DNA of 64,000 bases from Streptomyces sp. AM 2-1-1 (lineage in GTDB: Bacteria > Actinomycetota > Actinomycetes > Streptomycetales > Streptomycetaceae). The stretch lies in contig NZ_CP119147.1 of assembly GCF_029167645.1 (NCBI RefSeq), forward strand, positions 1,364,001 through 1,428,000, read 5' to 3'. The notes beneath the pieces are model-generated. The model was not told where the DNA came from. It made no database searches and worked only from the letters and a program-made list of their open reading frames with translations. Made by a program: the position numbers and the translations under genes. How positions within the stretch are numbered: position 1 is the first letter of the stretch; each line of letters opens with the position of its first letter. This document shows, piece by piece, positions 1-64,000 of the stretch.

Positions 1-2767
1 CGGCGAGTGCGGGGCCGTCGCCGACGTCGGCGGCGACGTACACGGCTTCGGCGCCCTCGGCCGCGAGTGCGGTGAGCGACGCCTCGGCGGGCCCGGACAG
101 TTCGCTCCGGGGGCGGCGGCCGAGCAGGACGAGGTGGCGGGCGCCCCGGGCCACGAGGTCCCGGGCCAGCTCGCGGCCGATCGCGCCCAGCCCACCGGTG
201 ATCAGGTAGGTGCCCTCCGCGCTTACGGGCAGGGGGTCCGGCGTGGTGTCTGCGGGCCGGATCCGGGCGACACGGCACCGGCCGTCCCGTACGGCGACCA
301 GGTCCTCGTCGCCGCCCGCGTCGAGTGCGGCGACGGCCGCGCGGGCGTCGGCGGCGACGGGTACGGCGGGCAGGTCGAGGACGCCGCCCCAGACGGCCGG
401 GAACTCCAGGGCCAGGACGGGGGCGATGCCGTGCAGCGCTCCGTGGTCGGCGGCGGCGAGCTGCTCGTCGCCGGTGACCCGGCGCACCCCGGCCGTGACC
501 AGGTGGACCCGGCCGGTGCCCGGGGACTTGGTGCGCACCGCGAGGGTGGCGGCGAGGCAGAGGGCGGCCGCGTGGCCGGTCGGCGCGGGCGCGTCGAGCG
601 CGGTGGGCAGCAAGGCGGCCGCGGGTACGAGCACCAGGTCGGCGTCGGGGTGGGCCTCCCCGACGCGCCGCCAGCCCTCGTCGTCGCCGGGGACCGCGGG
701 CAGCACGGTGACGGCGGGGCGGTTTCCGGCGGTCCGGGCCGCGTCGGCGAGGAGCCGCACGGTGGCGGTGTCGTCGCCCGCGAGGACGAGGGGGCGGAGG
801 GGGCCGGCGGGCGCGGCCGGGGTGTGGGCGTCCCAGTGCACGGTGTGCACGGGCAGCGGGGTGGCGGTGTCTGCCGGTGCTGCGGTGTCGGCCGGTGCGG
901 TGTCTGCCGGTGAGGTGTCGGCGCCGGTGCCCGCGGTGAGCGCGGCGGGCCGGGCCAGGGGGGCGTGACGGGTGCGTTCCCACGGGTAGGCCGGGAGGTC
1001 GGCGATCCGGCGGGGCAGGGCCTCGGCGGTGGGGTCGGTGGCCGCGTGGGCGGCCGTGCCGGTGGCGCCGTCGGTGGCGCCGGAGTCGAGCCGGACGCCC
1101 GGCGGGGTGCCGCCGTCGGCGAGGGCGCGCAGGGCGGTGGCGGCCTCGGCCGGGCCGGCCGCGGTGACGGCGGCGCGTACGGCGTGCCGGGCGCGGCCGT
1201 GGGTGACGGTGTAGGCGAACGCCGGGTAGGCGTCGGCGGGCAGGGTGTCGAGCGTGTCGGCGAGCCGGCCGGCCCAGGTGCGCAGGGCGGCCTCGCTGCG
1301 GGCGGAGATCTCGAAGCCGGCCGGGGCACCGGTGTCGGCGGCGGGGGCGGTGGCCGCCTCCTCGGCCGTGAGCGGACCGAGGACGACGTGCGCGTTGGTC
1401 CCGCTCATGCCGAACGAGCTGACGCCGAGGCAGCTGCCGCTGCCGTCCCCGGTGTTCCACGGGAGGGTCTCGCGGGGTATCTCGATCCCGGTGCCCTCGA
1501 TGTCGATCCGCGGGTTGAGGGTCCGCAGGTGGACGACCGGCGGTACGGCACGGTGCTTCACGGAGAGGACGCCGCGGATCAGTCCGGCGATGCCGGAGGC
1601 GGCCTCCAGGTGGCCGATGCCGGTCTTGACGGAGCCGATGCGCAGCGGGGCGCCGCCCGCGGTGCGCTCCAGGGCGGTGACGATCGCCTCGACCTCGATG
1701 GGGTCGCCGAGCGCCGTGCCGGTGCCGTGGGCCTCGACGGCGCCGATCGCGTCGGGGGTCAGCCCGGCGTCGTCGAGCGCGGCCTTGATCAGGGCGATCT
1801 GGGCGCGGACGTTGGGGGCGGTGAAGCCGGAGGAGCGGCCGTCCTGGTTGACGGCGCTGCCCCGGACCACCGCGTGCACCCGGTCGCCGTCGCGCAGCGC
1901 GTCCTCCAGCCGTTTCAGGACGACGACTCCGCAGCCCTCGCCGCGGGTGAAGCCGTTGGCGCGGGCGTCGAAGGTCTTGCAGAGGCCGTCCGGGGAGAGG
2001 GAGTTGGTCTGGCGGATGAGGCGGGTGGAGCGGGGGGAGAGGATCAGGTTGACGCCGCCCGCGAGGGCCACGTCGCACTCGCCGCCGCGCAGTGCCTGGC
2101 CGGCGAGGTGGACGGCGGTGAGCGACGAGGAGCAGGCGGTGTCGACGGAGACGGCGGGGCCCATCAGCCCCATCGTGTAGGCGAGCCGGCCGGCCGCGAA
2201 GCAGTGGCCGTTGCCGGTCAGCCAGTAGGCGTCCTCCTGGCCGGCGGGCTGCCAGTCGCGGTAGTCCTGGCCGGTCACGCCGACGTACAGGCCGGTACGC
2301 AGGCCGGTCAGCGACTGCGGCGGCAGTCCGGCGTCCTCCAGTGCCTCCCACGCCACTTCGAGCAGCAGCCGGTGCTGCGGGTCGAGGCTGCGGGCCTCGC
2401 GGGGGCTGATGCCGAAGAAGGCGGCGTCGAAGCCGAGGACGTCGTCGAGGAAGCCGCCCCGGTGCGGGAGGGTCTCCCACTCCTCGGTGAAGGGCTCCTT
2501 GCGGTGCTCCGGCATGGGGTGGACCAGGTCGCGGCCCTCGGAGAGGGCGGCCCAGTAGCCGTCGAGGTCGACGATGCCGCCGGGGAGGCGGACGCCGACG
2601 CCGACGACGGCGAGCGGGCCGCTCTGCCCGGGGCCGCTCTGCGCCGCGGCCAGTTCGCCGCGGAGCTTCTTGATGGTGTCCATGGCCCGGGTGAGCGGGG
2701 TGGTGGCGCTTCGCCCGGCGCCGGACTGCCGGTCGGCCGGCTCCTCGTGGGTCGGTGTGATCGTCAC
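1..2767 (-). CDS. Type I polyketide synthase, KS-(no AT)-KR..., 3' end outside window
   Basis: This modular polyketide synthase starts at GTG 2767, seven bases after an AAGGAA ribosome site, and reads open to position 2 (about 922 residues visible). Residues about 25-45 (LTRAMDTIKKLRGELAAAQ) look like a coiled-coil docking helix. A ketosynthase follows (about 48-475) with DTACSSS (Cys212), HGTGT and GHLEA, so all three catalytic residues are present. Next comes the usual post-KS linker. It goes straight to the post-AT linker motif LPAYPWERTRHA, with no GHSxG acyltransferase between them. A ketoreductase structural half and then the catalytic half follow, with NADPH loop TGGLGAIG near residue 855, where the window ends. 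It lies 72 bp downstream of the complete PKS, so it probably acts next on the chain, with extender units loaded in trans or by another AT. The downstream domains cannot be seen. Confidence 0.93.
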   Translation of the reverse strand, partial: MTITPTHEEPADRQSGAGRSATTPLTRAMDTIKKLRGELAAAQSGPGQSGPLAVVGVGVRLPGGIVDLDGYWAALSEGRDLVHPMPEHRKEPFTEEWETLPHRGGFLDDVLGFDAAFFGISPREARSLDPQHRLLLEVAWEALEDAGLPPQSLTGLRTGLYVGVTGQDYRDWQPAGQEDAYWLTGNGHCFAAGRLAYTMGLMGPAVSVDTACSSSLTAVHLAGQALRGGECDVALAGGVNLILSPRSTRLIRQTNSLSPDGLCKTFDARANGFTRGEGCGVVVLKRLEDALRDGDRVHAVVRGSAVNQDGRSSGFTAPNVRAQIALIKAALDDAGLTPDAIGAVEAHGTGTALGDPIEVEAIVTALERTAGGAPLRIGSVKTGIGHLEAASGIAGLIRGVLSVKHRAVPPVVHLRTLNPRIDIEGTGIEIPRETLPWNTGDGSGSCLGVSSFGMSGTNAHVVLGPLTAEEAATAPAADTGAPAGFEISARSEAALRTWAGRLADTLDTLPADAYPAFAYTVTHGRARHAVRAAVTAAGPAEAATALRALADGGTPPGVRLDSGATDGATGTAAHAATDPTAEALPRRIADLPAYPWERTRHAPLARPAALTAGTGADTSPADTAPADTAAPADTATPLPVHTVHWDAHTPAAPAGPLRPLVLAGDDTATVRLLADAARTAGNRPAVTVLPAVPGDDEGWRRVGEAHPDADLVLVPAAALLPTALDAPAPTGHAAALCLAATLAVRTKSPGTGRVHLVTAGVRRVTGDEQLAAADHGALHGIAPVLALEFPAVWGGVLDLPAVPVAADARAAVAALDAGGDEDLVAVRDGRCRVARIRPADTTPDPLPVSAEGTYLITGGLGAIGRELARDLVARGARHLVLLGRRPRSELSGPAEASLTALAAEGAEAVYVAADVGDGPALA

Positions 2768-2839
2768 AAGACTTTCCTTCGCGATCGGCAGTCGAGTCGT
2801 CGTTCTGGGTCGGAGCCGGGCGGTGCGCGGTTCAGCCGG

Positions 2840-5800
2840 TCACGGATTCACGTCGGCGGCCATCCTGTCGGTGAGCATTCCCGAGAGGGCGGCGGTGCTT
2901 CCGTAGGTCCACAGGAGCGTCGGGGAGAGCTTCGTCCCGAACGCGTTCTCCAGCCGGTTGCGCAGTTCCAGGCTCATGAGTGAGTCCAGCCCAAGCGACT
3001 TGAAGGGGGCTTCACGGTCGATGGAGTCGGCCTTGAGCCGGAGTACCCGGCCCGCGAGTTCGCGGACCTTCTCCTCCACCAGGGCGGGGCGCGCGGACTC
3101 GGCCGCACCCCGCAGCCGGCCGAGGAACTCCTCGCCGCCGCCCGTCCCGCTGCCGCCGTCCCTGGCCAGCTCCGCGATGACGCGCCAGCTGGGCTGGGCG
3201 GCCGTCTCGGGGTAGGCGTCGAACCAGTGGCGGGCGTCCAGGGGTACGTAGCCCACGACCTGTCCGGGCCCGTCCAGGAGGTGGGTGAGGGCCTGCCACG
3301 CCTCGGCGGCGGTGAACCCGGTCATGCCGTGGTCGGCGAGGCGTTCGCCGCGGATGGCCTCGTCGGCGGCGAGGCCGATGTCGGCGAACGGGCCCCACTG
3401 GACGGCGAGGGCGGGGCGGCCGCGGCCGCGTCGGGCCCGGGCGAGCGTGTCGAGGTAGACGTTGCCCGCCGCGTAGCCGGCCTGGCCGGGGTTGCCGACG
3501 AGTCCGGCGACCGAGGAGAACATCACGAACAGGTCGAGCGGATCGTCGGCGGTCAGCTCGTCGAGATGGGTCGCGCCGTCGACCTTGGGGGCGAGGACGC
3601 GGTCGAGCCCCTCGGCGGTGAGGTTGGTCACGACGGCGTCGTCGAGCACCCCGGCCGCGTGGAACACCCCGCGCAGCGGCGGCAGTTCGGCACGGACCCG
3701 GTCGAGTACGGCGGCCAGGGCCGGGCGGTCGGCGACGTCCACCGCGAAGGTGGTGACGGTGGTGCCGCGGGCGCGGAGCGCCTCCACCCGGCGGGCCGCG
3801 TCCCGGCCCGGTTCCGACCGGCCCAGCAGCACCAGCGAACGGGCGCCGAGGTCGGCGAGGTGTTCGGCGAGGGAGAGTCCGAGGGCGCCGAGGCCGCCGG
3901 TGAGCAGGTAGCTGGCGTCGGGGCGCGGCTGCCCGGCGGGCAGCGGTTCGGGAGCGATGGCGGTGACGTCCCCGGGGCCGGTCAGGACCAGCTTGCCGGT
4001 GTGCTCGCCGAGGGCCATGGAGCGCAGGACGTCGGCGGCCCGGGCGAAGGGGTGGGTGGTGACGGGCAGCGGCGGCAGGGTGCCGTCGGTGACCCGCTGC
4101 CACACGGCGTCCAGCAGCCGGGCGAACCGGGCGGGCCGGCGGGTGATGAGGCCCGCCACGTCGACGGCGGAGAAGCTGATGCCCTTGGCGAAGGTGCGCA
4201 GGCTGATGGTGCGGGAGGCGTAGATGTCGCGCTTGCCGACCTCGACGAACCGGCCGTCCTCGGCGAGCGCCGCGAGGCCCAGGTCGATGGCGGCCCCCGA
4301 GAGCGAGTTGAGGACGACGTCGACGCCCCGGCCCCCGGTGATCCGGTCGACGTCCTCGGCCCAGGACAGGTCCCGGGAGTTCAGGACGTGGTCGATGCCG
4401 AGGGCGCGCAGCGACGCGCGCTTCTCCTCGGTGCCCGCGGTGGCGATGACGGTGGCGCCCAGCGCGTGGGCGACGCCGACGGCGGCGAGGCCGAGGCCGC
4501 CCGCGGCGGAGTGGATGAGGACGCTCTCGCCCTCCTCCAGGCCCGCCTGTTCGGCCAGCGCGTACCAGGCCGTCGCGGTGACCAGCGGGAGGGCGGCCGC
4601 CTCGCTGTCGGACAGCGTGGCGGGGATCGGCCTGGTGTGGGCGGCGGGGACGGTGAGGTGGGAGGCGACGGCGCCGAAGCCGCAGGCGACAACCCGGTCG
4701 CCGACGGCGACGCCGTGGACGTCCGGGCCCACCGCGCTGACGATGCCCGCGCACTCGGCGCCGATGAGGTCGGCGCCGGCGGAGTCGTCGGGGTAGGTGC
4801 CCATGGACTTCATCACGTCGATGAAGTTGAGCGCGGCGGCGGTGACTTCGACCTCCACCTGCCCGGCGGCCGGTGCGGTCCTGGGCCGGGGCCGGAACTC
4901 CAGTCCCTCCCAGAGCCCGCTGCCGTCGGGCCGCAGCCGGAACGGCTGGGCCGGTCCGTCCCACGGCGCCTTCGGCTCGTCGCCGCTCTCCTCGCCGCGC
5001 ACGATACGGCCGGTGTGGAGGCCGTCGGCCCGCAGCACGCTCTGGTCCTCGCCGTCGGCGCCACCGGCGATCAGCCGCCGGGCGGTGCGGTCGGCCCAGC
5101 CGTCCTCGTCGGTGCGGATGTCGAGGAGTGCGGAGGCGAGTTCGGGGTGCTCGCGGCGCAGGACGCGGCCGAACCCCCAGTACAGGGCGGAGCCCGGGTC
5201 GGGGATCTCGTCGGCGCGGACGGCCTGGGCGCCGTCGGTGACGACGACGGTCCTGGGCGGTACGGGCAGGCCGGTGGCTTTCCTGACGGCTGCGGCGAGG
5301 CCGAGCAGTCCGGTGCGCTGGGCGGCGAGGCCGAGTCCGGCGCCGGGGGCGAGGAAGACCAGTGCGTCGCCGGCCGGGGTGCCGGTGCCGTCGGCGGGCA
5401 GGACGGTCGCGGTGGCGCCGAGCCGGATCAGGGCGGCGGCGAGCGCCTCGCCGGTGCCGGCGGCGTCGTGGATCGCCCAGTGGCCGGGCAGCGCCGGGGC
5501 GGCTGCGTCCTGGCCGTTCTCGCCGTTCTCGCCGTTCTGGCCGTCCGGGACCCGCCGGAACTCGAAGCGGTGCAGCCGGGCCGGGTCGACGGCTCGGGCG
5601 GAGGTGCCGTCGATGGTCTGGAAGGCGAGGCCCGCCATCCGCAGGACGGGGCGCCGCTCGTCGTCGTAGAGGACCAGGTCGAAGGTGCCGTCGGCCGAGC
5701 GGACCGCGTGCGAGTGCACCGAGGTGAGGGTGGCCCCGGCGTCCAGGCGGTAGTCGACGCGGTCGACGGCGGTCGGTACGACGGTGGCGTCGCCGGGCAG

Positions 5801-8800
5801 CAGGGCCAGGGTGACCTGGAGCGCCGCGTCCCAGAGCGCCGGGTGCAGTTCGCCGGGGCGCACCCCGGCGGTGCATCCGGCCGGCAGCTCGATCGTGCCG
5901 AGCGCCTCGTCACCCTGGATCCGCAGGGTGCGCAGCCCTTGGAAGGCCGGTCCGTAGCGCAGTCCCCGGGCGGCGCAGGAGGCGTAGAACGCCTCGGCGT
6001 CCAGGGTGTCCGCACCGTCGAGCCCGGCCGGGTAGGGCGGGATCACGCCGGGGGCGGGGGCGGCGACGCGGGCGGTGGCGTGGCGGCTCCAGCCGTCCGC
6101 GCCCGCGGGCAGGGAGTTGAGGCTGAAGCTCGCCGACGCGGTGCCGTCCTCGCGCCACAGGGCGCCGAGGCGGACGGGCTCGTCGGTCAGGGTGAGGTCG
6201 CTGAGGAACCGTACGGCGTGCAGGGAACCGGGGTTCTCGCCGGTGCGGGTGCGGGCGGCGGACACCGCGAGCGCCAGCATCGCGGCACCGGGCAGCACGA
6301 CGGCGTCGTACACCTGGTGGTCGCGGAGCCAGGGCAGGTCGTGCAGGGCCAGTTCGGTGCGGCCCTCGTGGAGGTCGCCCTCGGTGGTGGCCGGGGTGAA
6401 GTCGAAGGCGAGGCCGCCGGGTCCCGCGGTCCGGCGGGCCGCGTCGGGCAGCCAGTACCGGGAGCGCTGCCAGGGGTAGGGGGGGACGGGGGCGCCGGGG
6501 CGGGCCGGGAGCGCGCCGAACGGGGCCAGCCCGCTCGTCCAGGCGCGGGCGAGCGAGAGGGTGAAGTCGGTGAGCGCGCCGTGGTGGCGCCGCAGGCTGG
6601 TCAGGACCGCGGCCCGGTCGTCGGCGAGCTGCTCGACGGCGGGGGCGAGGACGGGGTGCGGGCTGATCTCGACGACGTGGGTGACCCCGGCGTCGAGCAG
6701 GGCGCCCATCGCGTCGGCGAACATCACCGGGCGGCGCAGGTTCTCGGCCCAGTAGCGCGGGTCCAGCTCCGTGCCGCCGACCTCCCGGCCCAGCACGGTC
6801 GACATGAGCGGGACGGAGCCCTCGCGCGGGGTGATCGGGGCGAGGACCTCGATGAGTTCGTCGGTCAGCTCGTCCATGTGGTGGCTGTGCGAGGCGTAGT
6901 CGACGTTGACCAGCCGGCAGTACGTGCCGTCCGCTTCGAGGAGCTCCTTGAGGACGAGCACGGAGTCGCCGTCGCCGGACAGCACGCTGGAGGAGGGGCC
7001 GTTGTTGACGGCGAGCGAGACGGTGTCCTCGAAGCCGTCGAGCGCCTTGCGGGCGTCCTCGGGGCCGAGGTCGACGGCGAGCATCCGGCCGCGTCCGGCG
7101 GTCCGCTTGGCGAGCGCGCTGCGCAGCGCGATGACGCGGGCGCCGTCCTCGTAGCTGAGGTGGCCCGCGATCGTCGCGGCGGTGACCTCGCCCTGGCTGT
7201 GCCCGATGACGACGTCGGGCTCGACACCCGCGTCGCGCCACAGGGCGGCGATGCCGAGGGACATGGCCCACAGGGTGGGCTGGACGACCTCGACGCGCTC
7301 CAGCCAGGCATCGCCGGCCTCGCCGGAGACGATCGGGAGCAGTTCCCAGTCGGTGTGCGGGGCCAGTGCCTCGGCGCAGCGCCGGACGGTGGCGGCGAAG
7401 AGCGGCGACTCGGCGTACAGCCGGCGGCCCATGCCGGCCCACTGGGAGCCCTGTCCCGGCAGGACGAACGCCACCCGGTCGCGTGTCCGGGCCCGGCCGG
7501 TGGTGACGCCGGGTATCTCCGCGGCGGGATCCTCGGTGTACTGACGCAGCCGGTCGGCGAGTTCCCCGACGGAGCCGGCGGTGACGGCGGCGCGGGCCGG
7601 GAAGTGGTCGCGTTCGCGGCCCAGCGTGCCGGCGAGGCGTACGACGCCGGCGGCGTCGGCGGGGAGCGCGGCCAGCAGGTCGGCGGCGCGCTGTGCGAGG
7701 GCCGCGTCCGAGTGCGCGGTGAGCGGCAGCAGCAGGGCGGAGGTCCCGGTGACGGCGGGCGGCTCGTGTGCGGGGGGTGTGCGCAGGATGACGTGGGCGT
7801 TGGTGCCGCCCCAGCCGAAGGAGTTGACGCCCGCGTAGAGGACCTCGTCGGCGGGGAGTTCGGTCCGCCGCGTCGCGACGTCGAGGTTCAGGTCGGCGAA
7901 GGGGATCTTGGGGTTGAGCTCCTCGGCGTGGAGGCTGGCCGGGATGGTGCGGTTGCGCAGGGTCAGGACGGTCTTGACGAGGCCGGCGAGCCCGGCCGCC
8001 GCCTCCAGGTGGCCGATGTTCGTCTTCGCGGAACCGATGAGCAGCGGGCCGGCGCCGGGGCTGCGGCGGGTGCCGAGCGCGGTGCCGAGCGCCTCGGCCT
8101 CGATCGGGTCGCCGCGCAGCGTGCCGGTGCCGTGCGCCTCGACGTAGGCGAGCTTGTCCAGGGGTACGCCGGCCCGCTCGTAGACGCCGGTGAGCAGGGC
8201 GGTCTGGGCCTCGACGTTGGGAGAGACGATGGAGTGGCCGCCGCCGTCGTTGTTGACGGCGGAGGCGACGATGACGCCGTGCACGCGGTCGCCGTCGGCG
8301 AGCGCCCTGTCGAGCCGCTTGAGGTAGACGCCGATGGCGCCCTCACCGCGGACGAAGCCGTTGGCCCGGGCGGAGAACGCCCGGCAGTGCCCGTCCGGGG
8401 AGAGGCCGCCGAAGTGGGTCAGTCCGACGGACATGTCGGGGACCAGGATGAGGTTGACGCCGCCGACGAAGGCGCCGTCGAGGTCCCCGGCGCGCAGGGC
8501 GCCGGCCGCGAGGTCGAGGGCGACGAGGCCGGAGGAGCAGCCGGTCTCCACGACGAGGCTCGGCCCGCGCAGTCCGAAGAAGTACGAGAGCCGGGCGGCG
8601 ACGATGTCCAGCGCCCCGCCGACGGCGGTGTGCTGGGTGGTGGGGACGCCGCGCTCCTTGCGGGAGAGCATGTAGTCCTGCCACAGCGCGCCGATGTACA
8701 CGCCGGTGCGGCTGTCGCGTACGGCGGCGGCGGGGATCCCGGCGTGTTCCAGGGTCTGCCAGCCGATCTCGAGCATCAGCCGCTGTTGCGGGTCGATGTC

Positions 8801-9076
8801 CTCGGCCTCACGGGGCGAGATGCCGAAGAAGCCGGGGTCGAACTGGTCGATCCCGTCGAGCATTCCGGCGACGCCGGGGATCTTCTTCACCGGGTCCAGC
8901 TGTGCCGAGGCGTCCCAGCGCTCCGGCGGCACCGGGCGCACGCTCTCCTCGCCGTCGGCGAGGAGCTGCCAGTAGCGCTCGATGTCGGGGGCGCCGGGGA
9001 AACGGCCCGCCATGCCGACCACGGCGATGAGGTCTCCGGTGTCGTCACCGGATACGTACGCGGGCTGTTCAGTCAT
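2840..9076 (-). CDS. Type I polyketide synthase, one fully reducing module KS-AT-DH-ER-KR-ACP
   Basis: A 2078-residue single-module PKS. KS about 14-430, with Cys180 in the unusual context ETGCSSG instead of DTACSSS, His315 (HGTGT) and His356 (GHLEA). AT about 533-840, with GHSQG Ser627, RVEVVQ at 594-599 and YASHS at 727-731, the pair that predicts methylmalonyl-CoA. DH about 905-1155, with His920 in [10 protein letters not shown] (Gly of the usual motif replaced by Asp), YGPAF and Asp1083 (DAALQ). ER about 1385-1700, with [13 protein letters not shown] about 1720-1900, with [11 protein letters not shown] at 1811-1813 (B-type), a catalytic Ser in FSSVAG and Tyr1868. ACP, with Ser2032 in LGLDSL. 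No loading module or N-terminal docking helix is seen. Start ATG 9076 follows GAGGTGA and overlaps the monooxygenase stop by 8 bp. It should add one fully reduced methylated unit, or act iteratively; the sequence cannot decide which. Confidence 0.96.
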
Positions 9077-10391
9077 GGCTCACCTCGTGGCGGATCGGGT
9101 CGGCTGCGTCCTCGGTGCGGGGTCCGCCGAAGCGGGCGAGGGCGAGATCGACCTCGTCGATGGGGTGCTGGGCGTTGATGACCTTGTTGAAGAGGCGGTA
9201 CTTGCCCGGCAGGGCGTTCAGCACCCGGAAGCGCGCCCGGCGCAGCAGGACCCTGCGCGGGTCGCCGGCGGCGAGCTGGGCTTCCTGCATCCGCTGGAAG
9301 CGGGTGACGAAGGTCTTGTGGGTACGGCGCTTCTCGACGAACGCGGTGAGTTCGGCGGCGGTCACCACGCGGTCCGGTGCGCCGGCGGCGAGCGCCTCGG
9401 CGAGGACCGGCACGATCATGATGGCGTCCTGCATGGCGAGGTTGACGCCCTGGCCGAGGATGGGGGTCGCGGTGTGCGAGGCGTCCCCGATGAGCAGCAG
9501 CCCGTCGCGGGCCCACTGCTCCATCTCCGCGGTGAAGATCTCCAGGAAGCTGGTGTCGTCCCAGGACCGCAGGTGCTCGTCGACGAGGGGGGCGAGCTGC
9601 GCGGAGATGGACATGATGCCCCGCTTGAAGGCCTCGAAGCCGGCCGCGCGGAGCTCTCCGAGGCCGCGCTTGGGCAGGTTGTGGCCGATGCGCAGCGAGT
9701 CGGGGAACGTCGGCAGGATGACCAGGTGCTTGTCCCGCTCGATGACGAGCTGCGCCTCGTCGCCCCACTCCGGGGGCCGGGGCAGTTTGAAGGAGAGGAA
9801 GTCGCGGGCCATCGGCTGGACGTCGGCGACCAGCCCGGAGGCCTTGCGGACCTTGGAGAAGCGTCCGTCGGCGCCGATCACGATCCGGGCGCGCACGGGG
9901 ACGCGTTCGCCGCGGCCCTTGGCGAGCACCGCGCCGCGTACGACGCCGTCCTCCTCGATGAGGGAGGTGAAGCTCCAGCCGGAGAGGTAGACGTGGCCCT
10001 GGAGCCCGGCGGCCTCGCGGTTGAAGATGCGGATGAGGGCGGGCTGCGGGATGTCGATGGGCAGCGGCAGGTCCTTGAACCTGCGGTAGTCGATCCGCAG
10101 GATGCGCCGCTGCTCCGCGATGGTGGTGATCGCGGTGGTCTCCAGGAAGCCGTGGTCGCGCAGGGCGGGGCCGAAGCCGAGCCGGTTGAGGGAGGTGACC
10201 GAGGGGGCCGCGATGGTCTCGCCGCGGAAGCTGCGCTCCAGGCTGGTCTGCTTCTCGACCAGGACGGTGCGGATGCCCCGGCGGGCCAGCAGACAGGCCA
10301 GCAGGGATCCGGCGGGACCGCCGCCGACGATCAGGACATCGGTTTCGGCCGGGACGTCGGGGCGCGTCGGGTCGTTCGTGCTGTCGGTCAT
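9069..10391 (-). CDS. FAD-dependent monooxygenase/oxidoreductase (PHBH fold)
   Basis: A 440-residue group A flavoprotein. The N-terminal FAD dinucleotide motif GGGPAG is at about 20-25, the GADGRFS (DG) motif is mid-protein, and the GDASHTATPILGQG FAD-ribityl motif is near 290-305. This fold usually hydroxylates or epoxidises aromatic or polyketide substrates using NAD(P)H and O2; some relatives halogenate. There is no WxWxIP halogenase signature. ATG 10391 is chosen because GGGAG lies six bases upstream and the ATG overlaps the preceding stop as ATGA; an in-frame ATG at 10403 is less well placed. It lies between the tetronate cassette and the PKS in one coupled operon, so it probably oxidises the nascent or released polyketide. 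Confidence 0.9.
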   Translation of the reverse strand: MTDSTNDPTRPDVPAETDVLIVGGGPAGSLLACLLARRGIRTVLVEKQTSLERSFRGETIAAPSVTSLNRLGFGPALRDHGFLETTAITTIAEQRRILRIDYRRFKDLPLPIDIPQPALIRIFNREAAGLQGHVYLSGWSFTSLIEEDGVVRGAVLAKGRGERVPVRARIVIGADGRFSKVRKASGLVADVQPMARDFLSFKLPRPPEWGDEAQLVIERDKHLVILPTFPDSLRIGHNLPKRGLGELRAAGFEAFKRGIMSISAQLAPLVDEHLRSWDDTSFLEIFTAEMEQWARDGLLLIGDASHTATPILGQGVNLAMQDAIMIVPVLAEALAAGAPDRVVTAAELTAFVEKRRTHKTFVTRFQRMQEAQLAAGDPRRVLLRRARFRVLNALPGKYRLFNKVINAQHPIDEVDLALARFGGPRTEDAADPIRHEVSHD

Positions 10392-11140
10392 GCCAACTCC
10401 CATTTCTCCAGGCGGTCCTTGACCCCGGCGAGGATCTCGGCGGCCATCGCGCCGTCCAGCACGCGGTGGTCGAAGACGAGCGAAAGGGTGAACAGGGGTG
10501 CGACGACCACGCGGCCGTCCCGCACCAGGGGGCCGTCGGCGATGTGGCCCACGCCCAGGCCGAGCGTCCCGGCGATCAGCGGCAAGATCGTGCCGACGCG
10601 TTCGTGGCCGATGGAGGTCACGGCGAAGGTGCCCTGGAGGGCGGCCCGGCGCTGCGGGTCGCGCATCATGACCCGGTAGACCAGCCGCATCAGCGGCAGC
10701 GGCAGCCGCTGGAGCTTGCGGATCGCGGCGAACGGGCCCAGGTCGTCGACCTCGGCCCGCTTGTACACGTCGATCGCCTCCTGGACGGCCCGTACGTCGG
10801 CCGTCTCGACGTGCTCGACGGTGCCGGAGACCACACAGCGCTGGCCGTCGACGGTCTTGTCGAAGAGGACCTTGGCGTGGACGGCGGGAGAGACGGTGAG
10901 GCGAGGGCTGCGGCCGGTCAGGACGGCCCGCGCGTCGGGGTAGCCGGCCAGCGTGTCGGCGACGGCCTTCACCACGTAGCTGACGTAGCTGACCTCTCCG
11001 GACGTACGGGCCCGTGCTCCGCGCATGGCCGTGGCGTCGACCTCCGCCATCAGGTAGACGTGCGAGGTGCGGCGCGCGTCCTCCAGGAAGATGTACGTCT
11101 GCTTGCGGGCGGTGGGCAGCGGTGAGGTCACGGCGCTCAT
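10388..11140 (-). CDS. 2-oxoacid dehydrogenase E2-type acyltransferase (AbyA4/Agg4-like)
   Basis: A 250-residue protein consisting only of the catalytic domain of the lipoamide acyltransferase family. It ends in the diagnostic FDHRVLDG motif (His225, Asp229). There is no lipoyl domain and no E1/E3-binding domain, so it is not part of a dehydrogenase complex. Stand-alone E2-type proteins of this kind acetylate the hydroxymethyl group of the tetronate ring in agglomerin- and abyssomicin-type pathways. Its position directly after FkbH and ACP matches that cassette. Start ATG 11140 overlaps the ACP stop as ATGA. Assignment to the family is firm; the acetyl donor role is inferred from context. Confidence 0.9.
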   Translation of the reverse strand: MSAVTSPLPTARKQTYIFLEDARRTSHVYLMAEVDATAMRGARARTSGEVSYVSYVVKAVADTLAGYPDARAVLTGRSPRLTVSPAVHAKVLFDKTVDGQRCVVSGTVEHVETADVRAVQEAIDVYKRAEVDDLGPFAAIRKLQRLPLPLMRLVYRVMMRDPQRRAALQGTFAVTSIGHERVGTILPLIAGTLGLGVGHIADGPLVRDGRVVVAPLFTLSLVFDHRVLDGAMAAEILAGVKDRLEKWELA

Positions 11141-11424
11141 GGTCGGACGCCCTGTCCGGCGCCGGCCGCGGTGTCCGCGACGAGGAGGGCGAGGTCGGCG
11201 ATCCGCTCGGCGGCGGCGAAGCGCTCGTAGTCCACCGGGGCGCCGAGGCCGCGCTCCAGGTTCACCAGCAGCCTGAGTGCGTTGACCGAGTCCCAGCCCT
11301 CGATCTCCGGCAGCGCGGTGTCGCCGCGGAGCTCGTCCTCGTCCACGTCGAGCAGTCGCGCGACGGCCTCCGTCACGGTCTGCTCGGCCGCGATCAGATC
11401 GTCGGGGGTTTCCTCAAGGGGCAT
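11137..11424 (-). CDS. Acyl carrier protein (glyceryl carrier of the tetronate cassette)
   Basis: A 95-residue carrier protein with phosphopantetheine Ser46 in EGWDSVN and the usual four-helix pattern. The GWDS context is typical of discrete carriers paired with FkbH-like enzymes, which load a glyceryl unit from 1,3-bisphosphoglycerate onto the carrier. It overlaps the end of the FkbH gene by 11 bp, with ribosome site GAAGGGAAG inside FkbH, so the two are translationally coupled. It is followed by the E2-type acyltransferase with an ATGA overlap. It probably holds glyceryl-S-ACP for the KAS III-like enzyme. Confidence 0.92.
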   Translation of the reverse strand: MPLEETPDDLIAAEQTVTEAVARLLDVDEDELRGDTALPEIEGWDSVNALRLLVNLERGLGAPVDYERFAAAERIADLALLVADTAAGAGQGVRP

Positions 11425-13336
11425 GGAACTTCCCTTCGCCGGTGCCGATGCGCACCCAGTCGGGCAGCTCGGCGAGTTGTGTGAGGTCGTGCCGGAACTC
11501 GCCGTCGTGGCCGGCGAATCCGAGAGCGGGGTAGAAGCCGGCGAAGCGGCCGTTCTTGGCGGTGGGCACGTGACGGCCGTGCACGGCGGGGGCGCCGGCC
11601 GCGCGCGCGGCGCGCAGCAGGGTCCCGACGACGGCGTCCTCGACGGACCGGGAGAAGACCCGGCAGGAGAGGACGAAGTTCTCGACGAGCCAGCCGCCGT
11701 CCGGGGCCGCGGTGACGGCGAGCGCCCCGACGAGGCCGTTGTCGCCGAAGGCGTCGGTGACGCGGATCCCGAAGAACGCGGCCGTCCCCTCCGCGCTGCG
11801 GCGGGCCAGCTCGTCGGTCCCGTACCGGATGCCGGTGAGGTTGAACTGGTTGGTCTTGCCGAAGAGCTGCGCGATGCGGGTGGCGTTGAGCGGCCGGTAC
11901 TCCTCCACCGTCAGCTCGGTGGCGAGTTCGCGCAGGTACGCCTCGATGTCGCCGGTCGACTCGCGCAGTTCGTCGCGGCGGGCCCGCGCCCGGTAGAGGG
12001 CGGCGCGGGTGCGGTCCTCCTCGGTCAGGGCCAGCTGGTTGAACCAGCCCGCCTCCGCGAGGGCCCGCGCGTAGCCGGCCGGGTCGGCGTCGAGTTCGAC
12101 GACGGCGACCTCGGGCCGGGTACGGGCCATCAGGCCGCGTTCGGCGGGGTTGTCGTCGACGAAGACCATCGCGTCGGTGCCGAGGTTCAGCTCGGCGGCG
12201 ATGCTCGCCACGTTGCCGGGCTTGGGCTCCCAGTTCGCGCGGAACGCGGAGAAGTCGCCGGGGCGCAGCACCATCTCCGGGTGGGTCGCGACGGCCTCGC
12301 GGGCGACCGCGTCGTCGTTCTTCGAGCAGACGGCGAGCACGACACCCTGCCGGGACAGGTCCTTGGCCAGGGACTGGAGTTCGACGTGGGCGGAGCCGGG
12401 GAAGCCGCCGCCGATCTTCAGCGAACCGATCCCGTCGTCGCCGACGATGCCGCCCCACAGGGTGTGGTCGAGGTCGAGGACCAGGACCTTCTTGGCCCGG
12501 CCGAGGCGGGCCAGTACGATCCGGCCCAGCTCCCGGGCGTACGCGTCGAGGAACTCGGTGCTCCAGGCGTGTGCGGCGAGGTGCCGCATCCGGTCGTCGG
12601 CCCGGCCGGATCCGGCCCGGTCGGCGAGTCCGTCGGCGGAGAGCACCACGGCCCCCGGGCGGGCGGACAGGTCCAGGATCCCGGCGTTCATCCGGTGCCA
12701 GGCGGACTCGACGCGCGCCTTGGTGGGGTAGTCGATGTACCGGTCGCGCAGCAGAGCGGGCATCGGCACGGTGTTGAGGACCGCGAGGGTGCCCAGGGCC
12801 TTGTCGTACGCGGCCAGCCAGGCGTCGAGTTCGGCGGGGAAGGCGGCGCAACGGGCTTCGACCTCGTCCGCGTCCAGCGGGTCGGTGACCTTCTCCAGCA
12901 CCGCGGCGCCGTCCAGCAGGCAGGCGGTGACCAGGGGGGCCGCGTCCTTGAGGGTGGGGGCGCCGGCCAGGACCTCGAAGCGCCACTGGTTGTAGCCGGT
13001 GGTGACGGTCTCGGGCCGGACGCCCTCGGTCATCAGGGCGGCGGTCAGCAGCGGGGGCAGCGCGTCGACGGTGGAACCGGCCAGCAGCCCCACGGTCACC
13101 GGGGTGAACGCCCCCGAGCCGTCGAGCGCCGCCCGGGCGGCGCGTCCGCCGAGCAGCATTCCGGCGGCCTCCCGGTCGGCGGCGTCGGCGAGCTTGCCGA
13201 GCAGTTCCCGGACCCGGGCGACGGCGGTGCCGAGTCCCTGGCGGCGCAGCGCCCGCAGTTCGTCCAGCGCGTCCCGGTACACGGGCGGCGCCGCGGCACG
13301 GGCCGGGGCGCCGGTCTCGGCGGCCGTGGCGGTCAT
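11414..13336 (-). CDS. FkbH-like HAD-superfamily glyceryl transferase/phosphatase
   Basis: A 640-residue protein. The N-terminal 270 residues are a helical/SGNH-like region of the longer FkbH-family proteins. The HAD core begins at about 283 with VLDLDHTLWGG (Asp288 and Asp290). The C-terminal third resembles the GNAT-like domain of this family. FkbH enzymes dephosphorylate 1,3-bisphosphoglycerate and transfer the glyceryl group to an ACP thiol, supplying the three-carbon unit of tetronates (or glycerate-derived extender units). ATG 13336 is taken because it overlaps the KAS III stop as ATGA; an in-frame ATG at 13387 would add 17 residues inside the neighbour. With no 3-hydroxyacyl-CoA dehydrogenase or methyltransferase alongside, a tetronate role fits better than methoxymalonyl-ACP formation. 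Confidence 0.93.
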   Translation of the reverse strand: MTATAAETGAPARAAAPPVYRDALDELRALRRQGLGTAVARVRELLGKLADAADREAAGMLLGGRAARAALDGSGAFTPVTVGLLAGSTVDALPPLLTAALMTEGVRPETVTTGYNQWRFEVLAGAPTLKDAAPLVTACLLDGAAVLEKVTDPLDADEVEARCAAFPAELDAWLAAYDKALGTLAVLNTVPMPALLRDRYIDYPTKARVESAWHRMNAGILDLSARPGAVVLSADGLADRAGSGRADDRMRHLAAHAWSTEFLDAYARELGRIVLARLGRAKKVLVLDLDHTLWGGIVGDDGIGSLKIGGGFPGSAHVELQSLAKDLSRQGVVLAVCSKNDDAVAREAVATHPEMVLRPGDFSAFRANWEPKPGNVASIAAELNLGTDAMVFVDDNPAERGLMARTRPEVAVVELDADPAGYARALAEAGWFNQLALTEEDRTRAALYRARARRDELRESTGDIEAYLRELATELTVEEYRPLNATRIAQLFGKTNQFNLTGIRYGTDELARRSAEGTAAFFGIRVTDAFGDNGLVGALAVTAAPDGGWLVENFVLSCRVFSRSVEDAVVGTLLRAARAAGAPAVHGRHVPTAKNGRFAGFYPALGFAGHDGEFRHDLTQLAELPDWVRIGTGEGKFHAP

Positions 13337-14391
13337 CGGGCGGCCGCCCGCGTCTGGTGGCGGAGCGCGAGGCCGGAAGTGATCCACTTCGACGACTCGA
13401 TGTTGGCGACGAGCAGCCGTCCGCCGACGCCGACACCCGAACGGATGCGGCGCATCGCCCGGTTGAGCTGGATGAAGGGGACGGCGTTGCCGTTGTTCCC
13501 GGTGTCGGCGACGCAGTTCACGGCCTGGTCGGGCCGGACTCCGAGTCGCTTGCCGATGGCGTTGGTCATGACCCCGTTGAGCTGGGGCAGCAGGACGTGC
13601 TCGACCTCGTCGAGCGCCCAGCCGGTCTCCGCGACGAGCTCCTTGTAGATCGATTCGGCGTGCTCGGGCACGTGGTGCTCGATGGCCTTGTAGTCCTCCT
13701 CGCCCCAGGGCTCGCGCACCGGGCCCGAGGGGCCGTCGACGAGCGGGGCGCCGGAGGTGCCGAACCAGCGGATCGTCTGGGCCGGCTTGCGGCCCATGCC
13801 GGTGGTGCGCAGGAAGAGGTGTTCCACGAGCAGTCCCGGACCGTCCGGGTCGGCGTCCACGACGGCGGCGCCCGCCCCGTCACCGAAGAGCGCGAAGTTG
13901 ATCAGCTCGGCGGGGGACATCGTCGCGATCTCGCCGGTGGAGGGGAAGAGCTTCATGCAGGTGTCGGCGCCGATGACGAGGCCGCGGCGCAGCCCCGAGG
14001 AGAGCAGGGCGCGGGCGGTGTACAGGCCGGTGAGCGCGCCGGCGCATCCCGAGGTGAGCTGGAAGGTGGGGACGTCGTTGAGCCCGATCCGGTCGGCGAC
14101 CAGGTTGACGGTGGCCGGCATCAGGTGGTCGGGCGACGCCGTCGTCAGGACGAGGAAGTCGAGGGAGGCCACGTCGGCCCCGGCGTCGTCGAGGGCCGCG
14201 AGAGCTGCGGCGACGGCGAGGTCTCCGGTGCTCTTGGGGACCGCGGGCGGCGAGTCGGGGGTGCAGAAGTACCGGGTCCTGTTCCCGGTCATCATGTCCA
14301 GCCACTTCTCGTGCAGGCCGAACCGCTCGGCCATGTCGCGGTTGGTGACCGGCTCGCCCGGCAGTACTTCGCTGAATCCGCTGAGTCTCAT
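13333..14391 (-). CDS. KAS III-like (FabH-type) tetronate-forming synthase
   Basis: A 352-residue thiolase-fold condensing enzyme. Cys116 sits in LTSGCAGAL, and the C-terminal GNNGNAVPF loop (Asn300) matches the KAS III Asn motif. Where FabH has the active-site His (PHQAN), this protein reads LLPQLNG, so Gln270 replaces His. FabH-like proteins in tetronate clusters join a polyketide beta-keto thioester to glyceryl-ACP, making the C-C and C-O bonds of the ring. A decarboxylating His is not needed for that chemistry, which fits the substitution. ATG 14391 overlaps the upstream ACP stop (ATGA), and its own stop overlaps FkbH. Confidence 0.92.
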   Translation of the reverse strand: MRLSGFSEVLPGEPVTNRDMAERFGLHEKWLDMMTGNRTRYFCTPDSPPAVPKSTGDLAVAAALAALDDAGADVASLDFLVLTTASPDHLMPATVNLVADRIGLNDVPTFQLTSGCAGALTGLYTARALLSSGLRRGLVIGADTCMKLFPSTGEIATMSPAELINFALFGDGAGAAVVDADPDGPGLLVEHLFLRTTGMGRKPAQTIRWFGTSGAPLVDGPSGPVREPWGEEDYKAIEHHVPEHAESIYKELVAETGWALDEVEHVLLPQLNGVMTNAIGKRLGVRPDQAVNCVADTGNNGNAVPFIQLNRAMRRIRSGVGVGGRLLVANIESSKWITSGLALRHQTRAAAR

Positions 14392-14648
14392 GCCGCCGCC
14401 CCCGCGAGTGTGTGGTTGACCAGGCTCAGCAGCGAGCGCGGGGTTCCGGCCTCGGCGATCCGGTCACGGTCGAGCTGGACCCCGTACTCCCGCTGGATGC
14501 GACCGGTGGTCATGAAGACCGACAACGAGTCGTAGCCCAGGTCCTGGAAACCGACGTCGAGGCCGGATGTGTCGAGGGCGCCGGGAACCTCGCGTCCCTG
14601 GAACTCCCGCATGATGTCGCCGAGTTCTTGGAGAGTGATCTGTGGCAT
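14388..14648 (-). CDS. Acyl carrier protein, type II-like
   Basis: An 86-residue carrier with Ser41 in DLGYDSLSV, the sequence style of aromatic (type II) PKS carriers rather than of modular ACPs. ATG 14648 is chosen because AAGGGA lies nine bases upstream; an in-frame start at 14669 would precede the ribosome site. It is the first gene after a 12-bp stem-loop separating it from the phosphopantetheinyl transferase, and it overlaps the KAS III gene (ATGA). It is the second discrete carrier in the operon. One carrier presumably takes glyceryl; this one may carry a starter or the polyketide chain for ring closure, which cannot be decided from sequence. Confidence 0.9.
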   Translation of the reverse strand: MPQITLQELGDIMREFQGREVPGALDTSGLDVGFQDLGYDSLSVFMTTGRIQREYGVQLDRDRIAEAGTPRSLLSLVNHTLAGAAA

Positions 14649-14696
14649 CGTCAGTTTTCCCTTCAACACGGCAGTTGCATCCGCTCCGGCGGCCAG

Positions 14697-14735
14697 GGGC
14701 CGGGACAGGTGGCTCGTGACCCGCTGTCCCGGCCC
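14697..14735 (-). terminator. Stem-loop between PPTase and ACP genes
   Basis: Perfect 12-bp inverted repeat, GGGCCGGGACAG at 14697-14708 and CTGTCCCGGCCC at 14724-14735, with a 15-base loop. On the minus strand it lies about 85 bases after the PPTase stop and about 50 bases before the ACP start. There is no U-tract, as usual for actinomycete terminators. It could end the upstream unit or attenuate read-through. Confidence 0.6.
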
Positions 14736-14819
14736 GGGCGCCTCCGATGCGATGCCGCTCCAGGTCCCGAAGCGGTCTCACCGGCACGGACCACACTGGT
14801 CCCGGCTCCTCGACATGAC

Positions 14820-15680
14820 CTAGAGCCGGGGTGGACCCGGCCGGGCGAGGCGGGCGCCTTCGATGGCGGCGAGGATCTGCCGGTTGAGGGCGGTGCCGGC
14901 CCGGGTGTCGGGCCGGGTGGAGGCACGGTCGTCCTGGAGCGCGACGGCCGCGGTGTGCCCCCCGGGTACGTCGCAGGTCGCGAAGCGCCAGCTGGTGTCC
15001 TCCACCAGCCTGCCGTCGGCCCGCTCCAGCCGGGCCGTGCCGTCGGCGAGCCGGAAGCCGAACTGGGTGAACGGGAAGCGCAGACCCTGCCCGAGCGCTT
15101 TGCTGTACGCCTCCTTCAGCGTCCACAGCCGCAGCAGCAGGGCGTTGCGCTCCTCGGGCGGGGTACGGGAGAGCCGCAGCCGCTCCGGTTCGGTGCACAT
15201 GAAGAGTTCGACGTCCTGTCCGCTGAGCCGCCGCTCGGAGGGTTCGGCGTCGATGCCGATCACTCCGAGGGAGGTGATGCCGCAGAGGAGGAGGTCGGCG
15301 GTGTGGCTGAGGCTCACGTCGATCTGGTCGTAACCCCGCAGGTGGACGCGGCCGTTGAGGCCGTAGCGCAGTTCCAGGGAGTACGGCTCCGTGCCGAGGG
15401 CGACGGCCGCGGTGTGCCGGATCAGCATCCGGGTCGCCATGAACCGTTCGCGCAACTGGTCGTTGCCGAGCCTGCTGTAGCGCGGCCAGTCCCGCCCGAG
15501 CAGCTCCTGACGGCGCGGCTCGGGCGGCAGCTGGGTGCGCCACTCCGCCAGTGAGGCGTGGACCAGGCCGACGCCGGAGGAGTCCAGATCGCGCAGCAGC
15601 TGCGACCAGGGTCCGGCGGGGCCGTGGACCAGGCCGGGGACGGGAGGGAAGCCGTCCGCCGGGTGGCGCGTGAGGGTCAT
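14820..15680 (-). CDS. 4'-phosphopantetheinyl transferase, Sfp type
   Basis: A 286-residue Sfp/AcpT-family enzyme that moves phosphopantetheine from CoA to the conserved serine of carrier proteins. The two magnesium/catalytic motifs are present: GIDAEPSERR at about 142-151 and WTLKEAYSKALG at about 186-197. ATG 15680 overlaps the stop of the acyl-CoA dehydrogenase-like gene (ATGA); longer open sequence upstream lies inside that gene. Its presence in the cluster supplies activation of the two discrete ACPs and the PKS ACPs. Confidence 0.92.
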   Translation of the reverse strand: MTLTRHPADGFPPVPGLVHGPAGPWSQLLRDLDSSGVGLVHASLAEWRTQLPPEPRRQELLGRDWPRYSRLGNDQLRERFMATRMLIRHTAAVALGTEPYSLELRYGLNGRVHLRGYDQIDVSLSHTADLLLCGITSLGVIGIDAEPSERRLSGQDVELFMCTEPERLRLSRTPPEERNALLLRLWTLKEAYSKALGQGLRFPFTQFGFRLADGTARLERADGRLVEDTSWRFATCDVPGGHTAAVALQDDRASTRPDTRAGTALNRQILAAIEGARLARPGPPRL

Positions 15681-17452
15681 CCCGCGAGTCCGGTGCGCAA
15701 CAGGTCCAGACTGTGGGGCACCCGGACCCGGTCGAGCACCTCGTCGCTGAGCCGCCCTTCGATCGCCCGGGGCAGTGGCGGTACGGAGGCACCGACCCGG
15801 CGCAGGAGCCGGTGGAGGGCGAGGGTGAGCCAGGTCGGGTCGGCGAGGAACTCGTCGGGGCCCGCTCCGGCGTTCAGCCAGACGCCCGTGCAGGCGGAGG
15901 CGGCGAGGACGAGGGCGTACCGCTCGCTGAGCGGGAAGCTGTGGTTGTCCAGCAGCATTCCCCCCTCGGACACGGAGAGCCGGCCGGCCTCCCGGCGGAT
16001 CTCGGCGACCTCTGCGCACAGCCCGTCGACGAGGACGGTGAGAAGGTCCGCGTAGGGCTGCCCGGTGAGTGCTTCCGGCAGCCGGGCGGCGGCGTGGCCG
16101 AGGTAGTCGAGCAGTCCGTCGCCGCCGCCGAAGGTGGCGAGCCGGTCGCCGTCCATCGCCGGCAGGGGCACCTCCAGGCGGAACAGGTCGGCGGGCGTGG
16201 CGGCCGGGGGTGCGGCGCCGGCCGCCAGGGAGGGCAGGTACGGGGCGATGACCGACTGGCAGATGGCGCTGCTGACGTGCCCGAACGTGAGGGTCGACAG
16301 ATCGCGCAACTGCTTGCGGAAGACCGCGTCGTGGCCGCTCTCCGCGTGGAAGGCGTCACCCATCACGGCCGAGAGGTCGTACAGCGCCTCGCTGACGATC
16401 TTCGGCACGATGTACTTGGTGACGGCGGTCAGCACGTCGCACCGGTCGGGCATCAGATGCACCGACCGGCCCGCCGTGAGGGAGAGGCAGTCGGCGATCA
16501 GCAGGTCGGCGAAGGTGCCGGCGAGCGCGGACCGCGCGGAGGCGTCGACGGCCGACCCGGCCAGCGCCGGTTCGCGTTCCTGCTCCGCCCGGACGGCGGC
16601 CCGCAGAGCGGTGTCGGCGAGCCCGATGATCATGGACGGGAAGGTGGCGTGCGCGGCGGGGAAGGCCCGCAGGCTCAGGGCCACCCCGTCGCCCCAGGTC
16701 CCGACGAGGGACTCGCCGGGCAGCGGGCAGTCGACGAACTCGAGTCCGGCGGCCTGGACGCTGCGCGCCCCCGTCGTACGGTGCCGGGGCAGCGCCCGCA
16801 CCCTGGCCGGAGGCACGGTCGCGGGGTCGAACATCAGGATCGAGTACTCGGCGGCACCGTCGCCGGTCGAGACGAATCCGACGATGAGTTCGGCGGTGTG
16901 CGCGTTGTTGATGGCGCTCTTGCGGCCGTTGAGCCGCAGCATTCCGTCGTCGCCCCAGGCCGCGCTGTACTCCTGGGCGTGGAACTCGCTCTCGTGCTCG
17001 AAGCGCTGGCAGGCGACCCCGACCGTGCCGCCCCGCAGGACGACGTTGGCCATCTTGGAGCGCTGGTGGGAGTCGCCGTTGAGCCAGACCATCTGCGCGC
17101 CCAGGAACGGGGTGAAGCCGTGGCTGAAGGCGAGGGCCGGGTCGCGGCGGAAGAACGGGCGCATCAGGAAGCCGAGGAGGTCGGCCCCGGCCATGCGCCC
17201 GCCCAGGTGCTCGGGTACCAGTTCGGCGGGCATGCCGAGGCTCTGGAAGCGCCGTATGCCGACGGCCGAGGAATCCCCCGACTCGTCGTTGGCCAGTACC
17301 GCCCGCAGACCCACGGGGTTGTCGTGGCTCCATGGGTCGCCGAGACCGTCTTCGATCTCGGCCACCCGGGCTCGTGCACGGGTCAGCCGGTCGGGCTGCC
17401 ACTGCGGGTCGCGGCCGGTGACGGCCGCGAGTATGTCGTTGTGTTCGAACAT
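15677..17452 (-). CDS. Acyl-CoA dehydrogenase-like flavoprotein
   Basis: A 591-residue protein related to acyl-CoA dehydrogenases/oxidases, longer than the usual 380-400 residues. The helical N-terminal part, the middle beta domain (with GRKSAINNAHTAELIV) and the FAD-binding C-terminal helices are recognisable, followed by about 200 extra residues. I could not confidently place the catalytic Glu. ATG 17452 is preferred over GTG 17458 because of GGGG spacing. It is coupled to the PPTase by ATGA. In this context it may desaturate an acyl-ACP or acyl-CoA starter or the polyketide chain; alternatively it is an acyl-binding or oxidase-like protein. The family is clear, the substrate unknown. Confidence 0.85.
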   Translation of the reverse strand: MFEHNDILAAVTGRDPQWQPDRLTRARARVAEIEDGLGDPWSHDNPVGLRAVLANDESGDSSAVGIRRFQSLGMPAELVPEHLGGRMAGADLLGFLMRPFFRRDPALAFSHGFTPFLGAQMVWLNGDSHQRSKMANVVLRGGTVGVACQRFEHESEFHAQEYSAAWGDDGMLRLNGRKSAINNAHTAELIVGFVSTGDGAAEYSILMFDPATVPPARVRALPRHRTTGARSVQAAGLEFVDCPLPGESLVGTWGDGVALSLRAFPAAHATFPSMIIGLADTALRAAVRAEQEREPALAGSAVDASARSALAGTFADLLIADCLSLTAGRSVHLMPDRCDVLTAVTKYIVPKIVSEALYDLSAVMGDAFHAESGHDAVFRKQLRDLSTLTFGHVSSAICQSVIAPYLPSLAAGAAPPAATPADLFRLEVPLPAMDGDRLATFGGGDGLLDYLGHAAARLPEALTGQPYADLLTVLVDGLCAEVAEIRREAGRLSVSEGGMLLDNHSFPLSERYALVLAASACTGVWLNAGAGPDEFLADPTWLTLALHRLLRRVGASVPPLPRAIEGRLSDEVLDRVRVPHSLDLLRTGLAG

Positions 17453-17523
17453 GGTCACCCCAAAGCATCAGAGGGGGCATCAGAGGACAATCCCCCGGAC
17501 CGTGCAGGGTGTGACTGGAGACA

Positions 17524-17544
17524 GCCTCGACCAGGGGTCGAGGC
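17524..17544 (-). terminator. Hairpin after the alpha/beta-hydrolase gene
   Basis: GCCTCGACC, three-base loop, GGTCGAGGC: a perfect 9-bp stem 20 bases past the hydrolase stop on the minus strand. It probably separates the hydrolase transcript from the acyl-CoA dehydrogenase operon. Confidence 0.6.
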
Positions 17545-17563
17545 GGGTCCCGCCGGACAGCCC

Positions 17564-18262
17564 TCAGCGCCCCGCGCGGGTGCCCGAGGCGAGCCACCGG
17601 TGGACCGGCCGACCGGCCGGGGTGGCACCGCCCCGGCTCCGGAAGGCCCGGAACTCCGCGTCCTTCAGGGTGAGTCTGAGCAGAGCCAGGTCCTGCGGCG
17701 GGGTCAGCGGGTCGTCCACCGTGTACCCGACGCGGACCCGGGCCCGGACGTCGTAGAGCTCCTCGGGGCGGAGTTCGAGTCCGCCGAGCAGTGCGGGCAG
17801 CCGGGCCCGGCGGTCGGCGCCGACGGAGCGGGCGAGCCTGCCGGTCGTGGCGGGCGGCAGGGCGAACGGGCGGTCCGCCTCGGCGAAGAGCCGGGCCACC
17901 GGGGCGCCGACGAGGTGCACGGCGGCGATCCGGGTGTCGGTGGCGGCGGCGCCCAGCGCCAGCCTGCCGCCGAGGTCGAGGCCGATGACCTGGGTACGGG
18001 CGGTGGCGGCGGTGCGTACGTACGCGTCGACGAGCCGGCTGACGAGCCCGGCGGACCGGGCCACGTACCCGGCCGGATCGGCCGGCACCGCCGCGACGAC
18101 CGCGTGGCCGCGGCGCACGAGCCGGGCGAACAGGGGAAGGTACTCCTCGCGCCGGACGAAGGCCCCGCCGACCACGAGGACGAGGGGGCGCGGCCTGCAC
18201 TCGTCGAGCCCGCCGCTCCACCACACCGTCTCCCGCGGGCCGCCGGGCGTCCCGTGTCTCAT
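17564..18262 (-). CDS. Alpha/beta-hydrolase-fold protein (possible Agg5/AbyA5 counterpart)
   Basis: A 232-residue protein with the strand-turn pattern of alpha/beta hydrolases: PLVLVVGGAF near 26-35, and a nucleophile-elbow-like VIGLDLGGRLALG at 92-104. The elbow reads G-L-D-L-G, putting Asp96 where serine hydrolases have Ser, as in dehalogenases and epoxide hydrolases. ATG 18262 follows GAGG by six bases; open sequence further upstream has no ribosome site. In tetronate clusters a hydrolase-like enzyme eliminates acetate from the acetylated ring to form the exocyclic double bond, and this is the only hydrolase candidate beside the cassette. The role is inferred from context. Confidence 0.75.
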   Translation of the reverse strand: MRHGTPGGPRETVWWSGGLDECRPRPLVLVVGGAFVRREEYLPLFARLVRRGHAVVAAVPADPAGYVARSAGLVSRLVDAYVRTAATARTQVIGLDLGGRLALGAAATDTRIAAVHLVGAPVARLFAEADRPFALPPATTGRLARSVGADRRARLPALLGGLELRPEELYDVRARVRVGYTVDDPLTPPQDLALLRLTLKDAEFRAFRSRGGATPAGRPVHRWLASGTRAGR

Positions 18263-18554
18263 CCGTCCGCCTCGGCTCTGCGGACTTCGCGCCTCGTCAT
18301 GTCCCACTCCTTCGACGGCGCGGGTGCGGACGCACGGTGCCGGAGACAGGACGATTCTCCGCGCAGCCGCTCGGGCGTCGCTGAAGCCGGGGGCCCACCG
18401 GGTCGAGCCGGGTTCGAGCCGGGCGGGAGCACACCGCGGGAAAGTGGGTGGTCCGGGCCCTTCCGGCGGGGTCATGTGGACGGGTCACGGGGCCCGGCGC
18501 GGCCTGCCATCAGGCAGCGGGCGCTGATCCGGGCGCGCGCGGAAGGGCGTAGCG

Positions 18555-18812
18555 ATGGCCAGGTGGCGACAGGACGACGGGCCCGGCCCGGTGGGGCGGG
18601 GCGTCAGGGCCGTGTACCGGGCGCTGGTGACCTACGGGGCGTGCTGGGTCCCGATGCCGGAGGACCAGGTGGCGCGGATCGTACGGGACGCGGCCGGCCG
18701 GCCGTCCCCGGCCCTCACCGGACCGCCTTCCGGGCATCCCGAACGTCTCTGTTCGGAAAGGGAGTTCAGTGAGCTGGAGCGGCGACTGATGCGGGAGCTC
18801 GGCGTGCGGTGA
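18555..18812 (+). CDS. Small protein, DUF6059-like
   Basis: An 85-residue protein with an amphipathic N-terminal half containing YRALVTYGACWVPMP, the pattern I associate with DUF6059 proteins that sit near regulators and biosynthetic genes in Streptomyces. Function unknown. Start ATG 18555 follows GGAAGGG by eight bases. It diverges from the hydrolase gene (292-bp gap) and converges on the histidine kinase, so it is its own short transcription unit. Confidence 0.65.
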   Translation: MARWRQDDGPGPVGRGVRAVYRALVTYGACWVPMPEDQVARIVRDAAGRPSPALTGPPSGHPERLCSEREFSELERRLMRELGVR

Positions 18813-18851
18813 GCCGCACCCGGGCCGACGGGCCGGCGCCGGGCCCGGGGG

Positions 18852-20132
18852 TCACACCGGGACCCGGGCCGCCGGGGCGGGCATCGGGTCGCCGGAGGGG
18901 GCGGGCTCCGCGTCGACGGGCACGCGCACGGAGAGCTGGAAGACGCCCTCCTCCACCGTGCCGGCCTTGAGCCGGCCGCCGACGGCGGAGACCCGGACCG
19001 CGAGGTTCCCGAGCCCGGTGCCGGTGGGCGCGGAGCCCGCGGAGACGAAACTCCCGGTACCGACACCGTCGTTGACGAGGGTGAGGACCACCTGCGCCGG
19101 TTGTCCGCGTCCGGCCTGCTCCTCGGTCTTCGTGGTGATCGAACAGGTGCGGGGCTGACTGTGCCGCAGCAGGTTGGTGACGCCCTCGCGCAGCACGGTC
19201 GCCAGGATGGTGTGGGCGGTGGCGGAGAGCTTTCCGCAGGCGATGTCGACCCGGGCGTCGATACCCGCCGCCTTCAGCACCGAGCGGGCCGACTCCACCT
19301 CGACCAGCAACGACATGTCGCGGTATCCGCGCGCGACCTCCCGCACGTCGGCGAGCGCCTGCCGTGAGATCAGCAGGACCTCGGCGACTTCCTCGCGTGC
19401 CCGTTCGGGGTTGTGATCGATGAGACGGCTGATCAGCTCGTTCTTCAGGGTGATCGAGGAGAGGCTGTAGCCGAGGAGGTCGTGCAGGTCCCGGGCGAAG
19501 CGCAGCCGTTCCCTGGCGACCGCCATCCGGGCGAGCTCGTCCCGCGACTCGTGGATGGCCGCGGAGAGCGCGGCGAGCCGGGCCAGGGAGAAGAGCACCA
19601 GTCCGGTCAGTGCCGTGGAGACACCCATGTACACGACGTTGACGAAGCCGAGGTCCTGCCGGGCCGACACCAGGACGACCGCCGCCACGGTGAGGCCGTA
19701 CATCGTCCAGCCGGTGCGCGGCGTCAGCGACAGCAGCAGCGAACCGGCGAGGAATCCGGCCATGCCGCCCCAGTGCCAGCCGAACGCCGTGAGCGGGACG
19801 AAGGTCAGCACGGCCTGGGCGATCAGGCTCCACGGTGCCACCCGGCGACGCAGCGCCTGCGCCCTCGGCGCCGAGTGCACGTACTGCAGGGTCACCAGCA
19901 GCGGCGGGACGGCCAGACTGCACACCAGTTCCCCGTTGCCGGGCGAGACTTCGAAGATGTTCACCATCTGCATGAGCAGGTAGCCGAGGAAGACGACTCC
20001 GAGCAGGACGGAGGCGATCGCCGGACTGGGTGCGGCGGAGCTGACGGCCGCCCACTGCTGTGTACCGGTCGCGGCCGTTCTGCGCGCCTGCGGCCTTCGG
20101 CCGCGTACATCACCCTGGGTCACACGCCCCAC
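18852..20132 (-). CDS. Membrane sensor histidine kinase (NarL-partner type)
   Basis: A 426-residue kinase. About five or six membrane segments lie between residues 38 and 190, followed by a HisKA_3 dimerisation domain with the phosphorylatable His217 in RFARDLHDLLGYSLSS, then a HATPase domain with a conserved N-box region (REGVTNLLRHS) and glycine-rich GTGLGNL. It is the type that pairs with NarL-like response regulators; the nearest such regulator starts at 23165, on the other side of the RiPP genes, on the opposite strand. GTG 20132 is the annotated start; an in-frame GTG at 20123 is equally possible. There is no extended periplasmic sensor domain, so the stimulus is probably membrane-associated. 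Confidence 0.92.
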   Translation of the reverse strand: MGRVTQGDVRGRRPQARRTAATGTQQWAAVSSAAPSPAIASVLLGVVFLGYLLMQMVNIFEVSPGNGELVCSLAVPPLLVTLQYVHSAPRAQALRRRVAPWSLIAQAVLTFVPLTAFGWHWGGMAGFLAGSLLLSLTPRTGWTMYGLTVAAVVLVSARQDLGFVNVVYMGVSTALTGLVLFSLARLAALSAAIHESRDELARMAVARERLRFARDLHDLLGYSLSSITLKNELISRLIDHNPERAREEVAEVLLISRQALADVREVARGYRDMSLLVEVESARSVLKAAGIDARVDIACGKLSATAHTILATVLREGVTNLLRHSQPRTCSITTKTEEQAGRGQPAQVVLTLVNDGVGTGSFVSAGSAPTGTGLGNLAVRVSAVGGRLKAGTVEEGVFQLSVRVPVDAEPAPSGDPMPAPAARVPV

Positions 20133-20490
20133 CCCCGTGGCATCGGTTCACACCGAGGGTGAGCATAGCGTTGCGGAGATCGCATGAAAGGCAATATGAA
20201 CACTTCTTCGATCCGGAGGGGTGAACAGCCGGCGCGACAGGCTCTCGCCCGCCACCGCGATCCGTCGTCGCGACGACGTCCGTGCACGGAAATGCGGGAA
20301 ATGCCGGGAAGACCGGTACCCGGTCGTGTCCGTCCCCAGGCGCTCGATCCGTCCCGTCGGAACGGTGAAGAACTCACAGAGGCAGTTGTGAAGTGATCAC
20401 TTGTGGAGATATCGCTCGATTGCGTTTACTCCTGGTCAGCACCACGACAGACGGAAGTCACGAAGAACCACCGAGACCAGTGGAGTGACC
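20133..20490. promoter_or_regulatory. Divergent control region between histidine kinase and RiPP precursor
   Basis: A 358-bp gene-free stretch that must hold the promoters of the kinase (leftward) and the precursor (rightward). It is less GC-rich than its surroundings near 20160-20220 and 20380-20440. Its clearest element is the palindrome at 20391-20402. No convincing small gene was seen. Confidence 0.6.
20391..20402. promoter_or_regulatory. Palindrome AAGTGATCACTT upstream of the precursor gene
   Basis: Perfect 12-bp palindrome about 90 bases before the precursor start, flanked by direct repeats TTGTG at 20386-20390 and 20401-20405. Either could be a binding site for the response regulator (23165) or the SARP (23976). 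Position and symmetry are seen; binding is inferred. Confidence 0.35.
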
Positions 20491-20814
20491 ATGATCCAGT
20501 CCATGTTCCCCAGCCTTGAGTCCACGTCGGTGTTTTCCGCCCCGGAGCACGAAATGAAGTTCGCCGAGCTGATGATGCGCGCCCTGCTCGACCCGTCGAC
20601 GGCCGACCTGTACTCGGCCCGCCCCGAGGACGTCCTCGGTGAGTTCGGCATCTCCCTCGCCGAGGGCGTGAGTGCCCCCGCCCTTCCCGTCGCCACCGGA
20701 CAGCACACCGTCCGCGAGGAGTTCTCCGGTCTCGGACCGGCCGGCGCCGTCCTGCTGACGCTCTGCATCAACACCGACCCCACCGGCGCCGAACTGGCCA
20801 GAGTCGGCTGCTGA
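20491..20814 (+). CDS. RiPP precursor peptide with nitrile-hydratase-like leader
   Basis: A 107-residue protein. Residues about 22-62 (FAELMMRALLDP ... VLGEFGISLAEGV) follow the NHLP leader pattern: a helix with Leu-x-Asp-Pro, then a short Gly-x-x-Leu-x-Glu-Gly segment. After a spacer, the C-terminal part from about residue 79 is small and hydrophobic, with Cys92, a C-terminal Cys107, Ser79 and Thr90/95/98 as possible cyclisation sites. There is no GG motif; cleavage might be near LGPAG (81-85). ATG 20491 follows GGAG. The cyclodehydratase starts 26 bp downstream on the same strand with no terminator between. The precursor role is inferred from that neighbour and the leader. Confidence 0.85.
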   Translation: MIQSMFPSLESTSVFSAPEHEMKFAELMMRALLDPSTADLYSARPEDVLGEFGISLAEGVSAPALPVATGQHTVREEFSGLGPAGAVLLTLCINTDPTGAELARVGC

Positions 20815-20840
20815 ACAGCGGATCCGGGGGGGGAGACCGC

Positions 20841-23039
20841 ATGACACGCATGGCTTTCAAGAGGCATCTGCGCGCCGAGGTGGTGCCGGGTGAAGCGACC
20901 TACGTCATCTCCGAAAGAGGCATCTGCGCCTTCGAGGACGCGGGGGTGGCCGCCGTGGCCCCCCTGTTGGACGGCACCAGGGACTTCCGGTCCCTGGTCG
21001 CCGACGCCGCGGGGCAGTGCACCCCGGTCGACGTGGCCCTGGCCATCGGCCGGCTCCACGCGGCGGACCTGCTGAGCCTCGCCCCGCAGTCGGCCGGCCA
21101 GGCCGACGCGGCGGCCGCCGCCTACTGGGAACTGGCCGGCGCACCAGGTCCGTTGGGGGCCGACACCGTGCGGATCAGGTCGGTCGGCGGCGCGGACCCG
21201 GCCGCCGCGGCCCGCGCCTGCACCGCCTCCGGACTCACGGTGGTGACGGATCACGACGGCGCGCGGGCCGACGCCACCCTGGTGGTCTGCGACTCCTACC
21301 TCGACCCGGCGCTCAGGGAGATCGAGGCGGACCAGCGCGGCCTCGGGCTCCCCTGGCTGCTGGCGAAGCCGCACGGCACGACCCCGTGGGTGGGCCCGGT
21401 GTTCCAGCCGGGCGAGGGGGCGTGCTGGCAGTGTCTGGCGCACCGGATGTCCGGGCACCGGGGCACGGAGACCCATCTGCGGCAGGCCCTGGGCCGCCCG
21501 GTGGCCCATCCGCCGGCCGAGACCCCGGCCAGCCTGCTGCTCGGCCACCAACTGGCGGCCGCGGAGTGCGTGAAGTGGCTGGCCGGCCACCGCCACCCGG
21601 GCCAGAACGGCATCCTCACCTTCGACACCTTCACCCTCTCCACCCGGCTGCACCGGCTCGACGCCCGGCCGCAGTGCCGCGGCTGCGGTGATCCGTCCCT
21701 GGTCGCCCGCCAGGTCAACAGCCCGGTGACGCTGCGCTCCCGCACCAAGTCCGACCTCACGGGCTCCGGCCACCGGGCCGTGTCCGCCGAGCAGACCCTG
21801 CACACCTACGAACACCTGATCAGCCCCTTCACCGGAGTCGTCAAGGCCGTCCAGCGCGACGCCCGGGGCCCGGCCGGGCTCAACTCCTTCCGCGCCGGCC
21901 ACAACCACGCGACCGGGGCCCGCGGGCTGACCGGCCCCGCTTCCCGGCTGCGCAGCGAGAGCGGCGGCAAGGGGATGACCGAACTCGACGCCCGGGTCAG
22001 CGCGCTGTGCGAGTCGCTGGAGCGCCACTCGGGCACCTACCAGGGCGACGAGCCGACCGAACGGGCGAGCTGGCGCCAGGTCCGGGACCGGGCCGTCCAC
22101 CCCTCCGACTGCCTGCTCTTCGACCCCCGGCAAGGTGTCGAGGCCCTCGGCGAGGACACCCCGCTCGACTGGACGCCCGTCTGGTCCCTCACCCGCCGGG
22201 AGCACCGGCTCCTGCCCACCGCGCTGCTGTACTTCGACGCGCCGGAGCAGCCGGGCCTGGGCCGCCACGTCCGGGCCGACTCCAACGGCAACGCGGGCGG
22301 GAGCAGCCTGGAGGACGCCGTCGTCCAGGGATTCCTGGAGCTGGTGGAGCGCGACGCGGTCGCGCTGTGGTGGTACAACCGCACCCGGCACGCCGCCGTC
22401 GACCTGGACGCGTTCGACGAGCCGTGGATCGGCAGGACCCGGGCGCTGCACGCCTCGCTCGGCCGCGAGGTGTGGGTCCTCGACGTGACCTCGGACTTCG
22501 GCATCCCGACGTTCGCCGCGCTCACCCGCCGTACCGACAAGCCGGCCGAGGACATCCTGTTCGGCTTCGGCGCCCACTTCGACCCCGCGATCGCCCTGTG
22601 CCGGGCGCTCGCCGAGATGAACCAGATGATGCCGGCGGTGGTGGACGCGGCGGCCGACGGCACCGGTTACGGCTGCCCCGACGAGCGCCTGCTGCACTGG
22701 TGGCGCACGGCCACCGTGTCCCGGCACCCCTATCTGCTGCCCGACTCCGACGCGCCGGCGCGGGGGCCCGCCGGCTTCGGCTACACGCCCCGCACCGATC
22801 TGCGCGACGACATCGACGCCATCACGGAGGCGGTGCGCGAGCGCGGCATGGAGTTGCTCGTCCTCGACCAGACCCGGCCCGACGTCGGTCTCCCCGTCGT
22901 CAAGGTGATCGTGCCCGGGATGCGCCACTTCTGGGCCCGGTTCGCCCCGGGACGCCTCTACGACGTACCGGTACGGCTCTCCCGGGTCGCCGCGCCGACC
23001 CCCTACGAGGAGCTCAATCCCACGCCGATGTTCCTCTGA
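20841..23039 (+). CDS. Fused E1-like/YcaO cyclodehydratase of a TOMM (azoline RiPP) pathway
   Basis: A 732-residue fusion. Residues 1-300 are the leader-binding and E1-like (ThiF/Ocin) part, with a tetracysteine zinc site: Cys195/Cys198 (ACWQCLA) and Cys279/Cys282 (CRGCG). Residues about 313-732 are YcaO, with the ATP/Mg signatures ESGGKGM (373-379), SALCESLERHSG (387-398) and, further on, NAGGSSLEDAV and ELVERDA. The protein ends in NPTPMFL, a proline-containing tail as in catalytic YcaO proteins. Such fusions use ATP to convert Cys/Ser/Thr of the bound precursor to azolines. ATG 20841 has GGGGGGAG at good spacing. No flavin dehydrogenase gene follows, so azoles would need a distant enzyme. 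Confidence 0.93.
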   Translation: MTRMAFKRHLRAEVVPGEATYVISERGICAFEDAGVAAVAPLLDGTRDFRSLVADAAGQCTPVDVALAIGRLHAADLLSLAPQSAGQADAAAAAYWELAGAPGPLGADTVRIRSVGGADPAAAARACTASGLTVVTDHDGARADATLVVCDSYLDPALREIEADQRGLGLPWLLAKPHGTTPWVGPVFQPGEGACWQCLAHRMSGHRGTETHLRQALGRPVAHPPAETPASLLLGHQLAAAECVKWLAGHRHPGQNGILTFDTFTLSTRLHRLDARPQCRGCGDPSLVARQVNSPVTLRSRTKSDLTGSGHRAVSAEQTLHTYEHLISPFTGVVKAVQRDARGPAGLNSFRAGHNHATGARGLTGPASRLRSESGGKGMTELDARVSALCESLERHSGTYQGDEPTERASWRQVRDRAVHPSDCLLFDPRQGVEALGEDTPLDWTPVWSLTRREHRLLPTALLYFDAPEQPGLGRHVRADSNGNAGGSSLEDAVVQGFLELVERDAVALWWYNRTRHAAVDLDAFDEPWIGRTRALHASLGREVWVLDVTSDFGIPTFAALTRRTDKPAEDILFGFGAHFDPAIALCRALAEMNQMMPAVVDAAADGTGYGCPDERLLHWWRTATVSRHPYLLPDSDAPARGPAGFGYTPRTDLRDDIDAITEAVRERGMELLVLDQTRPDVGLPVVKVIVPGMRHFWARFAPGRLYDVPVRLSRVAAPTPYEELNPTPMFL

Positions 23040-23164
23040 CCGCTGACGGCGCTCCGGTGACGGCACGTCGGGCGAGCGGCTCCCCCCGGTTACCGCCCGC
23101 ACGTAGAGTACGCTCCGGCATCCACCGTACGGGGGGTACGGTGGATGGAGGGGAGCGTTCGCTG

Positions 23165-23770
23165 ATGATCAGGATCTTGATCGCCGAGGACATGCGCATG
23201 CTGCGCCGCGCACTGGTCGAGCTGATCTCCATGCAGCCCGACATCGAGGTGGTCGCCGAGCTCGACTCGGGGGCCGACATCGTGGCCCGCACCGAAGAGC
23301 TCCAACCGGACGTGGCCGTCCTGGACATCGAACTGCCCGTCCTGGACGGCATCTCGGCGGCCCGCGAGCTCCACCGGCGCGGCATCGGCGCCAAGGTTCT
23401 GATCATCACCAGCCTGGACCAGCCGAACAACCTGCGCCGGGCCCTGGAAGCACATGTGCGCGGCTTCATGCTGAAGGACACCGAGCCCGAACGGCTCGCC
23501 GACGCGATCCGCGCCGTGGCCCGCGGCGAGCAGGTATTCGATCCCCAACTGGCCCTGGCCGCACTGAACACGGCCGAGTGCCCGCTGACCCCGCGCGAGG
23601 TCGACGTACTGCGCCTGGCCGCGTCGGGCGACGACGTCGAGGAGATCGCGGCGAGCCTGCACCTGTCGCTCGGCACCGTCCGCAACTACCTGACCACCGT
23701 CGTCTACAAACTGGACGCCCGGAACCGGGTCGACGCGATCCGCATCGCCCGCACCTCCGGCTGGCTCTGA
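23165..23770 (+). CDS. NarL/FixJ-type response regulator
   Basis: A 201-residue regulator. The receiver domain has acidic pair AED near residue 9 and phospho-acceptor Asp in VAVLDIELPV near residue 54. The LuxR-type helix-turn-helix starts at about 138 (LTPREVDVLRLAASG) with ASLHLSLGTVRNYL as recognition region. Start ATG 23165 is set by GGAGGGGAG about ten bases upstream; the open frame is much longer but overlaps the cyclodehydratase in another frame. It is 125 bp after the cyclodehydratase and is the probable partner of the kinase at 18852-20132. Confidence 0.93.
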   Translation: MIRILIAEDMRMLRRALVELISMQPDIEVVAELDSGADIVARTEELQPDVAVLDIELPVLDGISAARELHRRGIGAKVLIITSLDQPNNLRRALEAHVRGFMLKDTEPERLADAIRAVARGEQVFDPQLALAALNTAECPLTPREVDVLRLAASGDDVEEIAASLHLSLGTVRNYLTTVVYKLDARNRVDAIRIARTSGWL

Positions 23771-23975
23771 CCCCGGCCCCACCGCCGCCGGCCCGCGCCC
23801 GCGCCCGCCACGAAAGTCACCCCTGACCGACCATGAATCCGTCATATGCCGGACGGGTCGGACTCACATCGCACCGGTGTCCTCCTCACTGTCACCGGGC
23901 CCGGCGGCCGTGCGACGGTCGTCCTGACGGGTCCGGACCGTGCGGAGCCCGGACACCGCCCGGGAGGAGCAACCG

Positions 23976-24746
23976 ATGAAGATCGCCATGCTGGGGCCGT
24001 TCTCCGCGCACGTGGACGGTGTACGGTTCGCCCCCACCGCGCACAAACCCCGCCAACTCCTCGCACTGCTCGCCGTGCACGCCGGCCAGGTCGTGCCGGT
24101 GGACACGGTGGTGGAGCAGCTCTGGGGCGCCGACGCGACCCCGAAGGCACACATGACGGTCCAGACGTACGTCCTCCAGCTGCGCAACCACCTCGCCTGC
24201 GCGGTCGGCACCGCCGCCCGGGCCCGGGAACTGCTCGTCACCCGCCCCAGTGGTTACGCCCTGCTGGCCGGCGACGAGGCCGTCGACGCGCACGCCCATG
24301 ACCGGCTGTGCGCCGCCGCCCAACTCGCCCTGGAGGAGGGCGACGACGCCCGGGCGGCCGCCCTCTTCCGCGAGGCGCTCGCCCTCTGGCGCGGACCCGC
24401 GCTGGCCGGTCTGTCCGCCGGCTCCGTACTCGGCATCGAGGCCATGCGCCTGGAGCAGAGCCGTACGGCCGCGAGGGAACGCTGCCTCGCCGCCGAACTG
24501 CGGCTGGGGGCGCACGAGCGACTCCTGCCGGAACTCCACGAGCTGACCGCCCGCGACCCGCACAACGAGGAGTTGCACGGGCTGCTCATGACGGCACTGG
24601 ACCGCTCCGGCCAGCGCGCGCGGGCCCTTGCCGTGTACGCCGGGGTACGCACCCGCCTGGACGAGACGTACGGCCTGTTGCCGTCCCCGCGGCTGCGCCG
24701 GCTCGAACAGGAGGTGTGGGGCCGGATTCCCGCGCATCAGGGCTGA
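23976..24746 (+). CDS. SARP-family transcriptional activator
   Basis: A 256-residue activator of the short SARP type: an N-terminal OmpR-like winged helix (about 1-90, with RQLLALLAVHAGQVV and TVVEQLWG) followed by a bacterial transcriptional activation (BTAD) domain (about 95-250), with no ATPase or TPR extension. SARPs bind heptameric direct repeats and switch on biosynthetic clusters. Ribosome site GGGAGGAG precedes ATG 23976. It could drive the RiPP genes, the tetronate/polyketide operon, or both. Confidence 0.93.
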   Translation: MKIAMLGPFSAHVDGVRFAPTAHKPRQLLALLAVHAGQVVPVDTVVEQLWGADATPKAHMTVQTYVLQLRNHLACAVGTAARARELLVTRPSGYALLAGDEAVDAHAHDRLCAAAQLALEEGDDARAAALFREALALWRGPALAGLSAGSVLGIEAMRLEQSRTAARERCLAAELRLGAHERLLPELHELTARDPHNEELHGLLMTALDRSGQRARALAVYAGVRTRLDETYGLLPSPRLRRLEQEVWGRIPAHQG

Positions 24747-25500
24747 CCGCGCGCCCCTCCCTCCCCGAGCGCCGGGCCTCTGCCCCCGCCCACCCTCTCA
24801 CCCTCTCCCCCTCCCGTGCGCGGGCCGCGCGGCCCGCGCCCCCGTGCGCCGGACACGCGGCCCGCCGCCTTCGCCCGCACGGCCGTTGCGCCCCGGGGTG
24901 CCGGGTACGGCGCGCCGTACCCCCGCGCTCCACCGCGACCCCGACACGGCTCCAGCGCCGAGGGGTCCTCTGGTGTGCCAGGCGGCCTCGACGAGCGGCC
25001 GGCCCGGCCCGGAAGGGGGAGAGAAGCGTGTCCGACCCTCACCGCCGCACCGACGCGAAGAGCCGATCGGTGCCGTAACGCGCTGAGCAGCGCCGCCGCG
25101 ACCAGTAAGGCGGAACGCCGGCCGCCGTCGGGACAGCCTCGGACCCTCCCGGCGAGCGTGGTCCCGGCGCAGCCGCTCCCGGCCACCCCTCACACATCCC
25201 GCTCACCGGACGGCGCCCCGCCAGGACACCCCGCCCGCAGCCCCGTCGGCGCCTCGCGGACCTGCCGTACGGGCGACCGCGCCGGTCGGCCGCACCCCGA
25301 ATCCGTACGTCACCGTCCCGGATCACCACCTGCCGTCACCCGGCAGTCCTGTCCCGGCCGGTTCGGGGCCCTGACGGCACCCCGCCCGGGCCCTGTCGCC
25401 CCACGCTCCCGGCCGCCGCCCGCCCACCCCTCCCGGGCGGCGGCCGGGGCCCCTCCCTCCCCCGCGAGTCGTCCACCCACACCTCAGGGAGTCGAACGCC
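24747..25500. other. Non-coding stretch between SARP and acyl-CoA carboxylase epsilon genes
   Basis: 754 bp with long open frames on both strands that lack ribosome sites and have arginine/proline/alanine-only composition, so none is called. It contains pyrimidine-rich runs around 24756-24815 and 25420-25460 and the hairpin at 24818-24839. Nothing else was recognised. Confidence 0.5.
24818..24839 (+). terminator. Palindromic hairpin after the SARP gene
   Basis: GCGCGGGCC and GGCCCGCGC are complementary 9-base arms around a GCGC centre, 72 bases past the SARP stop. A strong GC hairpin without U-tract. Confidence 0.55.
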
Positions 25501-25755
25501 ATGAGTCCACTCACCCCTTTCCCGCTGCCCGCCCGCGCCGAGGACCCCTCGGCCCCGGCCGCTCAGGTCCCCGCGCTGCGCATCCTGCGCGGCGACCCGA
25601 CCCCGGAGGAGGTGGCAGCCGTCACCGCGGCCCTGCTCGCCGCACTCCCCCGCCCGAGCAGCGGCCCCGCGATCCGGGTCCGGCAGGCCGCCCGCTGGAG
25701 CCGCCCCCACAGCACACGTGTCACCGGATCCTGGCGGGCCGCGGGCCCGCGCTGA
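25501..25755 (+). CDS. accE: Acyl-CoA carboxylase epsilon subunit, stand-alone
   Basis: An 84-residue protein of the actinobacterial AccE/PccE family. The family core LRILRGDPTPEEVAAVTAAL lies at about 23-42, and the C-terminal W-x(n)-SWRAAGPR ending is also typical. The epsilon subunit stabilises or activates the alpha-beta complex that carboxylates acetyl- or propionyl-CoA. ATG 25501 has AGGGAG ten bases upstream. No beta (carboxyltransferase) gene, its usual neighbour, is next to it; the following sequence is non-coding. It might raise (methyl)malonyl-CoA supply for the polyketide cluster, as PKS1 has a methylmalonyl-type AT, but that link is inference. Confidence 0.75.
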   Translation: MSPLTPFPLPARAEDPSAPAAQVPALRILRGDPTPEEVAAVTAALLAALPRPSSGPAIRVRQAARWSRPHSTRVTGSWRAAGPR

Positions 25756-26107
25756 ACGGGGCCCGGAACGCGGCAGGGGCGGCGGCGCATCGGCTCCGGG
25801 GTGCGCTCCGGACCCGCCCGTCTCCGGCCGTCCCGGGAGGCCGCGCCCCGGCCCCGGTCCGGCCTGACCGGCCAGAGGGGAACGCGGAGGTTTCGGCCGC
25901 CGGGCACGGGGTGCCAAGAAGCGGAAGCCCCACCTGTCCCGCGGACCAGTGGGAGGAGAGAGCGGTCACGGAGCGGAAGGCGAGGGCCGTGCCACGGAGC
26001 CGGGAGCCGCTCCCGTGCGCGACCTCGCCGGGGTTGACGCCGTGGCGCTCTCTCCCGGGACCGAATTCCATCGACCGTTCGACCGCAGTCGGGCAGGGTG
26101 TCTTCCT
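25756..26107. other. Non-coding stretch before the LRV protein gene
   Basis: 352 bp without a convincing gene. The frame of the LRV gene stays open upstream to 25949, but the composition there is unlike the protein and no ribosome site is seen, so this part is treated as leader and promoter region. Confidence 0.45.
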
Positions 26108-27664
26108 GTGAACCACGTACTGTGCGGCCTCGCCGTCAACGAGGCTCTGCCCTTCGAGTTGGTCGGGCACCTGATCGCGGCCGCGGACGCGGACATCGCC
26201 GACGGCCTGGCCGGCCGCGCCGACCTCAGCCGCGAGCAGGCGGCCGACCTGGCCGCGCGGGTCGAGGAGAGCATGGTGCGGCTCGTGTACGAGGGCCGGT
26301 TGACCGCTGCCGACGTCAACCCCCTCACGCAGCCGCAGGCCGCGCTCGCCCTGCTCGACAAGCGTTCCGGTGACCCGGAGTGGGCACGGCTTTTCGCCCA
26401 CGACCCCGACGCCGAGCGCCGCCTGAAGCTGGCCGCCTGTCCCGATCTTCCGGCCGATGTGAGCGAGGTGCTCGCCTCCGACCCGGACGTACGGGTCGTC
26501 GCGGAACTCGCGCTGTGGACCACGGCGGACCTGGCGGCCCGTCTGGCGCGGCACCCGCATGCGGAGGTCCGCCGCGCGGTGGCGGCCAACGAGGCGACGC
26601 CACCCCGGGTCCTGACCATGCTGATCACCGGCGAAGGGCTGCCACCGGCAGAGCAGTGCCTGGTCTGCGACGGTGAGGAGACGCCCTACGCCCACGATCC
26701 GCACTGCCCGAGGCTTGACTGCGACCTTCGGTCCGGCATCTCCTGCGACGGCTCGCGCCAGTCAGCCTTCCACGAGTTGGCCGAGCAGGCGCTGTGGAAC
26801 CCGGCCGCACCGATCGAGGCTCTGCTCCGGTTCGCCGGCCACCCTTCGATGCTGCTGCGCTCCCAGCTCGCTGCCCGCCCCGACCTGCCGCAGGAGGTAG
26901 CGGTGCGACTCTCCGGCGATCCCGTTCCCGGCGTTCGAGCGGAACTGGCGGAGAACCCGGCGATCGACGACACCCTGATCCGTCTGCTGGCCGCCGACCG
27001 CGGACACGACGTACAGCGCAGGCTGGCGCGCAACCCCCGGGTGCCGCTCGACGTTCTGTCCGATCTGGCAGCGGCCACCAAGATCGGCCCGTCCCTGCTG
27101 CCGCGGATCGCCTCCGCTTCCCCCGCCGAGATCGAGGGCTTGGCCAGGTCGTCGAATCCGGTGGTACGCATGCTCCTGGCCGAACGGCGCGATCTGCCGG
27201 CCGAGATCCGGAACGTGCTGGCCGACGACCCCGACGCGAAGGTGGTCAAGTCCATCGCGCGGCATCCCGGCCTCTCGGAGGCCCAGTTGCGGTCCATTGT
27301 CGAGCGCCACGGAGTCCGGGTCGTCGCCAAGGTGGCGGCCAATCCGGAGACCCCGCCCGCCCTGCTGGAGGACCTGACCAGACACGTACCGCCTGTTCGG
27401 AAGGCACTGCGTGAGATCGCCCGGAACCCCGCCGCGACCGGCCCGGCCCTGCTCGCCTGTCTGACGGACAGGGAGGCACGGCGGGTGGCTGCCGGGCACC
27501 CGGCACTGCCGCCAGAGGTCATCGTCGAACTACTCGCCGATCACGACTGGCACGTAGTGGAAGCAGCTGCCGCCAACCCGTCCCTGCCACCGGCCGTGAT
27601 GGCGGAGCTGGTGGGCGCAAGCACATCCGGGAGTCGACCCGGGATGGTCGATTCCAAGGGGTAG
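26108..27664 (+). CDS. Leucine-rich-repeat-variant (LRV/HEAT-like) protein with Cys-rich insert
   Basis: About 518 residues built from repeats of roughly 24 residues with the pattern A-x-x-P-x-L-P-x-x-V-x-x-x-L-A-x-D (for example HPALPPEVIVELLADHDWHV), as in LRV proteins. An insert near 180-215 carries five cysteines (184, 187, 200, 205, 213; CLVC, HCPRLDC, ISC) with histidines, which could bind zinc or an iron-sulfur cluster; the Azotobacter LRV protein has a 4Fe-4S site. Such superhelices bind proteins or nucleic acids. GTG 26108 is chosen because the repeat-containing protein begins there, though its ribosome site is weak. Function unknown. Confidence 0.8.
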   Translation: MNHVLCGLAVNEALPFELVGHLIAAADADIADGLAGRADLSREQAADLAARVEESMVRLVYEGRLTAADVNPLTQPQAALALLDKRSGDPEWARLFAHDPDAERRLKLAACPDLPADVSEVLASDPDVRVVAELALWTTADLAARLARHPHAEVRRAVAANEATPPRVLTMLITGEGLPPAEQCLVCDGEETPYAHDPHCPRLDCDLRSGISCDGSRQSAFHELAEQALWNPAAPIEALLRFAGHPSMLLRSQLAARPDLPQEVAVRLSGDPVPGVRAELAENPAIDDTLIRLLAADRGHDVQRRLARNPRVPLDVLSDLAAATKIGPSLLPRIASASPAEIEGLARSSNPVVRMLLAERRDLPAEIRNVLADDPDAKVVKSIARHPGLSEAQLRSIVERHGVRVVAKVAANPETPPALLEDLTRHVPPVRKALREIARNPAATGPALLACLTDREARRVAAGHPALPPEVIVELLADHDWHVVEAAAANPSLPPAVMAELVGASTSGSRPGMVDSKG

Positions 27665-27815
27665 GTGCGGCTGCGGGGTCCACTGAGTCTTTCCGATTCC
27701 CGTGTTCGGCGACCCCTGTGGGAACAAGCAGGTCCGGCTGACAGCCCTCGTACGGGGACAGTCGACGGGATCAGATACTGGCCTTCGATGCAGGCACGGA
27801 TGAGGAGCAGGACCA

Positions 27816-28325
27816 ATGACCACCGACCATCGCACAGGACCGCCCAGCTTCGGCAGCGAACGCGACATGCTGCGGGCTTTCCTCGACTACCACCGCGCGA
27901 CCCTCGCCATGAAGTGCGAAGGGCTCACCGACGAGGAGCTGCGGCAGCAGTCGATGCCGCCGTCCACGCTTTCACTGCTCGGTCTGGTGCGGCACATGGC
28001 GGAGGTGGAGCGTGCGTGGTTCCGTCGGGTGTTCGAGGACAACGACGCGCCCATGGTCTGGTCCGACAAGATCGACTTTCAGGCGGCGTACGACGCGAGT
28101 GCGTCAACCAGGGACGAGGCGTTCGTGGCCTGGGATGCCGAGGTGGAGAACTCGCGCCGTGTCGAGCGGGAGGCTGAGTCCCTGGAGCAGGCCGGGTACC
28201 AGCCACGATGGGGCGAGGAGGTGTCGCTGCGGATGGTGATGGTGCACGTGCTTCTGGAGTACGGCCGCCACAACGGGCACGCGGACCTGCTGCGCGAAGG
28301 TGTCGACGGGACCGTGGGCGCCTGA
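27816..28325 (+). CDS. DinB/DUF664-family protein
   Basis: A 169-residue four-helix-bundle protein of the DinB superfamily, DUF664 branch. Typical family segments are LLGLVRHMAEVERAWF (about 55-70) and EYGRHNGHADLLRE near the C-terminus, which supply the three metal-binding histidines (around 61, 147 and 151). Relatives include mycothiol-dependent transferases and isomerases, which suits an actinomycete. Start ATG 27816 follows GGAG. It stands alone between the LRV gene and an IS remnant. The substrate is unknown. Confidence 0.88.
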   Translation: MTTDHRTGPPSFGSERDMLRAFLDYHRATLAMKCEGLTDEELRQQSMPPSTLSLLGLVRHMAEVERAWFRRVFEDNDAPMVWSDKIDFQAAYDASASTRDEAFVAWDAEVENSRRVEREAESLEQAGYQPRWGEEVSLRMVMVHVLLEYGRHNGHADLLREGVDGTVGA

Positions 28326-28416
28326 GTCCGCGGAAGCCTTCCATCGCCACATGCTGACTTGTTCGGAGAAACACCCGCGGGGTCGGAAGGAGGAAGTCCA
28401 ACGTCAGTGTGTGGGA

Positions 28417-28690
28417 ACGGACTTGGACTCCCTCGCCACCGCACTCCCTGTGAAGACCGACGACCCGCTGAAGGACTCACCGCACCTGGCGTCCGGCGGT
28501 CGGTATCGCCCCCCAACTGACCGATGCCGAGTTGGTCACACTCGCGATGATGCAGGCCAGGCCGGGCTTCACCTCCGAGGCCAAGTGGCTCCCCCCGCCC
28601 GGGCCCGGCAGACGCTGATCGGCGACAAGAACTGCTTCGGCCGCGACTTCGAGCGCCAGTGGGCCGAGCAGGACCAACCGGTGTTGACTT
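28417..28690 (+). pseudogene. IS982-like transposase remnant
   Basis: Broken pieces of an IS982-family transposase appear in two frames: TDLDSLATAL ... DDPLKDSPHL from 28417, then QLTDAELVTLAMMQA and FTSEAKWL in a shifted frame from 28496, then, back in the first frame from 28615, IGDKNCFGRDFERQWAEQ, which belongs near the catalytic core. At least one frameshift and a large internal deletion make it inactive. No terminal inverted repeats could be defined. Recognition rests on remembered family wording, so the family name is moderate. Confidence 0.65.
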
Positions 28691-28717
28691 CCGCGTCTAG
28701 TGTGGATTCACTAGACG
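28684..28717 (+). promoter_or_regulatory. Promoter-like TTGACT with overlapping inverted-repeat operator
   Basis: TTGACT at 28684-28689 is a possible -35. Directly after it lies a perfect inverted repeat with 9-base arms CGTCTAGTG (28694-28702) and CACTAGACG (28709-28717) around TGGATT, covering where a -10 would fall. It is about 65-90 bases before the STAS gene. CTAG is rare in such genomes, which makes chance symmetry less likely. It is probably a repressor operator for the signalling operon. Confidence 0.5.
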
Positions 28718-28782
28718 AGAGCTGATGCTCCCGCACTATGGCGAGTCTCGGCAGCTGTCGACGGAGGGCCCGCGGAGAGCTC

Positions 28783-29268
28783 ATGGAATCCCACGCAGAG
28801 GCAGACTCCACACGCACCCAGGGGACGGTCCGGGATGCTGTGGCCGTTCCACCGTTCATGGCGCGTACGGCAGTTCACGCGGGCGTCGCCCGTGTGGTCC
28901 TCGTCGGCGACCTCGACATGGACACCGCACCCCACGTCGGGAGCGTGGTCGCGGCATGCCTGGCGGAAGGCTCCACGTGTCTGCGCCTCGACATGACGGG
29001 CGTCTCCTTCTGCGACTGCGCGGGTCTGAGCGCCTTACTCGGGGCGCGCGCCGCCGCACTGCGAGCGGGCGTGGACGTCGCCGTGGAAGGGATCGGTGCC
29101 GGAACACAGGTGGCGCGACTGCTCTCCCTGATCGGGGTCGACACGTTCCTCGCCGAGCGGAAGGCGCCGGTGGACGCGGACCCGGTCAGCCGTCGCTCCG
29201 CGGGCGCCGTCCCGCCTCCTCACAAGCCGCGGCGACTGCCGCCGAGCCACGGTCCCAGCGCCTTCTGA
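28783..29268 (+). CDS. STAS-domain anti-sigma factor antagonist-like protein
   Basis: About 161 residues. A STAS domain spans about 25-125, with VVLVGDLDMDTAP and the loop VSFCDCAGLSALLGAR. In active antagonists this loop carries a phosphorylatable Ser (DSSG-like); here it reads D-C-A-G, so the usual phosphosite is absent. A disordered, proline-rich tail follows. ATG 28783 is preferred to the in-frame ATG 28738 because GGAGAG sits just upstream of it. It heads a cluster of signalling genes. It may be a non-regulated (constitutive) antagonist or a scaffold. Confidence 0.85.
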   Translation: MESHAEADSTRTQGTVRDAVAVPPFMARTAVHAGVARVVLVGDLDMDTAPHVGSVVAACLAEGSTCLRLDMTGVSFCDCAGLSALLGARAAALRAGVDVAVEGIGAGTQVARLLSLIGVDTFLAERKAPVDADPVSRRSAGAVPPPHKPRRLPPSHGPSAF

Positions 29269-29305
29269 CATGATGTCGGCCCCCGCCACCTGCAAGGACG
29301 TACCG

Positions 29306-29962
29306 ATGCCCGCCCCGCGCCCAGACAGCCGACCGGTCAGGATCCTGTTGGTCGAGGACCACGACATGGTGGCCGAGGCGATCTGCCTCGCGTGGGAGCG
29401 ATCACCCGATCTGGAGGTCGTGGCGCGCGCGGCGTCGGTGTCGTCGGCGCTGGCCGACGCGGCGCGGTACGAGCCGGACGTCGTGCTGATGGACCGACGC
29501 CTGCCCGACGGTGACGGGGTCACCGCCATCGCCGATCTGCTGGCTCTCCTCCCGGACGTGCGTGTGCTCATCCTGGCGGCGGAGGGAAGCGGTTCCGTCG
29601 CCGCGCGGGTCGCGGAGCGGGGCGGGGCCGGAATGATCCTGAAGGCCAACGGTCTGCGGGAGCTGGAGGACGCCGTCCGGCGGGTGGCGGCGGGCGAGAT
29701 GGTCTTCGGCCCGGACGTCCTGGGTGATGTGCTGCGGCGGCTCACCGGCAGGGCGCCGGCGGTCGGTGGCGACCTGACGCCCCGGGAGCGGGAGGCTCTC
29801 GGTCTGCTGGCCGAAGGCCGTACGACCGCGGAGATCAGCGTCCACCTCGGGGTCGCCCTGAACACGGGGCGCAACCACGTCCAGCGGGTGCTGCACAAGC
29901 TGGGGGCCCGTTCCCAGCTGGAAGCGGTGGCGATCGCCCGGCGCGAGGGCCTCCTCGCATGA
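29306..29962 (+). CDS. NarL-type response regulator
   Basis: A 218-residue regulator. The receiver domain has VEDHD near the N-terminus and Asp in VVLMDRRLPDGDG as phospho-acceptor; the LuxR-type helix-turn-helix begins LTPREREALGLLAEGRTTAEIS. In the recognition helix region the common T-V-K-N/T-H is replaced by NTGRNHVQRVL. ATG 29306 has AAGGAC upstream; ATGs at 29270/29273 lack one. Its stop overlaps the next gene, a PAS kinase (ATGA), so the two are coupled and almost certainly partners. Confidence 0.93.
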   Translation: MPAPRPDSRPVRILLVEDHDMVAEAICLAWERSPDLEVVARAASVSSALADAARYEPDVVLMDRRLPDGDGVTAIADLLALLPDVRVLILAAEGSGSVAARVAERGGAGMILKANGLRELEDAVRRVAAGEMVFGPDVLGDVLRRLTGRAPAVGGDLTPREREALGLLAEGRTTAEISVHLGVALNTGRNHVQRVLHKLGARSQLEAVAIARREGLLA

Positions 29963-31062
29963 CGCCGGAGCCGGGACCGCACCGGTGGGAGCGGAAGCAG
30001 GCGGCTCCGCTGTCGGAGGAGGCGTTCACCCTGCTGGTGCAGGGGGTGCTGGACTACGGCATCTTCATGCTCGACCCGCAGGGCTACATCATCAGCTGGA
30101 ACGCGGGCGCGGAGCGGATCAAGGGGTATCAGGCCGCCGACATCCTCGGGCAGCACTTCTCCGTCTTCTACCCGCCCGAGGACCAGTCCTCGGGGAAACC
30201 GCAGTGGGAGCTGGAGACCGCCGTCGCCGAGGGCCGGCTCGAGGACGAGGGCTGGCGCGTCCGTCAGGACGGTTCCCGGTTCTGGGCGAACGTGGTCATC
30301 ACCGCCCTGTGGGACGAGAACGGCGTACTGCAGGGCTTCGGCAAGGTCACCCGTGACATGTCCGAACGGCGGGCGGCGCAGCATGCCCTCGTCGAGAGAC
30401 GGCGGTTGTTCGATCATCTGGTCCAGGCGCAGGAGGTGGAACGGCGTCGCATCGCGTGGGACGTCCATGACGACTCCATCCAGGCCATGGTCGCGGTGGG
30501 GATGCGACTCGAACTGCTGGCGGACCAGGTCGCGGAGCCGCACTCCGCGGAGCTGCTCCGTCTCGACGCGTCGGTGCGGGAGGCGATCGGTCGCCTCCGC
30601 AGTCTGACCTTCCGGCTACATCCTCCGGGGATCGACCGGCACGGTTTGGTCGAAGGGCTCTCCAGCCACCTGGACGACGTGGTGGGCATCTCGTGGGGAA
30701 TGGAGTACTCCTTCGACCACGCGCTGGAGCACGAGCCCGCACCGGAGACGGCCATCACCATCTTCCGCATCGTCCAGGAAGCGCTGCTCAACGTGCGCAA
30801 GCACGCGCGGGCGAGCAGGGTCGACGTCCGTCTCACCTCGGTCGACGGGGGCATTCTGACGCGGGTCGTGGACGACGGCACCGGCTCTCCGATGTCCCAG
30901 GACGGCACCCGCGAGCATTTCGGGGTCATCGAGATGCGGGAGCGGGCCGAGACGGCCGGGGGCTGGTGGTCCTTGCACAGTCGCCCGGGTGCGGGGACGA
31001 CGGTCGAGTTCTGGGTGCCGAATCCCCTGCCGCTTCCGACGCCGACGGACGGCAAGCCGTGA
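29959..31062 (+). CDS. PAS-domain sensor histidine kinase
   Basis: A 367-residue soluble kinase. A PAS domain spans about 25-135 (GIFMLDPQGYIISWNAGAE, FYPPEDQ, GFGKVTRDMSERRAA), then a HisKA_3 domain with the phospho-His in RRIAWDVHDDSIQAM (about residue 170), then HATPase (about 260-360) with a clear N-box (IVQEALLNVRKHA). No membrane segment, so it senses an intracellular cue through PAS. Overlaps the upstream regulator (ATGA) and the downstream receiver gene (GTGA). Confidence 0.94.
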   Translation: MTPEPGPHRWERKQAAPLSEEAFTLLVQGVLDYGIFMLDPQGYIISWNAGAERIKGYQAADILGQHFSVFYPPEDQSSGKPQWELETAVAEGRLEDEGWRVRQDGSRFWANVVITALWDENGVLQGFGKVTRDMSERRAAQHALVERRRLFDHLVQAQEVERRRIAWDVHDDSIQAMVAVGMRLELLADQVAEPHSAELLRLDASVREAIGRLRSLTFRLHPPGIDRHGLVEGLSSHLDDVVGISWGMEYSFDHALEHEPAPETAITIFRIVQEALLNVRKHARASRVDVRLTSVDGGILTRVVDDGTGSPMSQDGTREHFGVIEMRERAETAGGWWSLHSRPGAGTTVEFWVPNPLPLPTPTDGKP

Positions 31063-31463
31063 CCGCGGGGGCACCGGGCGGTCTCCCCGGTCCGTCTCCG
31101 CTCAGCGTCCTTCTGTGCGACGACAACCCGATGATCCTGGAGTCCCTGGGCGACGTCGTGCGGGCCCAGTCCGACATGGAGATCGTGGGTACCGCGCGCG
31201 ACGGCGCCCGGGCGCTCGAACTCGCGCAGCGGCTCCGGCCCGACATCGTGGTCCTGGACGTCCGCTTCCCCGGTGGAGGCCCCTCGGTGGCCCGGGAGAT
31301 CGCACGCTGTTCACCGGACAGCCGGATCGTGGCGTTCTCCGCCTACGACTACAAGGGCTCCGCCGAGCAGATGCTGAGCGTCGGCGTCCTGGAGTACGTG
31401 CTCAAGGGCGTGAGCAATCGGGACTTCCTCGCGGCTCTCCGCCGGGCGGCGGGACCCCGGTGA
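31059..31463 (+). CDS. Receiver-only response regulator
   Basis: A 134-residue single receiver domain with CDDNP acidic pocket and Asp in IVVLDVRFPGGG, a conserved KG (lysine) near VLEYVLKGVS, and no output domain. GTG 31059 overlaps the kinase stop (GTGA). Such proteins act by phosphate shuttling or protein contact; here it could compete with the DNA-binding regulator at 29306 for the PAS kinase phosphoryl group. Confidence 0.9.
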   Translation: MTAGAPGGLPGPSPLSVLLCDDNPMILESLGDVVRAQSDMEIVGTARDGARALELAQRLRPDIVVLDVRFPGGGPSVAREIARCSPDSRIVAFSAYDYKGSAEQMLSVGVLEYVLKGVSNRDFLAALRRAAGPR

Positions 31464-31508
31464 GGGCCGGATGCGGCGGCGGCCGACGCGGACCTGGTGG
31501 TGGGGCGG

Positions 31509-31532
31509 CGGGCCGTCCTGGGGGACGGCCCG
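31509..31532. terminator. Bidirectional hairpin between convergent signalling operons
   Basis: CGGGCCGTCC, loop TGGG, GGACGGCCCG: a perfect 10-bp stem lying between the stop of the receiver gene (31463) and the stop of the MEDS-ATPase gene (31535). Confidence 0.75.
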
Positions 31533-31534
31533 GC

Positions 31535-32488
31535 TCACTCCAGACCCATGTGGAGCCGCAGGACGAGTCCCTCGGCGCCCGCGCGGATCTCGACCAGATC
31601 GCACAGCTGATGCATGATCCACACACCTCGGCCACCGGTCGCCGCCCGGGGATCGGGCCGGCGGCGGCCCGTGAGGGGGTCGGTCAGGAGCCCCTGGTCG
31701 CGGATCTCCGCGACCAGTTCACCCCTCTCGCGCCACATGCGCAGGATTCCGTGGCCGCCGCCGTGCCGCACCGAGTTGCCGGTCGCCTCGCTGATGGCGA
31801 GGAGCCAGTCCGTACGGCGGACCGGTGGCAGACCGACGGCGTCCGCCCAGCGCTCGGCCTCGTCACGGACGAGCGCGAGACCCTCCTCGCCGAAGGGGAC
31901 GACGACGGCGTCCGACGGTTCGGGCAGCGGGGCGTCGCAGTCGCGGCAGACCTCGTGCGGATCGGCGTAGCCGGAGCTGGCGCGGTACGCCCCCGGTTCA
32001 CCGACCACCGGGTGGGTGCGGTACGCCTGCGCCAGCACGTCTTCGGGCAAGGCGGTGTCGTAGGGGCACAGGATGCTGACGGGACGCCCGGTGAACGCGA
32101 GGTTGATCAGCGCTTCGTGGCGCGTGGCCTCCAGCGACTCCGCCGGCGTGCGCCCGACCCAGATCGGCTCTCCCACGATCGATGCCTGGGTGCACGTGTT
32201 CCGCCCCTTGTCCGCGAACTCCTGGAGCATCGAGAGGATGCGCCCCGGATTGCGTCCCGCCTGGCGCATGTCCACCCAGGTGACGCCGTCCCCCTCGACG
32301 TGGTCCCGCAGCAAGGCGAGCTGGGGACCGGGCACGGCCACCAGCACGGAGTGGCGGCGGTCCACGGCGTCCTGGACGAACGACCCGACTCCGTCGAGGT
32401 ACTCGTCCCTGGTGCCGTAGAACAGTGCCGGATGGTAGAAGGCCGCCTGGGGGCCGGGTTCGGTCGAAAGCGTTCCGTATGTCGTCAT
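31535..32488 (-). CDS. MEDS-domain anti-sigma-type ATPase (RsbA-like)
   Basis: A 317-residue protein. The N-terminal MEDS domain (about 15-170; HPALFYGTRDEYLDGVGSF) is the sensory domain known from DcmR-type proteins. The C-terminal HATPase_c domain (about 195-315; LLAISEATGNSVRHGGG, GGRGVWIMHQL) is of the serine-kinase anti-sigma type. A CxxC (VCRDCD) lies in the linker and could be redox- or metal-sensitive. It overlaps the MEDS-STAS gene by ATGA, so sensor-ATPase and sensor-STAS are made together, a partner-switching pair. Confidence 0.9.
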   Translation of the reverse strand: MTTYGTLSTEPGPQAAFYHPALFYGTRDEYLDGVGSFVQDAVDRRHSVLVAVPGPQLALLRDHVEGDGVTWVDMRQAGRNPGRILSMLQEFADKGRNTCTQASIVGEPIWVGRTPAESLEATRHEALINLAFTGRPVSILCPYDTALPEDVLAQAYRTHPVVGEPGAYRASSGYADPHEVCRDCDAPLPEPSDAVVVPFGEEGLALVRDEAERWADAVGLPPVRRTDWLLAISEATGNSVRHGGGHGILRMWRERGELVAEIRDQGLLTDPLTGRRRPDPRAATGGRGVWIMHQLCDLVEIRAGAEGLVLRLHMGLE

Positions 32489-33336
32489 CGGTCCACGACC
32501 TCCACCATGGAATCAAGCTCCGGGAACAGTCGCAGTAGTCGTCGCACGGCAGGAGGGGCCTGCCGCATCCTCAGTCGGGTCCCTCCCGGCCGCACGGCCG
32601 CGGCCTCGGCCAGCACGGCCAGCGACGCCGAGTCGAGGTGACGCAGGCCGGCCAGGTCGAGTTCCATCGGCTGGACCTTCGAGCCGGAGACGGCGGCGGC
32701 CGCGGACGCGACGGCGTCCCGGGTGTCGTATCCGGCCGACCCGGACAGCGCCAGGCCCGGCCGGTCCGCCAGGGGCGCCACCCGAAGGGCCGGCTCGGCG
32801 TACGGTTCCCCCTCGTGTGTCAGGTGGGCGCCCGCGAGCATCCCCACGTACGCGTCGGTGAGCAGGCGGCGGTCGTAGAAGCACCACGCCTTCAACGGCA
32901 GTCGCGCGAACACCTCGTGGTGCATGCGCAGTTCGTACTCCAGCAACCGGTCGGCGCCGGTGACGTCCCGCGCTCCCCAGGACATCTCACCGATCGCCCG
33001 CAGCCCCGGGTAGCCCGAGGCGCGGGCCGCCTCCGCCACGTCGAACCAGAGCCCGATCATCGCGTCGGGATCGAAGCGCGAGCCCGCCAGGTACGTCTGT
33101 GCGGCGACCGACACGGACAACTGCCCGCGCGACACGGCTCCCGCCGCGTCGATCCCCGCGTCGGTGAGGGCGCGCAGGACCCGTTCGGGGGCGGTGGTGT
33201 CCGCGAAGTACTGCACCTGTTCGCCCTTTTCCAGCCCGCCGCGGACGACGGCGGCGAGGTGTTCGGCCCACTGCCGGTCGTCGGAGAAGACCACACTGTG
33301 GTGGCATCCCTGCACCGGCTCCGTCTCCCCGGGCAC
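32485..33336 (-). CDS. MEDS-domain plus STAS-domain regulator
   Basis: A 283-residue protein: MEDS domain about 10-175 (GCHHSVVFSDDRQWAEHL) and STAS domain about 195-280 (MELDLAGLRHLDSASLAVLAEAA). The STAS loop reads L-D-S-A-S-L, retaining serines that could be phosphorylated. GTG 33336 is chosen because GGAGG ends seven bases before it; the GTG at 33342 is only one base away from that site. It is coupled to the MEDS-ATPase downstream. It probably antagonises that ATPase or another anti-sigma factor. Confidence 0.88.
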   Translation of the reverse strand: MPGETEPVQGCHHSVVFSDDRQWAEHLAAVVRGGLEKGEQVQYFADTTAPERVLRALTDAGIDAAGAVSRGQLSVSVAAQTYLAGSRFDPDAMIGLWFDVAEAARASGYPGLRAIGEMSWGARDVTGADRLLEYELRMHHEVFARLPLKAWCFYDRRLLTDAYVGMLAGAHLTHEGEPYAEPALRVAPLADRPGLALSGSAGYDTRDAVASAAAAVSGSKVQPMELDLAGLRHLDSASLAVLAEAAAVRPGGTRLRMRQAPPAVRRLLRLFPELDSMVEVVDR

Positions 33337-33787
33337 CGGCACCCCTCCACCCTTCGGCACGCCACTCCTCGTCGTCCTGTCCGCCCTTGCGGCTCCTCGC
33401 CCGGATCCCGCCGGGCCCGCGCGGACCGGCACCACTCCCCCGTCCGGCCCGGTCCGGCCGGAAGGCCCTCACTCTCCCGACCATGGAAACACGGATGGGG
33501 CGCGTCCGACGCGCCGGTGCCCGCTCCCGGGCCGGGACGCGTCGGGCGGAAGGACTCCCGGGGCGAACGCTTCGACCCTGGTGGGAGCTGCCCGGAGCAG
33601 GGCACGGGTGTTCCGGCCTCGCCGGACGATCTTCCGGTCGTCCGCTCCCGCATGTGGCCGGGATCTCGGCGACCCGCCCGTGCGCACCGCGCGACGGGAC
33701 CGGCACCGGTGGGCTGTCAGGAGGTCCGTCCCGCCGGGGCGGCCGGCCGCGCGGCCCCTCCCGCCGCGCCTCGCCACCCGCCGGGGC
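33337..33787. other. Gene-free stretch between VWA and MEDS-STAS genes
   Basis: 451 bp with no frame that has both a ribosome site and protein-like composition. It must contain the promoter of the MEDS operon. No clear -35/-10 pair or repeat was recognised. Confidence 0.45.
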
Positions 33788-34846
33788 TCACAACATGATG
33801 AGCAGACGGGTACCCGCCTTGAGCTTGCGGTTCACCGAGCGGCTCTGCACGTACACCTCCAGCCGGGGGTTGTTGCCCGCCTTCACGGAGACGGTGCCGC
33901 GGACACCTGAGCCGAAGAGCAGGCTGCGGGCCGCGTCCCCCGTGTAGGCGCGGTCGGTGTCCTTCTCGACCACGATGACCTCCTTGTCCGGCTGGACGGT
34001 GACGCGGGCGCCCAACTGGTAGTAACAGGAACCGCGTCGGTAGGAGACGCCGGGGTGCGAGTCGACGAAGGGCCTGATCTCGGTCTCTTTGTCGACCTTG
34101 AGGAGCCGGTACTTGTCGGCCGCGATCGGCTCCAGCTTCGCCCGCACCTCGTCGACCGATATGTCCTGACCCACCGCGAAGAGGTTCTTCGTACCGCGCA
34201 CGCCCTGCTCGCGGCCCCGGAGGAAGCTGGTGGCGGCGGCACGCACGGTGCCGATCGCCTCTTCGACGCCTTCGGTGGAATCGGCGTCCCAGATGGCGAT
34301 GTTGCCGGCCGGGAAGCCGTAGTTCTGGGCGGTGCGCTTGGCCAGGGAGTTCGGCACGAGGATGGCGGAGGTCCAGTGGCCCGGAAGGCCGCCCATCGTC
34401 GACGAGATGCGCTTCAGCCAGGGGCCGAGGATGGTCATGTCGCCGTCGTGCCGCCGGTCACCACCGGAGGCGTTCTCCTCGCCGTCCGTCACCACGATCT
34501 GCAGGAAGCTGTGCTCGCCGTACTCCTCCCAGATGTGCCCGAGGTCGTCCAGGGACTTCAGTGAGGCTTCGATGAGGGCGGTGGCGCCGTTGTTGACCTT
34601 GTACAGCCCGCGCATGGACGGCAGGTGCTTCACGTCCATGTCCCAGACCAGGTTCTCCACCCTGTGGTCGAAGGAGTAGAGGCTGATCCGGGTCTCGTGG
34701 CCGAGGCTGTCCGACTCGGCCTTCAGACCCGCCACGAACTCGTCCACGACACGGATGAGCTGCCCCTCGTGCGGGCGCATGGAGCCCGAACTGTCCACGA
34801 CCAGCGCGACGTGGTTCACCTTGTGCCGGATCTTGTTGGCGGACAC
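33788..34846 (-). CDS. von Willebrand factor A domain protein
   Basis: A 352-residue protein. The VWA domain occupies about 10-220 with the MIDAS start DSSGSM near residue 19 and later ATAL and TDGEEN elements. The C-terminal 130 residues form a beta-rich domain (RLEVYVQSRSVNRKLKAGT). No signal peptide or membrane segment, so it is probably cytoplasmic, as in VWA proteins linked to stress or AAA ATPases. GTG 34846 is chosen because GGGGGAG lies eight bases upstream; an upstream ATG (34909) lacks one. No partner ATPase is adjacent. Confidence 0.9.
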   Translation of the reverse strand: MSANKIRHKVNHVALVVDSSGSMRPHEGQLIRVVDEFVAGLKAESDSLGHETRISLYSFDHRVENLVWDMDVKHLPSMRGLYKVNNGATALIEASLKSLDDLGHIWEEYGEHSFLQIVVTDGEENASGGDRRHDGDMTILGPWLKRISSTMGGLPGHWTSAILVPNSLAKRTAQNYGFPAGNIAIWDADSTEGVEEAIGTVRAAATSFLRGREQGVRGTKNLFAVGQDISVDEVRAKLEPIAADKYRLLKVDKETEIRPFVDSHPGVSYRRGSCYYQLGARVTVQPDKEVIVVEKDTDRAYTGDAARSLLFGSGVRGTVSVKAGNNPRLEVYVQSRSVNRKLKAGTRLLIML

Positions 34847-35006
34847 GCTGCCACTCCCCCTTCGGAACTCCCCGAGTGATGTCTCCAACCTAGGGGGAGG
34901 GTCTGACAACGGGGAGCGGCCCGCTGACGGGTCATCACCCCTCGGACGGCCGCCTCTCGGCGCACGGTCACCCGCCCGCGGACGGGGTCGGGTCGGGCCG
35001 GGCCGG

Positions 35007-36215
35007 TCAGTCCAGTGCTGCGCGGATCGCTGCTTCGACCAGGCGGGCGGTGCGGGCGTGGCCGGCGGCGTTGGGGTGCACGAGCGTGGCCCGCGCTCCG
35101 ACGGGACACGTCAGGGTGTAAGTGCCGAGGGCGAGCCGGCGGGGCCAGTACGGGGCCGCCTCGCCGCAGATGCCTTCCACCCATTTCTCGGCCCGGGGGC
35201 TGCACGCGTCGTGGCCCTCGCCCCCGGCGGCGCTGTCCACGAAGGTGTCACCGCTCAGCTCCGTGACGGTCCGGATGACGGCGTTGAGGCCGACGTTCAC
35301 CTCGTGCAGCCAGGCGATGTCCTCATGGGTGACCGAGACCGTGCCGAGAGGGTCGATCCGGGCGGCCAGCTCGGAGGGGTCCCGACGGTCGCAGGGGCCG
35401 GGGTCGGCGGGGAAGATCAGGGGGTAGCCGACGGTGATGACCTCGGCGCCGGGTGCTTGCCGGTGCACGTCGGCCAGCATGGCGGCGTACTCCTGGGCGA
35501 TCCGCTCGTACGTGTCGGCGATCGGTTCCTGGCCGCCGGTCGTGACGGGGCCGCCGGTCGTCACCGGGCCGCCGCTCGGCTCCGTCGGTTCCCCCGCGGG
35601 GACCGGTGCACGGTGCCGGTGGGCGTCGCGGCACGGGGCGGCGACGTCCGGCAGGCCGGCTCCGCCGACCAGGCAGGTGACGAGCATCGGACTGAAGGGC
35701 ACGCTGTTGCCGCCCACCCCGATCGTGACGACGTCGGTGTCCGCGTCCAGCCCGGCGCGTACGGTCTGGGCGGCGACGCTCGGCCAGCCTCCGGCGGGTG
35801 CCCGCACCGGGCCGGTGGGGATCTGTCGGGTGGTGGTGATGTCCTGGACGGTGGCGCCCCCGCAGCTGACGTCGGTCAGTTCCACCGGCCGGCCGTGCGG
35901 CGGGCGGGTGGTCAGCCCGGCCCGTACGAGGGCCGGGTACGCCCCGGTGGTGCGGTCGCAGCCGTCCCGGTCCGGGCTGCCGAGCGCCGGGGTGGGCTCG
36001 CCGACGATGAGGCCGGCCGTGGTCGAGTCGCCGAGGGCCGCCCACCGCACGGGCTCGGGCGCGGGAGAAGCCGGCACCGGCACGGCGGCCGCGAGCGTCA
36101 GGGCGGCCAGCGCACCGAGTGCCGCACGGCGGGAGCGGACGAGGACACGCCCGCGTCCGCCGACGGGGCCCTCCTGTTCCCGCGGGGCGGACGGCGTCGT
36201 CGTGGTGTGGAACAC
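35007..36215 (-). CDS. Secreted SGNH/GDSL hydrolase
   Basis: A 402-residue exported esterase/lipase-like protein. A twin-arginine-like/Sec signal (RSRRAALGALAALTLAAAVPVPA) lies at about 27-50. Block I GDSTTAG carries the catalytic Ser, block III has GVGGNS (oxyanion Asn), and block V HPNAAGH supplies His. Several cysteines could form disulfides. A TTGGPVTTGG repeat interrupts the middle. GTG 36215 follows GGGAGAG; ATG 36257 is possible. It diverges from the antiporter gene. Substrate unknown. Confidence 0.9.
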   Translation of the reverse strand: MFHTTTTPSAPREQEGPVGGRGRVLVRSRRAALGALAALTLAAAVPVPASPAPEPVRWAALGDSTTAGLIVGEPTPALGSPDRDGCDRTTGAYPALVRAGLTTRPPHGRPVELTDVSCGGATVQDITTTRQIPTGPVRAPAGGWPSVAAQTVRAGLDADTDVVTIGVGGNSVPFSPMLVTCLVGGAGLPDVAAPCRDAHRHRAPVPAGEPTEPSGGPVTTGGPVTTGGQEPIADTYERIAQEYAAMLADVHRQAPGAEVITVGYPLIFPADPGPCDRRDPSELAARIDPLGTVSVTHEDIAWLHEVNVGLNAVIRTVTELSGDTFVDSAAGGEGHDACSPRAEKWVEGICGEAAPYWPRRLALGTYTLTCPVGARATLVHPNAAGHARTARLVEAAIRAALD

Positions 36216-36490
36216 GTGGCTCTCCCGGGACGGTGATCGGCGACCTTCCGCACTCAAACAGCCGAGTCACCCGCACGTCTCCGGGAGCGGTGGTCATTCA
36301 CTCCCCCGTGTCCGCCGTTCGCCCCGCTCATCCGGCCGGCGGGTGAGCGGACTTCACCGCGTGGGCCGCCCGCCCGCCACGCCCGCCCCGACGACCGGGT
36401 TCGCGGTCGCTCCGCCGCACATCCGCTACACGCTCCGCGCCGGGGTAGACGGCGCAGACCAGCACGATCGACAGGACGGAGCAGCCGGAC

Positions 36491-37909
36491 GTGGCCATCA
36501 CCACCACCGGAGCGGTGTACGGATGTCTCGGGTTGGGGGCGCTCCTCGCGGCGGTGCTTCCCCGGCTGTTGTCACGCCGGCCCGTCTCCCCACCCATGGT
36601 CTTCCTCGCGTCCGGGCTGCTCGTGTACGCGCTGCCGCTTCCCCTCCCCCTGCCCGAGGTGAACCCGACGGAGCACCGGGCGTGGGCGGAGCACCTCACC
36701 GAACTCTGCGTGATCGCGTCCCTGATGGGTGCGGGACTCGCGATCAACCGCCCGTTCGGATGGCGGACGTGGCGCACCACCTGGCGGCTGCTCGGCGTGG
36801 CGATGCCGCTCGCCATCGGTGCCACCGCACTGGTGGCGTACCTGCTGCTGGACTGGCCGCCGTACGTGGCGCTCCTGCTGGCGGCGGTGCTGGCGCCCAC
36901 CGACCCCGTCCTCGCCTCCGAGGTGCGTGTGGGTGAGCCGACCGACGACGAGGACGACGAGGACGAGGTGCGTTTCGCGCTCACCAGTGAGGCGGGGCTC
37001 AACGACGGGCTCGCGTTCCCGTTCGTCCTCGGCGCTCTCGCACTCGGCGCGACGGGCGAGGCGTGGTCGACGGAGTGGCTCGCGCACTGGGCGTGGAGCG
37101 ACGTGCTCGTCCGGCTCGCGGTCGGGGTGGCGGTGGGTGTGGGGACGGGGCTGCTGCTCGGGCGTGTGCTCTTCCACGCCGGCGCGAAGCCGCTGCGTCT
37201 CGCGGAACACGGCGAGGGTTTCGTCGCGCTGGCGGTGACCCTCACCTCGTACGGTCTGGCCGAATCCCTGCACGGGTACGGGTTCCTTGCGGTCTTCGCG
37301 GCGGCCTGCACCCTGCGCAGCCGTGAGCGGGGCCACCAGTACCACCAGGTGCTGCACGAGTTCATCGAGCAGATAGAACGGCTGCTGATGGCGGTGCTCC
37401 TCTTCGCGACGGGCGCCTTCATCGCGACGGGCGCCCTCTCCCACCTGACCTGGCGGGGGGCCGCCACGGGGCTGCTGCTCCACCTGTTGATACGGCCGCT
37501 GACCTCCTGGCTCGCGCTGGTGCGGGGGCCGGCCGCCCGCAAGGAGCGACTGGTCACCTCGTTCCTCGGCATCCGGGGCATCGGCTCGTTCTTCTATCTC
37601 GCCTATGCCTGTGGGCGGGGCGAGTTCGGCCCGTACGAGGACGAGTTGTGGGCGATCGTGGTCTTCACCGTCCTCGTCTCCGTCGTCCTGCACGGAGCCT
37701 CGGCCGCACCGATCACCGCACATCTCGACCGGGAGAACGGGACGGACCCGGACGCCCCGGAGTCCGGGGACGGTCTTCACCGCAACGACAGCGACAGCGA
37801 CAGCGACAGCGACAGCTCCAACGGCACCGGCACCCGCACCCGTACCGACAGCTCCCACGACGACAGCGACACCGACACCGACGACGGCGTGGCCCGGGAA
37901 CGCGTCTGA
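36491..37909 (+). CDS. Na+/H+ (cation:proton) antiporter, CPA1-like
   Basis: A 472-residue polytopic membrane protein with 11-12 predicted helices between residues about 5 and 410. The family motif APTDPVLASEV (about 137-147) contains the conserved aspartate, and TSEAGLNDGLAFPF (about 167-180) the ion-binding Asn-Asp. The last 60 residues form a cytoplasmic tail rich in Asp-Ser, Asp-Thr and Arg-Thr dipeptides, encoded by near-perfect short repeats at 37785-37890. GTG 36491 has GGAG nine bases upstream. Confidence 0.92.
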   Translation: MAITTTGAVYGCLGLGALLAAVLPRLLSRRPVSPPMVFLASGLLVYALPLPLPLPEVNPTEHRAWAEHLTELCVIASLMGAGLAINRPFGWRTWRTTWRLLGVAMPLAIGATALVAYLLLDWPPYVALLLAAVLAPTDPVLASEVRVGEPTDDEDDEDEVRFALTSEAGLNDGLAFPFVLGALALGATGEAWSTEWLAHWAWSDVLVRLAVGVAVGVGTGLLLGRVLFHAGAKPLRLAEHGEGFVALAVTLTSYGLAESLHGYGFLAVFAAACTLRSRERGHQYHQVLHEFIEQIERLLMAVLLFATGAFIATGALSHLTWRGAATGLLLHLLIRPLTSWLALVRGPAARKERLVTSFLGIRGIGSFFYLAYACGRGEFGPYEDELWAIVVFTVLVSVVLHGASAAPITAHLDRENGTDPDAPESGDGLHRNDSDSDSDSDSSNGTGTRTRTDSSHDDSDTDTDDGVARERV

Positions 37910-37920
37910 GTCCCGGCGGG

Positions 37921-37947
37921 CGTGCGGGGCCCTCACGGCCCCGCACG
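37921..37947. terminator. Hairpin after the antiporter gene
   Basis: CGTGCGGGGCC, loop of five, GGCCCCGCACG: 11-bp perfect stem 12 bases after the antiporter stop. Confidence 0.75.
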
Positions 37948-38005
37948 TGCGAAGGGGCGGGGGCCCCGCGCGGGGGCGTGGCCCACGTACGGGGGCGCGC
38001 GAAGA

Positions 38006-38040
38006 CCTCGTACGGGCCGGGGGCCTCGGCCCGTACGAGG
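38006..38040. terminator. Second hairpin, between convergent genes
   Basis: CCTCGTACGGGCC and GGCCCGTACGAGG form a perfect 13-bp stem with a 9-base loop, 50 bases before the stop of the small membrane protein gene on the other strand. Serves either direction. Confidence 0.7.
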
Positions 38041-38089
38041 CCGGCTCTTCGGCGGAGCGCGCCGGTGTCCCGGCGGAGCGGTCGCCGGC

Positions 38090-38362
38090 TCAGAAGGAGC
38101 GCGTCAGCTTCCGTGCGGTGCTGCAGTGCGCGGTGCGCCCGTGGCGCCAGAGCTGCACGACGGTCACGCCGAGCAGCACGGTGAACACCCCCAGGAGCAC
38201 CACCGCGATCGCCGCTTGCCGGCCGTCCGCCGTCGCGCGGCCCGGCTCCTGGGTGAGCAGGCCGAGCAGCGACAGCAGCGCGCCGACCAGGTAGACGGAG
38301 CGAACTCGTCGCAACTGCCTCAACGCACGGGGAGCAAGAGCCACACGCCTCATCGATGCCAT
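38090..38362 (-). CDS. Small membrane protein, unknown function
   Basis: A 90-residue protein: basic N-terminus (about 1-20), a hydrophobic helix at about 23-37, a short polar turn, and a second hydrophobic helix at about 50-71, then a basic tail. Not recognised as a known family. ATG 38362 follows GGAAGGA by seven bases. It stands alone on the minus strand just downstream of the GNAT gene (63 bp), possibly co-transcribed with it. Confidence 0.7.
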   Translation of the reverse strand: MASMRRVALAPRALRQLRRVRSVYLVGALLSLLGLLTQEPGRATADGRQAAIAVVLLGVFTVLLGVTVVQLWRHGRTAHCSTARKLTRSF

Positions 38363-38424
38363 ACGCGGATCCTTCCCAGAACGCGTCCCCGCAGACGCCT
38401 GGTCGGGTCCGAAAATGTCGCGCC

Positions 38425-38928
38425 CTACGGAGTGCCCAGCCGGATCTGCAGGGCGGGGAAGCGGGGTGCCCGGAATCCGAGGGTTTCGTAGAGGTGCGTG
38501 CCGTCCGCAGTCGCGTGGAGGTCCACCGCGGACACCTCCGTCTCCTCGGCGAACCAGCGCAGCAGCGCTTCGGTGCAGGCGCGCGCATACCCCTGGTGGC
38601 GGGCGGCGTGTTCGGTCGCGACGTTCGAGACGTGTCCGCGCAGGCCGCTGGGGCTGGTGGGCCCGGGGGCGTGGTGGTCGCAGGTGCCGACCGCGCAGCT
38701 GACGACGCCGCGCCCCGGTTCCTCCACGACGAAGGCGGCGAAGTCGGCTTCTCCCGCAAGGCGTTCGGCGAACCACCGCCCTGCCGCCTCCCGCCAGGGT
38801 GCGTCCTCGGGCCCGGCCGGGATCCCCATGTCGGCCAGCATCAGGGCCCGGAGCCGTACGAGGGCGGGAACGTCGGCGGCCGTGGCGCGGCGGACCTCGG
38901 GGGTGGGGGTGCGCGATGTCTTCTCCAT
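38425..38928 (-). CDS. GNAT-family N-acetyltransferase
   Basis: A 167-residue GNAT protein. The N-terminal strand/helix VRRATAADVPALVRLR, the V/I-x-x-V-x-x-x-x-R-x-x-G-x-A acetyl-CoA loop (VSNVATEHAARHQGYARA, about 100-117), and the C-terminal LYETLGFRAP motif are all present. The acceptor cannot be predicted. Likely in one unit with the small membrane protein. Confidence 0.93.
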   Translation of the reverse strand: MEKTSRTPTPEVRRATAADVPALVRLRALMLADMGIPAGPEDAPWREAAGRWFAERLAGEADFAAFVVEEPGRGVVSCAVGTCDHHAPGPTSPSGLRGHVSNVATEHAARHQGYARACTEALLRWFAEETEVSAVDLHATADGTHLYETLGFRAPRFPALQIRLGTP

Positions 38929-39122
38929 GGAGCACAGGGTGGGGAAGGGGCGGCGGGCCCGGCAATCGGATTGTCCCGCCCGTGCGGGGGAACACGGTGT
39001 CCTGTGACCCGTGTCGCGGACCCGTCGGCGGGACGGACGAGGGACCGGGAGTCGCTCCCGCGCCCCGTACGTGTCCGTTCCCCGCTCGTCCTGCGGCGCA
39101 ACCCCACGGAAGGGTTCCTCGT

Positions 39123-39500
39123 ATGGCAGTGCACAAGTCCCTCGTGCTCGTACTCGACAGCGCCGAACCGATGGAACTGGCCGACTTCTACGCCGGGTTG
39201 CTGGGCGCCGAGGTCAGGCCGGGGCAGGGCGGCGACTACGTGGAGGTCGTCGGGGAGGCCGGGGTCCATCTGGCGATCCGGCGGGACCACGGTTACGCGC
39301 CCCCGAGTTGGCCCCGTCCCGACGACGCGCAGCAGGCCCACGTGCTCGTACGGGTCGCCCGCGAGGACATGGACGAGGCCGAGCGGGAGGCGATCGGGCT
39401 CGGAGCCACTCCGGTGGAAGCACGCGACAACGGCGGCCGCAACGACACGCGCCACTACGCCGATCCGGCGGGGCACGGTTTCGCGATGACCGCCGTGTGA
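39123..39500 (+). CDS. VOC (glyoxalase/bleomycin-resistance-like) superfamily protein
   Basis: A 125-residue protein with the paired beta-alpha-beta-beta-beta units of the VOC fold: LVLDSAEPMELADFYAGLLG at the start and DPAGHGFAM at the end. Metal-ligand residues are not obvious, so it may be a binding protein rather than an enzyme. ATG 39123 follows GGAAGGG. Confidence 0.9.
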   Translation: MAVHKSLVLVLDSAEPMELADFYAGLLGAEVRPGQGGDYVEVVGEAGVHLAIRRDHGYAPPSWPRPDDAQQAHVLVRVAREDMDEAEREAIGLGATPVEARDNGGRNDTRHYADPAGHGFAMTAV

Positions 39501-39506
39501 CGCCCG

Positions 39507-39531
39507 GTCCGGGCCCACCGCGGGCCCGGAC
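39507..39531. terminator. Hairpin after the VOC gene
   Basis: GTCCGGGCCC, five-base loop, GGGCCCGGAC: 10-bp perfect stem, between the VOC stop (39500) and the stop of the LacI-type gene (39643). Confidence 0.75.
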
Positions 39532-39642
39532 GGCGCTGTCGGATCAGCGTCTCGGAGCGGGCCGGCGGATGCACGAAGGACGATCACCGGTCCCGGCGCC
39601 CCGGCCCTCCATCGCCGGCCCCCACCTCGGCACGGCCGTTCC

Positions 39643-40671
39643 TCACCCCCGAGGAGCGGCCGTGCTGTTGCGTACGACCAGGCTGGTGGCCAGCTCCAGG
39701 CGCGTGGTCATCGGGGCCTCGTCGCGCAGTCGCACCAGCATCTGCACCGCTTCCTCGGCCATCTGCCGCAGCGGCTGGTGGACGGTGGTCAGGGCGGGGC
39801 TGGACCAGCGGGCGATCGGTACGTCGTCGTAGCCGACCACGGAGAGGTCGTGCGGGACGCGCAGCCCGCTGACCCGCGCCGCTTCGAGCACGCCGAGGGC
39901 CTGCAGGTCGCTGCCGGCGAAGATCGCGGTGGGCGGGTCGGGCAGGGCGAGGAGCTCCATCGTCCGGTCGTAGCCCCCCTCGACGTGGAAGTCGCCGTAG
40001 AGCACCAGGTCGGGGGAGGTCTCCAGTCCGGCCATGCTCATCGCGGAGCGGTAGCCGTCCAGCCGGGCGAGGGAGCAGATCATGTCCTCGGGGCCGGTGA
40101 TGATGCCGATCCGGCGGTGCCCCAGCTCGATGAGGTGACGCGTCGCGGCGAGGCCGCCGCTCCAGTTCGCCGAGCCGACCGAGGGCACGTCCGGTTCGGG
40201 GTCGCCGGCCGGGTCGATGATCACGAAGGGGATCGACCGGGACCGCAGCTGCTGCTTGAACTCGACCGGCAGAGCCGAGAAGACCAGCACCACACCGAGC
40301 GGGCGTCGCTGGAGCACTCCCTCGATCCACTCGGGGCTGGGCGAGTGGCGGGTGCCGCTCTCGGTGAGAACCACGCCCGCCCCGTGGAGCTTGGCGACGT
40401 TCTCCACGCCCCTGATCAGCTCCATCGCCCAGATGCTGTCGAGCTCGTGGAAGACCAGCTCGATCAGCGGTGCCTCCCGGGCGGACCGGGTCGTCCGCCG
40501 GTAGGAGTGCGTCTCCAACAGACGTTCCACCTTGACCCGCGTCGGCGCGGCAACGTCCTGTCTGCCGTTCAGCACCTTCGAAACTGTCGAAATGGAGACG
40601 CCGGCCTGCTGGGCCACCTGGGCGAGGGTGATGCGGCCCACGTTCTCGTCATCGCGCATGGTGAGAAGCAT
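39643..40671 (-). CDS. bxlR: LacI-type repressor (BxlR-like)
   Basis: About 342 residues. The LacI helix-turn-helix is at the N-terminus ([23 protein letters not shown]), with hinge and periplasmic-binding-like sugar domain behind ([45 protein letters not shown]). ATG 40671 and ATG 40659 are both possible; neither has a ribosome site, which suggests a leaderless message. It is divergent from the ABC importer/beta-xylosidase operon, with CGAAA/TTTCG repeats in the 141-bp gap. That is the bxlR-bxlEFGA arrangement known in Streptomyces, where the repressor responds to xylose or xylobiose. The gene name rests on this synteny. Confidence 0.85.
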
Positions 40672-40727
40672 AGGGCACGAACAATTGGCCAACAGAGATA
40701 ACAAATCAGCAACTTGAGCCCCGAGGG

Positions 40728-40757
40728 TTGACCCCTCCCGTCGCCGAGCCCTAGCGT
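40728..40757 (+). promoter_or_regulatory. Probable promoter of the importer operon
   Basis: TTGACC (40728-40733) and TAGCGT (40752-40757) with 18-bp spacing match a housekeeping-type promoter. Transcription would start near 40764, just before the operator repeats. Confidence 0.5.
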
Positions 40758-40770
40758 CCCGACGCATGAA

Positions 40771-40799
40771 GTTTCGGTAATGAAGCCGAAACATTTTCG
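40771..40799. promoter_or_regulatory. Operator repeats for the LacI-type regulator
   Basis: GTTTCGG (40771-40777) and CCGAAAC (40786-40792) form one inverted repeat; overlapping it, CGAAA (40787-40791), CAT, TTTCG (40795-40799) forms a second. CGAAA/TTTCG half sites are the known repeated motif of Streptomyces xylan-gene promoters. The site lies just after the predicted transcription start, so binding would block the importer operon. Confidence 0.7.
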
Positions 40800-40812
40800 A
40801 GAGGGCGAGACC

Positions 40813-42114
40813 ATGACGCGACGCACACGGCTCCCACGCACCGCTCTTGTCGGCGGGGCCGTCCTGGCCATGGCGCTGTCCATGTCGGCGTGCGGAGGGG
40901 ACGATTCCGCGTCCGGCGACGACAAGATCCACGTACTGGTCTACGGGGACGCCACCAACAAGGTGGAGAAGCAGCTCATCGCCACCTTCAACAAGACGTC
41001 CAAGGTCAAGGCCGTCCTGGACACGATCCCGGGCGCCGACTACCAGGCCAAGCTCCAGACGATCATCAACAGCAAGCAGGCCCCCGACGTCTTCTTCAAC
41101 TGGGGCGGCGGCAGCATCAAGCCCTTCGTGGACGCCGGGCTGCTCCTCCCGCTGGACGACTTCATCGCGAAGGACCCGGGACTCAAGGACAACTTCCTGC
41201 CGTCGGTGTTCAACAGCACCGTGGTGGACGGCAAGGCGTACGGCATCCCGATGCGCGGGACGCAGCCGGTGCTGATGTTCAACAACAGCAAGGTGCTCAA
41301 GGACAACGGCCTCACCGCTCCCAAGACCTGGGACGAGCTGGTGAACGCGGCGAAGGTCCTCAAGTCGAAGGGCGTCACCCCGATCGCCCTCGGCGGCGGC
41401 GACAAGTGGCCGACACTGATGTGGTTCGAGTACCTCTACGACCGCGTCGCGGGCCCCGAGCTCTTCCAGAGCGCGCTCAAGGGCGACAAGGACGTCTGGG
41501 CGAGTGACGACAGCAAGGCCGCGCTCAACAAGCTCAAGGAACTCATCGACGCCGGTGCCTTCGGCACCAACTTCGACTCGGTGAAGTTCACCGACGGCGG
41601 CTCGCCCACCCTGCTCGCCACCGGCAAGGCCGCCTTCGAGCTGATGGGCTCGTGGGAGTACTCGACGCTGCAGGACTCGCAGCCGGACTTCGCCAAGTCC
41701 GACCTCGACTACAGCGCCTTCCCGGCCGTCGACGGTGGCAAGGGCGCCCCGACCGACATCGTCGGCAACACGAACAACTTCTACTCGGTGCTGAAGAAGA
41801 CCAAGCACCCGGAGGCGGTCGCGGAGTTCCTGAAGCTCCAGTACTCCGACCAGTTCGTGAAGTCGCAGCTCTCCATCGGCAACCTGCCGACCACGACCAA
41901 CACCGAAGCGCAGCTGGACGGCGCCGCGAGCCCCGACTACGCGCGCTTCCAGTACGACCTCGTCAAGAACGCGCCCTCCTTCCAGCTCTCCTGGGACCAG
42001 GCCTACCCGCAGACCGCCGGCACGGCCCTGACGACCGCGGTGCAGCAGTTCTTCAACGGCGGGATCGACGTGGACGGCTTCATCAAGGCGATGCAGGCAC
42101 TGCCCACCTCCTGA
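40813..42114 (+). CDS. bxlE: Sugar ABC transporter substrate-binding lipoprotein (BxlE-like)
   Basis: A 433-residue extracellular solute-binding protein, family 1. The signal peptide ends in lipobox MSAC (Cys at about 27), so it is lipid-anchored outside the membrane. The mature part has the usual two-lobe landmarks (APDVFFNWGGG, YGIPMRG, TWDELVNAAKVLKSKG, GSWEYS). ATG 40813 follows GAGGGCGAG; the ATG at 40780 lies inside the operator. First gene of an importer lacking its own ATPase; in such systems MsiK serves several importers. Xylobiose/xylo-oligosaccharides are the likely ligand from context. Confidence 0.88.
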   Translation: MTRRTRLPRTALVGGAVLAMALSMSACGGDDSASGDDKIHVLVYGDATNKVEKQLIATFNKTSKVKAVLDTIPGADYQAKLQTIINSKQAPDVFFNWGGGSIKPFVDAGLLLPLDDFIAKDPGLKDNFLPSVFNSTVVDGKAYGIPMRGTQPVLMFNNSKVLKDNGLTAPKTWDELVNAAKVLKSKGVTPIALGGGDKWPTLMWFEYLYDRVAGPELFQSALKGDKDVWASDDSKAALNKLKELIDAGAFGTNFDSVKFTDGGSPTLLATGKAAFELMGSWEYSTLQDSQPDFAKSDLDYSAFPAVDGGKGAPTDIVGNTNNFYSVLKKTKHPEAVAEFLKLQYSDQFVKSQLSIGNLPTTTNTEAQLDGAASPDYARFQYDLVKNAPSFQLSWDQAYPQTAGTALTTAVQQFFNGGIDVDGFIKAMQALPTS

Positions 42115-42147
42115 CCGCGCCCCACCATCCGACTGGGAACACCTCTC

Positions 42148-43098
42148 ATGACCACAACTGCCACCGCGGTCTCCGCGGACAGCAAAGGGGTCGAGCGGAG
42201 CGGCCGTCGACCCGGCCGCTCCCGTGAAGGCGCCGGCCGCCCCGGTTTCGCCTGGGCGGCTCCGGCCGCCGTCTTCTTCGGCCTCTTCGCCATCGTCCCG
42301 CTCGCCCTGGTCGTCGCCCTCTCCTTCGCGAGCTGGAACGGACTCTCCGACCCCGAGTTCGCCGGTCTCGACAACTGGAAGAAGCTGTTCGACGACCCGA
42401 TCATGATCAAGAGCCTCTGGCTCAGCCTGCTGCTCACCCTCCTGGGTGTCGTCGTGCAGACCCCGCTCTCCATCCTGCTGGGGGTGTGGGCGGCCGGCCA
42501 TCAGCGCAACCGGGCGGTGCTGTCCGCGATCTACTTCGTCCCGCTGCTGCTCTCGGCCACGGCCGTCTCCGTGCTCTGGCGCGCGGTGCTCGACCCCAAC
42601 TTCGGTGTACCCGCGCACGCCAAGTGGCTGTTCGGCGACGGGAACCTGTTCGGCATGCAGAGCAGTGCGATCGGGGTGCTCATCTTCGTCAGCACCTGGC
42701 AGTTCACCCCGCTGCACACGCTGATCTACCAGGGCGCCGCGCGCTCGGTGCCCCGCGTGCTCTACCAGGCGGCGGAGATCGACGGGGCGGGCCGGTACCG
42801 GCAGTTCTTCCACATCACCCTGCCGCAGCTGCGCAACAGCGTCGTCACCTCGATGATCCTCATGGTCGTCGGCGGCCTGACGACCTTCGACACCGTGCTG
42901 ATCCTCACCCAGGGCGGACCGGGCACGGACACCACCATCAGCGCCTACTACATGTACCAGAAGGCCTTCAAGAGCTTTGACTACGGGGCGGCCTCGGCGA
43001 TCGGCGTGATGCTGATCCTGGTCGCCACGATCATCTCGCTGGTGATGGTGCGCCTCACCGGCTACGACAAGATGAACAGCACCATGGAGGGCATGTGA
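42148..43098 (+). CDS. bxlF: Sugar ABC transporter permease (BxlF/MalF-like)
   Basis: A 316-residue inner-membrane permease with six helices and a hydrophilic N-terminus. The EAA-loop equivalent is YQAAEIDGAGRYRQFFHITLPQL (about 208-230), which contacts the shared ATPase. 33 bp after the binding-protein gene; its stop overlaps the next permease (GTGA). Confidence 0.92.
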   Translation: MTTTATAVSADSKGVERSGRRPGRSREGAGRPGFAWAAPAAVFFGLFAIVPLALVVALSFASWNGLSDPEFAGLDNWKKLFDDPIMIKSLWLSLLLTLLGVVVQTPLSILLGVWAAGHQRNRAVLSAIYFVPLLLSATAVSVLWRAVLDPNFGVPAHAKWLFGDGNLFGMQSSAIGVLIFVSTWQFTPLHTLIYQGAARSVPRVLYQAAEIDGAGRYRQFFHITLPQLRNSVVTSMILMVVGGLTTFDTVLILTQGGPGTDTTISAYYMYQKAFKSFDYGAASAIGVMLILVATIISLVMVRLTGYDKMNSTMEGM

Positions 43099-43916
43099 GC
43101 AGGCGCCGTCCCAACATCCTCGCCGGCTTCGGCTCCACCGTCTGGCTCCTCGTGGTGGGTCTCCCCCTCTACGTGATGCTGGTCGCGACCTTCCAGAACC
43201 GCGCCGACTACGGGTCGAACGGGCCGTTCGCACTGCCCGAGCACTTCACCCTCGACAACTACGTCGACGACTTCAACAGCGGGTTCGGTCAGTACTTCCT
43301 GAACACGGTGATCGTCACCCTCTCCGTGGTGGCGATCGTCGTGCTGCTCGTGGCGCCGCTGTCGTACGCGATCGTCCGCAGCCGCAGCCGCATGACCGGA
43401 CTGGTGTTCCGTCTCTTCCTGCTGGGGCTCGCCATTCCGTCGCAGGCCGTCATCGTGCCGATGTTCTTCGCGATGAGCGAGGTGGGGCTCTACGACAACC
43501 TCATCGGCATCATCCTGCCGACGGCCGCCTTCGCGATGCCCGTGTGCGCCCTCATCCTCACCGGCGTGATGCGCGACATCACCCCGGAGCTGTACGAGGC
43601 CATGACGATGGACGGCGCCACTCACCGCCGGGTCTTCTTCCAGCTGGTGCTGCCGCTCTCCAAGAGCGGTCTCTCCACGATCGTCGTCTTCTCCGCCCTC
43701 CAGGCGTGGAACGGCTTCCTCTTCCCGCTCGTCCTGACGCAGTCGGCCGGCTCCAAGGTCATCACCATGGGGCTCTACGACTTCCAGACCGAGCACGGGG
43801 TCGACATGCCGGGGATGCTCGCGGCTGTCGTGCTGTCCATGCTTCCCATCCTGCTCGTATATCTGTTCGCCCGCCGTGCCCTGGTCCAAGGGCTGATGGG
43901 AGTCGGAGGAAAGTGA
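43095..43916 (+). CDS. bxlG: Sugar ABC transporter permease (BxlG/MalG-like)
   Basis: A 273-residue permease with six membrane helices and EAA-loop ELYEAMTMDGATHRRVFFQL (about 170-190). GTG 43095 overlaps the stop of the first permease. Its own stop overlaps the beta-xylosidase start (GTGA), giving equimolar translation of the operon. Pairs with the preceding permease. Confidence 0.92.
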   Translation: MSRRRPNILAGFGSTVWLLVVGLPLYVMLVATFQNRADYGSNGPFALPEHFTLDNYVDDFNSGFGQYFLNTVIVTLSVVAIVVLLVAPLSYAIVRSRSRMTGLVFRLFLLGLAIPSQAVIVPMFFAMSEVGLYDNLIGIILPTAAFAMPVCALILTGVMRDITPELYEAMTMDGATHRRVFFQLVLPLSKSGLSTIVVFSALQAWNGFLFPLVLTQSAGSKVITMGLYDFQTEHGVDMPGMLAAVVLSMLPILLVYLFARRALVQGLMGVGGK

Positions 43917-46312
43917 CCGACCACGTGTCCGTACAGACCGAAACGGCCGAAGAAGTGACGCTCCCGCTGTGGCGGGACCCGTCCCGCACCCCGGGCGAGC
44001 GCGCCGACGCGCTGCTCCTGGAGATGACGCTGGAGGAGAAGATCGCCCAGCTCTTCGGAGTGTGGGTGGGTGCCTCCGACCAGGGTGACGAAGTCGCCCC
44101 GCACCAGCACGACATGGAGGAGCCGCCGCCCCTGGCCGACCTGCTGCCCGAGGGCCTGGGACAGCTCACCCGGCCGTTCGGCACGGTCCCGGTCGACCCC
44201 GCTCTGGGCGCCCTCTCGCTGTTGCGCACCCAGAGCATGATCACCGCCGCCAACCGATTCGGGATCCCGGCCGTGGCCCACGAGGAGTGCCTGGCGGGAT
44301 TCGCCGCCTGGGGCGCGACCGCGTACCCGGTGCCGCTCTCCTGGGGCGCGACCTTCGATCCGGCGGTCATCGGTGAGATGGCCGGGGCCATCGGACGCGA
44401 CATGCGCTCGGTCGGGGTCCACCAAGGGCTCGCCCCGGTACTCGACGTGGTGCGCGACGCCCGCTGGGGCCGCGTGGAGGAGACCATCGGCGAGGACCCC
44501 TACCTCGTCGGCACGATCGCCACGGCCTACATCAAGGGCCTGGAACGGGCCGGTGTCGTCGCCACCCTCAAGCACTTCGCCGGTTACTCCGCCTCCCGGG
44601 CGGGACGCAACCTCGCCCCGGTCGGCATGGGGCCGCGCGAGCGCGCCGACGTCGTCCTGCCGCCGTTCGAGATGGCCGTGCGCGAGAGCGGCGTGCGCTC
44701 GGTGATGCACGCCTACACCGACACGGACGGCATCCCGTCCGCCGCCGACGGGGAGCTGCTCACCGGACTGCTCCGCGACACCTGGGGCTTCGAGGGCACG
44801 GTGGTCGCCGACTACTTCGGCATCGCCTTCCTCAAGACCCTGCACGGTGTGGCCGGGACCTTCGGGGAAGCGGCCGTCGCGGCCCTCCTGGCCGGCGTCG
44901 ACGTGGAGCTGCCGACCGTCAAGACGTTCGGCGAGCCGCTCCGGGCCGCCGTCGCCGAGGGGCAGGTGTCCGAGGCCGTCATCGACCGCGCCGCCCGCCG
45001 GGTCCTGGTGCAGAAGGCACAGCTCGGTCTGCTGGACGCCGACTGGAACCCGGTTCCTGCTGCGCTCACCGGCGCCGAACTCCTCCCGCAGACACTGCGC
45101 GGCACCGTGGACCTGGACAGCGGCGCGAACCGCGCCCTGGCCCGCCGGATCGCCGAGCAGGCCGTCGTCCTGCTCCGCAACGACGGCACCCTGCCGCTCG
45201 GGGGCGGGAACGCTCCGGCGCGCATCGCGCTGATCGGCCCCAACGCCGACCTGCCCACCGCCGTGCTCGGCTGCTACTCCTTCCCCGTGCACGTCGGCGG
45301 CCAGCACCCGCACCTTCCCGCGGGAGTGGAACTGCCCACACTGCGCGAGGCGTTGGTGGCGGAGTTCCCCGGCAGCGAGATCGTCACCGCGGCCGGCTGC
45401 GGCATCGACGACCCGGGCACCGGGGGGTTCCGTGAGGCGCTCGCGGCCGCCCGCGACGCGGACGTGGTGATCACTGCCCTGGGTGACCGGGCGGGTCTCT
45501 TCGGCCGCGGTACCAGCGGCGAGGGCTGCGACGCCGGCTCCCTCACCCTGCCGGGCGTTCAGCAGCAGCTGCTGGACGCGCTCCTGGACACCGGTACGCC
45601 CGTCGTCGTCACCCTGCTGGCGGGCCGTCCCTACGCGCTCGGCCGCGCGGTCGACGAGGCCGCGGCCGTCGTGCAGACCTTCTTCCCCGGCGAGGAGGGC
45701 ACCCACGCCCTCGCCTCCGTGCTGAGCGGGCGGGTCGCGCCGTCCGGGCGGCTTCCCGTCAGCGTCCCGAAGAAGCCGGACGCGCAGCCGTCGACCTATC
45801 TGGCGGCCCGGTTGGGTCAGGCGAACGAGGTCTCCAACATCGACCCGACGCCCGCGTTCGGTTTCGGCCATGGGCTCGCGTACACGACGTTCGCGTGGTC
45901 GGACCTCACCGTCGCCTCGACGGAGATCGCCACCGACGGCACGGCCGAACTGGCCTGCACGGTACGGAACACGGGTGACCGCGACGGTGTCGAGGTGGTC
46001 CAGCTCTACCTGCACGACCCGGTCGCCTCGGTCGTCCAGCCGGTGCAGCGCCTGACCGGATACGTACGGGTCGAGCTGGCCGCGGGCGAGGCGGCGAGGG
46101 TGCGCGTCAGCGTCCCGGCCGACCTCGCCTCCTTCACGGGCCGCGACGGCGTGCGCGTCGTGGAGCCGGGCGCACTGGAGCTGCGGCTCAGCGCCTCCAC
46201 CACGGACCCGCGCCTCACCGCCGAGGTGACGCTCACCGGCCCCGCGCGGAAGGTGGACCACACCCGCCGGCTGCACGCGGCGTTCGAGGTGGAGACACTC
46301 ACGGACCGGTGA
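43913..46312 (+). CDS. bxlA: Glycoside hydrolase family 3 (beta-xylosidase, BxlA-like)
   Basis: A 799-residue GH3 enzyme: (beta/alpha)8 domain about 30-330, alpha/beta sandwich about 370-590, fibronectin III-like domain about 650-790. Landmarks are the KHF motif (TLKHFAGYS, about 218-226) and nucleophile Asp300 in GTVVADYFGI. No signal peptide, so it acts in the cytoplasm on imported oligosaccharides. GTG 43913 is set by GGAGG upstream and by the GTGA overlap. Beta-xylosidase rather than beta-glucosidase activity is inferred from the operon order and the nearby xylanases. Confidence 0.88.
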   Translation: MTDHVSVQTETAEEVTLPLWRDPSRTPGERADALLLEMTLEEKIAQLFGVWVGASDQGDEVAPHQHDMEEPPPLADLLPEGLGQLTRPFGTVPVDPALGALSLLRTQSMITAANRFGIPAVAHEECLAGFAAWGATAYPVPLSWGATFDPAVIGEMAGAIGRDMRSVGVHQGLAPVLDVVRDARWGRVEETIGEDPYLVGTIATAYIKGLERAGVVATLKHFAGYSASRAGRNLAPVGMGPRERADVVLPPFEMAVRESGVRSVMHAYTDTDGIPSAADGELLTGLLRDTWGFEGTVVADYFGIAFLKTLHGVAGTFGEAAVAALLAGVDVELPTVKTFGEPLRAAVAEGQVSEAVIDRAARRVLVQKAQLGLLDADWNPVPAALTGAELLPQTLRGTVDLDSGANRALARRIAEQAVVLLRNDGTLPLGGGNAPARIALIGPNADLPTAVLGCYSFPVHVGGQHPHLPAGVELPTLREALVAEFPGSEIVTAAGCGIDDPGTGGFREALAAARDADVVITALGDRAGLFGRGTSGEGCDAGSLTLPGVQQQLLDALLDTGTPVVVTLLAGRPYALGRAVDEAAAVVQTFFPGEEGTHALASVLSGRVAPSGRLPVSVPKKPDAQPSTYLAARLGQANEVSNIDPTPAFGFGHGLAYTTFAWSDLTVASTEIATDGTAELACTVRNTGDRDGVEVVQLYLHDPVASVVQPVQRLTGYVRVELAAGEAARVRVSVPADLASFTGRDGVRVVEPGALELRLSASTTDPRLTAEVTLTGPARKVDHTRRLHAAFEVETLTDR

Positions 46313-46335
46313 ACCGCCCCGCCCCGGAGCACGGT

Positions 46336-46369
46336 TGCCCGGCCCCCCGACACGCCGGGTGGCCGGGCA
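46336..46369 (+). terminator. Hairpin after the bxl operon
   Basis: TGCCCGGCC (46336-46344) and GGCCGGGCA (46361-46369): 9-bp stem, 16-base loop, 24 bases after the GH3 stop. Confidence 0.65.
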
Positions 46370-46501
46370 CCGGCATGTACGGAAGGTGCACGGACACCGT
46401 TCGTCCATGATCGGTCCACTGGTGGACGACCACCCCGCGGCAGTGCGCTGCCGCACGTTCCCGCACTGACGGCGGGCGGGGCAGCGAGCCAGGGGGCCAC
46501 C

Positions 46502-46945
46502 ATGAGCGGTACGAGCGACGGAAGCACCGGGAGCCCGCCTGCCGCGCCGGAGCCGGGAGGCCGTGCGCCGGGTGCCGGCTTCCGGCCGGCCCGGAAGGCG
46601 GCGAGGGCCGCGCAGGCGCTGATCCCGCGGGGCGGACCGCGCCGCAGCTCGTCTGGCCGCGGCCGGCGGCACCGACTCGGCCGTCCGCACGACCGTCCCG
46701 GTGCAGACGCTGCTGCCGGTCGGCTCGGTGGTCACGTTCCTCCTCTGGTACGCGCCTGTGGTGGACGGTACGGAACCGGCGCACGGCGGGTTCTCCCCGT
46801 ACGGCCTGGTGGCCGGCGTGCTCGCGACCGCGGCCGCGGTCCTCGTGATCCGGCGGCTCACGGCCGATGGCCGCCGTGACCGGCACCGGTCCGGCCGGCC
46901 GTCAGCCGGCCGCGTTCCCGGCCGGCTGACGGCCGGGGCGCCCAC
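46502..46945 (+). pseudogene. Possible frameshifted small membrane protein gene
   Basis: An ATG at 46502 opens a polar N-terminus in one frame (to about 46640). A second frame from about 46623 continues with LAAAGGTDSAVRTTVPVQTL and two hydrophobic segments (LPVGSVVTFLLWYAPVV and YGLVAGVLATAAAVLVIRRL). Together they read like one small membrane protein broken by a +1/-1 shift. The 3' end runs into the hairpin at 46895-46936. Alternatively the second frame is a short independent gene starting at ATG 46701. Family not recognised. Confidence 0.35.
46895..46936. terminator. Strong hairpin before convergent xylanase gene
   Basis: CCGGCCGTCAGCCGGC (46895-46910) and its exact complement (46921-46936) give a 16-bp perfect stem with a 10-base loop. 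Confidence 0.75.
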
Positions 46946-46950
46946 GCGAA

Positions 46951-46991
46951 GATGCCCGGCCACCCCCCTCTGGAAAGGGCGACCGGGCATC
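46951..46991. terminator. Hairpin at the 3' end of the xylanase gene
   Basis: GATGCCCGG (46951-46959) and CCGGGCATC (46983-46991) form a stem whose loop also contains partly paired CCCCTCT/GGAAAGGG. It lies 48 bases beyond the xylanase stop on the minus strand. Confidence 0.7.
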
Positions 46992-47038
46992 CGTCTCGGG
47001 GCCTCAAGGCCGGTGCGGGGACGAGCGTGCGGCGGTGA

Positions 47039-49709
<2,671 letters not shown>

Positions 49710-49959
49710 GGTGCAACTCCTCATCAGGGTGGAACCGGGGTGCGCCGCGCCGGCCGGCGTTCGCGCCCGACCCCGGCCGAAACTCTCTCGGCAACAGACA
49801 GGGGAGACTCCGCCTCTCGGCCGGTCCGCGAGAGAGGTGTGGTCGGGACGTATCTGGCGATGCGGGCACATAACACCCTCACGGGTGGGGTGCCGAGTGG
49901 TTCGTCGGCGCTGAGACAGATCCTGGGGCATGTATTGCCGTCGAAACAATGGCGCGTCA

Positions 49960-49980
49960 CGAACGAAACAATTTCGTTCG
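49960..49980. promoter_or_regulatory. Palindromic operator upstream of xylanase gene
   Basis: Perfect inverted repeat with 9-base arms CGAACGAAA and TTTCGTTCG around CAA. Its inner CGAAA-3 bp-TTTCG core has the same layout as the second operator in front of the importer operon. It lies about 250 bases before the xylanase start. Confidence 0.7.
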
Positions 49981-49990
49981 GTGTTCGACT

Positions 49991-50010
49991 GTCGAAAAGA
50001 GGATTTCGAC
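49991..50010. promoter_or_regulatory. Second CGAAA-type inverted repeat
   Basis: GTCGAAA (49991-49997) and TTTCGAC (50004-50010), 7-base arms with a 6-base spacer, ten bases from the first palindrome. Possibly a second binding site for the same or a related LacI-type protein. Confidence 0.5.
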
Positions 50011-50474
50011 GACTCCGCGCCCCGGAATCCGGACACCCGCCGACCGGGGCCCCCGACCGAGACCGCTCGCGAAATCGTCTCCGGGCGGATCCACTCCTCC
50101 GCCGACGACGGCGAGTCACCGGTCGGGACCTCGGTGTGACGTGAATAACTTTTGTCGTTCCGGGCGGACTTGACCCGTACGGATGCGCACACACTGTACG
50201 AGGCACGGCAGTTCGGTTCATCCGTCTCAGGCCTGGTCGATCCGGTGCCGGCTCCGCCCGATCCGGCGCGACCGGTCCGACGACCCGCGGCGGGGGGAGG
50301 GATCGCCGATCCGCCGGGATCGCCAGGGAAGCCTCCGTTCTGTCTGAACTTCACGGGAACTCCAGCGAAATAGCACGTGTGTGGATATCGTGCACCGAGC
50401 GATGGCGCATCCGCCGGTCCCCGGGATCGACGGATGCGTCGCGTTGTGGGGATGCAACTGTGACTGGGGGGTTC

Positions 50475-52028
50475 ATGGGGCATGTCGAAACACCTGAATC
50501 TGACATAACCGGGCCCGTGGGACTGCGGCGTCACTCACGCCCCCGCTCCACGGCGTCCCGGTACCGCACGGCGGCCCTGGAACAGCTCTGGAGGGCCCCT
50601 ACCGCACAGCGCGACCTGACCGATCACGCTCTTCCCGTACGGCGCGACGCCCACCGGACACCGCCGCTCGTGGTCCTGACCGAGGCCATGGGCATGGCGG
50701 TTCCCGCGTGGGCCGTGCTGGCCGCGCGGGAGCAGCCGGTGGCCCTGCCCACCGCGGTGCTCGCGGCGCTGGTCTGGGCCGGTGTCCGGACCGTGCGCGG
50801 ACGCTGGGCCTCCGGACCACCGCGGACCGCGGCGGGGGCGGCGGAGGTCCTCGGGGACTGGCTCGTCTTCGTGGGCCTGCTCGCGGTCGCGTGGGCCGCC
50901 GCGGGCCATGCGGTCGATCCGACCGCCGCACTGGTGTCCGCCGCGCCCGGCGCGGTCGTGGCGGCCGCGATGACCTCGCTCTTACTTCGGCGGGCCCGCG
51001 CCACGCACCGCCGCCCGGCCCTGCGGGTCCTCGTGGTCGGTGACGCCTCGGGCGTGGACACCGTGACGCGTGCGCTCGACTCCCGTACGCAGAGGGAGGG
51101 TTACGCCGTCGTGGCGGCCGTGTCCGTGGGTGCGGCGGAACCGGAGCACGAGCTGCCGGTGACCGGGCGGCTCGGGGCCGACGGCGCGGACGACGACGTT
51201 TCCACCGTGCTCTCGGGGGCGTACGCGTACGACGTGGACCTGGTTCTCGTCGCGCCCGGGCCCCTGCTCAGCGGCGACCGGTTGCGCCGGCTCGGGTGGG
51301 GAGTGCACGACGGGGGGATGGCGCTCTGCGTGCTGTCCGCGCTGACCGGGATCGCCGCCGCCCGGGTCCGGCCCGAGTCGGTCGCCGGGATGACCCTCCT
51401 GCACGTCGCCCCGCCGCTGCGGCGGGGGCCCGAGACGGCGCTGAAGACGGTGCTGGACCGGTCCGGCGCGGTCTGCGGACTCCTGCTGCTGGCACCGCTG
51501 CTGCTGGCGGTGGCCCTGGGTGTGCGGCTCTCCTCGCGCGGCCCCGTCTTCCACCGGCAGATCAGGCACGGTCGGCACGACCGGCCGTTCACCATGTGGA
51601 AGTTCCGGACGATGGTGGTCGACGCCGAGTCCCGCAAGGCGGAACTGACCGTGTTCAACGAAGGGGCCGGTCCGCTGTTCAAGATCCGTCGCGATCCGCG
51701 GGTGACCGCGATCGGCCGGATGCTGCGACGCACCTCGATCGACGAACTCCCCCAGCTCTTCAACGTGTTGCGAGGTGACATGTCCCTGGTGGGCCCGCGA
51801 CCTCCGCTGCCCGAGGAAGCGGCCGACTACGACGACCGCGAGCGCAGACGGCTCGCGGTGAGACCCGGGCTGACCGGCCTCTGGCAGGTCAGCGGCCGGT
51901 CGGACCTCTCCTGGAAGGAGTCGGTCTCGCTCGACCTCTGGTACGTCGACAACTGGTCGCTCGCCACGGACATGAGCCTGCTGGCCCGTACGGTGCGCGC
52001 CGTCACCGACGGCCGCGGGGCCTACTGA
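50475..52028 (+). CDS. Exopolysaccharide polyprenyl glycosylphosphotransferase
   Basis: A 517-residue membrane enzyme that starts polysaccharide repeat-unit assembly by moving a sugar-1-phosphate to undecaprenyl phosphate. Four N-terminal helices (about 60-170) precede a CoA-binding-like Rossmann segment (LRVLVVGDASG), a further helix (CGLLLLAPLLLAVALGV) and the bacterial sugar transferase domain (about 320-517) with MWKFRTMVVDAE, RRTSIDELPQLFNVL and GLTGLWQVSGRSDLSW. ATG 50475 has only a G-rich ribosome site; GTG 50460 is an alternative. Confidence 0.94.
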   Translation: MGHVETPESDITGPVGLRRHSRPRSTASRYRTAALEQLWRAPTAQRDLTDHALPVRRDAHRTPPLVVLTEAMGMAVPAWAVLAAREQPVALPTAVLAALVWAGVRTVRGRWASGPPRTAAGAAEVLGDWLVFVGLLAVAWAAAGHAVDPTAALVSAAPGAVVAAAMTSLLLRRARATHRRPALRVLVVGDASGVDTVTRALDSRTQREGYAVVAAVSVGAAEPEHELPVTGRLGADGADDDVSTVLSGAYAYDVDLVLVAPGPLLSGDRLRRLGWGVHDGGMALCVLSALTGIAAARVRPESVAGMTLLHVAPPLRRGPETALKTVLDRSGAVCGLLLLAPLLLAVALGVRLSSRGPVFHRQIRHGRHDRPFTMWKFRTMVVDAESRKAELTVFNEGAGPLFKIRRDPRVTAIGRMLRRTSIDELPQLFNVLRGDMSLVGPRPPLPEEAADYDDRERRRLAVRPGLTGLWQVSGRSDLSWKESVSLDLWYVDNWSLATDMSLLARTVRAVTDGRGAY

Positions 52029-52056
52029 GGGGGCGGGGTGCGAGCGACACGAGCAC

Positions 52057-52089
52057 GTCCGGCGCCCCGCGCGGGGCGGGACACCGGAC
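52057..52089. terminator. Bidirectional hairpin between convergent genes
   Basis: Outer arms GTCCGG (52057-52062) and CCGGAC (52084-52089) enclose the palindrome CGCCCCGC/GCGGGGCG (52063-52078). Located between the glycosylphosphotransferase and GDP-fucose synthase stops. Confidence 0.6.
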
Positions 52090-52097
52090 CATCCGGC

Positions 52098-53093
52098 TCA
52101 TCCGGCGGCGGAACTCCGCTCGCGCCACCAGGCGTAGGTTCCGGCGATGCCGTCCCGCAACGAGATCTTCGGTGCGAAGCCGAGGGCCGTCAGGCGCTCC
52201 ACGTCGAGCAGTTTGCGGGGGGTCCCGTCGGGCTTGGAGGTGTCCCACCGGATCTCACCCCGATAACCGGTCACCTCGCGCACGGTTTCGGCGAGTTCGC
52301 GGATGGTCAGGTCCTCCCCGCAGCCGACGTTGACCGGGTCGTCGCCGTCGTAGGAGGTCAGCAGCAGGGAACAGGCCGAGGCGAGGTCGTCGACGTGGAG
52401 GAACTCGCGGCGGGGGGTGCCGGAGCCCCACAGGGTGACGGAGGGCGCGGCGTCCCGCTTCGCCTCGTGGAAGCGGCGGACGAGGGCGGGCAGCACGTGC
52501 GAGGTCGCCAGGTCGAAGTTGTCGCCCGGGCCGTAGAGATTGGTCGGCATGGCGCTGATGTAGGAGGCGCCGTACTGCCTGCGGTACGACTGCGTCTGCA
52601 CGATGCCGGCGATCTTGGCCAGTGCGTAGGCCTCGTTGGTCGGCTCCAGCGGGCCGGTGAGCAGCGCGTCCTCGCTGATCGGCTGGGGGGCGTGCTTCGG
52701 GTAGATGCACGACGAGCCGAGGAAGAGCAGGCGCTGGGTGCCCGCCGCGTGGGCACCGGCGATCACGCTCAGCTGGATGCGGAGGTTGTCCTCCAGGAAC
52801 TGCACCGGCCAGGTGCTGTTCGCCATGATCCCGCCGACCTTGGCGGCGGCCAGGACGACGGCGTCCGGGCGGACGTCCCGCAGATACGCCTCGGTCCGCG
52901 CACCGTCGCGCAGGTCGAGGAGGTCGCGGCCGCGGGTGAGTACCTCGTGGCCGTCCTCGGTCAGTCGGCGGACCACCGCCGAACCGACCAGTCCGCGGTG
53001 ACCCGCCACGAATATGCGGGCGCCGGGGCGCAGTAGGGGGAGATCGGATTCCTGGGGGGGTCCTGCGGACCGAGGGCTTCGATCAGTCGTCAT
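52098..53093 (-). CDS. fcl: GDP-L-fucose synthase
   Basis: A 331-residue short-chain dehydrogenase/epimerase. NADPH motif GHRGLVGS (about 31-38), catalytic Ser in LGSSCIYP, Tyr-x-x-x-Lys in [10 protein letters not shown], and the family segment [13 protein letters not shown]. It epimerises and reduces GDP-4-keto-6-deoxymannose to GDP-L-fucose, using the product of the divergently encoded gmd 115 bp away. ATG 53093 is the first Met with family-like sequence behind it; the ribosome site is weak. Confidence 0.94.
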
Positions 53094-53208
53094 GGCCCGG
53101 ATTCTGCCAGCCGGCACACACCGCGGTGACCTTTTCACCGCAAATCACTCATCAGATGAACATCCGGGGTATCGAACGCCGTTCAGGCGACCAGAGAAGG
53201 GGGGAGTC

Positions 53209-54222
53209 ATGGCCAAGACCGCACTCATCACCGGCGTGACCGGGCAGGACGGCTCGTACCTGTCCGAGCTGCTGCTCGACAAGGGCTACACGGTCCACGG
53301 GCTCATACGACGTTCGTCCAGCTTCAACACCGAACGCATCGACCACATCTACCAGGGTCCCGAGGAGGCGGAGCGCTCCTTCGTGCTGCACCACGCGGAC
53401 CTCTCCGACGGCGTCGCCCTGGTGAACCTGCTGCGCGAGGTCCAGCCCGACGAGGTCTACAACCTCGGTGCCCAGTCGCACGTCCGGGTCTCCTTCGACG
53501 CGCCCCTGTACACGGGCGACGTCACCGGTCTCGGCGCGATCAGGCTGCTGGAGGCGGTGCGCGCCAGCGGCATCGACACCCGCGTCTACCAGGCCTCGTC
53601 CTCCGAGATGTTCGGCTCCACCCCGCCCCCGCAGAACGAGACGACACCGTTCCACCCGCGCAGCCCGTACAGCGTGGCGAAGGTGTACGCGTACTGGGCC
53701 ACGGTCAACTACCGTGAGGCGTACGACATGTTCGCGGTGAACGGCATTCTCTTCAACCACGAGTCCCCGCGCCGGGGCGAGACCTTCGTGACCCGCAAGA
53801 TCACCCGGGGCGTGGCCCGCATCAAGGCCGGGCTCCAGGACCGGCTGCACCTCGGGAACCTCGACGCGGTGCGCGACTGGGGGTACGCCCCGGAGTACGT
53901 GGACGCGATGTGGCGGATGCTCCAGCGCGACACCCCGGACGACTACGTGGTGGCGACCGGCGAGGGGGTCAGCGTCCGCCAGTTCCTGGAGCACTCCTTC
54001 GCCCACGCGGGCCTGGACTGGCGCGAGCACGTCCGGTACGACCCGAAGTACGAACGCCCGAGCGAAGTCGACGCGTTGATCGGTGACGCCTCGAAGGCGG
54101 AGGATCTGCTCGGCTGGAAGCCGGAGGTGCGGTCCATGGAGCTGGCGCGCATCATGGTCGACGCCGACGTCCGGTCGCTGGAGGCGCAGCTCAGCGGAGC
54201 GGCCGTGCGGGTGGACCGATGA
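53209..54222 (+). CDS. gmd: GDP-mannose 4,6-dehydratase
   Basis: A 337-residue extended SDR enzyme making GDP-4-keto-6-deoxy-D-mannose. N-terminal [19 protein letters not shown], the [15 protein letters not shown] stretch, the catalytic triad region with SSSEMFGS and Tyr-x-x-x-Lys in [12 protein letters not shown], and [16 protein letters not shown] are all diagnostic. ATG 53209 follows a GGGGGGAG site. Its stop overlaps the start of the first LamG-protein gene (ATGA). Confidence 0.97.
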
Positions 54223-57017
54223 GCGCGCCACGCCGCCCCGGCCGGAGCCGGGGCGGCGTGGGCGCGACGGTCCTGGCGCTGGCGGCGGGGGTGCTCTCCG
54301 CCTCCGCGGCCGGCGCCCCTGCGGCCGACGCGCTGACTTCCCCGGTCGGCTTCACCGCCGACAGCCTGTCCACCTACCAGACCAACGGCATCGTGTGGGC
54401 GCTGGCGGAGGCGAACGGGGTCGTCTATGCGGGCGGCACCTTCTCGCAGGTCCGGCCCGCCGGAGTGGCCGCGGGCGGCGCCGGGTCGGCGGCGGCGGTG
54501 AACTTCGCGGCGTTCAACGCCGCGACCGGGGCGCCTGCCGGCTGCTCGCTCTCCTTCACCCGCGGCAGCGGCACGGCCACCGTGCGGGCGCTGGCGCTCT
54601 CCCCCGACAAGTCGACGCTCTACGCGGGCGGTTACTTCCAGGCGGTGAACGGCACCTCCGTGAACGGCCTGGTCGCCATCAACACCGCCACCTGCACGGT
54701 GCGCCCGGGCTTCGCCCCGAACTTCAGCGCCACGGTGCGGGCGTTGGACGTCTCGGCCAACGGGACGGTGTACGCGGGCGGCGACTTCCAGACGGTGAAC
54801 GGCGCCGCGCGGCGCTTCTTCGGCGCGGTGACTCCGGCGGGTGCGCTGACGGCGTGGAACCCGGACGCGGACGACCCGGGGCGGGCCCTGAAGGTCGTGC
54901 CGGACGGTTCCTCCGTGCTGATCGGGGGCGACTTCACCACGGTGGGCGGTACCGCGACGCACGCCCTCGCGGTGACGGACGTGTCCTCCGGGGCGCTCAC
55001 CCACACCTACCCGAACGGCTTCGTCCCGGCGTCCGCCGTCATCAAGGACATCGTGACCGACGAGGCCTCCGACGGCTGGTACGTCGCGGGCGAGGGCATG
55101 GGCGGCAACTCCTTCGACGGGCGCCTCGCCATGGAACTGGACGGCTTCGGCCAGCGCTGGCGCGACACCTGCCAGGGCGCCACCCAGGCGCTCCGGGTCC
55201 ACCGGGGCGTGCTGTACGCGGGCAGCCACGTGCACGACTGCTCCAGCATGGGCGGGTTCCCGAACCAGGTCCGCAAGCACCTCACCGCCCAGTCGGTGGA
55301 CGACCCGGCGATGCTGGGGTGGCTGCCGGACACCAACGACGGCATCGGCGAGCCGGTCGGGCCGCGCGCGCTGGCGGTGTCGGGCCGGGACGGGCGCGAC
55401 TTCCTCTGGGTCGGCGGCGAGTTCACCACCGTCAACGGATCCCCGCAGCAGGCGCTGACCAGGTTCGCCGACTCCCCGGACACGGGGGCGCCCGCCGTAC
55501 CGGTGGTGAGCGTCTCCGCGCCGAGGGCCGGGCAGGTGAGGGTCGCCTGGCGCTCCTCGCTGGATCTGGACGACTCTTCGCTGACCTACCGGGTCTACCG
55601 CGACGGGGCGTCGACGCCGGTGTACACCACCACGGGTTCCTCGCTCTTCTTCAGCCGCCCGCAGCTGACCTTCACCGACACCGGTGTGGTGGCCGGGCAG
55701 ACGTACACCTACCGGGTCAGTGCGAGCGACGGGACCAACACCAGCGACCGGTCCGCCGCCGTCACGGTCACCGCCGCCCCGTCCGCCTCCCCGTACCAGG
55801 AGCGGGTCCTCGCCGACGGCGCCCAGCTGTACTGGCGCTACGACGAGGCGGGCGGCGCATTCGCGGCGGACGCCTCGGACCGGCTCGACGGAGGCGTGTA
55901 CGCCAACGCCCCGACGTACCGCGCCGCCGGGGCGGTGGCCGGTTCGGCCGCTCTGGGCCTCAACGGTACGGACGAGTACGTCTACAGCGACCGGCGCCAC
56001 CACTACGCCTCGCCCTCGCCCTACTCGGTCGAGACCTGGTTCCGCACGACCTCGACGACCGGGGGCCGGATCATCGGTTACGGGAACAACATCGGTACCG
56101 CCCAGGGGCACACCAGCGGCATCTCCGACAAGATCGTCTACCTCACCGACGACGGCCGGCTCGCCTTCGGGGTCCAGTCCGGAGCCAGCCGGCCGACGAT
56201 CACCACCACCGGCAGCTACGACGACGGCGTCTGGCACCACGTGGTCGCCACCCAGGGCTCCGGAGGGATGGTGCTGTACGTGGACGGCGAGGCCGCCGGC
56301 GCCGATCCGGCGACCGGCAGCCGCTCGTACGACGGCTACTGGCGGGTCGGCGGAGACGCGATGAACAACGCCTGGCCCAACCGTCCGACCAGCACCTACC
56401 TCGCCGGGCAGGTCGACGAGACCGCCGTCTACCCGACGGCCCTCACCGCGTCGCAGGTCGCCGGGCACTACGACCTCGCGGACGCGCCGCCCGCTCCCGG
56501 CGGCGGGGGCGGCGAGGAGACCACGCTCACCCTCACCCCGGTGGAGGACGCGTACGTCAACGGCGTCGCTCCGAACACGACGTACGACGACACCCAGATC
56601 GCCTCGCGCGGCACCACCGCGTACGTGGGCTATCTCCGCTACGACCTGCCGGCGGCCCCCGCCGGTCAGGTGCTCAAGGGCGCCCGGATCGACTTCCGCA
56701 CCTCCTCCGACTCCACGGCGGGTTCCGTCGAGAGCCATCAGGTGGTGCCGGTGACCGGGGCCTGGACCGAATCGACGGTCACCTACAACACCCGGCCGGC
56801 GCTCGGTGCGACCGCGCTGGGGACCATCACCGGCGCGAGCGCCGTCTCCACCGACTACTCGGTGGAGCTGGACGCGCCGGCCCTGGGCGGGGCCCTCGGC
56901 TCCGCCACTTCACTCGCCCTGACCAACACGGGTACGGACAGCCTCCGTATCTGGTCGAGCGAGGTCTCCACCGCGGCCTACCGGCCGCAGCTGGTCCTCA
57001 CCTTCGGAGCTGAATGA
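54219..57017 (+). CDS. Secreted beta-propeller/FN3/LamG protein with C-terminal DNRLRE-like domain
   Basis: A 932-residue exported protein. Signal peptide about 1-39 ([21 protein letters not shown]). Residues about 40-420 are propeller-like repeats with recurring Y-A-G-G-x-F motifs; about 425-520 an FN3 domain; about 530-755 a LamG/concanavalin-type domain ([41 protein letters not shown]); a Gly-rich linker; about 770-932 a DNRLRE-type beta domain ([27 protein letters not shown]). Probably extracellular carbohydrate-binding. ATG 54219 overlaps gmd; its stop overlaps the paralogue (ATGA). Confidence 0.9.
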
Positions 57018-59266
57018 TGAACGGACGTACGGGGCGGAGATCCGTCGGACGTGGCCGCAAGCGCGCCGCATCCGCCGCCTTCTGCCTGCTGGCCGGAGCC
57101 CTGACCGCGACCGCGGCCGGGACTTCCCCGGCGGCCTCGCTGACGCCGCCGGTGTCGGTCACCGCCGACGACCTCTCCACCTGGCAGACCAACGGCATCG
57201 TCTGGTCGATGGCCGCGACCGACGGCGTGGTCTACGCCGGCGGCACCTTCTCCACCGTGCGTCCGCCGGACGCCACCCCGGGAACCTCGGAGTCGCCCGC
57301 GGTGAACTTCGCCGCCTTCGACGCGGCGACCGGCGCGCCGACCGACTGCTCGCTCTCGTTCACGCTCTCCTCCGGCACCGCGACCGTGCGCGCCCTCACC
57401 CTCTCTCCGGACGGCGCGACGCTCTACGCGGGCGGGCAGTTCGGCTCGGTGAACGGCGTCGGCGTCGCCAACGTCGCGGCGATCGACACGGCGACCTGCA
57501 CCCCGCGCGCCGACTTCAAGATCGCCGTCTCGGCGACCGTCCGGGCCATCGCCGCCACCGGCGACACGGTCTACCTGGGCGGCGACTTCAACAGCGTGGG
57601 CGGCCAGACCCGCAACAAGTTCGCCGCCGTCACCACCGGCGCCGACCTGCTGCCGTTCACCGCCAACGCCGACGAGGTCGCCCGGGCGGTCGAGGTGACG
57701 CCGGACGGGCAGCACGTGGTGCTCGGCGGCGACTTCTTCACCGTCAACGGGACCACCTCGCACGCGCTGGCCGTGGTGGACGCCACCACCGGAGCCGTGA
57801 CGACCGCCTACCCCGGCTTCGTACCCAACACCTCCACCGTGCAGGACCTCACCTCGGACGCCACCGGGTTCTACACGGCCAACGAGGGCACCGGCGGCGG
57901 GGTGTTCGACGGACGCATCGCGGTCGACCTGGACGACTTCCAGCAGCGATGGCGCGACACCTGCCTGGGCGCCACCCAGGCCGTGCTGGTCCACTCCGGC
58001 GTGCTCTACAGCGGGAGCCACGCCCACGACTGCTCCAGCATGGGCGAGTTCCCCGACCAGCCGCGCAAGCACCTGCTGGCACAGTCGGTGGACGACCCGC
58101 AACTGCTTCCGTGGTTCCCGGACACCAACGACGGCATCGGCGAGCCGGTCGGGCCCCGGGTGATGGCGCAGACGGACAGCGGCGGTCGCCACTACCTCTG
58201 GGTCGGCGGCGAGTTCACCACCGTCAACTCCGCCGCCCAGCAGGGACTGACCAGGTTCGCCGACGGGCCCGACACGGGGGCCCCGTGGGTGCCCAATGTC
58301 CAGCTCTCCACCGTGGAGCCGGGGCAGATCGACATCAACTGGCAGACCAGCTCGGACACCGACGACGGGGTGCTGACCTACCGGATCTACAAGGACGGCG
58401 CCCCCACCCCGGTCCACACCACGACGGGCACCTCGCTCTTCTGGGACCGGCCGCAACTGCGCTGGACCGACACCGCCGTCGCGGCGGGTGAGACGCACTC
58501 GTACCGGATCACCGCGAGCGACGGCACCAACACCAGCGTCAAGTCGCCCGCCCTGTCGGCCACGGTGGCCGCGGCGGCGGAGGCGTACCCGGCGAAGGTG
58601 CTCGCCGACGGCGCCTCGCTCTACTGGCGGTACGACGAGGGCACCTCCACCTTCGCCGCCGACACCGGGGCGGGCCTGGACAACGGGTTCCTGCGCAACG
58701 CCCCGTCCTACCGGCAGACCCCGGCGGCCGTCGCGGGCGCGTCCACGGCCATCGGGTTCAACGGCACCGACGAGTACGCGTACAGCAACCGCCGGCACGC
58801 CAAGCCGGGCGCCTTCTCCGTCGAGACCTGGTTCAAGACGACGACGGCCAAGGGCGGCAAGCTCATCGGTTACGGCAACCTGACGATGCAGAACAGCACC
58901 TCCTACGACAAGCACGTCTACATGACCAACGACGGGCGGCTGGTCTTCGGCGTCCACGACGGCTCCACCCGCACCATCACCACGCCGGCCGCCTACAACA
59001 ACGGTGCCTGGCACCACGTCGTCGCCACCCAGGGCAGCGGGGGCATCGCGATCTACGTGGACGGCGTGCTGCGCGCCTCCAACTTCCTCTACAGGGCCAA
59101 CCAGAACTTCCAGGGGTACTGGCGGGTCGGCGGCGACACCCTCAGCGGCTGGCCGAACGCGCCGACCAGCGCCTTCTTCGCCGGGCAGATCGACGAGACG
59201 GCCGTCTACCCGACCGCGCTGAGCGGCACGCAGATCGCCGCGCACTACGCCCTCAGGACGGGCTGA
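57014..59266 (+). CDS. Secreted beta-propeller/FN3/LamG protein, paralogue
   Basis: A 750-residue paralogue of the preceding protein with the same order (signal peptide about 1-40, YAGG propeller repeats, FN3, LamG) but ending right after the LamG domain, so the DNRLRE-like domain is missing. Long stretches are near-identical ([33 protein letters not shown]). A tandem duplication with domain loss or gain is the simplest origin. ATG 57014 overlaps the upstream stop; the downstream lipoprotein start overlaps its stop by one base (TGATG). Confidence 0.9.
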   Translation: MMNGRTGRRSVGRGRKRAASAAFCLLAGALTATAAGTSPAASLTPPVSVTADDLSTWQTNGIVWSMAATDGVVYAGGTFSTVRPPDATPGTSESPAVNFAAFDAATGAPTDCSLSFTLSSGTATVRALTLSPDGATLYAGGQFGSVNGVGVANVAAIDTATCTPRADFKIAVSATVRAIAATGDTVYLGGDFNSVGGQTRNKFAAVTTGADLLPFTANADEVARAVEVTPDGQHVVLGGDFFTVNGTTSHALAVVDATTGAVTTAYPGFVPNTSTVQDLTSDATGFYTANEGTGGGVFDGRIAVDLDDFQQRWRDTCLGATQAVLVHSGVLYSGSHAHDCSSMGEFPDQPRKHLLAQSVDDPQLLPWFPDTNDGIGEPVGPRVMAQTDSGGRHYLWVGGEFTTVNSAAQQGLTRFADGPDTGAPWVPNVQLSTVEPGQIDINWQTSSDTDDGVLTYRIYKDGAPTPVHTTTGTSLFWDRPQLRWTDTAVAAGETHSYRITASDGTNTSVKSPALSATVAAAAEAYPAKVLADGASLYWRYDEGTSTFAADTGAGLDNGFLRNAPSYRQTPAAVAGASTAIGFNGTDEYAYSNRRHAKPGAFSVETWFKTTTAKGGKLIGYGNLTMQNSTSYDKHVYMTNDGRLVFGVHDGSTRTITTPAAYNNGAWHHVVATQGSGGIAIYVDGVLRASNFLYRANQNFQGYWRVGGDTLSGWPNAPTSAFFAGQIDETAVYPTALSGTQIAAHYALRTG

Positions 59267-60006
59267 TGAGGAAACCGTTCCTGGCCGGCGCCGCCGTCGT
59301 CATCCTGACGGCGGCGCTGGCCGCGTGCGGCTCGTCCGGCGAGCAGCACGGCCCGGCGGCCGCGGACGCACCCCGTTCCGCGGCCTCAGGGCCCTCCGTC
59401 GCGGGTCCGGCCACCGCACCGGCCGGGGGCGCACCGGCCGAGGGCGCTCGGTCCGGGGCGGACGCGTCCGGCACCGACGCCGCCCCGGCCACGCCGGCCC
59501 CCCGGGGACCCAAGGTCCCCGGCGCCGAACTCACGCCCGCCACCGGCACGTTCACCGAGAAGGAGAAGGAGTACCTCACCGACCGGGTGCCCCGGGGGAT
59601 GGACCCGGCCGCCGTCCTCCAGACGGGGCAGGAGACCTGCGACAAGCTCGACTTCCTCGTCAAGGCCGACCGCCGCATCGCCGTGGGCGCGATCGTCACC
59701 GACGAGGTGCCCGACGCGGCCCCCGCGGTGGCCCACCTGTGCGCGGCCCACCAGGACCTCGTCGACGAGGCCGCGCTCGGCTACGCCGACGGCACCACCA
59801 CCGGCAAGGAGCTGCGGTCCGGTACCTACCGGTCGGTCTCCCCCACCACCTCCTGCACCTGGCGGACCGAAGGGGCCGCCGGCAAGGTGCTCGACCAGGG
59901 TTCCTCCACCAGCGGGCAGCCGGTACGCATCACCCTCCCGGCGGGCGCCCGCACCTTCACCTCCACAGGCTGCTACGCCTGGCTGCCCGAAGGAGACACG
60001 AGTTGA
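59266..60006 (+). CDS. Secreted lipoprotein, unknown function
   Basis: A 246-residue protein with a lipoprotein signal: hydrophobic helix then lipobox LAAC (Cys about 21). An Ala/Pro/Gly-rich linker (about 25-90) leads to a folded C-terminal domain (about 95-246) with four cysteines (TCDKLDF, HLCAAH, TSCTWR, GCYAWL), probably two disulfides. The PTTSCTWRTEG segment resembles cell-surface domains of unknown function. Coupled to the LamG gene and to the GT2 gene downstream. Confidence 0.8.
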   Translation: MRKPFLAGAAVVILTAALAACGSSGEQHGPAAADAPRSAASGPSVAGPATAPAGGAPAEGARSGADASGTDAAPATPAPRGPKVPGAELTPATGTFTEKEKEYLTDRVPRGMDPAAVLQTGQETCDKLDFLVKADRRIAVGAIVTDEVPDAAPAVAHLCAAHQDLVDEAALGYADGTTTGKELRSGTYRSVSPTTSCTWRTEGAAGKVLDQGSSTSGQPVRITLPAGARTFTSTGCYAWLPEGDTS

Positions 60007-60830
60007 GCAAGCTGCCCATCGCCGTCGCGATCCCCACCAAGAACGAGGGCCTCAACATCGCCGAGGCGGTGAACTCGGTGCTCGACCACTTCGAGGCGGT
60101 GGTCGTGGTGGACTCGCACAGCACCGACGACACCGCGAAGATCGCCGCCGCGTGCGGCGCCGAGGTCGTCGACTACACCTGGGACGGCGGCCACCCCCGC
60201 AAGAAGCAGTGGTGCCTGGAGAACGTGCGGCCGGACATCGACTGGATCCTCGTGCTGGACGGCGACGAACGGCTCAGCCCCGGGCTGCTCGCCGAGCTCC
60301 GCGCGATCTTCGCCGATCCCGCCGCCCCGAAGCCCGCCGCGTACGACATCCCGCTCGGCTACTGGTTCTCCGGCAAGCGGCTGCGGCACGGCTACACCAT
60401 CCGCAAGCGCTCCCTGACCGACCGCACCCGCTGCGCCTATCCGGAGGTCGGCGACCTCGCGGCCCCCGGCATCGGTGAGGTGGAGGGCCACTACCAGCCC
60501 GTCGCCGACTCCGCCCAGGCGCTGCGCAACCCGATCGAGCACCAAGACCTGGACCCGGTGACCGCGTGGTTCGAGCGGCACAACCGGTACTCCGACTGGG
60601 AGGCGTGGCTGGAGCACCACCCCGACGTCAAGGAACAGGTGCGGCGGGTCAAGTCCCGCCAGGGGCAGCTGTTCCACAAGGCGCCGTTCAAGCCGCTGGT
60701 GTCGTTCGCGTACATGTACGTCTACCGGCGGGGATTCCTGGACGGCCGGGCAGGGCTCGACTTCGCCCTGGCGATGAGCTTCTACCGGTGGCAGATCGCC
60801 CTCAAGTCGCGGGAGAAGCAGACGGGTTGA
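60003..60830 (+). CDS. Family 2 glycosyltransferase
   Basis: A 275-residue GT-A enzyme. N-terminal PIAVAIPTKNEGLNI, the VDSHSTDDT nucleotide-binding region and the DGDER metal-binding (DxD) motif at about 83-87 are typical of the WaaE/KdtX-like branch of GT2, which adds sugars in lipid-linked or polysaccharide assembly. The start is TTG 60003, with AAGGAG upstream and a TTGA overlap with the lipoprotein stop. Last gene of the gmd operon. Confidence 0.93.
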   Translation: MSKLPIAVAIPTKNEGLNIAEAVNSVLDHFEAVVVVDSHSTDDTAKIAAACGAEVVDYTWDGGHPRKKQWCLENVRPDIDWILVLDGDERLSPGLLAELRAIFADPAAPKPAAYDIPLGYWFSGKRLRHGYTIRKRSLTDRTRCAYPEVGDLAAPGIGEVEGHYQPVADSAQALRNPIEHQDLDPVTAWFERHNRYSDWEAWLEHHPDVKEQVRRVKSRQGQLFHKAPFKPLVSFAYMYVYRRGFLDGRAGLDFALAMSFYRWQIALKSREKQTG

Positions 60831-60854
60831 TCCCGCGCTCGTCGAGCGGGGGAC

Positions 60855-60889
60855 CCGGGGGCCGCGCCGGAGGTGCGCGCGGCCCCCGG
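60855..60889. terminator. Bidirectional hairpin between GT2 and GT4 genes
   Basis: CCGGGGGCCGCGC and GCGCGGCCCCCGG: 13-bp perfect stem with a nine-base loop between convergent stops. Confidence 0.8.
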
Positions 60890-60911
60890 CCGGCCGTCGC
60901 CCGGGGGTCCG

Positions 60912-62072
60912 TCACCGGCGGCGGCCGACCACGTCCTCGTAGGTCCGGCGCAGGGTGGCGGTGACCACGTCGATGGTGAAGTCGGCGTTGACCAGGTCCC
61001 AGGCGGCCTTGCCCGCATCGGCGGCCACACCGGGCTCCAGCAGTTCGAGGACGGCCGCGGCGACCTTGGCGGCGTTGGCCGCGTCCTCGCCGACCCGGCT
61101 GTCGATCACCCGGCCCGCCCCGGCTCTCGCCACGTCGGGGGCGAGGCCGCAGGTGCGGGTGATGACGACCGGGGTGCCGACCGACATCGCCTCCAGGACG
61201 GAGACCCCGAGCGGCTCCTCGATCGACGGGAGGACGTACACGTCGGCCGCGCGCCCCGCCGCCAGCACCTCCTCGTGCCCGAGCGGACCCACGTGGTCGA
61301 GCGAGCCGGTGACACCGAGCTTCTCCGCCAGCGCCAGGGTGCCCGCCAGAGCGCCGGTGTCCGGTCCCGCCAGCACGAAGCGGGCGTCCGGGTGCTCGGC
61401 GAGTACGGCGGGCATCGCCGCGACGAAGTCCTCGGGGCGCTTGCGCTCCTGGACGCGGGCGAGGAAGAGGACGGTGGGCGGCCGGCCGGGCCGGCGGGCC
61501 GGCTTGAGCTCCTGCGGGCGTACCCCGTTCACCAGCCGGACCGTGCGGGTCAGGGCGACCGGCGCCGCCACCGCGTTGACGTCGAGGCGCTCGGTCTCGG
61601 TCAGGTGCAGGACCGCGTCCGCCTCGCGCAGCACCTTCCGTACCCCGAGCAGGTCGGTCAGCTTCGCCACGGGCTTCTCGGTCGGGTCGATCATGCCGTG
61701 GGTCTGCACCACCAGGGGGGTACGGGTCGCGAGCGCGAGGAGCGCCACCGGCAGGGTCACCAGGTCCCGCATGAGGTGGACGTGGACGAGGTCGGCGCCG
61801 CGCATGGCGCGGCGGGCGGCGCGCAGCAGCGCGAGGGAGGTGATCCCGCTGACCTCGAACATCGGCAGCACGTGCCGGGCGCGATGGAGGAGGGCCGGAA
61901 CTCCCTCCACTTCACCGGGGAGTCCGCCCGGACCGAAGCCGTCCCCGAGCGCCATGACACGCGCGTCGTCCCCGGCCGCCCGCTGGACCTTGGAGAGGTT
62001 GAGCGCCACCCGGGTGGGCCCGCCGAACGCGTGGTCCGGGGTGTGCAGCGTGACGACGTGCAGGATTCTCAC
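60912..62072 (-). CDS. Family 4 glycosyltransferase
   Basis: A 386-residue GT-B enzyme. The N-terminal domain starts VRILHVVTLHTPDHAFGGP; the C-terminal domain has VLFLARVQERKRPEDFV and the E-x7-E donor motif in PSIEEPLGVSVLEAMSVGTPVV. Retaining enzymes of this family add hexoses from nucleotide sugars. GTG 62072 is chosen because AGGGG lies seven bases upstream; an in-frame ATG at 62105 is unsupported. It is separate from the gmd operon, on the opposite strand. Confidence 0.93.
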   Translation of the reverse strand: MRILHVVTLHTPDHAFGGPTRVALNLSKVQRAAGDDARVMALGDGFGPGGLPGEVEGVPALLHRARHVLPMFEVSGITSLALLRAARRAMRGADLVHVHLMRDLVTLPVALLALATRTPLVVQTHGMIDPTEKPVAKLTDLLGVRKVLREADAVLHLTETERLDVNAVAAPVALTRTVRLVNGVRPQELKPARRPGRPPTVLFLARVQERKRPEDFVAAMPAVLAEHPDARFVLAGPDTGALAGTLALAEKLGVTGSLDHVGPLGHEEVLAAGRAADVYVLPSIEEPLGVSVLEAMSVGTPVVITRTCGLAPDVARAGAGRVIDSRVGEDAANAAKVAAAVLELLEPGVAADAGKAAWDLVNADFTIDVVTATLRRTYEDVVGRRR

Positions 62073-62501
62073 CAGGGTGCCCCTCAACCTCGGCCGACTG
62101 TTCACAGCGTAGTCATCGGCTCCACCCGCGCGGGTGGGTTTCCCGCCGGAGGCACGTGCGGTGATCCCGCCGCCGTCCGTGGAGGACGCCGGGGAGGGGC
62201 CCGGCCCGGGTGGTGGGCAGACAGCGGGCAGACCGCCACATCGATCCGAAAGGGACGTATCTGATCAATTATTTGCACTTGTTGCCGTTTTGCCGACAAC
62301 GGAGAGGAATGAATGCGTCCGCCGACCCGCGGTGCGTAGATTCCTGATCGACCCGGACGCCGCTCTCCGTCCCTGGCTGTCGCACTCCCTGTCACCGGGA
62401 GGGGATGCCTCTTGCCGGCATCCACCACGTCCGGGTCGAGCTGGTACGGAACCGCACCTGATCTCGTCCGGGTATGCCCGGACAGAAGGAGTAGGGTCAC
62501 C
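62073..62501. promoter_or_regulatory. Divergent region between GT4 and beta-trefoil genes
   Basis: 429 bp without a supported gene. An AT-richer patch around 62258-62312 (ATCAATTATTTGCACTTG) is the likely promoter area for one or both genes. No perfect operator repeat was found. Confidence 0.45.
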
Positions 62502-63008
62502 ATGCCTTTATCGGCAACTGATCTCGCAAAGGCCGACGGCACGTCGGTCACGGTCCGTTCGACGTTCTTCCCCGACATCCATCTCCGCATGGACGGGAGC
62601 GGCGTGACCGCGGCCGCCGACGGCGGAGGCGGAAAGGTCAACTGCCAGTACGGTACGGGCCCCTGGACGGCGTACAAGCTCCACGCGCAGACCGACGGCA
62701 CGTACGCCTTCGAGTCGAAGGCCTTCCCGGGCGTGTACCTGCGCATGGACGGAAACGGGGTCCCCGCCACCCTGGCCGGGGGCGGGACGGTCAACTGTCA
62801 GTTCGGCCTCGGTCCCTGGGAGAAGTTCCTCGCCCGCCCCCAGACCGACGGATCGTTCTCCTTCGAGTCGGCGGCCTTCCCGGGAGTCTTCCTGCGCCTG
62901 GTGACCGGCAGCGGGGTGACCTCCGCCACCGGGCCCGGTGGAACGGTGAACTGCCAGATCAAGGCCAACGGCGGCGAGCACGAGAAGTTCTTCCTCGACG
63001 TGGCCTGA
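62502..63008 (+). CDS. Fascin-like beta-trefoil protein
   Basis: A 168-residue protein made of three similar units: each has FP-x-(I/V)-(H/Y/F)-LR, then a G-G-G-x-VNCQ motif, then W/H-E-KF, with QTDG-(T/S)-(Y/F)-(A/S)-FES between units. Threefold repetition with this spacing indicates a beta-trefoil of the fascin/AbfB type, which binds actin in animals and sugars in bacteria. No signal peptide is evident (start MPLSATDLAKADG). ATG 62502 follows AAGGAG. Possibly a polysaccharide-binding protein of this locus. Confidence 0.85.
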   Translation: MPLSATDLAKADGTSVTVRSTFFPDIHLRMDGSGVTAAADGGGGKVNCQYGTGPWTAYKLHAQTDGTYAFESKAFPGVYLRMDGNGVPATLAGGGTVNCQFGLGPWEKFLARPQTDGSFSFESAAFPGVFLRLVTGSGVTSATGPGGTVNCQIKANGGEHEKFFLDVA

Positions 63009-63024
63009 GGCCTGCTCCGACCGC

Positions 63025-63044
63025 CCGGACGGTTCCCCGTCCGG
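63025..63044 (+). terminator. Hairpin after the beta-trefoil gene
   Basis: CCGGACGG, loop TTCC, CCGTCCGG: perfect 8-bp stem 17 bases after the stop. Confidence 0.7.
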
Positions 63045-63212
63045 CCGTCACCGGAGCCGCGGGGGTGGCGCCCCTCCTCACTCCGGCCCTGCCGCTGAGC
63101 GGCGGGGCCGGACCCGTCCCGTGGCGCCGTGCCTCCGAGCGCTCCCGGCTTCACGGTGTTCGAACGGACCTGATTCGTTAGGGTGTTGCCAGGTCCACGG
63201 AACGGGGGGCGC

Positions 63213-64000
63213 ATGACGTCCGTGTACGAGACGGCTCCGGCCGCGAAGGCCCGTACGGCGGCCGTCCGCCGGCCCCTGGAGCCCGTGGCGAGGCCGCTGG
63301 CCTGGGCGATGCTCTCCCGTGCGCTGGCGGTGCCGCTGATCCTGGGGCTGGTCTGCTTCCTGCCCGCGGTGATCGCGGCCCAGCCGGGGACGGGCAGCCG
63401 GGACGTCGTCTTCTGGCTGCAGCTGGTCCTGACCTGTTACGCGGGCGCCCGGCTGGCGACGATGATCCTCTCCACCCGGCGCCGGCTGCTCCAAGGCGTC
63501 TTCTGGATGTTCGTCTACATCGCGATGGGCGTCGCGCCGCTGGCACAGGCGGTCATCGGGCAGACCCCGACGCCGCTGGTGGGGCCGCGTTCGGACCTGG
63601 TGACGGCCACCGCGATGATCCTGGTCGGGTGCACGGCGTTCGACCTGGGGGCGCTGCTGGCCTCGCGCCGTCCGCTCCGGCGGCGGCCCCCCGCCTCGCG
63701 GTCGCGGCGCGGCCGGCCCGCGGTCGCGAGCCGTACGCGGCTGCGGCTGCTGGTGGTGCTGGCGTTCGCGGCGAGCGGCTACTACGTGCTGAAGCTCGGC
63801 GGCCCCGCCATCTTCTTCAGCAGCAGGCAGGAGATCAGCGCGTCCGTGGCGTCGAGCGGTGTCGCCTCGACGGAGTCGAACGTCGGCTCGGCGTTCCTCA
63901 AGGGTTTCGGCACGGTGCCCGCGCTGCTCGCCCTGCTGTTCTGGACGCGCCGGCTGGTGACCAGCCGCAGGGCCCGCCGCTCTCCGTCCACGGTGCTGGT
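63213..64000 (+). CDS. Polytopic membrane protein (possible polysaccharide polymerase), 3' end outside window
   Basis: The first 262 residues of a membrane protein starting at ATG 63213. Hydrophobic segments lie at about 37-56, 69-86, 95-115, 131-150, 180-200 and 225-240, separated by short Arg-rich loops. This topology, together with its location after glycosyltransferase and sugar-nucleotide genes, suggests a Wzy/O-antigen-polymerase-like protein, but no diagnostic motif is visible in the part present. The ribosome site is a G-run only. Confidence 0.75.
   Translation, partial: MTSVYETAPAAKARTAAVRRPLEPVARPLAWAMLSRALAVPLILGLVCFLPAVIAAQPGTGSRDVVFWLQLVLTCYAGARLATMILSTRRRLLQGVFWMFVYIAMGVAPLAQAVIGQTPTPLVGPRSDLVTATAMILVGCTAFDLGALLASRRPLRRRPPASRSRRGRPAVASRTRLRLLVVLAFAASGYYVLKLGGPAIFFSSRQEISASVASSGVASTESNVGSAFLKGFGTVPALLALLFWTRRLVTSRRARRSPSTVL

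Follow-up and report, generated by a model that had tools for sequence, protein, structure and literature searches.

Why does a Streptomyces genome carry a precursor peptide and its cyclodehydratase without the dehydrogenase, protease and exporter of comparable clusters, enclosed by a kinase, a response regulator and a SARP, and beside polyketide genes? We addressed this question in the window, that is, the whole 64-kb stretch of DNA that was analysed (Table 1), and in related loci of other genomes, denoted by L numbers. The answer we favor, with a probability of roughly 0.7 for the signalling and autoinduction reading as a whole, is that we are dealing with a portable cassette for a peptide autoinducer. 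With its counterparts in many other Streptomyces it has the look of a peptide-hormone switch, one not described before, for turning on the antibiotic clusters next to it. This reading is based on genes, domains, conservation, an operator, and covariation among related cassettes.

An earlier note on this DNA had described a 107-residue precursor 26 bp before a 732-residue fused enzyme, and both the ORF coordinates and profile matches bear this out. The enzyme scores above the cut-offs of the curated models, as expected of the C-D cyclodehydratase of a TOMM or linear azol(in)e-containing peptide, with 142.9 bits for the leader-binding model TIGR03882 (cut-off 36.9), 246.8 bits for the SagD-type model TIGR03604 (219.25), and 333.3 bits for YcaO, PF02624 (25.7). 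It is the only YcaO match in the genome. The closest solved structures, LynD and TruD (E 2e-152 and 1e-147), align almost end to end with it, covering the C-terminal NPTPM and both Cys pairs (C195/C198 and C279/C282), and the metal motif, the Cys4 zinc site of the note, is conserved. As for the precursor, it is adjacent and has a Cys/Ser/Thr core, as is usual for a TOMM, with a T90-L91-C92 motif and a C-terminal C107. While the nitrile-hydratase-type leader claimed for it is recognizable in an NHLP-like part matching TIGR04351 (TOMM_nitrile_2, “putative TOMM peptide,” E 8.6e-14), the score of 50.8 bits is under the model cut-off of 65. Moreover, the precursors of relatives, which can be as short as 38 aa (L040), have only an LxIExxD-type box in common, and this type of leader is therefore not essential.

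Domain scans confirm that the kinase, response regulator, and SARP around this pair are real. A model of the kinase predicts no extracytoplasmic domain, the sensor part consisting of membrane helices and short loops, and the structure it matches best, among those listed, is that of the catalytic core of DesK (E 8e-12, identity about 29%). The polyketide genes to the left include an FkbH-type HAD protein, presumably for glyceryl-ACP chemistry of the tetronate-like kind, and a second KS...KR protein that extends past the left end of the window.

Table 1. Cassette, operator, and neighboring features, by position in the window
Feature	Position	Strand	Remarks
Type I PKS module KS-AT-DH-ER-KR-ACP	2840..9076	-	
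FAD monooxygenase	9069..10403	-	
2-oxoacid-dehydrogenase E2-like acyltransferase	10388..11140	-	
Acyl carrier protein	11137..11424	-	
FkbH-type HAD protein	11414..13387	-	657 aa; TIGR01686, 286.2 bits
Ketosynthase III-like protein	13333..14391	-	352 aa
Phosphopantetheinyl-transferase-like stretch	14853..15623	-	44% to L043 protein
Acyl-CoA-dehydrogenase-like protein	15677..17458	-	593 aa; weak match; relatives within 12 kb in 38/100 loci
Protein with no Pfam match	17564..18475	-	303 aa; gene family in 9/100 loci
Sensor histidine kinase	18852..20132	-	426 aa; N-terminal membrane helices, DesK-like kinase core
Operator half 1	20365..20377	.	GTGAAGAACTCAC; GTGA-N5-TCAC inverted repeat
Operator half 2	20388..20400	.	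GTGAAGTGATCAC; 23 bp downstream of half 1
Possible promoter element	20418..20431	+	GATTGCGTTTACTC; read off the sequence
Precursor peptide gene	20491..20814	+	ATG at 20491, stop ends 20814; 107 aa
Precursor regions			NHLP-like part, residues 23-67; leader box TVREEFS, 73-79; core from residue 80
Fused cyclodehydratase (leader-binding/E1-like + YcaO)	20841..23039	+	732 aa; uninterrupted ORF, profile matches
12-bp perfect inverted repeat, 5-nt loop	23119..23147		between cyclodehydratase and response regulator
Response regulator, REC + LuxR/GerE	23165..23770	+	201 aa
Weaker operator-like array upstream of SARP	23833..23889	.	repeats at 23833, 23855, 23877; 22-bp steps
SARP activator (Trans_reg_C + BTAD)	23940..24746	+	268 aa
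Na/H exchanger	36491-37909		transporter found in Pfam scan
ABC importer	40780-43913		transporter found in Pfam scan

The reported lack of a dehydrogenase, protease, or exporter in the window also holds for the frames scanned. Cyanobactin clusters carry PatA/PatG-type subtilisin proteases that macrocyclise; in contrast, no peptidase of this or any other kind, and no peptide exporter, was found by Pfam among the 40 reading frames scanned. An FMN dehydrogenase, usual but not obligatory for a TOMM, is absent within 5 kb in the clade of the window, and the TIGR03605 profile finds no stand-alone SagB dehydrogenase in the whole genome. The sole match, below threshold (45.3 bits vs. 78.4), is embedded in an NRPS protein that lies 22 kb to the left of the window, and was rejected as a candidate.

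What is kept and what changes can be seen in other genomes. Of 392 Streptomyces genomes in the sample, 116 have a YcaO relative at E <= 1e-60, in some cases a distant one. We chose 97 distinct loci on YcaO similarity alone and used 57 more distant YcaO loci from the same scan as a control. Within 5 kb of YcaO, 94 of the 97 have a kinase, 91 a kinase and a LuxR-type regulator, 73 a SARP, and 69 all three, at least one of the three being absent in the other 28; the control numbers are 2 for the kinase, 17 for the regulator, and 0 for both the SARP and the full set. A plausible precursor was picked by an automatic finder in 86/100 loci, so that precursor, enzyme, polytopic kinase, and regulator are conserved together, as in a pheromone system. 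Some others (L050, L067, L145-L147, L171, and L222) were identified by eye, and neither approach found one in L185, L192, L200, L204, L213, L224, or L076.

The neighbors, in contrast, vary. Within 12 kb (n = 100) there is a type II KS in 32 loci (the label of L047 being a partial 37% match at the end of its stretch), FkbH in 6, enediyne-type DUF1702 in 4, and a modular KS in 2, while an NRPS adjoins the cassette in L076; the neighbor label changes at least five times on the YcaO tree. An Opp-like peptide importer, guessed from gene sizes beside the enediyne-type loci, was ruled out for L048, where Pfam shows an AraC regulator, two DUF1702 proteins, and FG-GAP/UnbV. Since the kinase, the regulator, and usually the SARP stay while the neighboring cluster changes, the cassette has the marks of a signalling module in control of that cluster. 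The view of the earlier note that this is a self-contained regulated system fits; its emphasis on a minimal natural-product locus, or on missing enzymes lent by the polyketide cluster, is not supported. Precursor, fusion, kinase, and regulator recur mostly with no dehydrogenase nearby (one lies within 5 kb in 35/100 loci, immediately 3' of YcaO in 23/100), and therefore a dehydrogenase and transporter consistently placed just outside the block, which would have spoken against the note, were not found. We found no published description of the cassette in the open-access PMC literature.

Upstream of the precursor lies a tandem pair of inverted repeats that fits at 16/16 positions and is the best such pair anywhere in the 64-kb window. 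The possible promoter element GATTGCGTTTACTC is 53 nt from the first half, exactly as is GATTGCGTTAACTC in S. bungoensis L034. Spacing counts of GTGA-N5-TCAC repeats peak at 22, 23, and 45 bp. Defined as a tandem GTGA-N5-TCAC with 22/23-bp spacing, at least 13 of 16 positions, and a location within 1 kb upstream of YcaO, the operator is present in 87/100 loci, compared with 11/1000 dinucleotide shuffles and 0/57 other YcaO loci; the remaining 13/100 miss the threshold. It is found in 21/24 loci without a SARP within 5 kb, which, as far as sequence goes, fits the response regulator as the probable binder. In seven loci (L034, L076, L145-L147, L165, and L180), in which the SARP has moved and is not divergent from the precursor, the operator recurs at 85-147 bp upstream of the SARP match. 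A strong operator before the SARP of the window was considered and rejected, since the best pair there reaches only 13 of 16, weaker than the copies before the SARP in L034 and L145-L147. The gap preceding the leftward genes (18476-18852) showed no convincing repeats of the SARP type. The operator shared upstream of the precursor is in line with autoinduction.

Precursors vary widely, but most have a leader box LVIE[DEN][LF] in common and many carry a pair of heterocyclisable residues, as in T-L-C. The pattern [CST]-hydrophobic-[CST] occurs in 64/87 extracted cores (shuffled mean 19, maximum 31), and 11/87 have no Cys; the 87 include an erroneous automatic pick in L076 (the response regulator), dropped before the covariation test, and some rough leader-box assignments (L153). 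For covariation, the 100 loci were reduced to 81 by removing 19 that lack a single kinase ORF in the range 330-520 aa and to 74 by removing 7 without a core. Among related cassettes, core similarity follows sensor identity when YcaO and kinase-domain identity are controlled, with r of 0.55 at YcaO identity >0.65 (213 pairs) and 0.60 at >0.70 (84 pairs), each with 0/499 permutations, at thresholds picked after the all-pairs result was seen. The kinase domain shows no positive link to the core in these pairs (r −0.29 and −0.33), but correlations with the core are also seen for certain windows of YcaO (0.36-0.49 at the 0.65 cut) and for kinase window 211-255 (0.34, 0.39). Over all pairs, distant ones included, the partial r is 0.07 for the sensor (7/199 permutations) and 0.10 for the kinase domain (1/199), and we rejected a sensor-specific effect at that scale.

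How might such a cassette work? The fused cyclodehydratase would bind the precursor via the leader box and convert one or both of T90 and C92, perhaps also C107, into azolines; leader removal and release from the cell would fall to proteins encoded elsewhere. The short hydrophobic core would then be sensed by the adjacent multi-helix kinase. Against this step, a polytopic HisKA_3 kinase can respond to something other than a peptide; DesK, for one, senses membrane state. The kinase would phosphorylate the LuxR-type regulator, which in this form would bind the tandem operator, raising expression of precursor and enzyme in a positive feedback and also that of the SARP, which in turn would switch on the tetronate-like polyketide operon. 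More broadly, it is on balance probable that azol(in)e pheromones made by a YcaO cyclodehydratase are widespread in actinobacteria, their cores differing from strain to strain and their membrane receptors co-evolving, and that polyketide, enediyne, and nonribosomal-peptide clusters have adopted them as a portable switch.

Other explanations draw on the same evidence. The targets of SARPs are direct repeats, spaced and close to -35, and the tandem repeats stand before SARP-linked promoters; these might be sites for the SARP, as direct repeats separated by two helical turns, instead of response-regulator sites. We hold this to be unlikely, because each unit is an inverted repeat, as expected of a dimeric LuxR-type regulator, and because of the many operators with no SARP within 5 kb, where a more distant one is possible. 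We are more doubtful still that the RiPP is an antibiotic or other effector whose own production is controlled by the kinase, regulator, and SARP in a nisin-like manner, its place beside the polyketide genes reflecting the clustering of biosynthetic genes. It is true that most TOMM products are antimicrobial, that nisin-like autoinduction would equally yield core-sensor covariation, and that the loci of a related YcaO group resemble ordinary, complete RiPP clusters. In the group's representative, L054, a LanM-like enzyme is joined by a dehydrogenase, a LuxR-type regulator, and an exporter of the C39 peptidase-ABC type, and the LanM-like gene lies within 5 kb in 17/57 other loci. The cassette, however, has one modifying enzyme, tiny cores, and no recognized exporter or immunity gene, and it is often associated with SARP and with several classes of PKS/NRPS cluster. 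Relatives of the L054 ABC exporter are found within 12 kb in 1/100 cassette loci, against within 5 kb in 35/57 others. The same lack of a linked exporter, protease, or importer counts against the signalling reading, as do the 28 loci short of at least one regulator, the 13 below the operator threshold, the cores with no Cys, and the lack of a sensor-specific link over all pairs. Dedicated export and processing are a feature of pheromone systems.

A peptide that serves as building block or carrier for a peptide-polyketide hybrid, with shared accessory enzymes, is improbable. Physical linkage, the acyltransferase and acyl-CoA-dehydrogenase-like enzyme of the neighboring cluster, and the existence of hybrid lipopeptide RiPPs such as goadvionin speak for it, but the same cassette adjoins unrelated chemistries, a single type II PKS gene arrangement can come with widely different cores, and gene clustering showed no condensing enzyme common to the cassette loci. 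The absence of dehydrogenase, protease, and exporter nearby could also indicate a TOMM cluster in decay, or a chance leftover of one. This is hardly credible when the enzyme is intact with its metal and C-terminal motifs, precursor relatives at 84% and 69% identity retain the core motif, the operator is conserved, and relatives of the enzyme are so common in Streptomyces.

Coming back to the autoinducer cassette, it has counterparts in part among known systems. Peptide-pheromone two-component systems include Agr, Com, and nisin NisK/R, and the cassette shares with them a gene-encoded, presumably modified short peptide, an adjacent multi-helix kinase and regulator, and a repeated operator upstream of the precursor. 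Covariation of core and sensor, a further trait of such systems, is strong among related cassettes but not sensor-specific over all pairs. The cassette differs in having a YcaO cyclodehydratase as modifier, a HisKA_3/DesK-type kinase, a LuxR-type regulator, a presumed output via a SARP, and no linked exporter. With the DesK-DesR thermosensor it has the kinase catalytic core in common, the listed matches covering that core and not the membrane part, but its kinase is linked to a RiPP and its output is different. In NHLP-type TOMMs (TIGR04351, TIGR03882, and TIGR03604), too, a fused leader-binding/YcaO enzyme follows immediately on a precursor whose leader is NHLP-like; in the cassette family that part is dispensable, and the window is set apart by its partners, a kinase, a regulator, and a SARP beside other clusters. 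Such clusters are described in PMC2887384 and PMC4603692, and the main text of the latter has no match for histidine kinase, SARP, polyketide, or PKS.

Should the peptide be the inducer, a general means of waking silent antibiotic clusters would be to supply it or to express precursor and enzyme, and in Streptomyces gene-encoded peptide hormones would take their place beside the small-molecule ones, the butyrolactones. Goadsporin, an azole RiPP from Streptomyces that stimulates secondary metabolism, is a parallel of this kind; it is made by a larger dedicated cluster, and we know of no kinase-regulator-SARP cassette for it. It contains six azoles and two dehydroalanines (PMC5303826). The operator and the core-sensor pairs render the autoinducer idea directly testable, the covariation yielding predicted signal-receptor pairs. 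Some loci have two to four tandem kinases and may be listening to more than one peptide, which suggests eavesdropping.

The pair of genes described in the earlier note, a precursor lying 26 bp before a fused cyclodehydratase, was borne out and forms, with a sensor kinase, a LuxR-type response regulator and usually a SARP, a cassette. The NCBIfam model TIGR04351 matches residues 23-67 of the precursor (E 8.6e-14) with a score of 50.8 bits, which falls short of the model's cut-off of 65. The precursor's core, GLGPAGAVLLTLCINTDPTGAELARVGC, is preceded by the leader box TVREEFS. Two further predicted proteins in the protein collection resemble the precursor from end to end (84% and 69% identity), both retaining the LLTLCIN/MMTLCIN core. 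The enzyme scores above the NCBIfam cut-offs for TIGR03882 and TIGR03604, accounts for the only YcaO match in the 7.2-Mb genome, and aligns almost end to end with LynD and TruD, two cyanobactin cyclodehydratases, keeping C195, C198, C279, C282 and the terminal NPTPM.

Features of the locus, in window positions
Feature	Position	Strand	Remarks
Sensor kinase	18852-20132	-	
Putative operator, half 1, GTGAAGAACTCAC	20365		in the 358-bp kinase-precursor gap
Putative operator, half 2, GTGAAGTGATCAC	20388		same gap, 23 bp from half 1
Precursor	20491 (ATG)-20814	+	107 aa
Fused cyclodehydratase	20841-23039	+	732 aa
Inverted repeat	23119-23147		perfect, 12 bp, 5-nt loop; in the cyclodehydratase-response regulator gap; candidate terminator, attenuator or operator
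Response regulator	23165-23770	+	
SARP	23940-24746	+	
Second LuxR regulator/PAS histidine kinase pair	29270-31062		regulator 36% identical to the cassette's
Adjacent genes with MEDS sensory domains	31535-33435		one with HATPase, one with STAS domain; possible anti-sigma-factor type switch

The YcaO neighborhood comparison proposed in the earlier note was run on loci from other genomes (L handles). Scanning one genome per species with the enzyme turned up 171 relatives; the best 80 loci were retained. A YcaO relative at E ≤ 1e-60 occurs in 116 of 392 Streptomyces genomes, the window's own included, and in 18 of 296 genomes sampled class-wide, 10 of the 18 being of the window's genus. We took 80 of 122 further Streptomyces loci, which together with L034-L053, the window, and L067, L068 and L076 (chosen for having the kinase) made 104 loci; removal at ≥97% YcaO identity left 100, and setting aside the three kinase-chosen loci left 97. 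The 57 other loci among the best 80 of 171 relatives, with more distant YcaO (35-47%), served as controls. Within 5 kb of YcaO, the 97 loci have the kinase in 94, the regulator in 91, both in 91, a SARP in 73 and all three in 69; the control counts are 2 for the kinase, 17 for the regulator and 0 for the SARP. Genes were located by tblastn queried with the cassette proteins, a method that misses very diverged kinases or SARPs. Same-clade cyclodehydratases with no kinase match within 5 kb occur in L199, L210 and L050; of these, L199, which lies beside NRPS matches, retains both the operator and a precursor. On seven Streptomyces plasmids, the only annotation given to relatives of the enzyme is "TOMM precursor leader peptide-binding protein."

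Within the same distance, 17 control loci carry a LanM-like gene and 35 an ABC exporter related to the C39-ABC protein of L054, the representative of the LanM group. This locus resembles a conventional, complete RiPP cluster, and because it encodes a LanM-like protein (DUF4135 and LanC), a C39 peptidase-ABC exporter, a SagB-like dehydrogenase and a LuxR-type regulator, the group may combine lanthipeptide and azole chemistry. Its YcaO-dehydrogenase-regulator order is also found in L055-L061, L064-L066, L069, L070, L072 and L079.

While the cassette stays constant, the neighboring biosynthetic cluster varies. Leftward behind the window kinase lie FkbH (TIGR01686, 286 bits), an ACP, an E2-like acyltransferase, a KAS III-like protein, a FAD monooxygenase and a type I PKS; such a set is known from tetronates. 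Type II KS pairs and FAAL accompany L035, L037, L041-L044 and others (by Pfam, L043 also has a polyketide cyclase and a monooxygenase), a modular PKS L036, and an NRPS L076. Enediyne hallmarks, namely two DUF1702 genes each and, in three of the four, UnbV too, are found in L039, L045, L048 and L051 (by Pfam for L048, by tblastn for the rest). Probes label 44 of the 100 loci (type II 32, FkbH 6, enediyne 4, modular 2), leaving 56 unlabeled; on a FastTree tree the label needs at least five changes, FkbH falling in two separate clades, the window's and that of L192/L204/L213.

The putative operator consists of tandem GTGA-N5-TCAC inverted repeats. The S. bungoensis locus (L034), its second half degenerate, repeats the window's layout as far as GATTGCGTTWACTC, 53 nt past half 1; a perfect pair also precedes its SARP. 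We called the operator where two repeats lay 22 or 23 bp apart, matched at least 13 of the 16 fixed positions and stood no more than 1 kb upstream of YcaO; 87/100 loci have it, vs 11/1000 dinucleotide shuffles (ten per locus) and 0/57 other loci. Counts by spacing peak at 22 bp (73), 23 bp (44) and 45 bp (43, a third copy), and no other spacing between 14 and 44 exceeds 18. Since the loci are related, these counts are not independent events, and the weight of the evidence is that the spacing is common to tetronate, type II and no-SARP clades. Outside the 1-kb region, 1.89 Mb holds 14 pairs of at least 14/16. Nine, in seven loci (two each in L034 and L180, one each in L076, L145, L146, L147 and L165), lie 85-147 bp before the match start of a SARP not divergent from the precursor, a dehydrogenase beginning on the other side of those in L180; three (L167, L185, L205) are 111-145 bp away from the start of a dehydrogenase, one in L076 is 341 bp before the regulator, and one in L162 is near no probe.

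By hydropathy (a simple score), the kinases of 23 loci are polytopic, with two to six strong helices per sensor. The predicted structure of the window kinase (19 sequences, mean pLDDT 81) places helices 37-62, 66-87, 89-135, 138-158 and 163-240 ahead of the catalytic core and shows no extracytoplasmic domain; its catalytic part resembles DesK. In the 74 loci that have both a core and only one kinase, mean identity is 0.37 for the sensor, 0.52 for the kinase domain and 0.57 for YcaO. The link between core and sensor, once YcaO and kinase are controlled for, is weak across all 2701 pairs (r 0.07, 7/199 permutations), and that of core and kinase domain is no weaker (0.10, 1/199). Limited to related cassettes, a post hoc choice made after the all-pairs result, core-sensor r is 0.17, 0.27, 0.55, 0.60, 0.62 and 0.54 at YcaO identity above 0.55, 0.60, 0.65, 0.70, 0.75 and 0.80, reached by 0, 0, 0, 0, 0 and 12 of 499 within-cluster permutations; the kinase-domain values are 0.03, -0.08, -0.29, -0.33, -0.20 and -0.04. 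Along the sequence, the signal peaks at sensor residues 31-105 and 121-195 (0.39-0.59 at the 0.65 and 0.70 cuts) and is lower at 91-135; kinase residues 211-255 also correlate with the core (0.34 and 0.39), as do some YcaO stretches (0.36-0.49 at 0.65, at most 0.40 at 0.70). Between L049 and L052, identity is 92% in the kinase domain and 86% in YcaO but 70% in the sensor, and their cores are unrelated. Read with caution, as a post hoc pattern among relatives that are not independent, the covariation would reflect receptor-ligand co-evolution. Tandem kinases (two matches within 6 kb) occur in L040, L045, L051, L068, L166, L168, L190, L196, L206 and L215, in the first four within a single reading frame of 671-878 aa, and L186 has four kinase matches beside the cyclodehydratase.

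The observed parts, with their order and conservation, the operator and the covariation among relatives, probably make up a positive-feedback peptide switch. Judging from its family, the enzyme would heterocyclise the precursor core; the leader would be removed and the peptide released, steps for which we found no gene; the kinase would sense the peptide, the regulator bind the operator, and the SARP act on the polyketide genes. Since the operator is found in 21/24 loci without a SARP within 5 kb and in 66/76 with one, the response regulator is most likely its binder; the SARP could bind it instead, which would alter a single step and is compatible with the switch. Rival readings take the peptide for a self-regulated antibiotic or for part of a peptide-polyketide hybrid, or the locus for a remnant. 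Every part of the cassette is of a known kind; to our knowledge, a YcaO-modified peptide as the likely two-component ligand commanding other clusters is a combination known from nowhere else. Our search of the open-access literature, including passages from PMC4603692, PMC2887384 and PMC5318452, found no description of the cassette.

As the earlier note had claimed, the locus is without a dehydrogenase: none was found within 5 kb in the window or its five nearest relatives (L034, L145-L148), and the single TIGR03605 match in the genome (45.3 bits, cut-off 78.4) lies inside an NRPS protein. The window product therefore most likely stays an azoline, barring an unlinked enzyme. The SagB-like stretch of the NRPS protein (C1:1341541-1341915, L114), 22 kb left of the window and in the company of AMP-binding, carrier and thioesterase domains, is probably an embedded thiazoline oxidase. 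Across the wider family a dehydrogenase lies within 5 kb in 35/100 loci and immediately after YcaO in 23/100, a state that requires at least ten changes on the tree, and relatives of the window cassette may make azoles.

A simple finder gave candidate precursors in 87 of the 100 loci (the L076 pick being wrong) and seven further loci yielded one by eye; six had none by either route. Precursors vary greatly in size, that of L040 having 38 aa, and many of the start sites are uncertain. Most share the motif [LVIF]x[IVL][ED]xx[LFY][DGS] and, after it, a short core, so the nitrile-hydratase part is an optional extension of the leader. The pattern [CST]-hydrophobic-[CST] is present in 64 of 87 cores, the wrong L076 pick included, vs a mean of 19 and a maximum of 31 when each core was shuffled internally 500 times; Cys is present in 76 and absent from 11. 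Cores are repeated as two units in L043 and L046, where the leader box itself is repeated, and as four near-identical VTSSCNFTHGPIP units in L219; the L205 precursor likewise has repeated cores.
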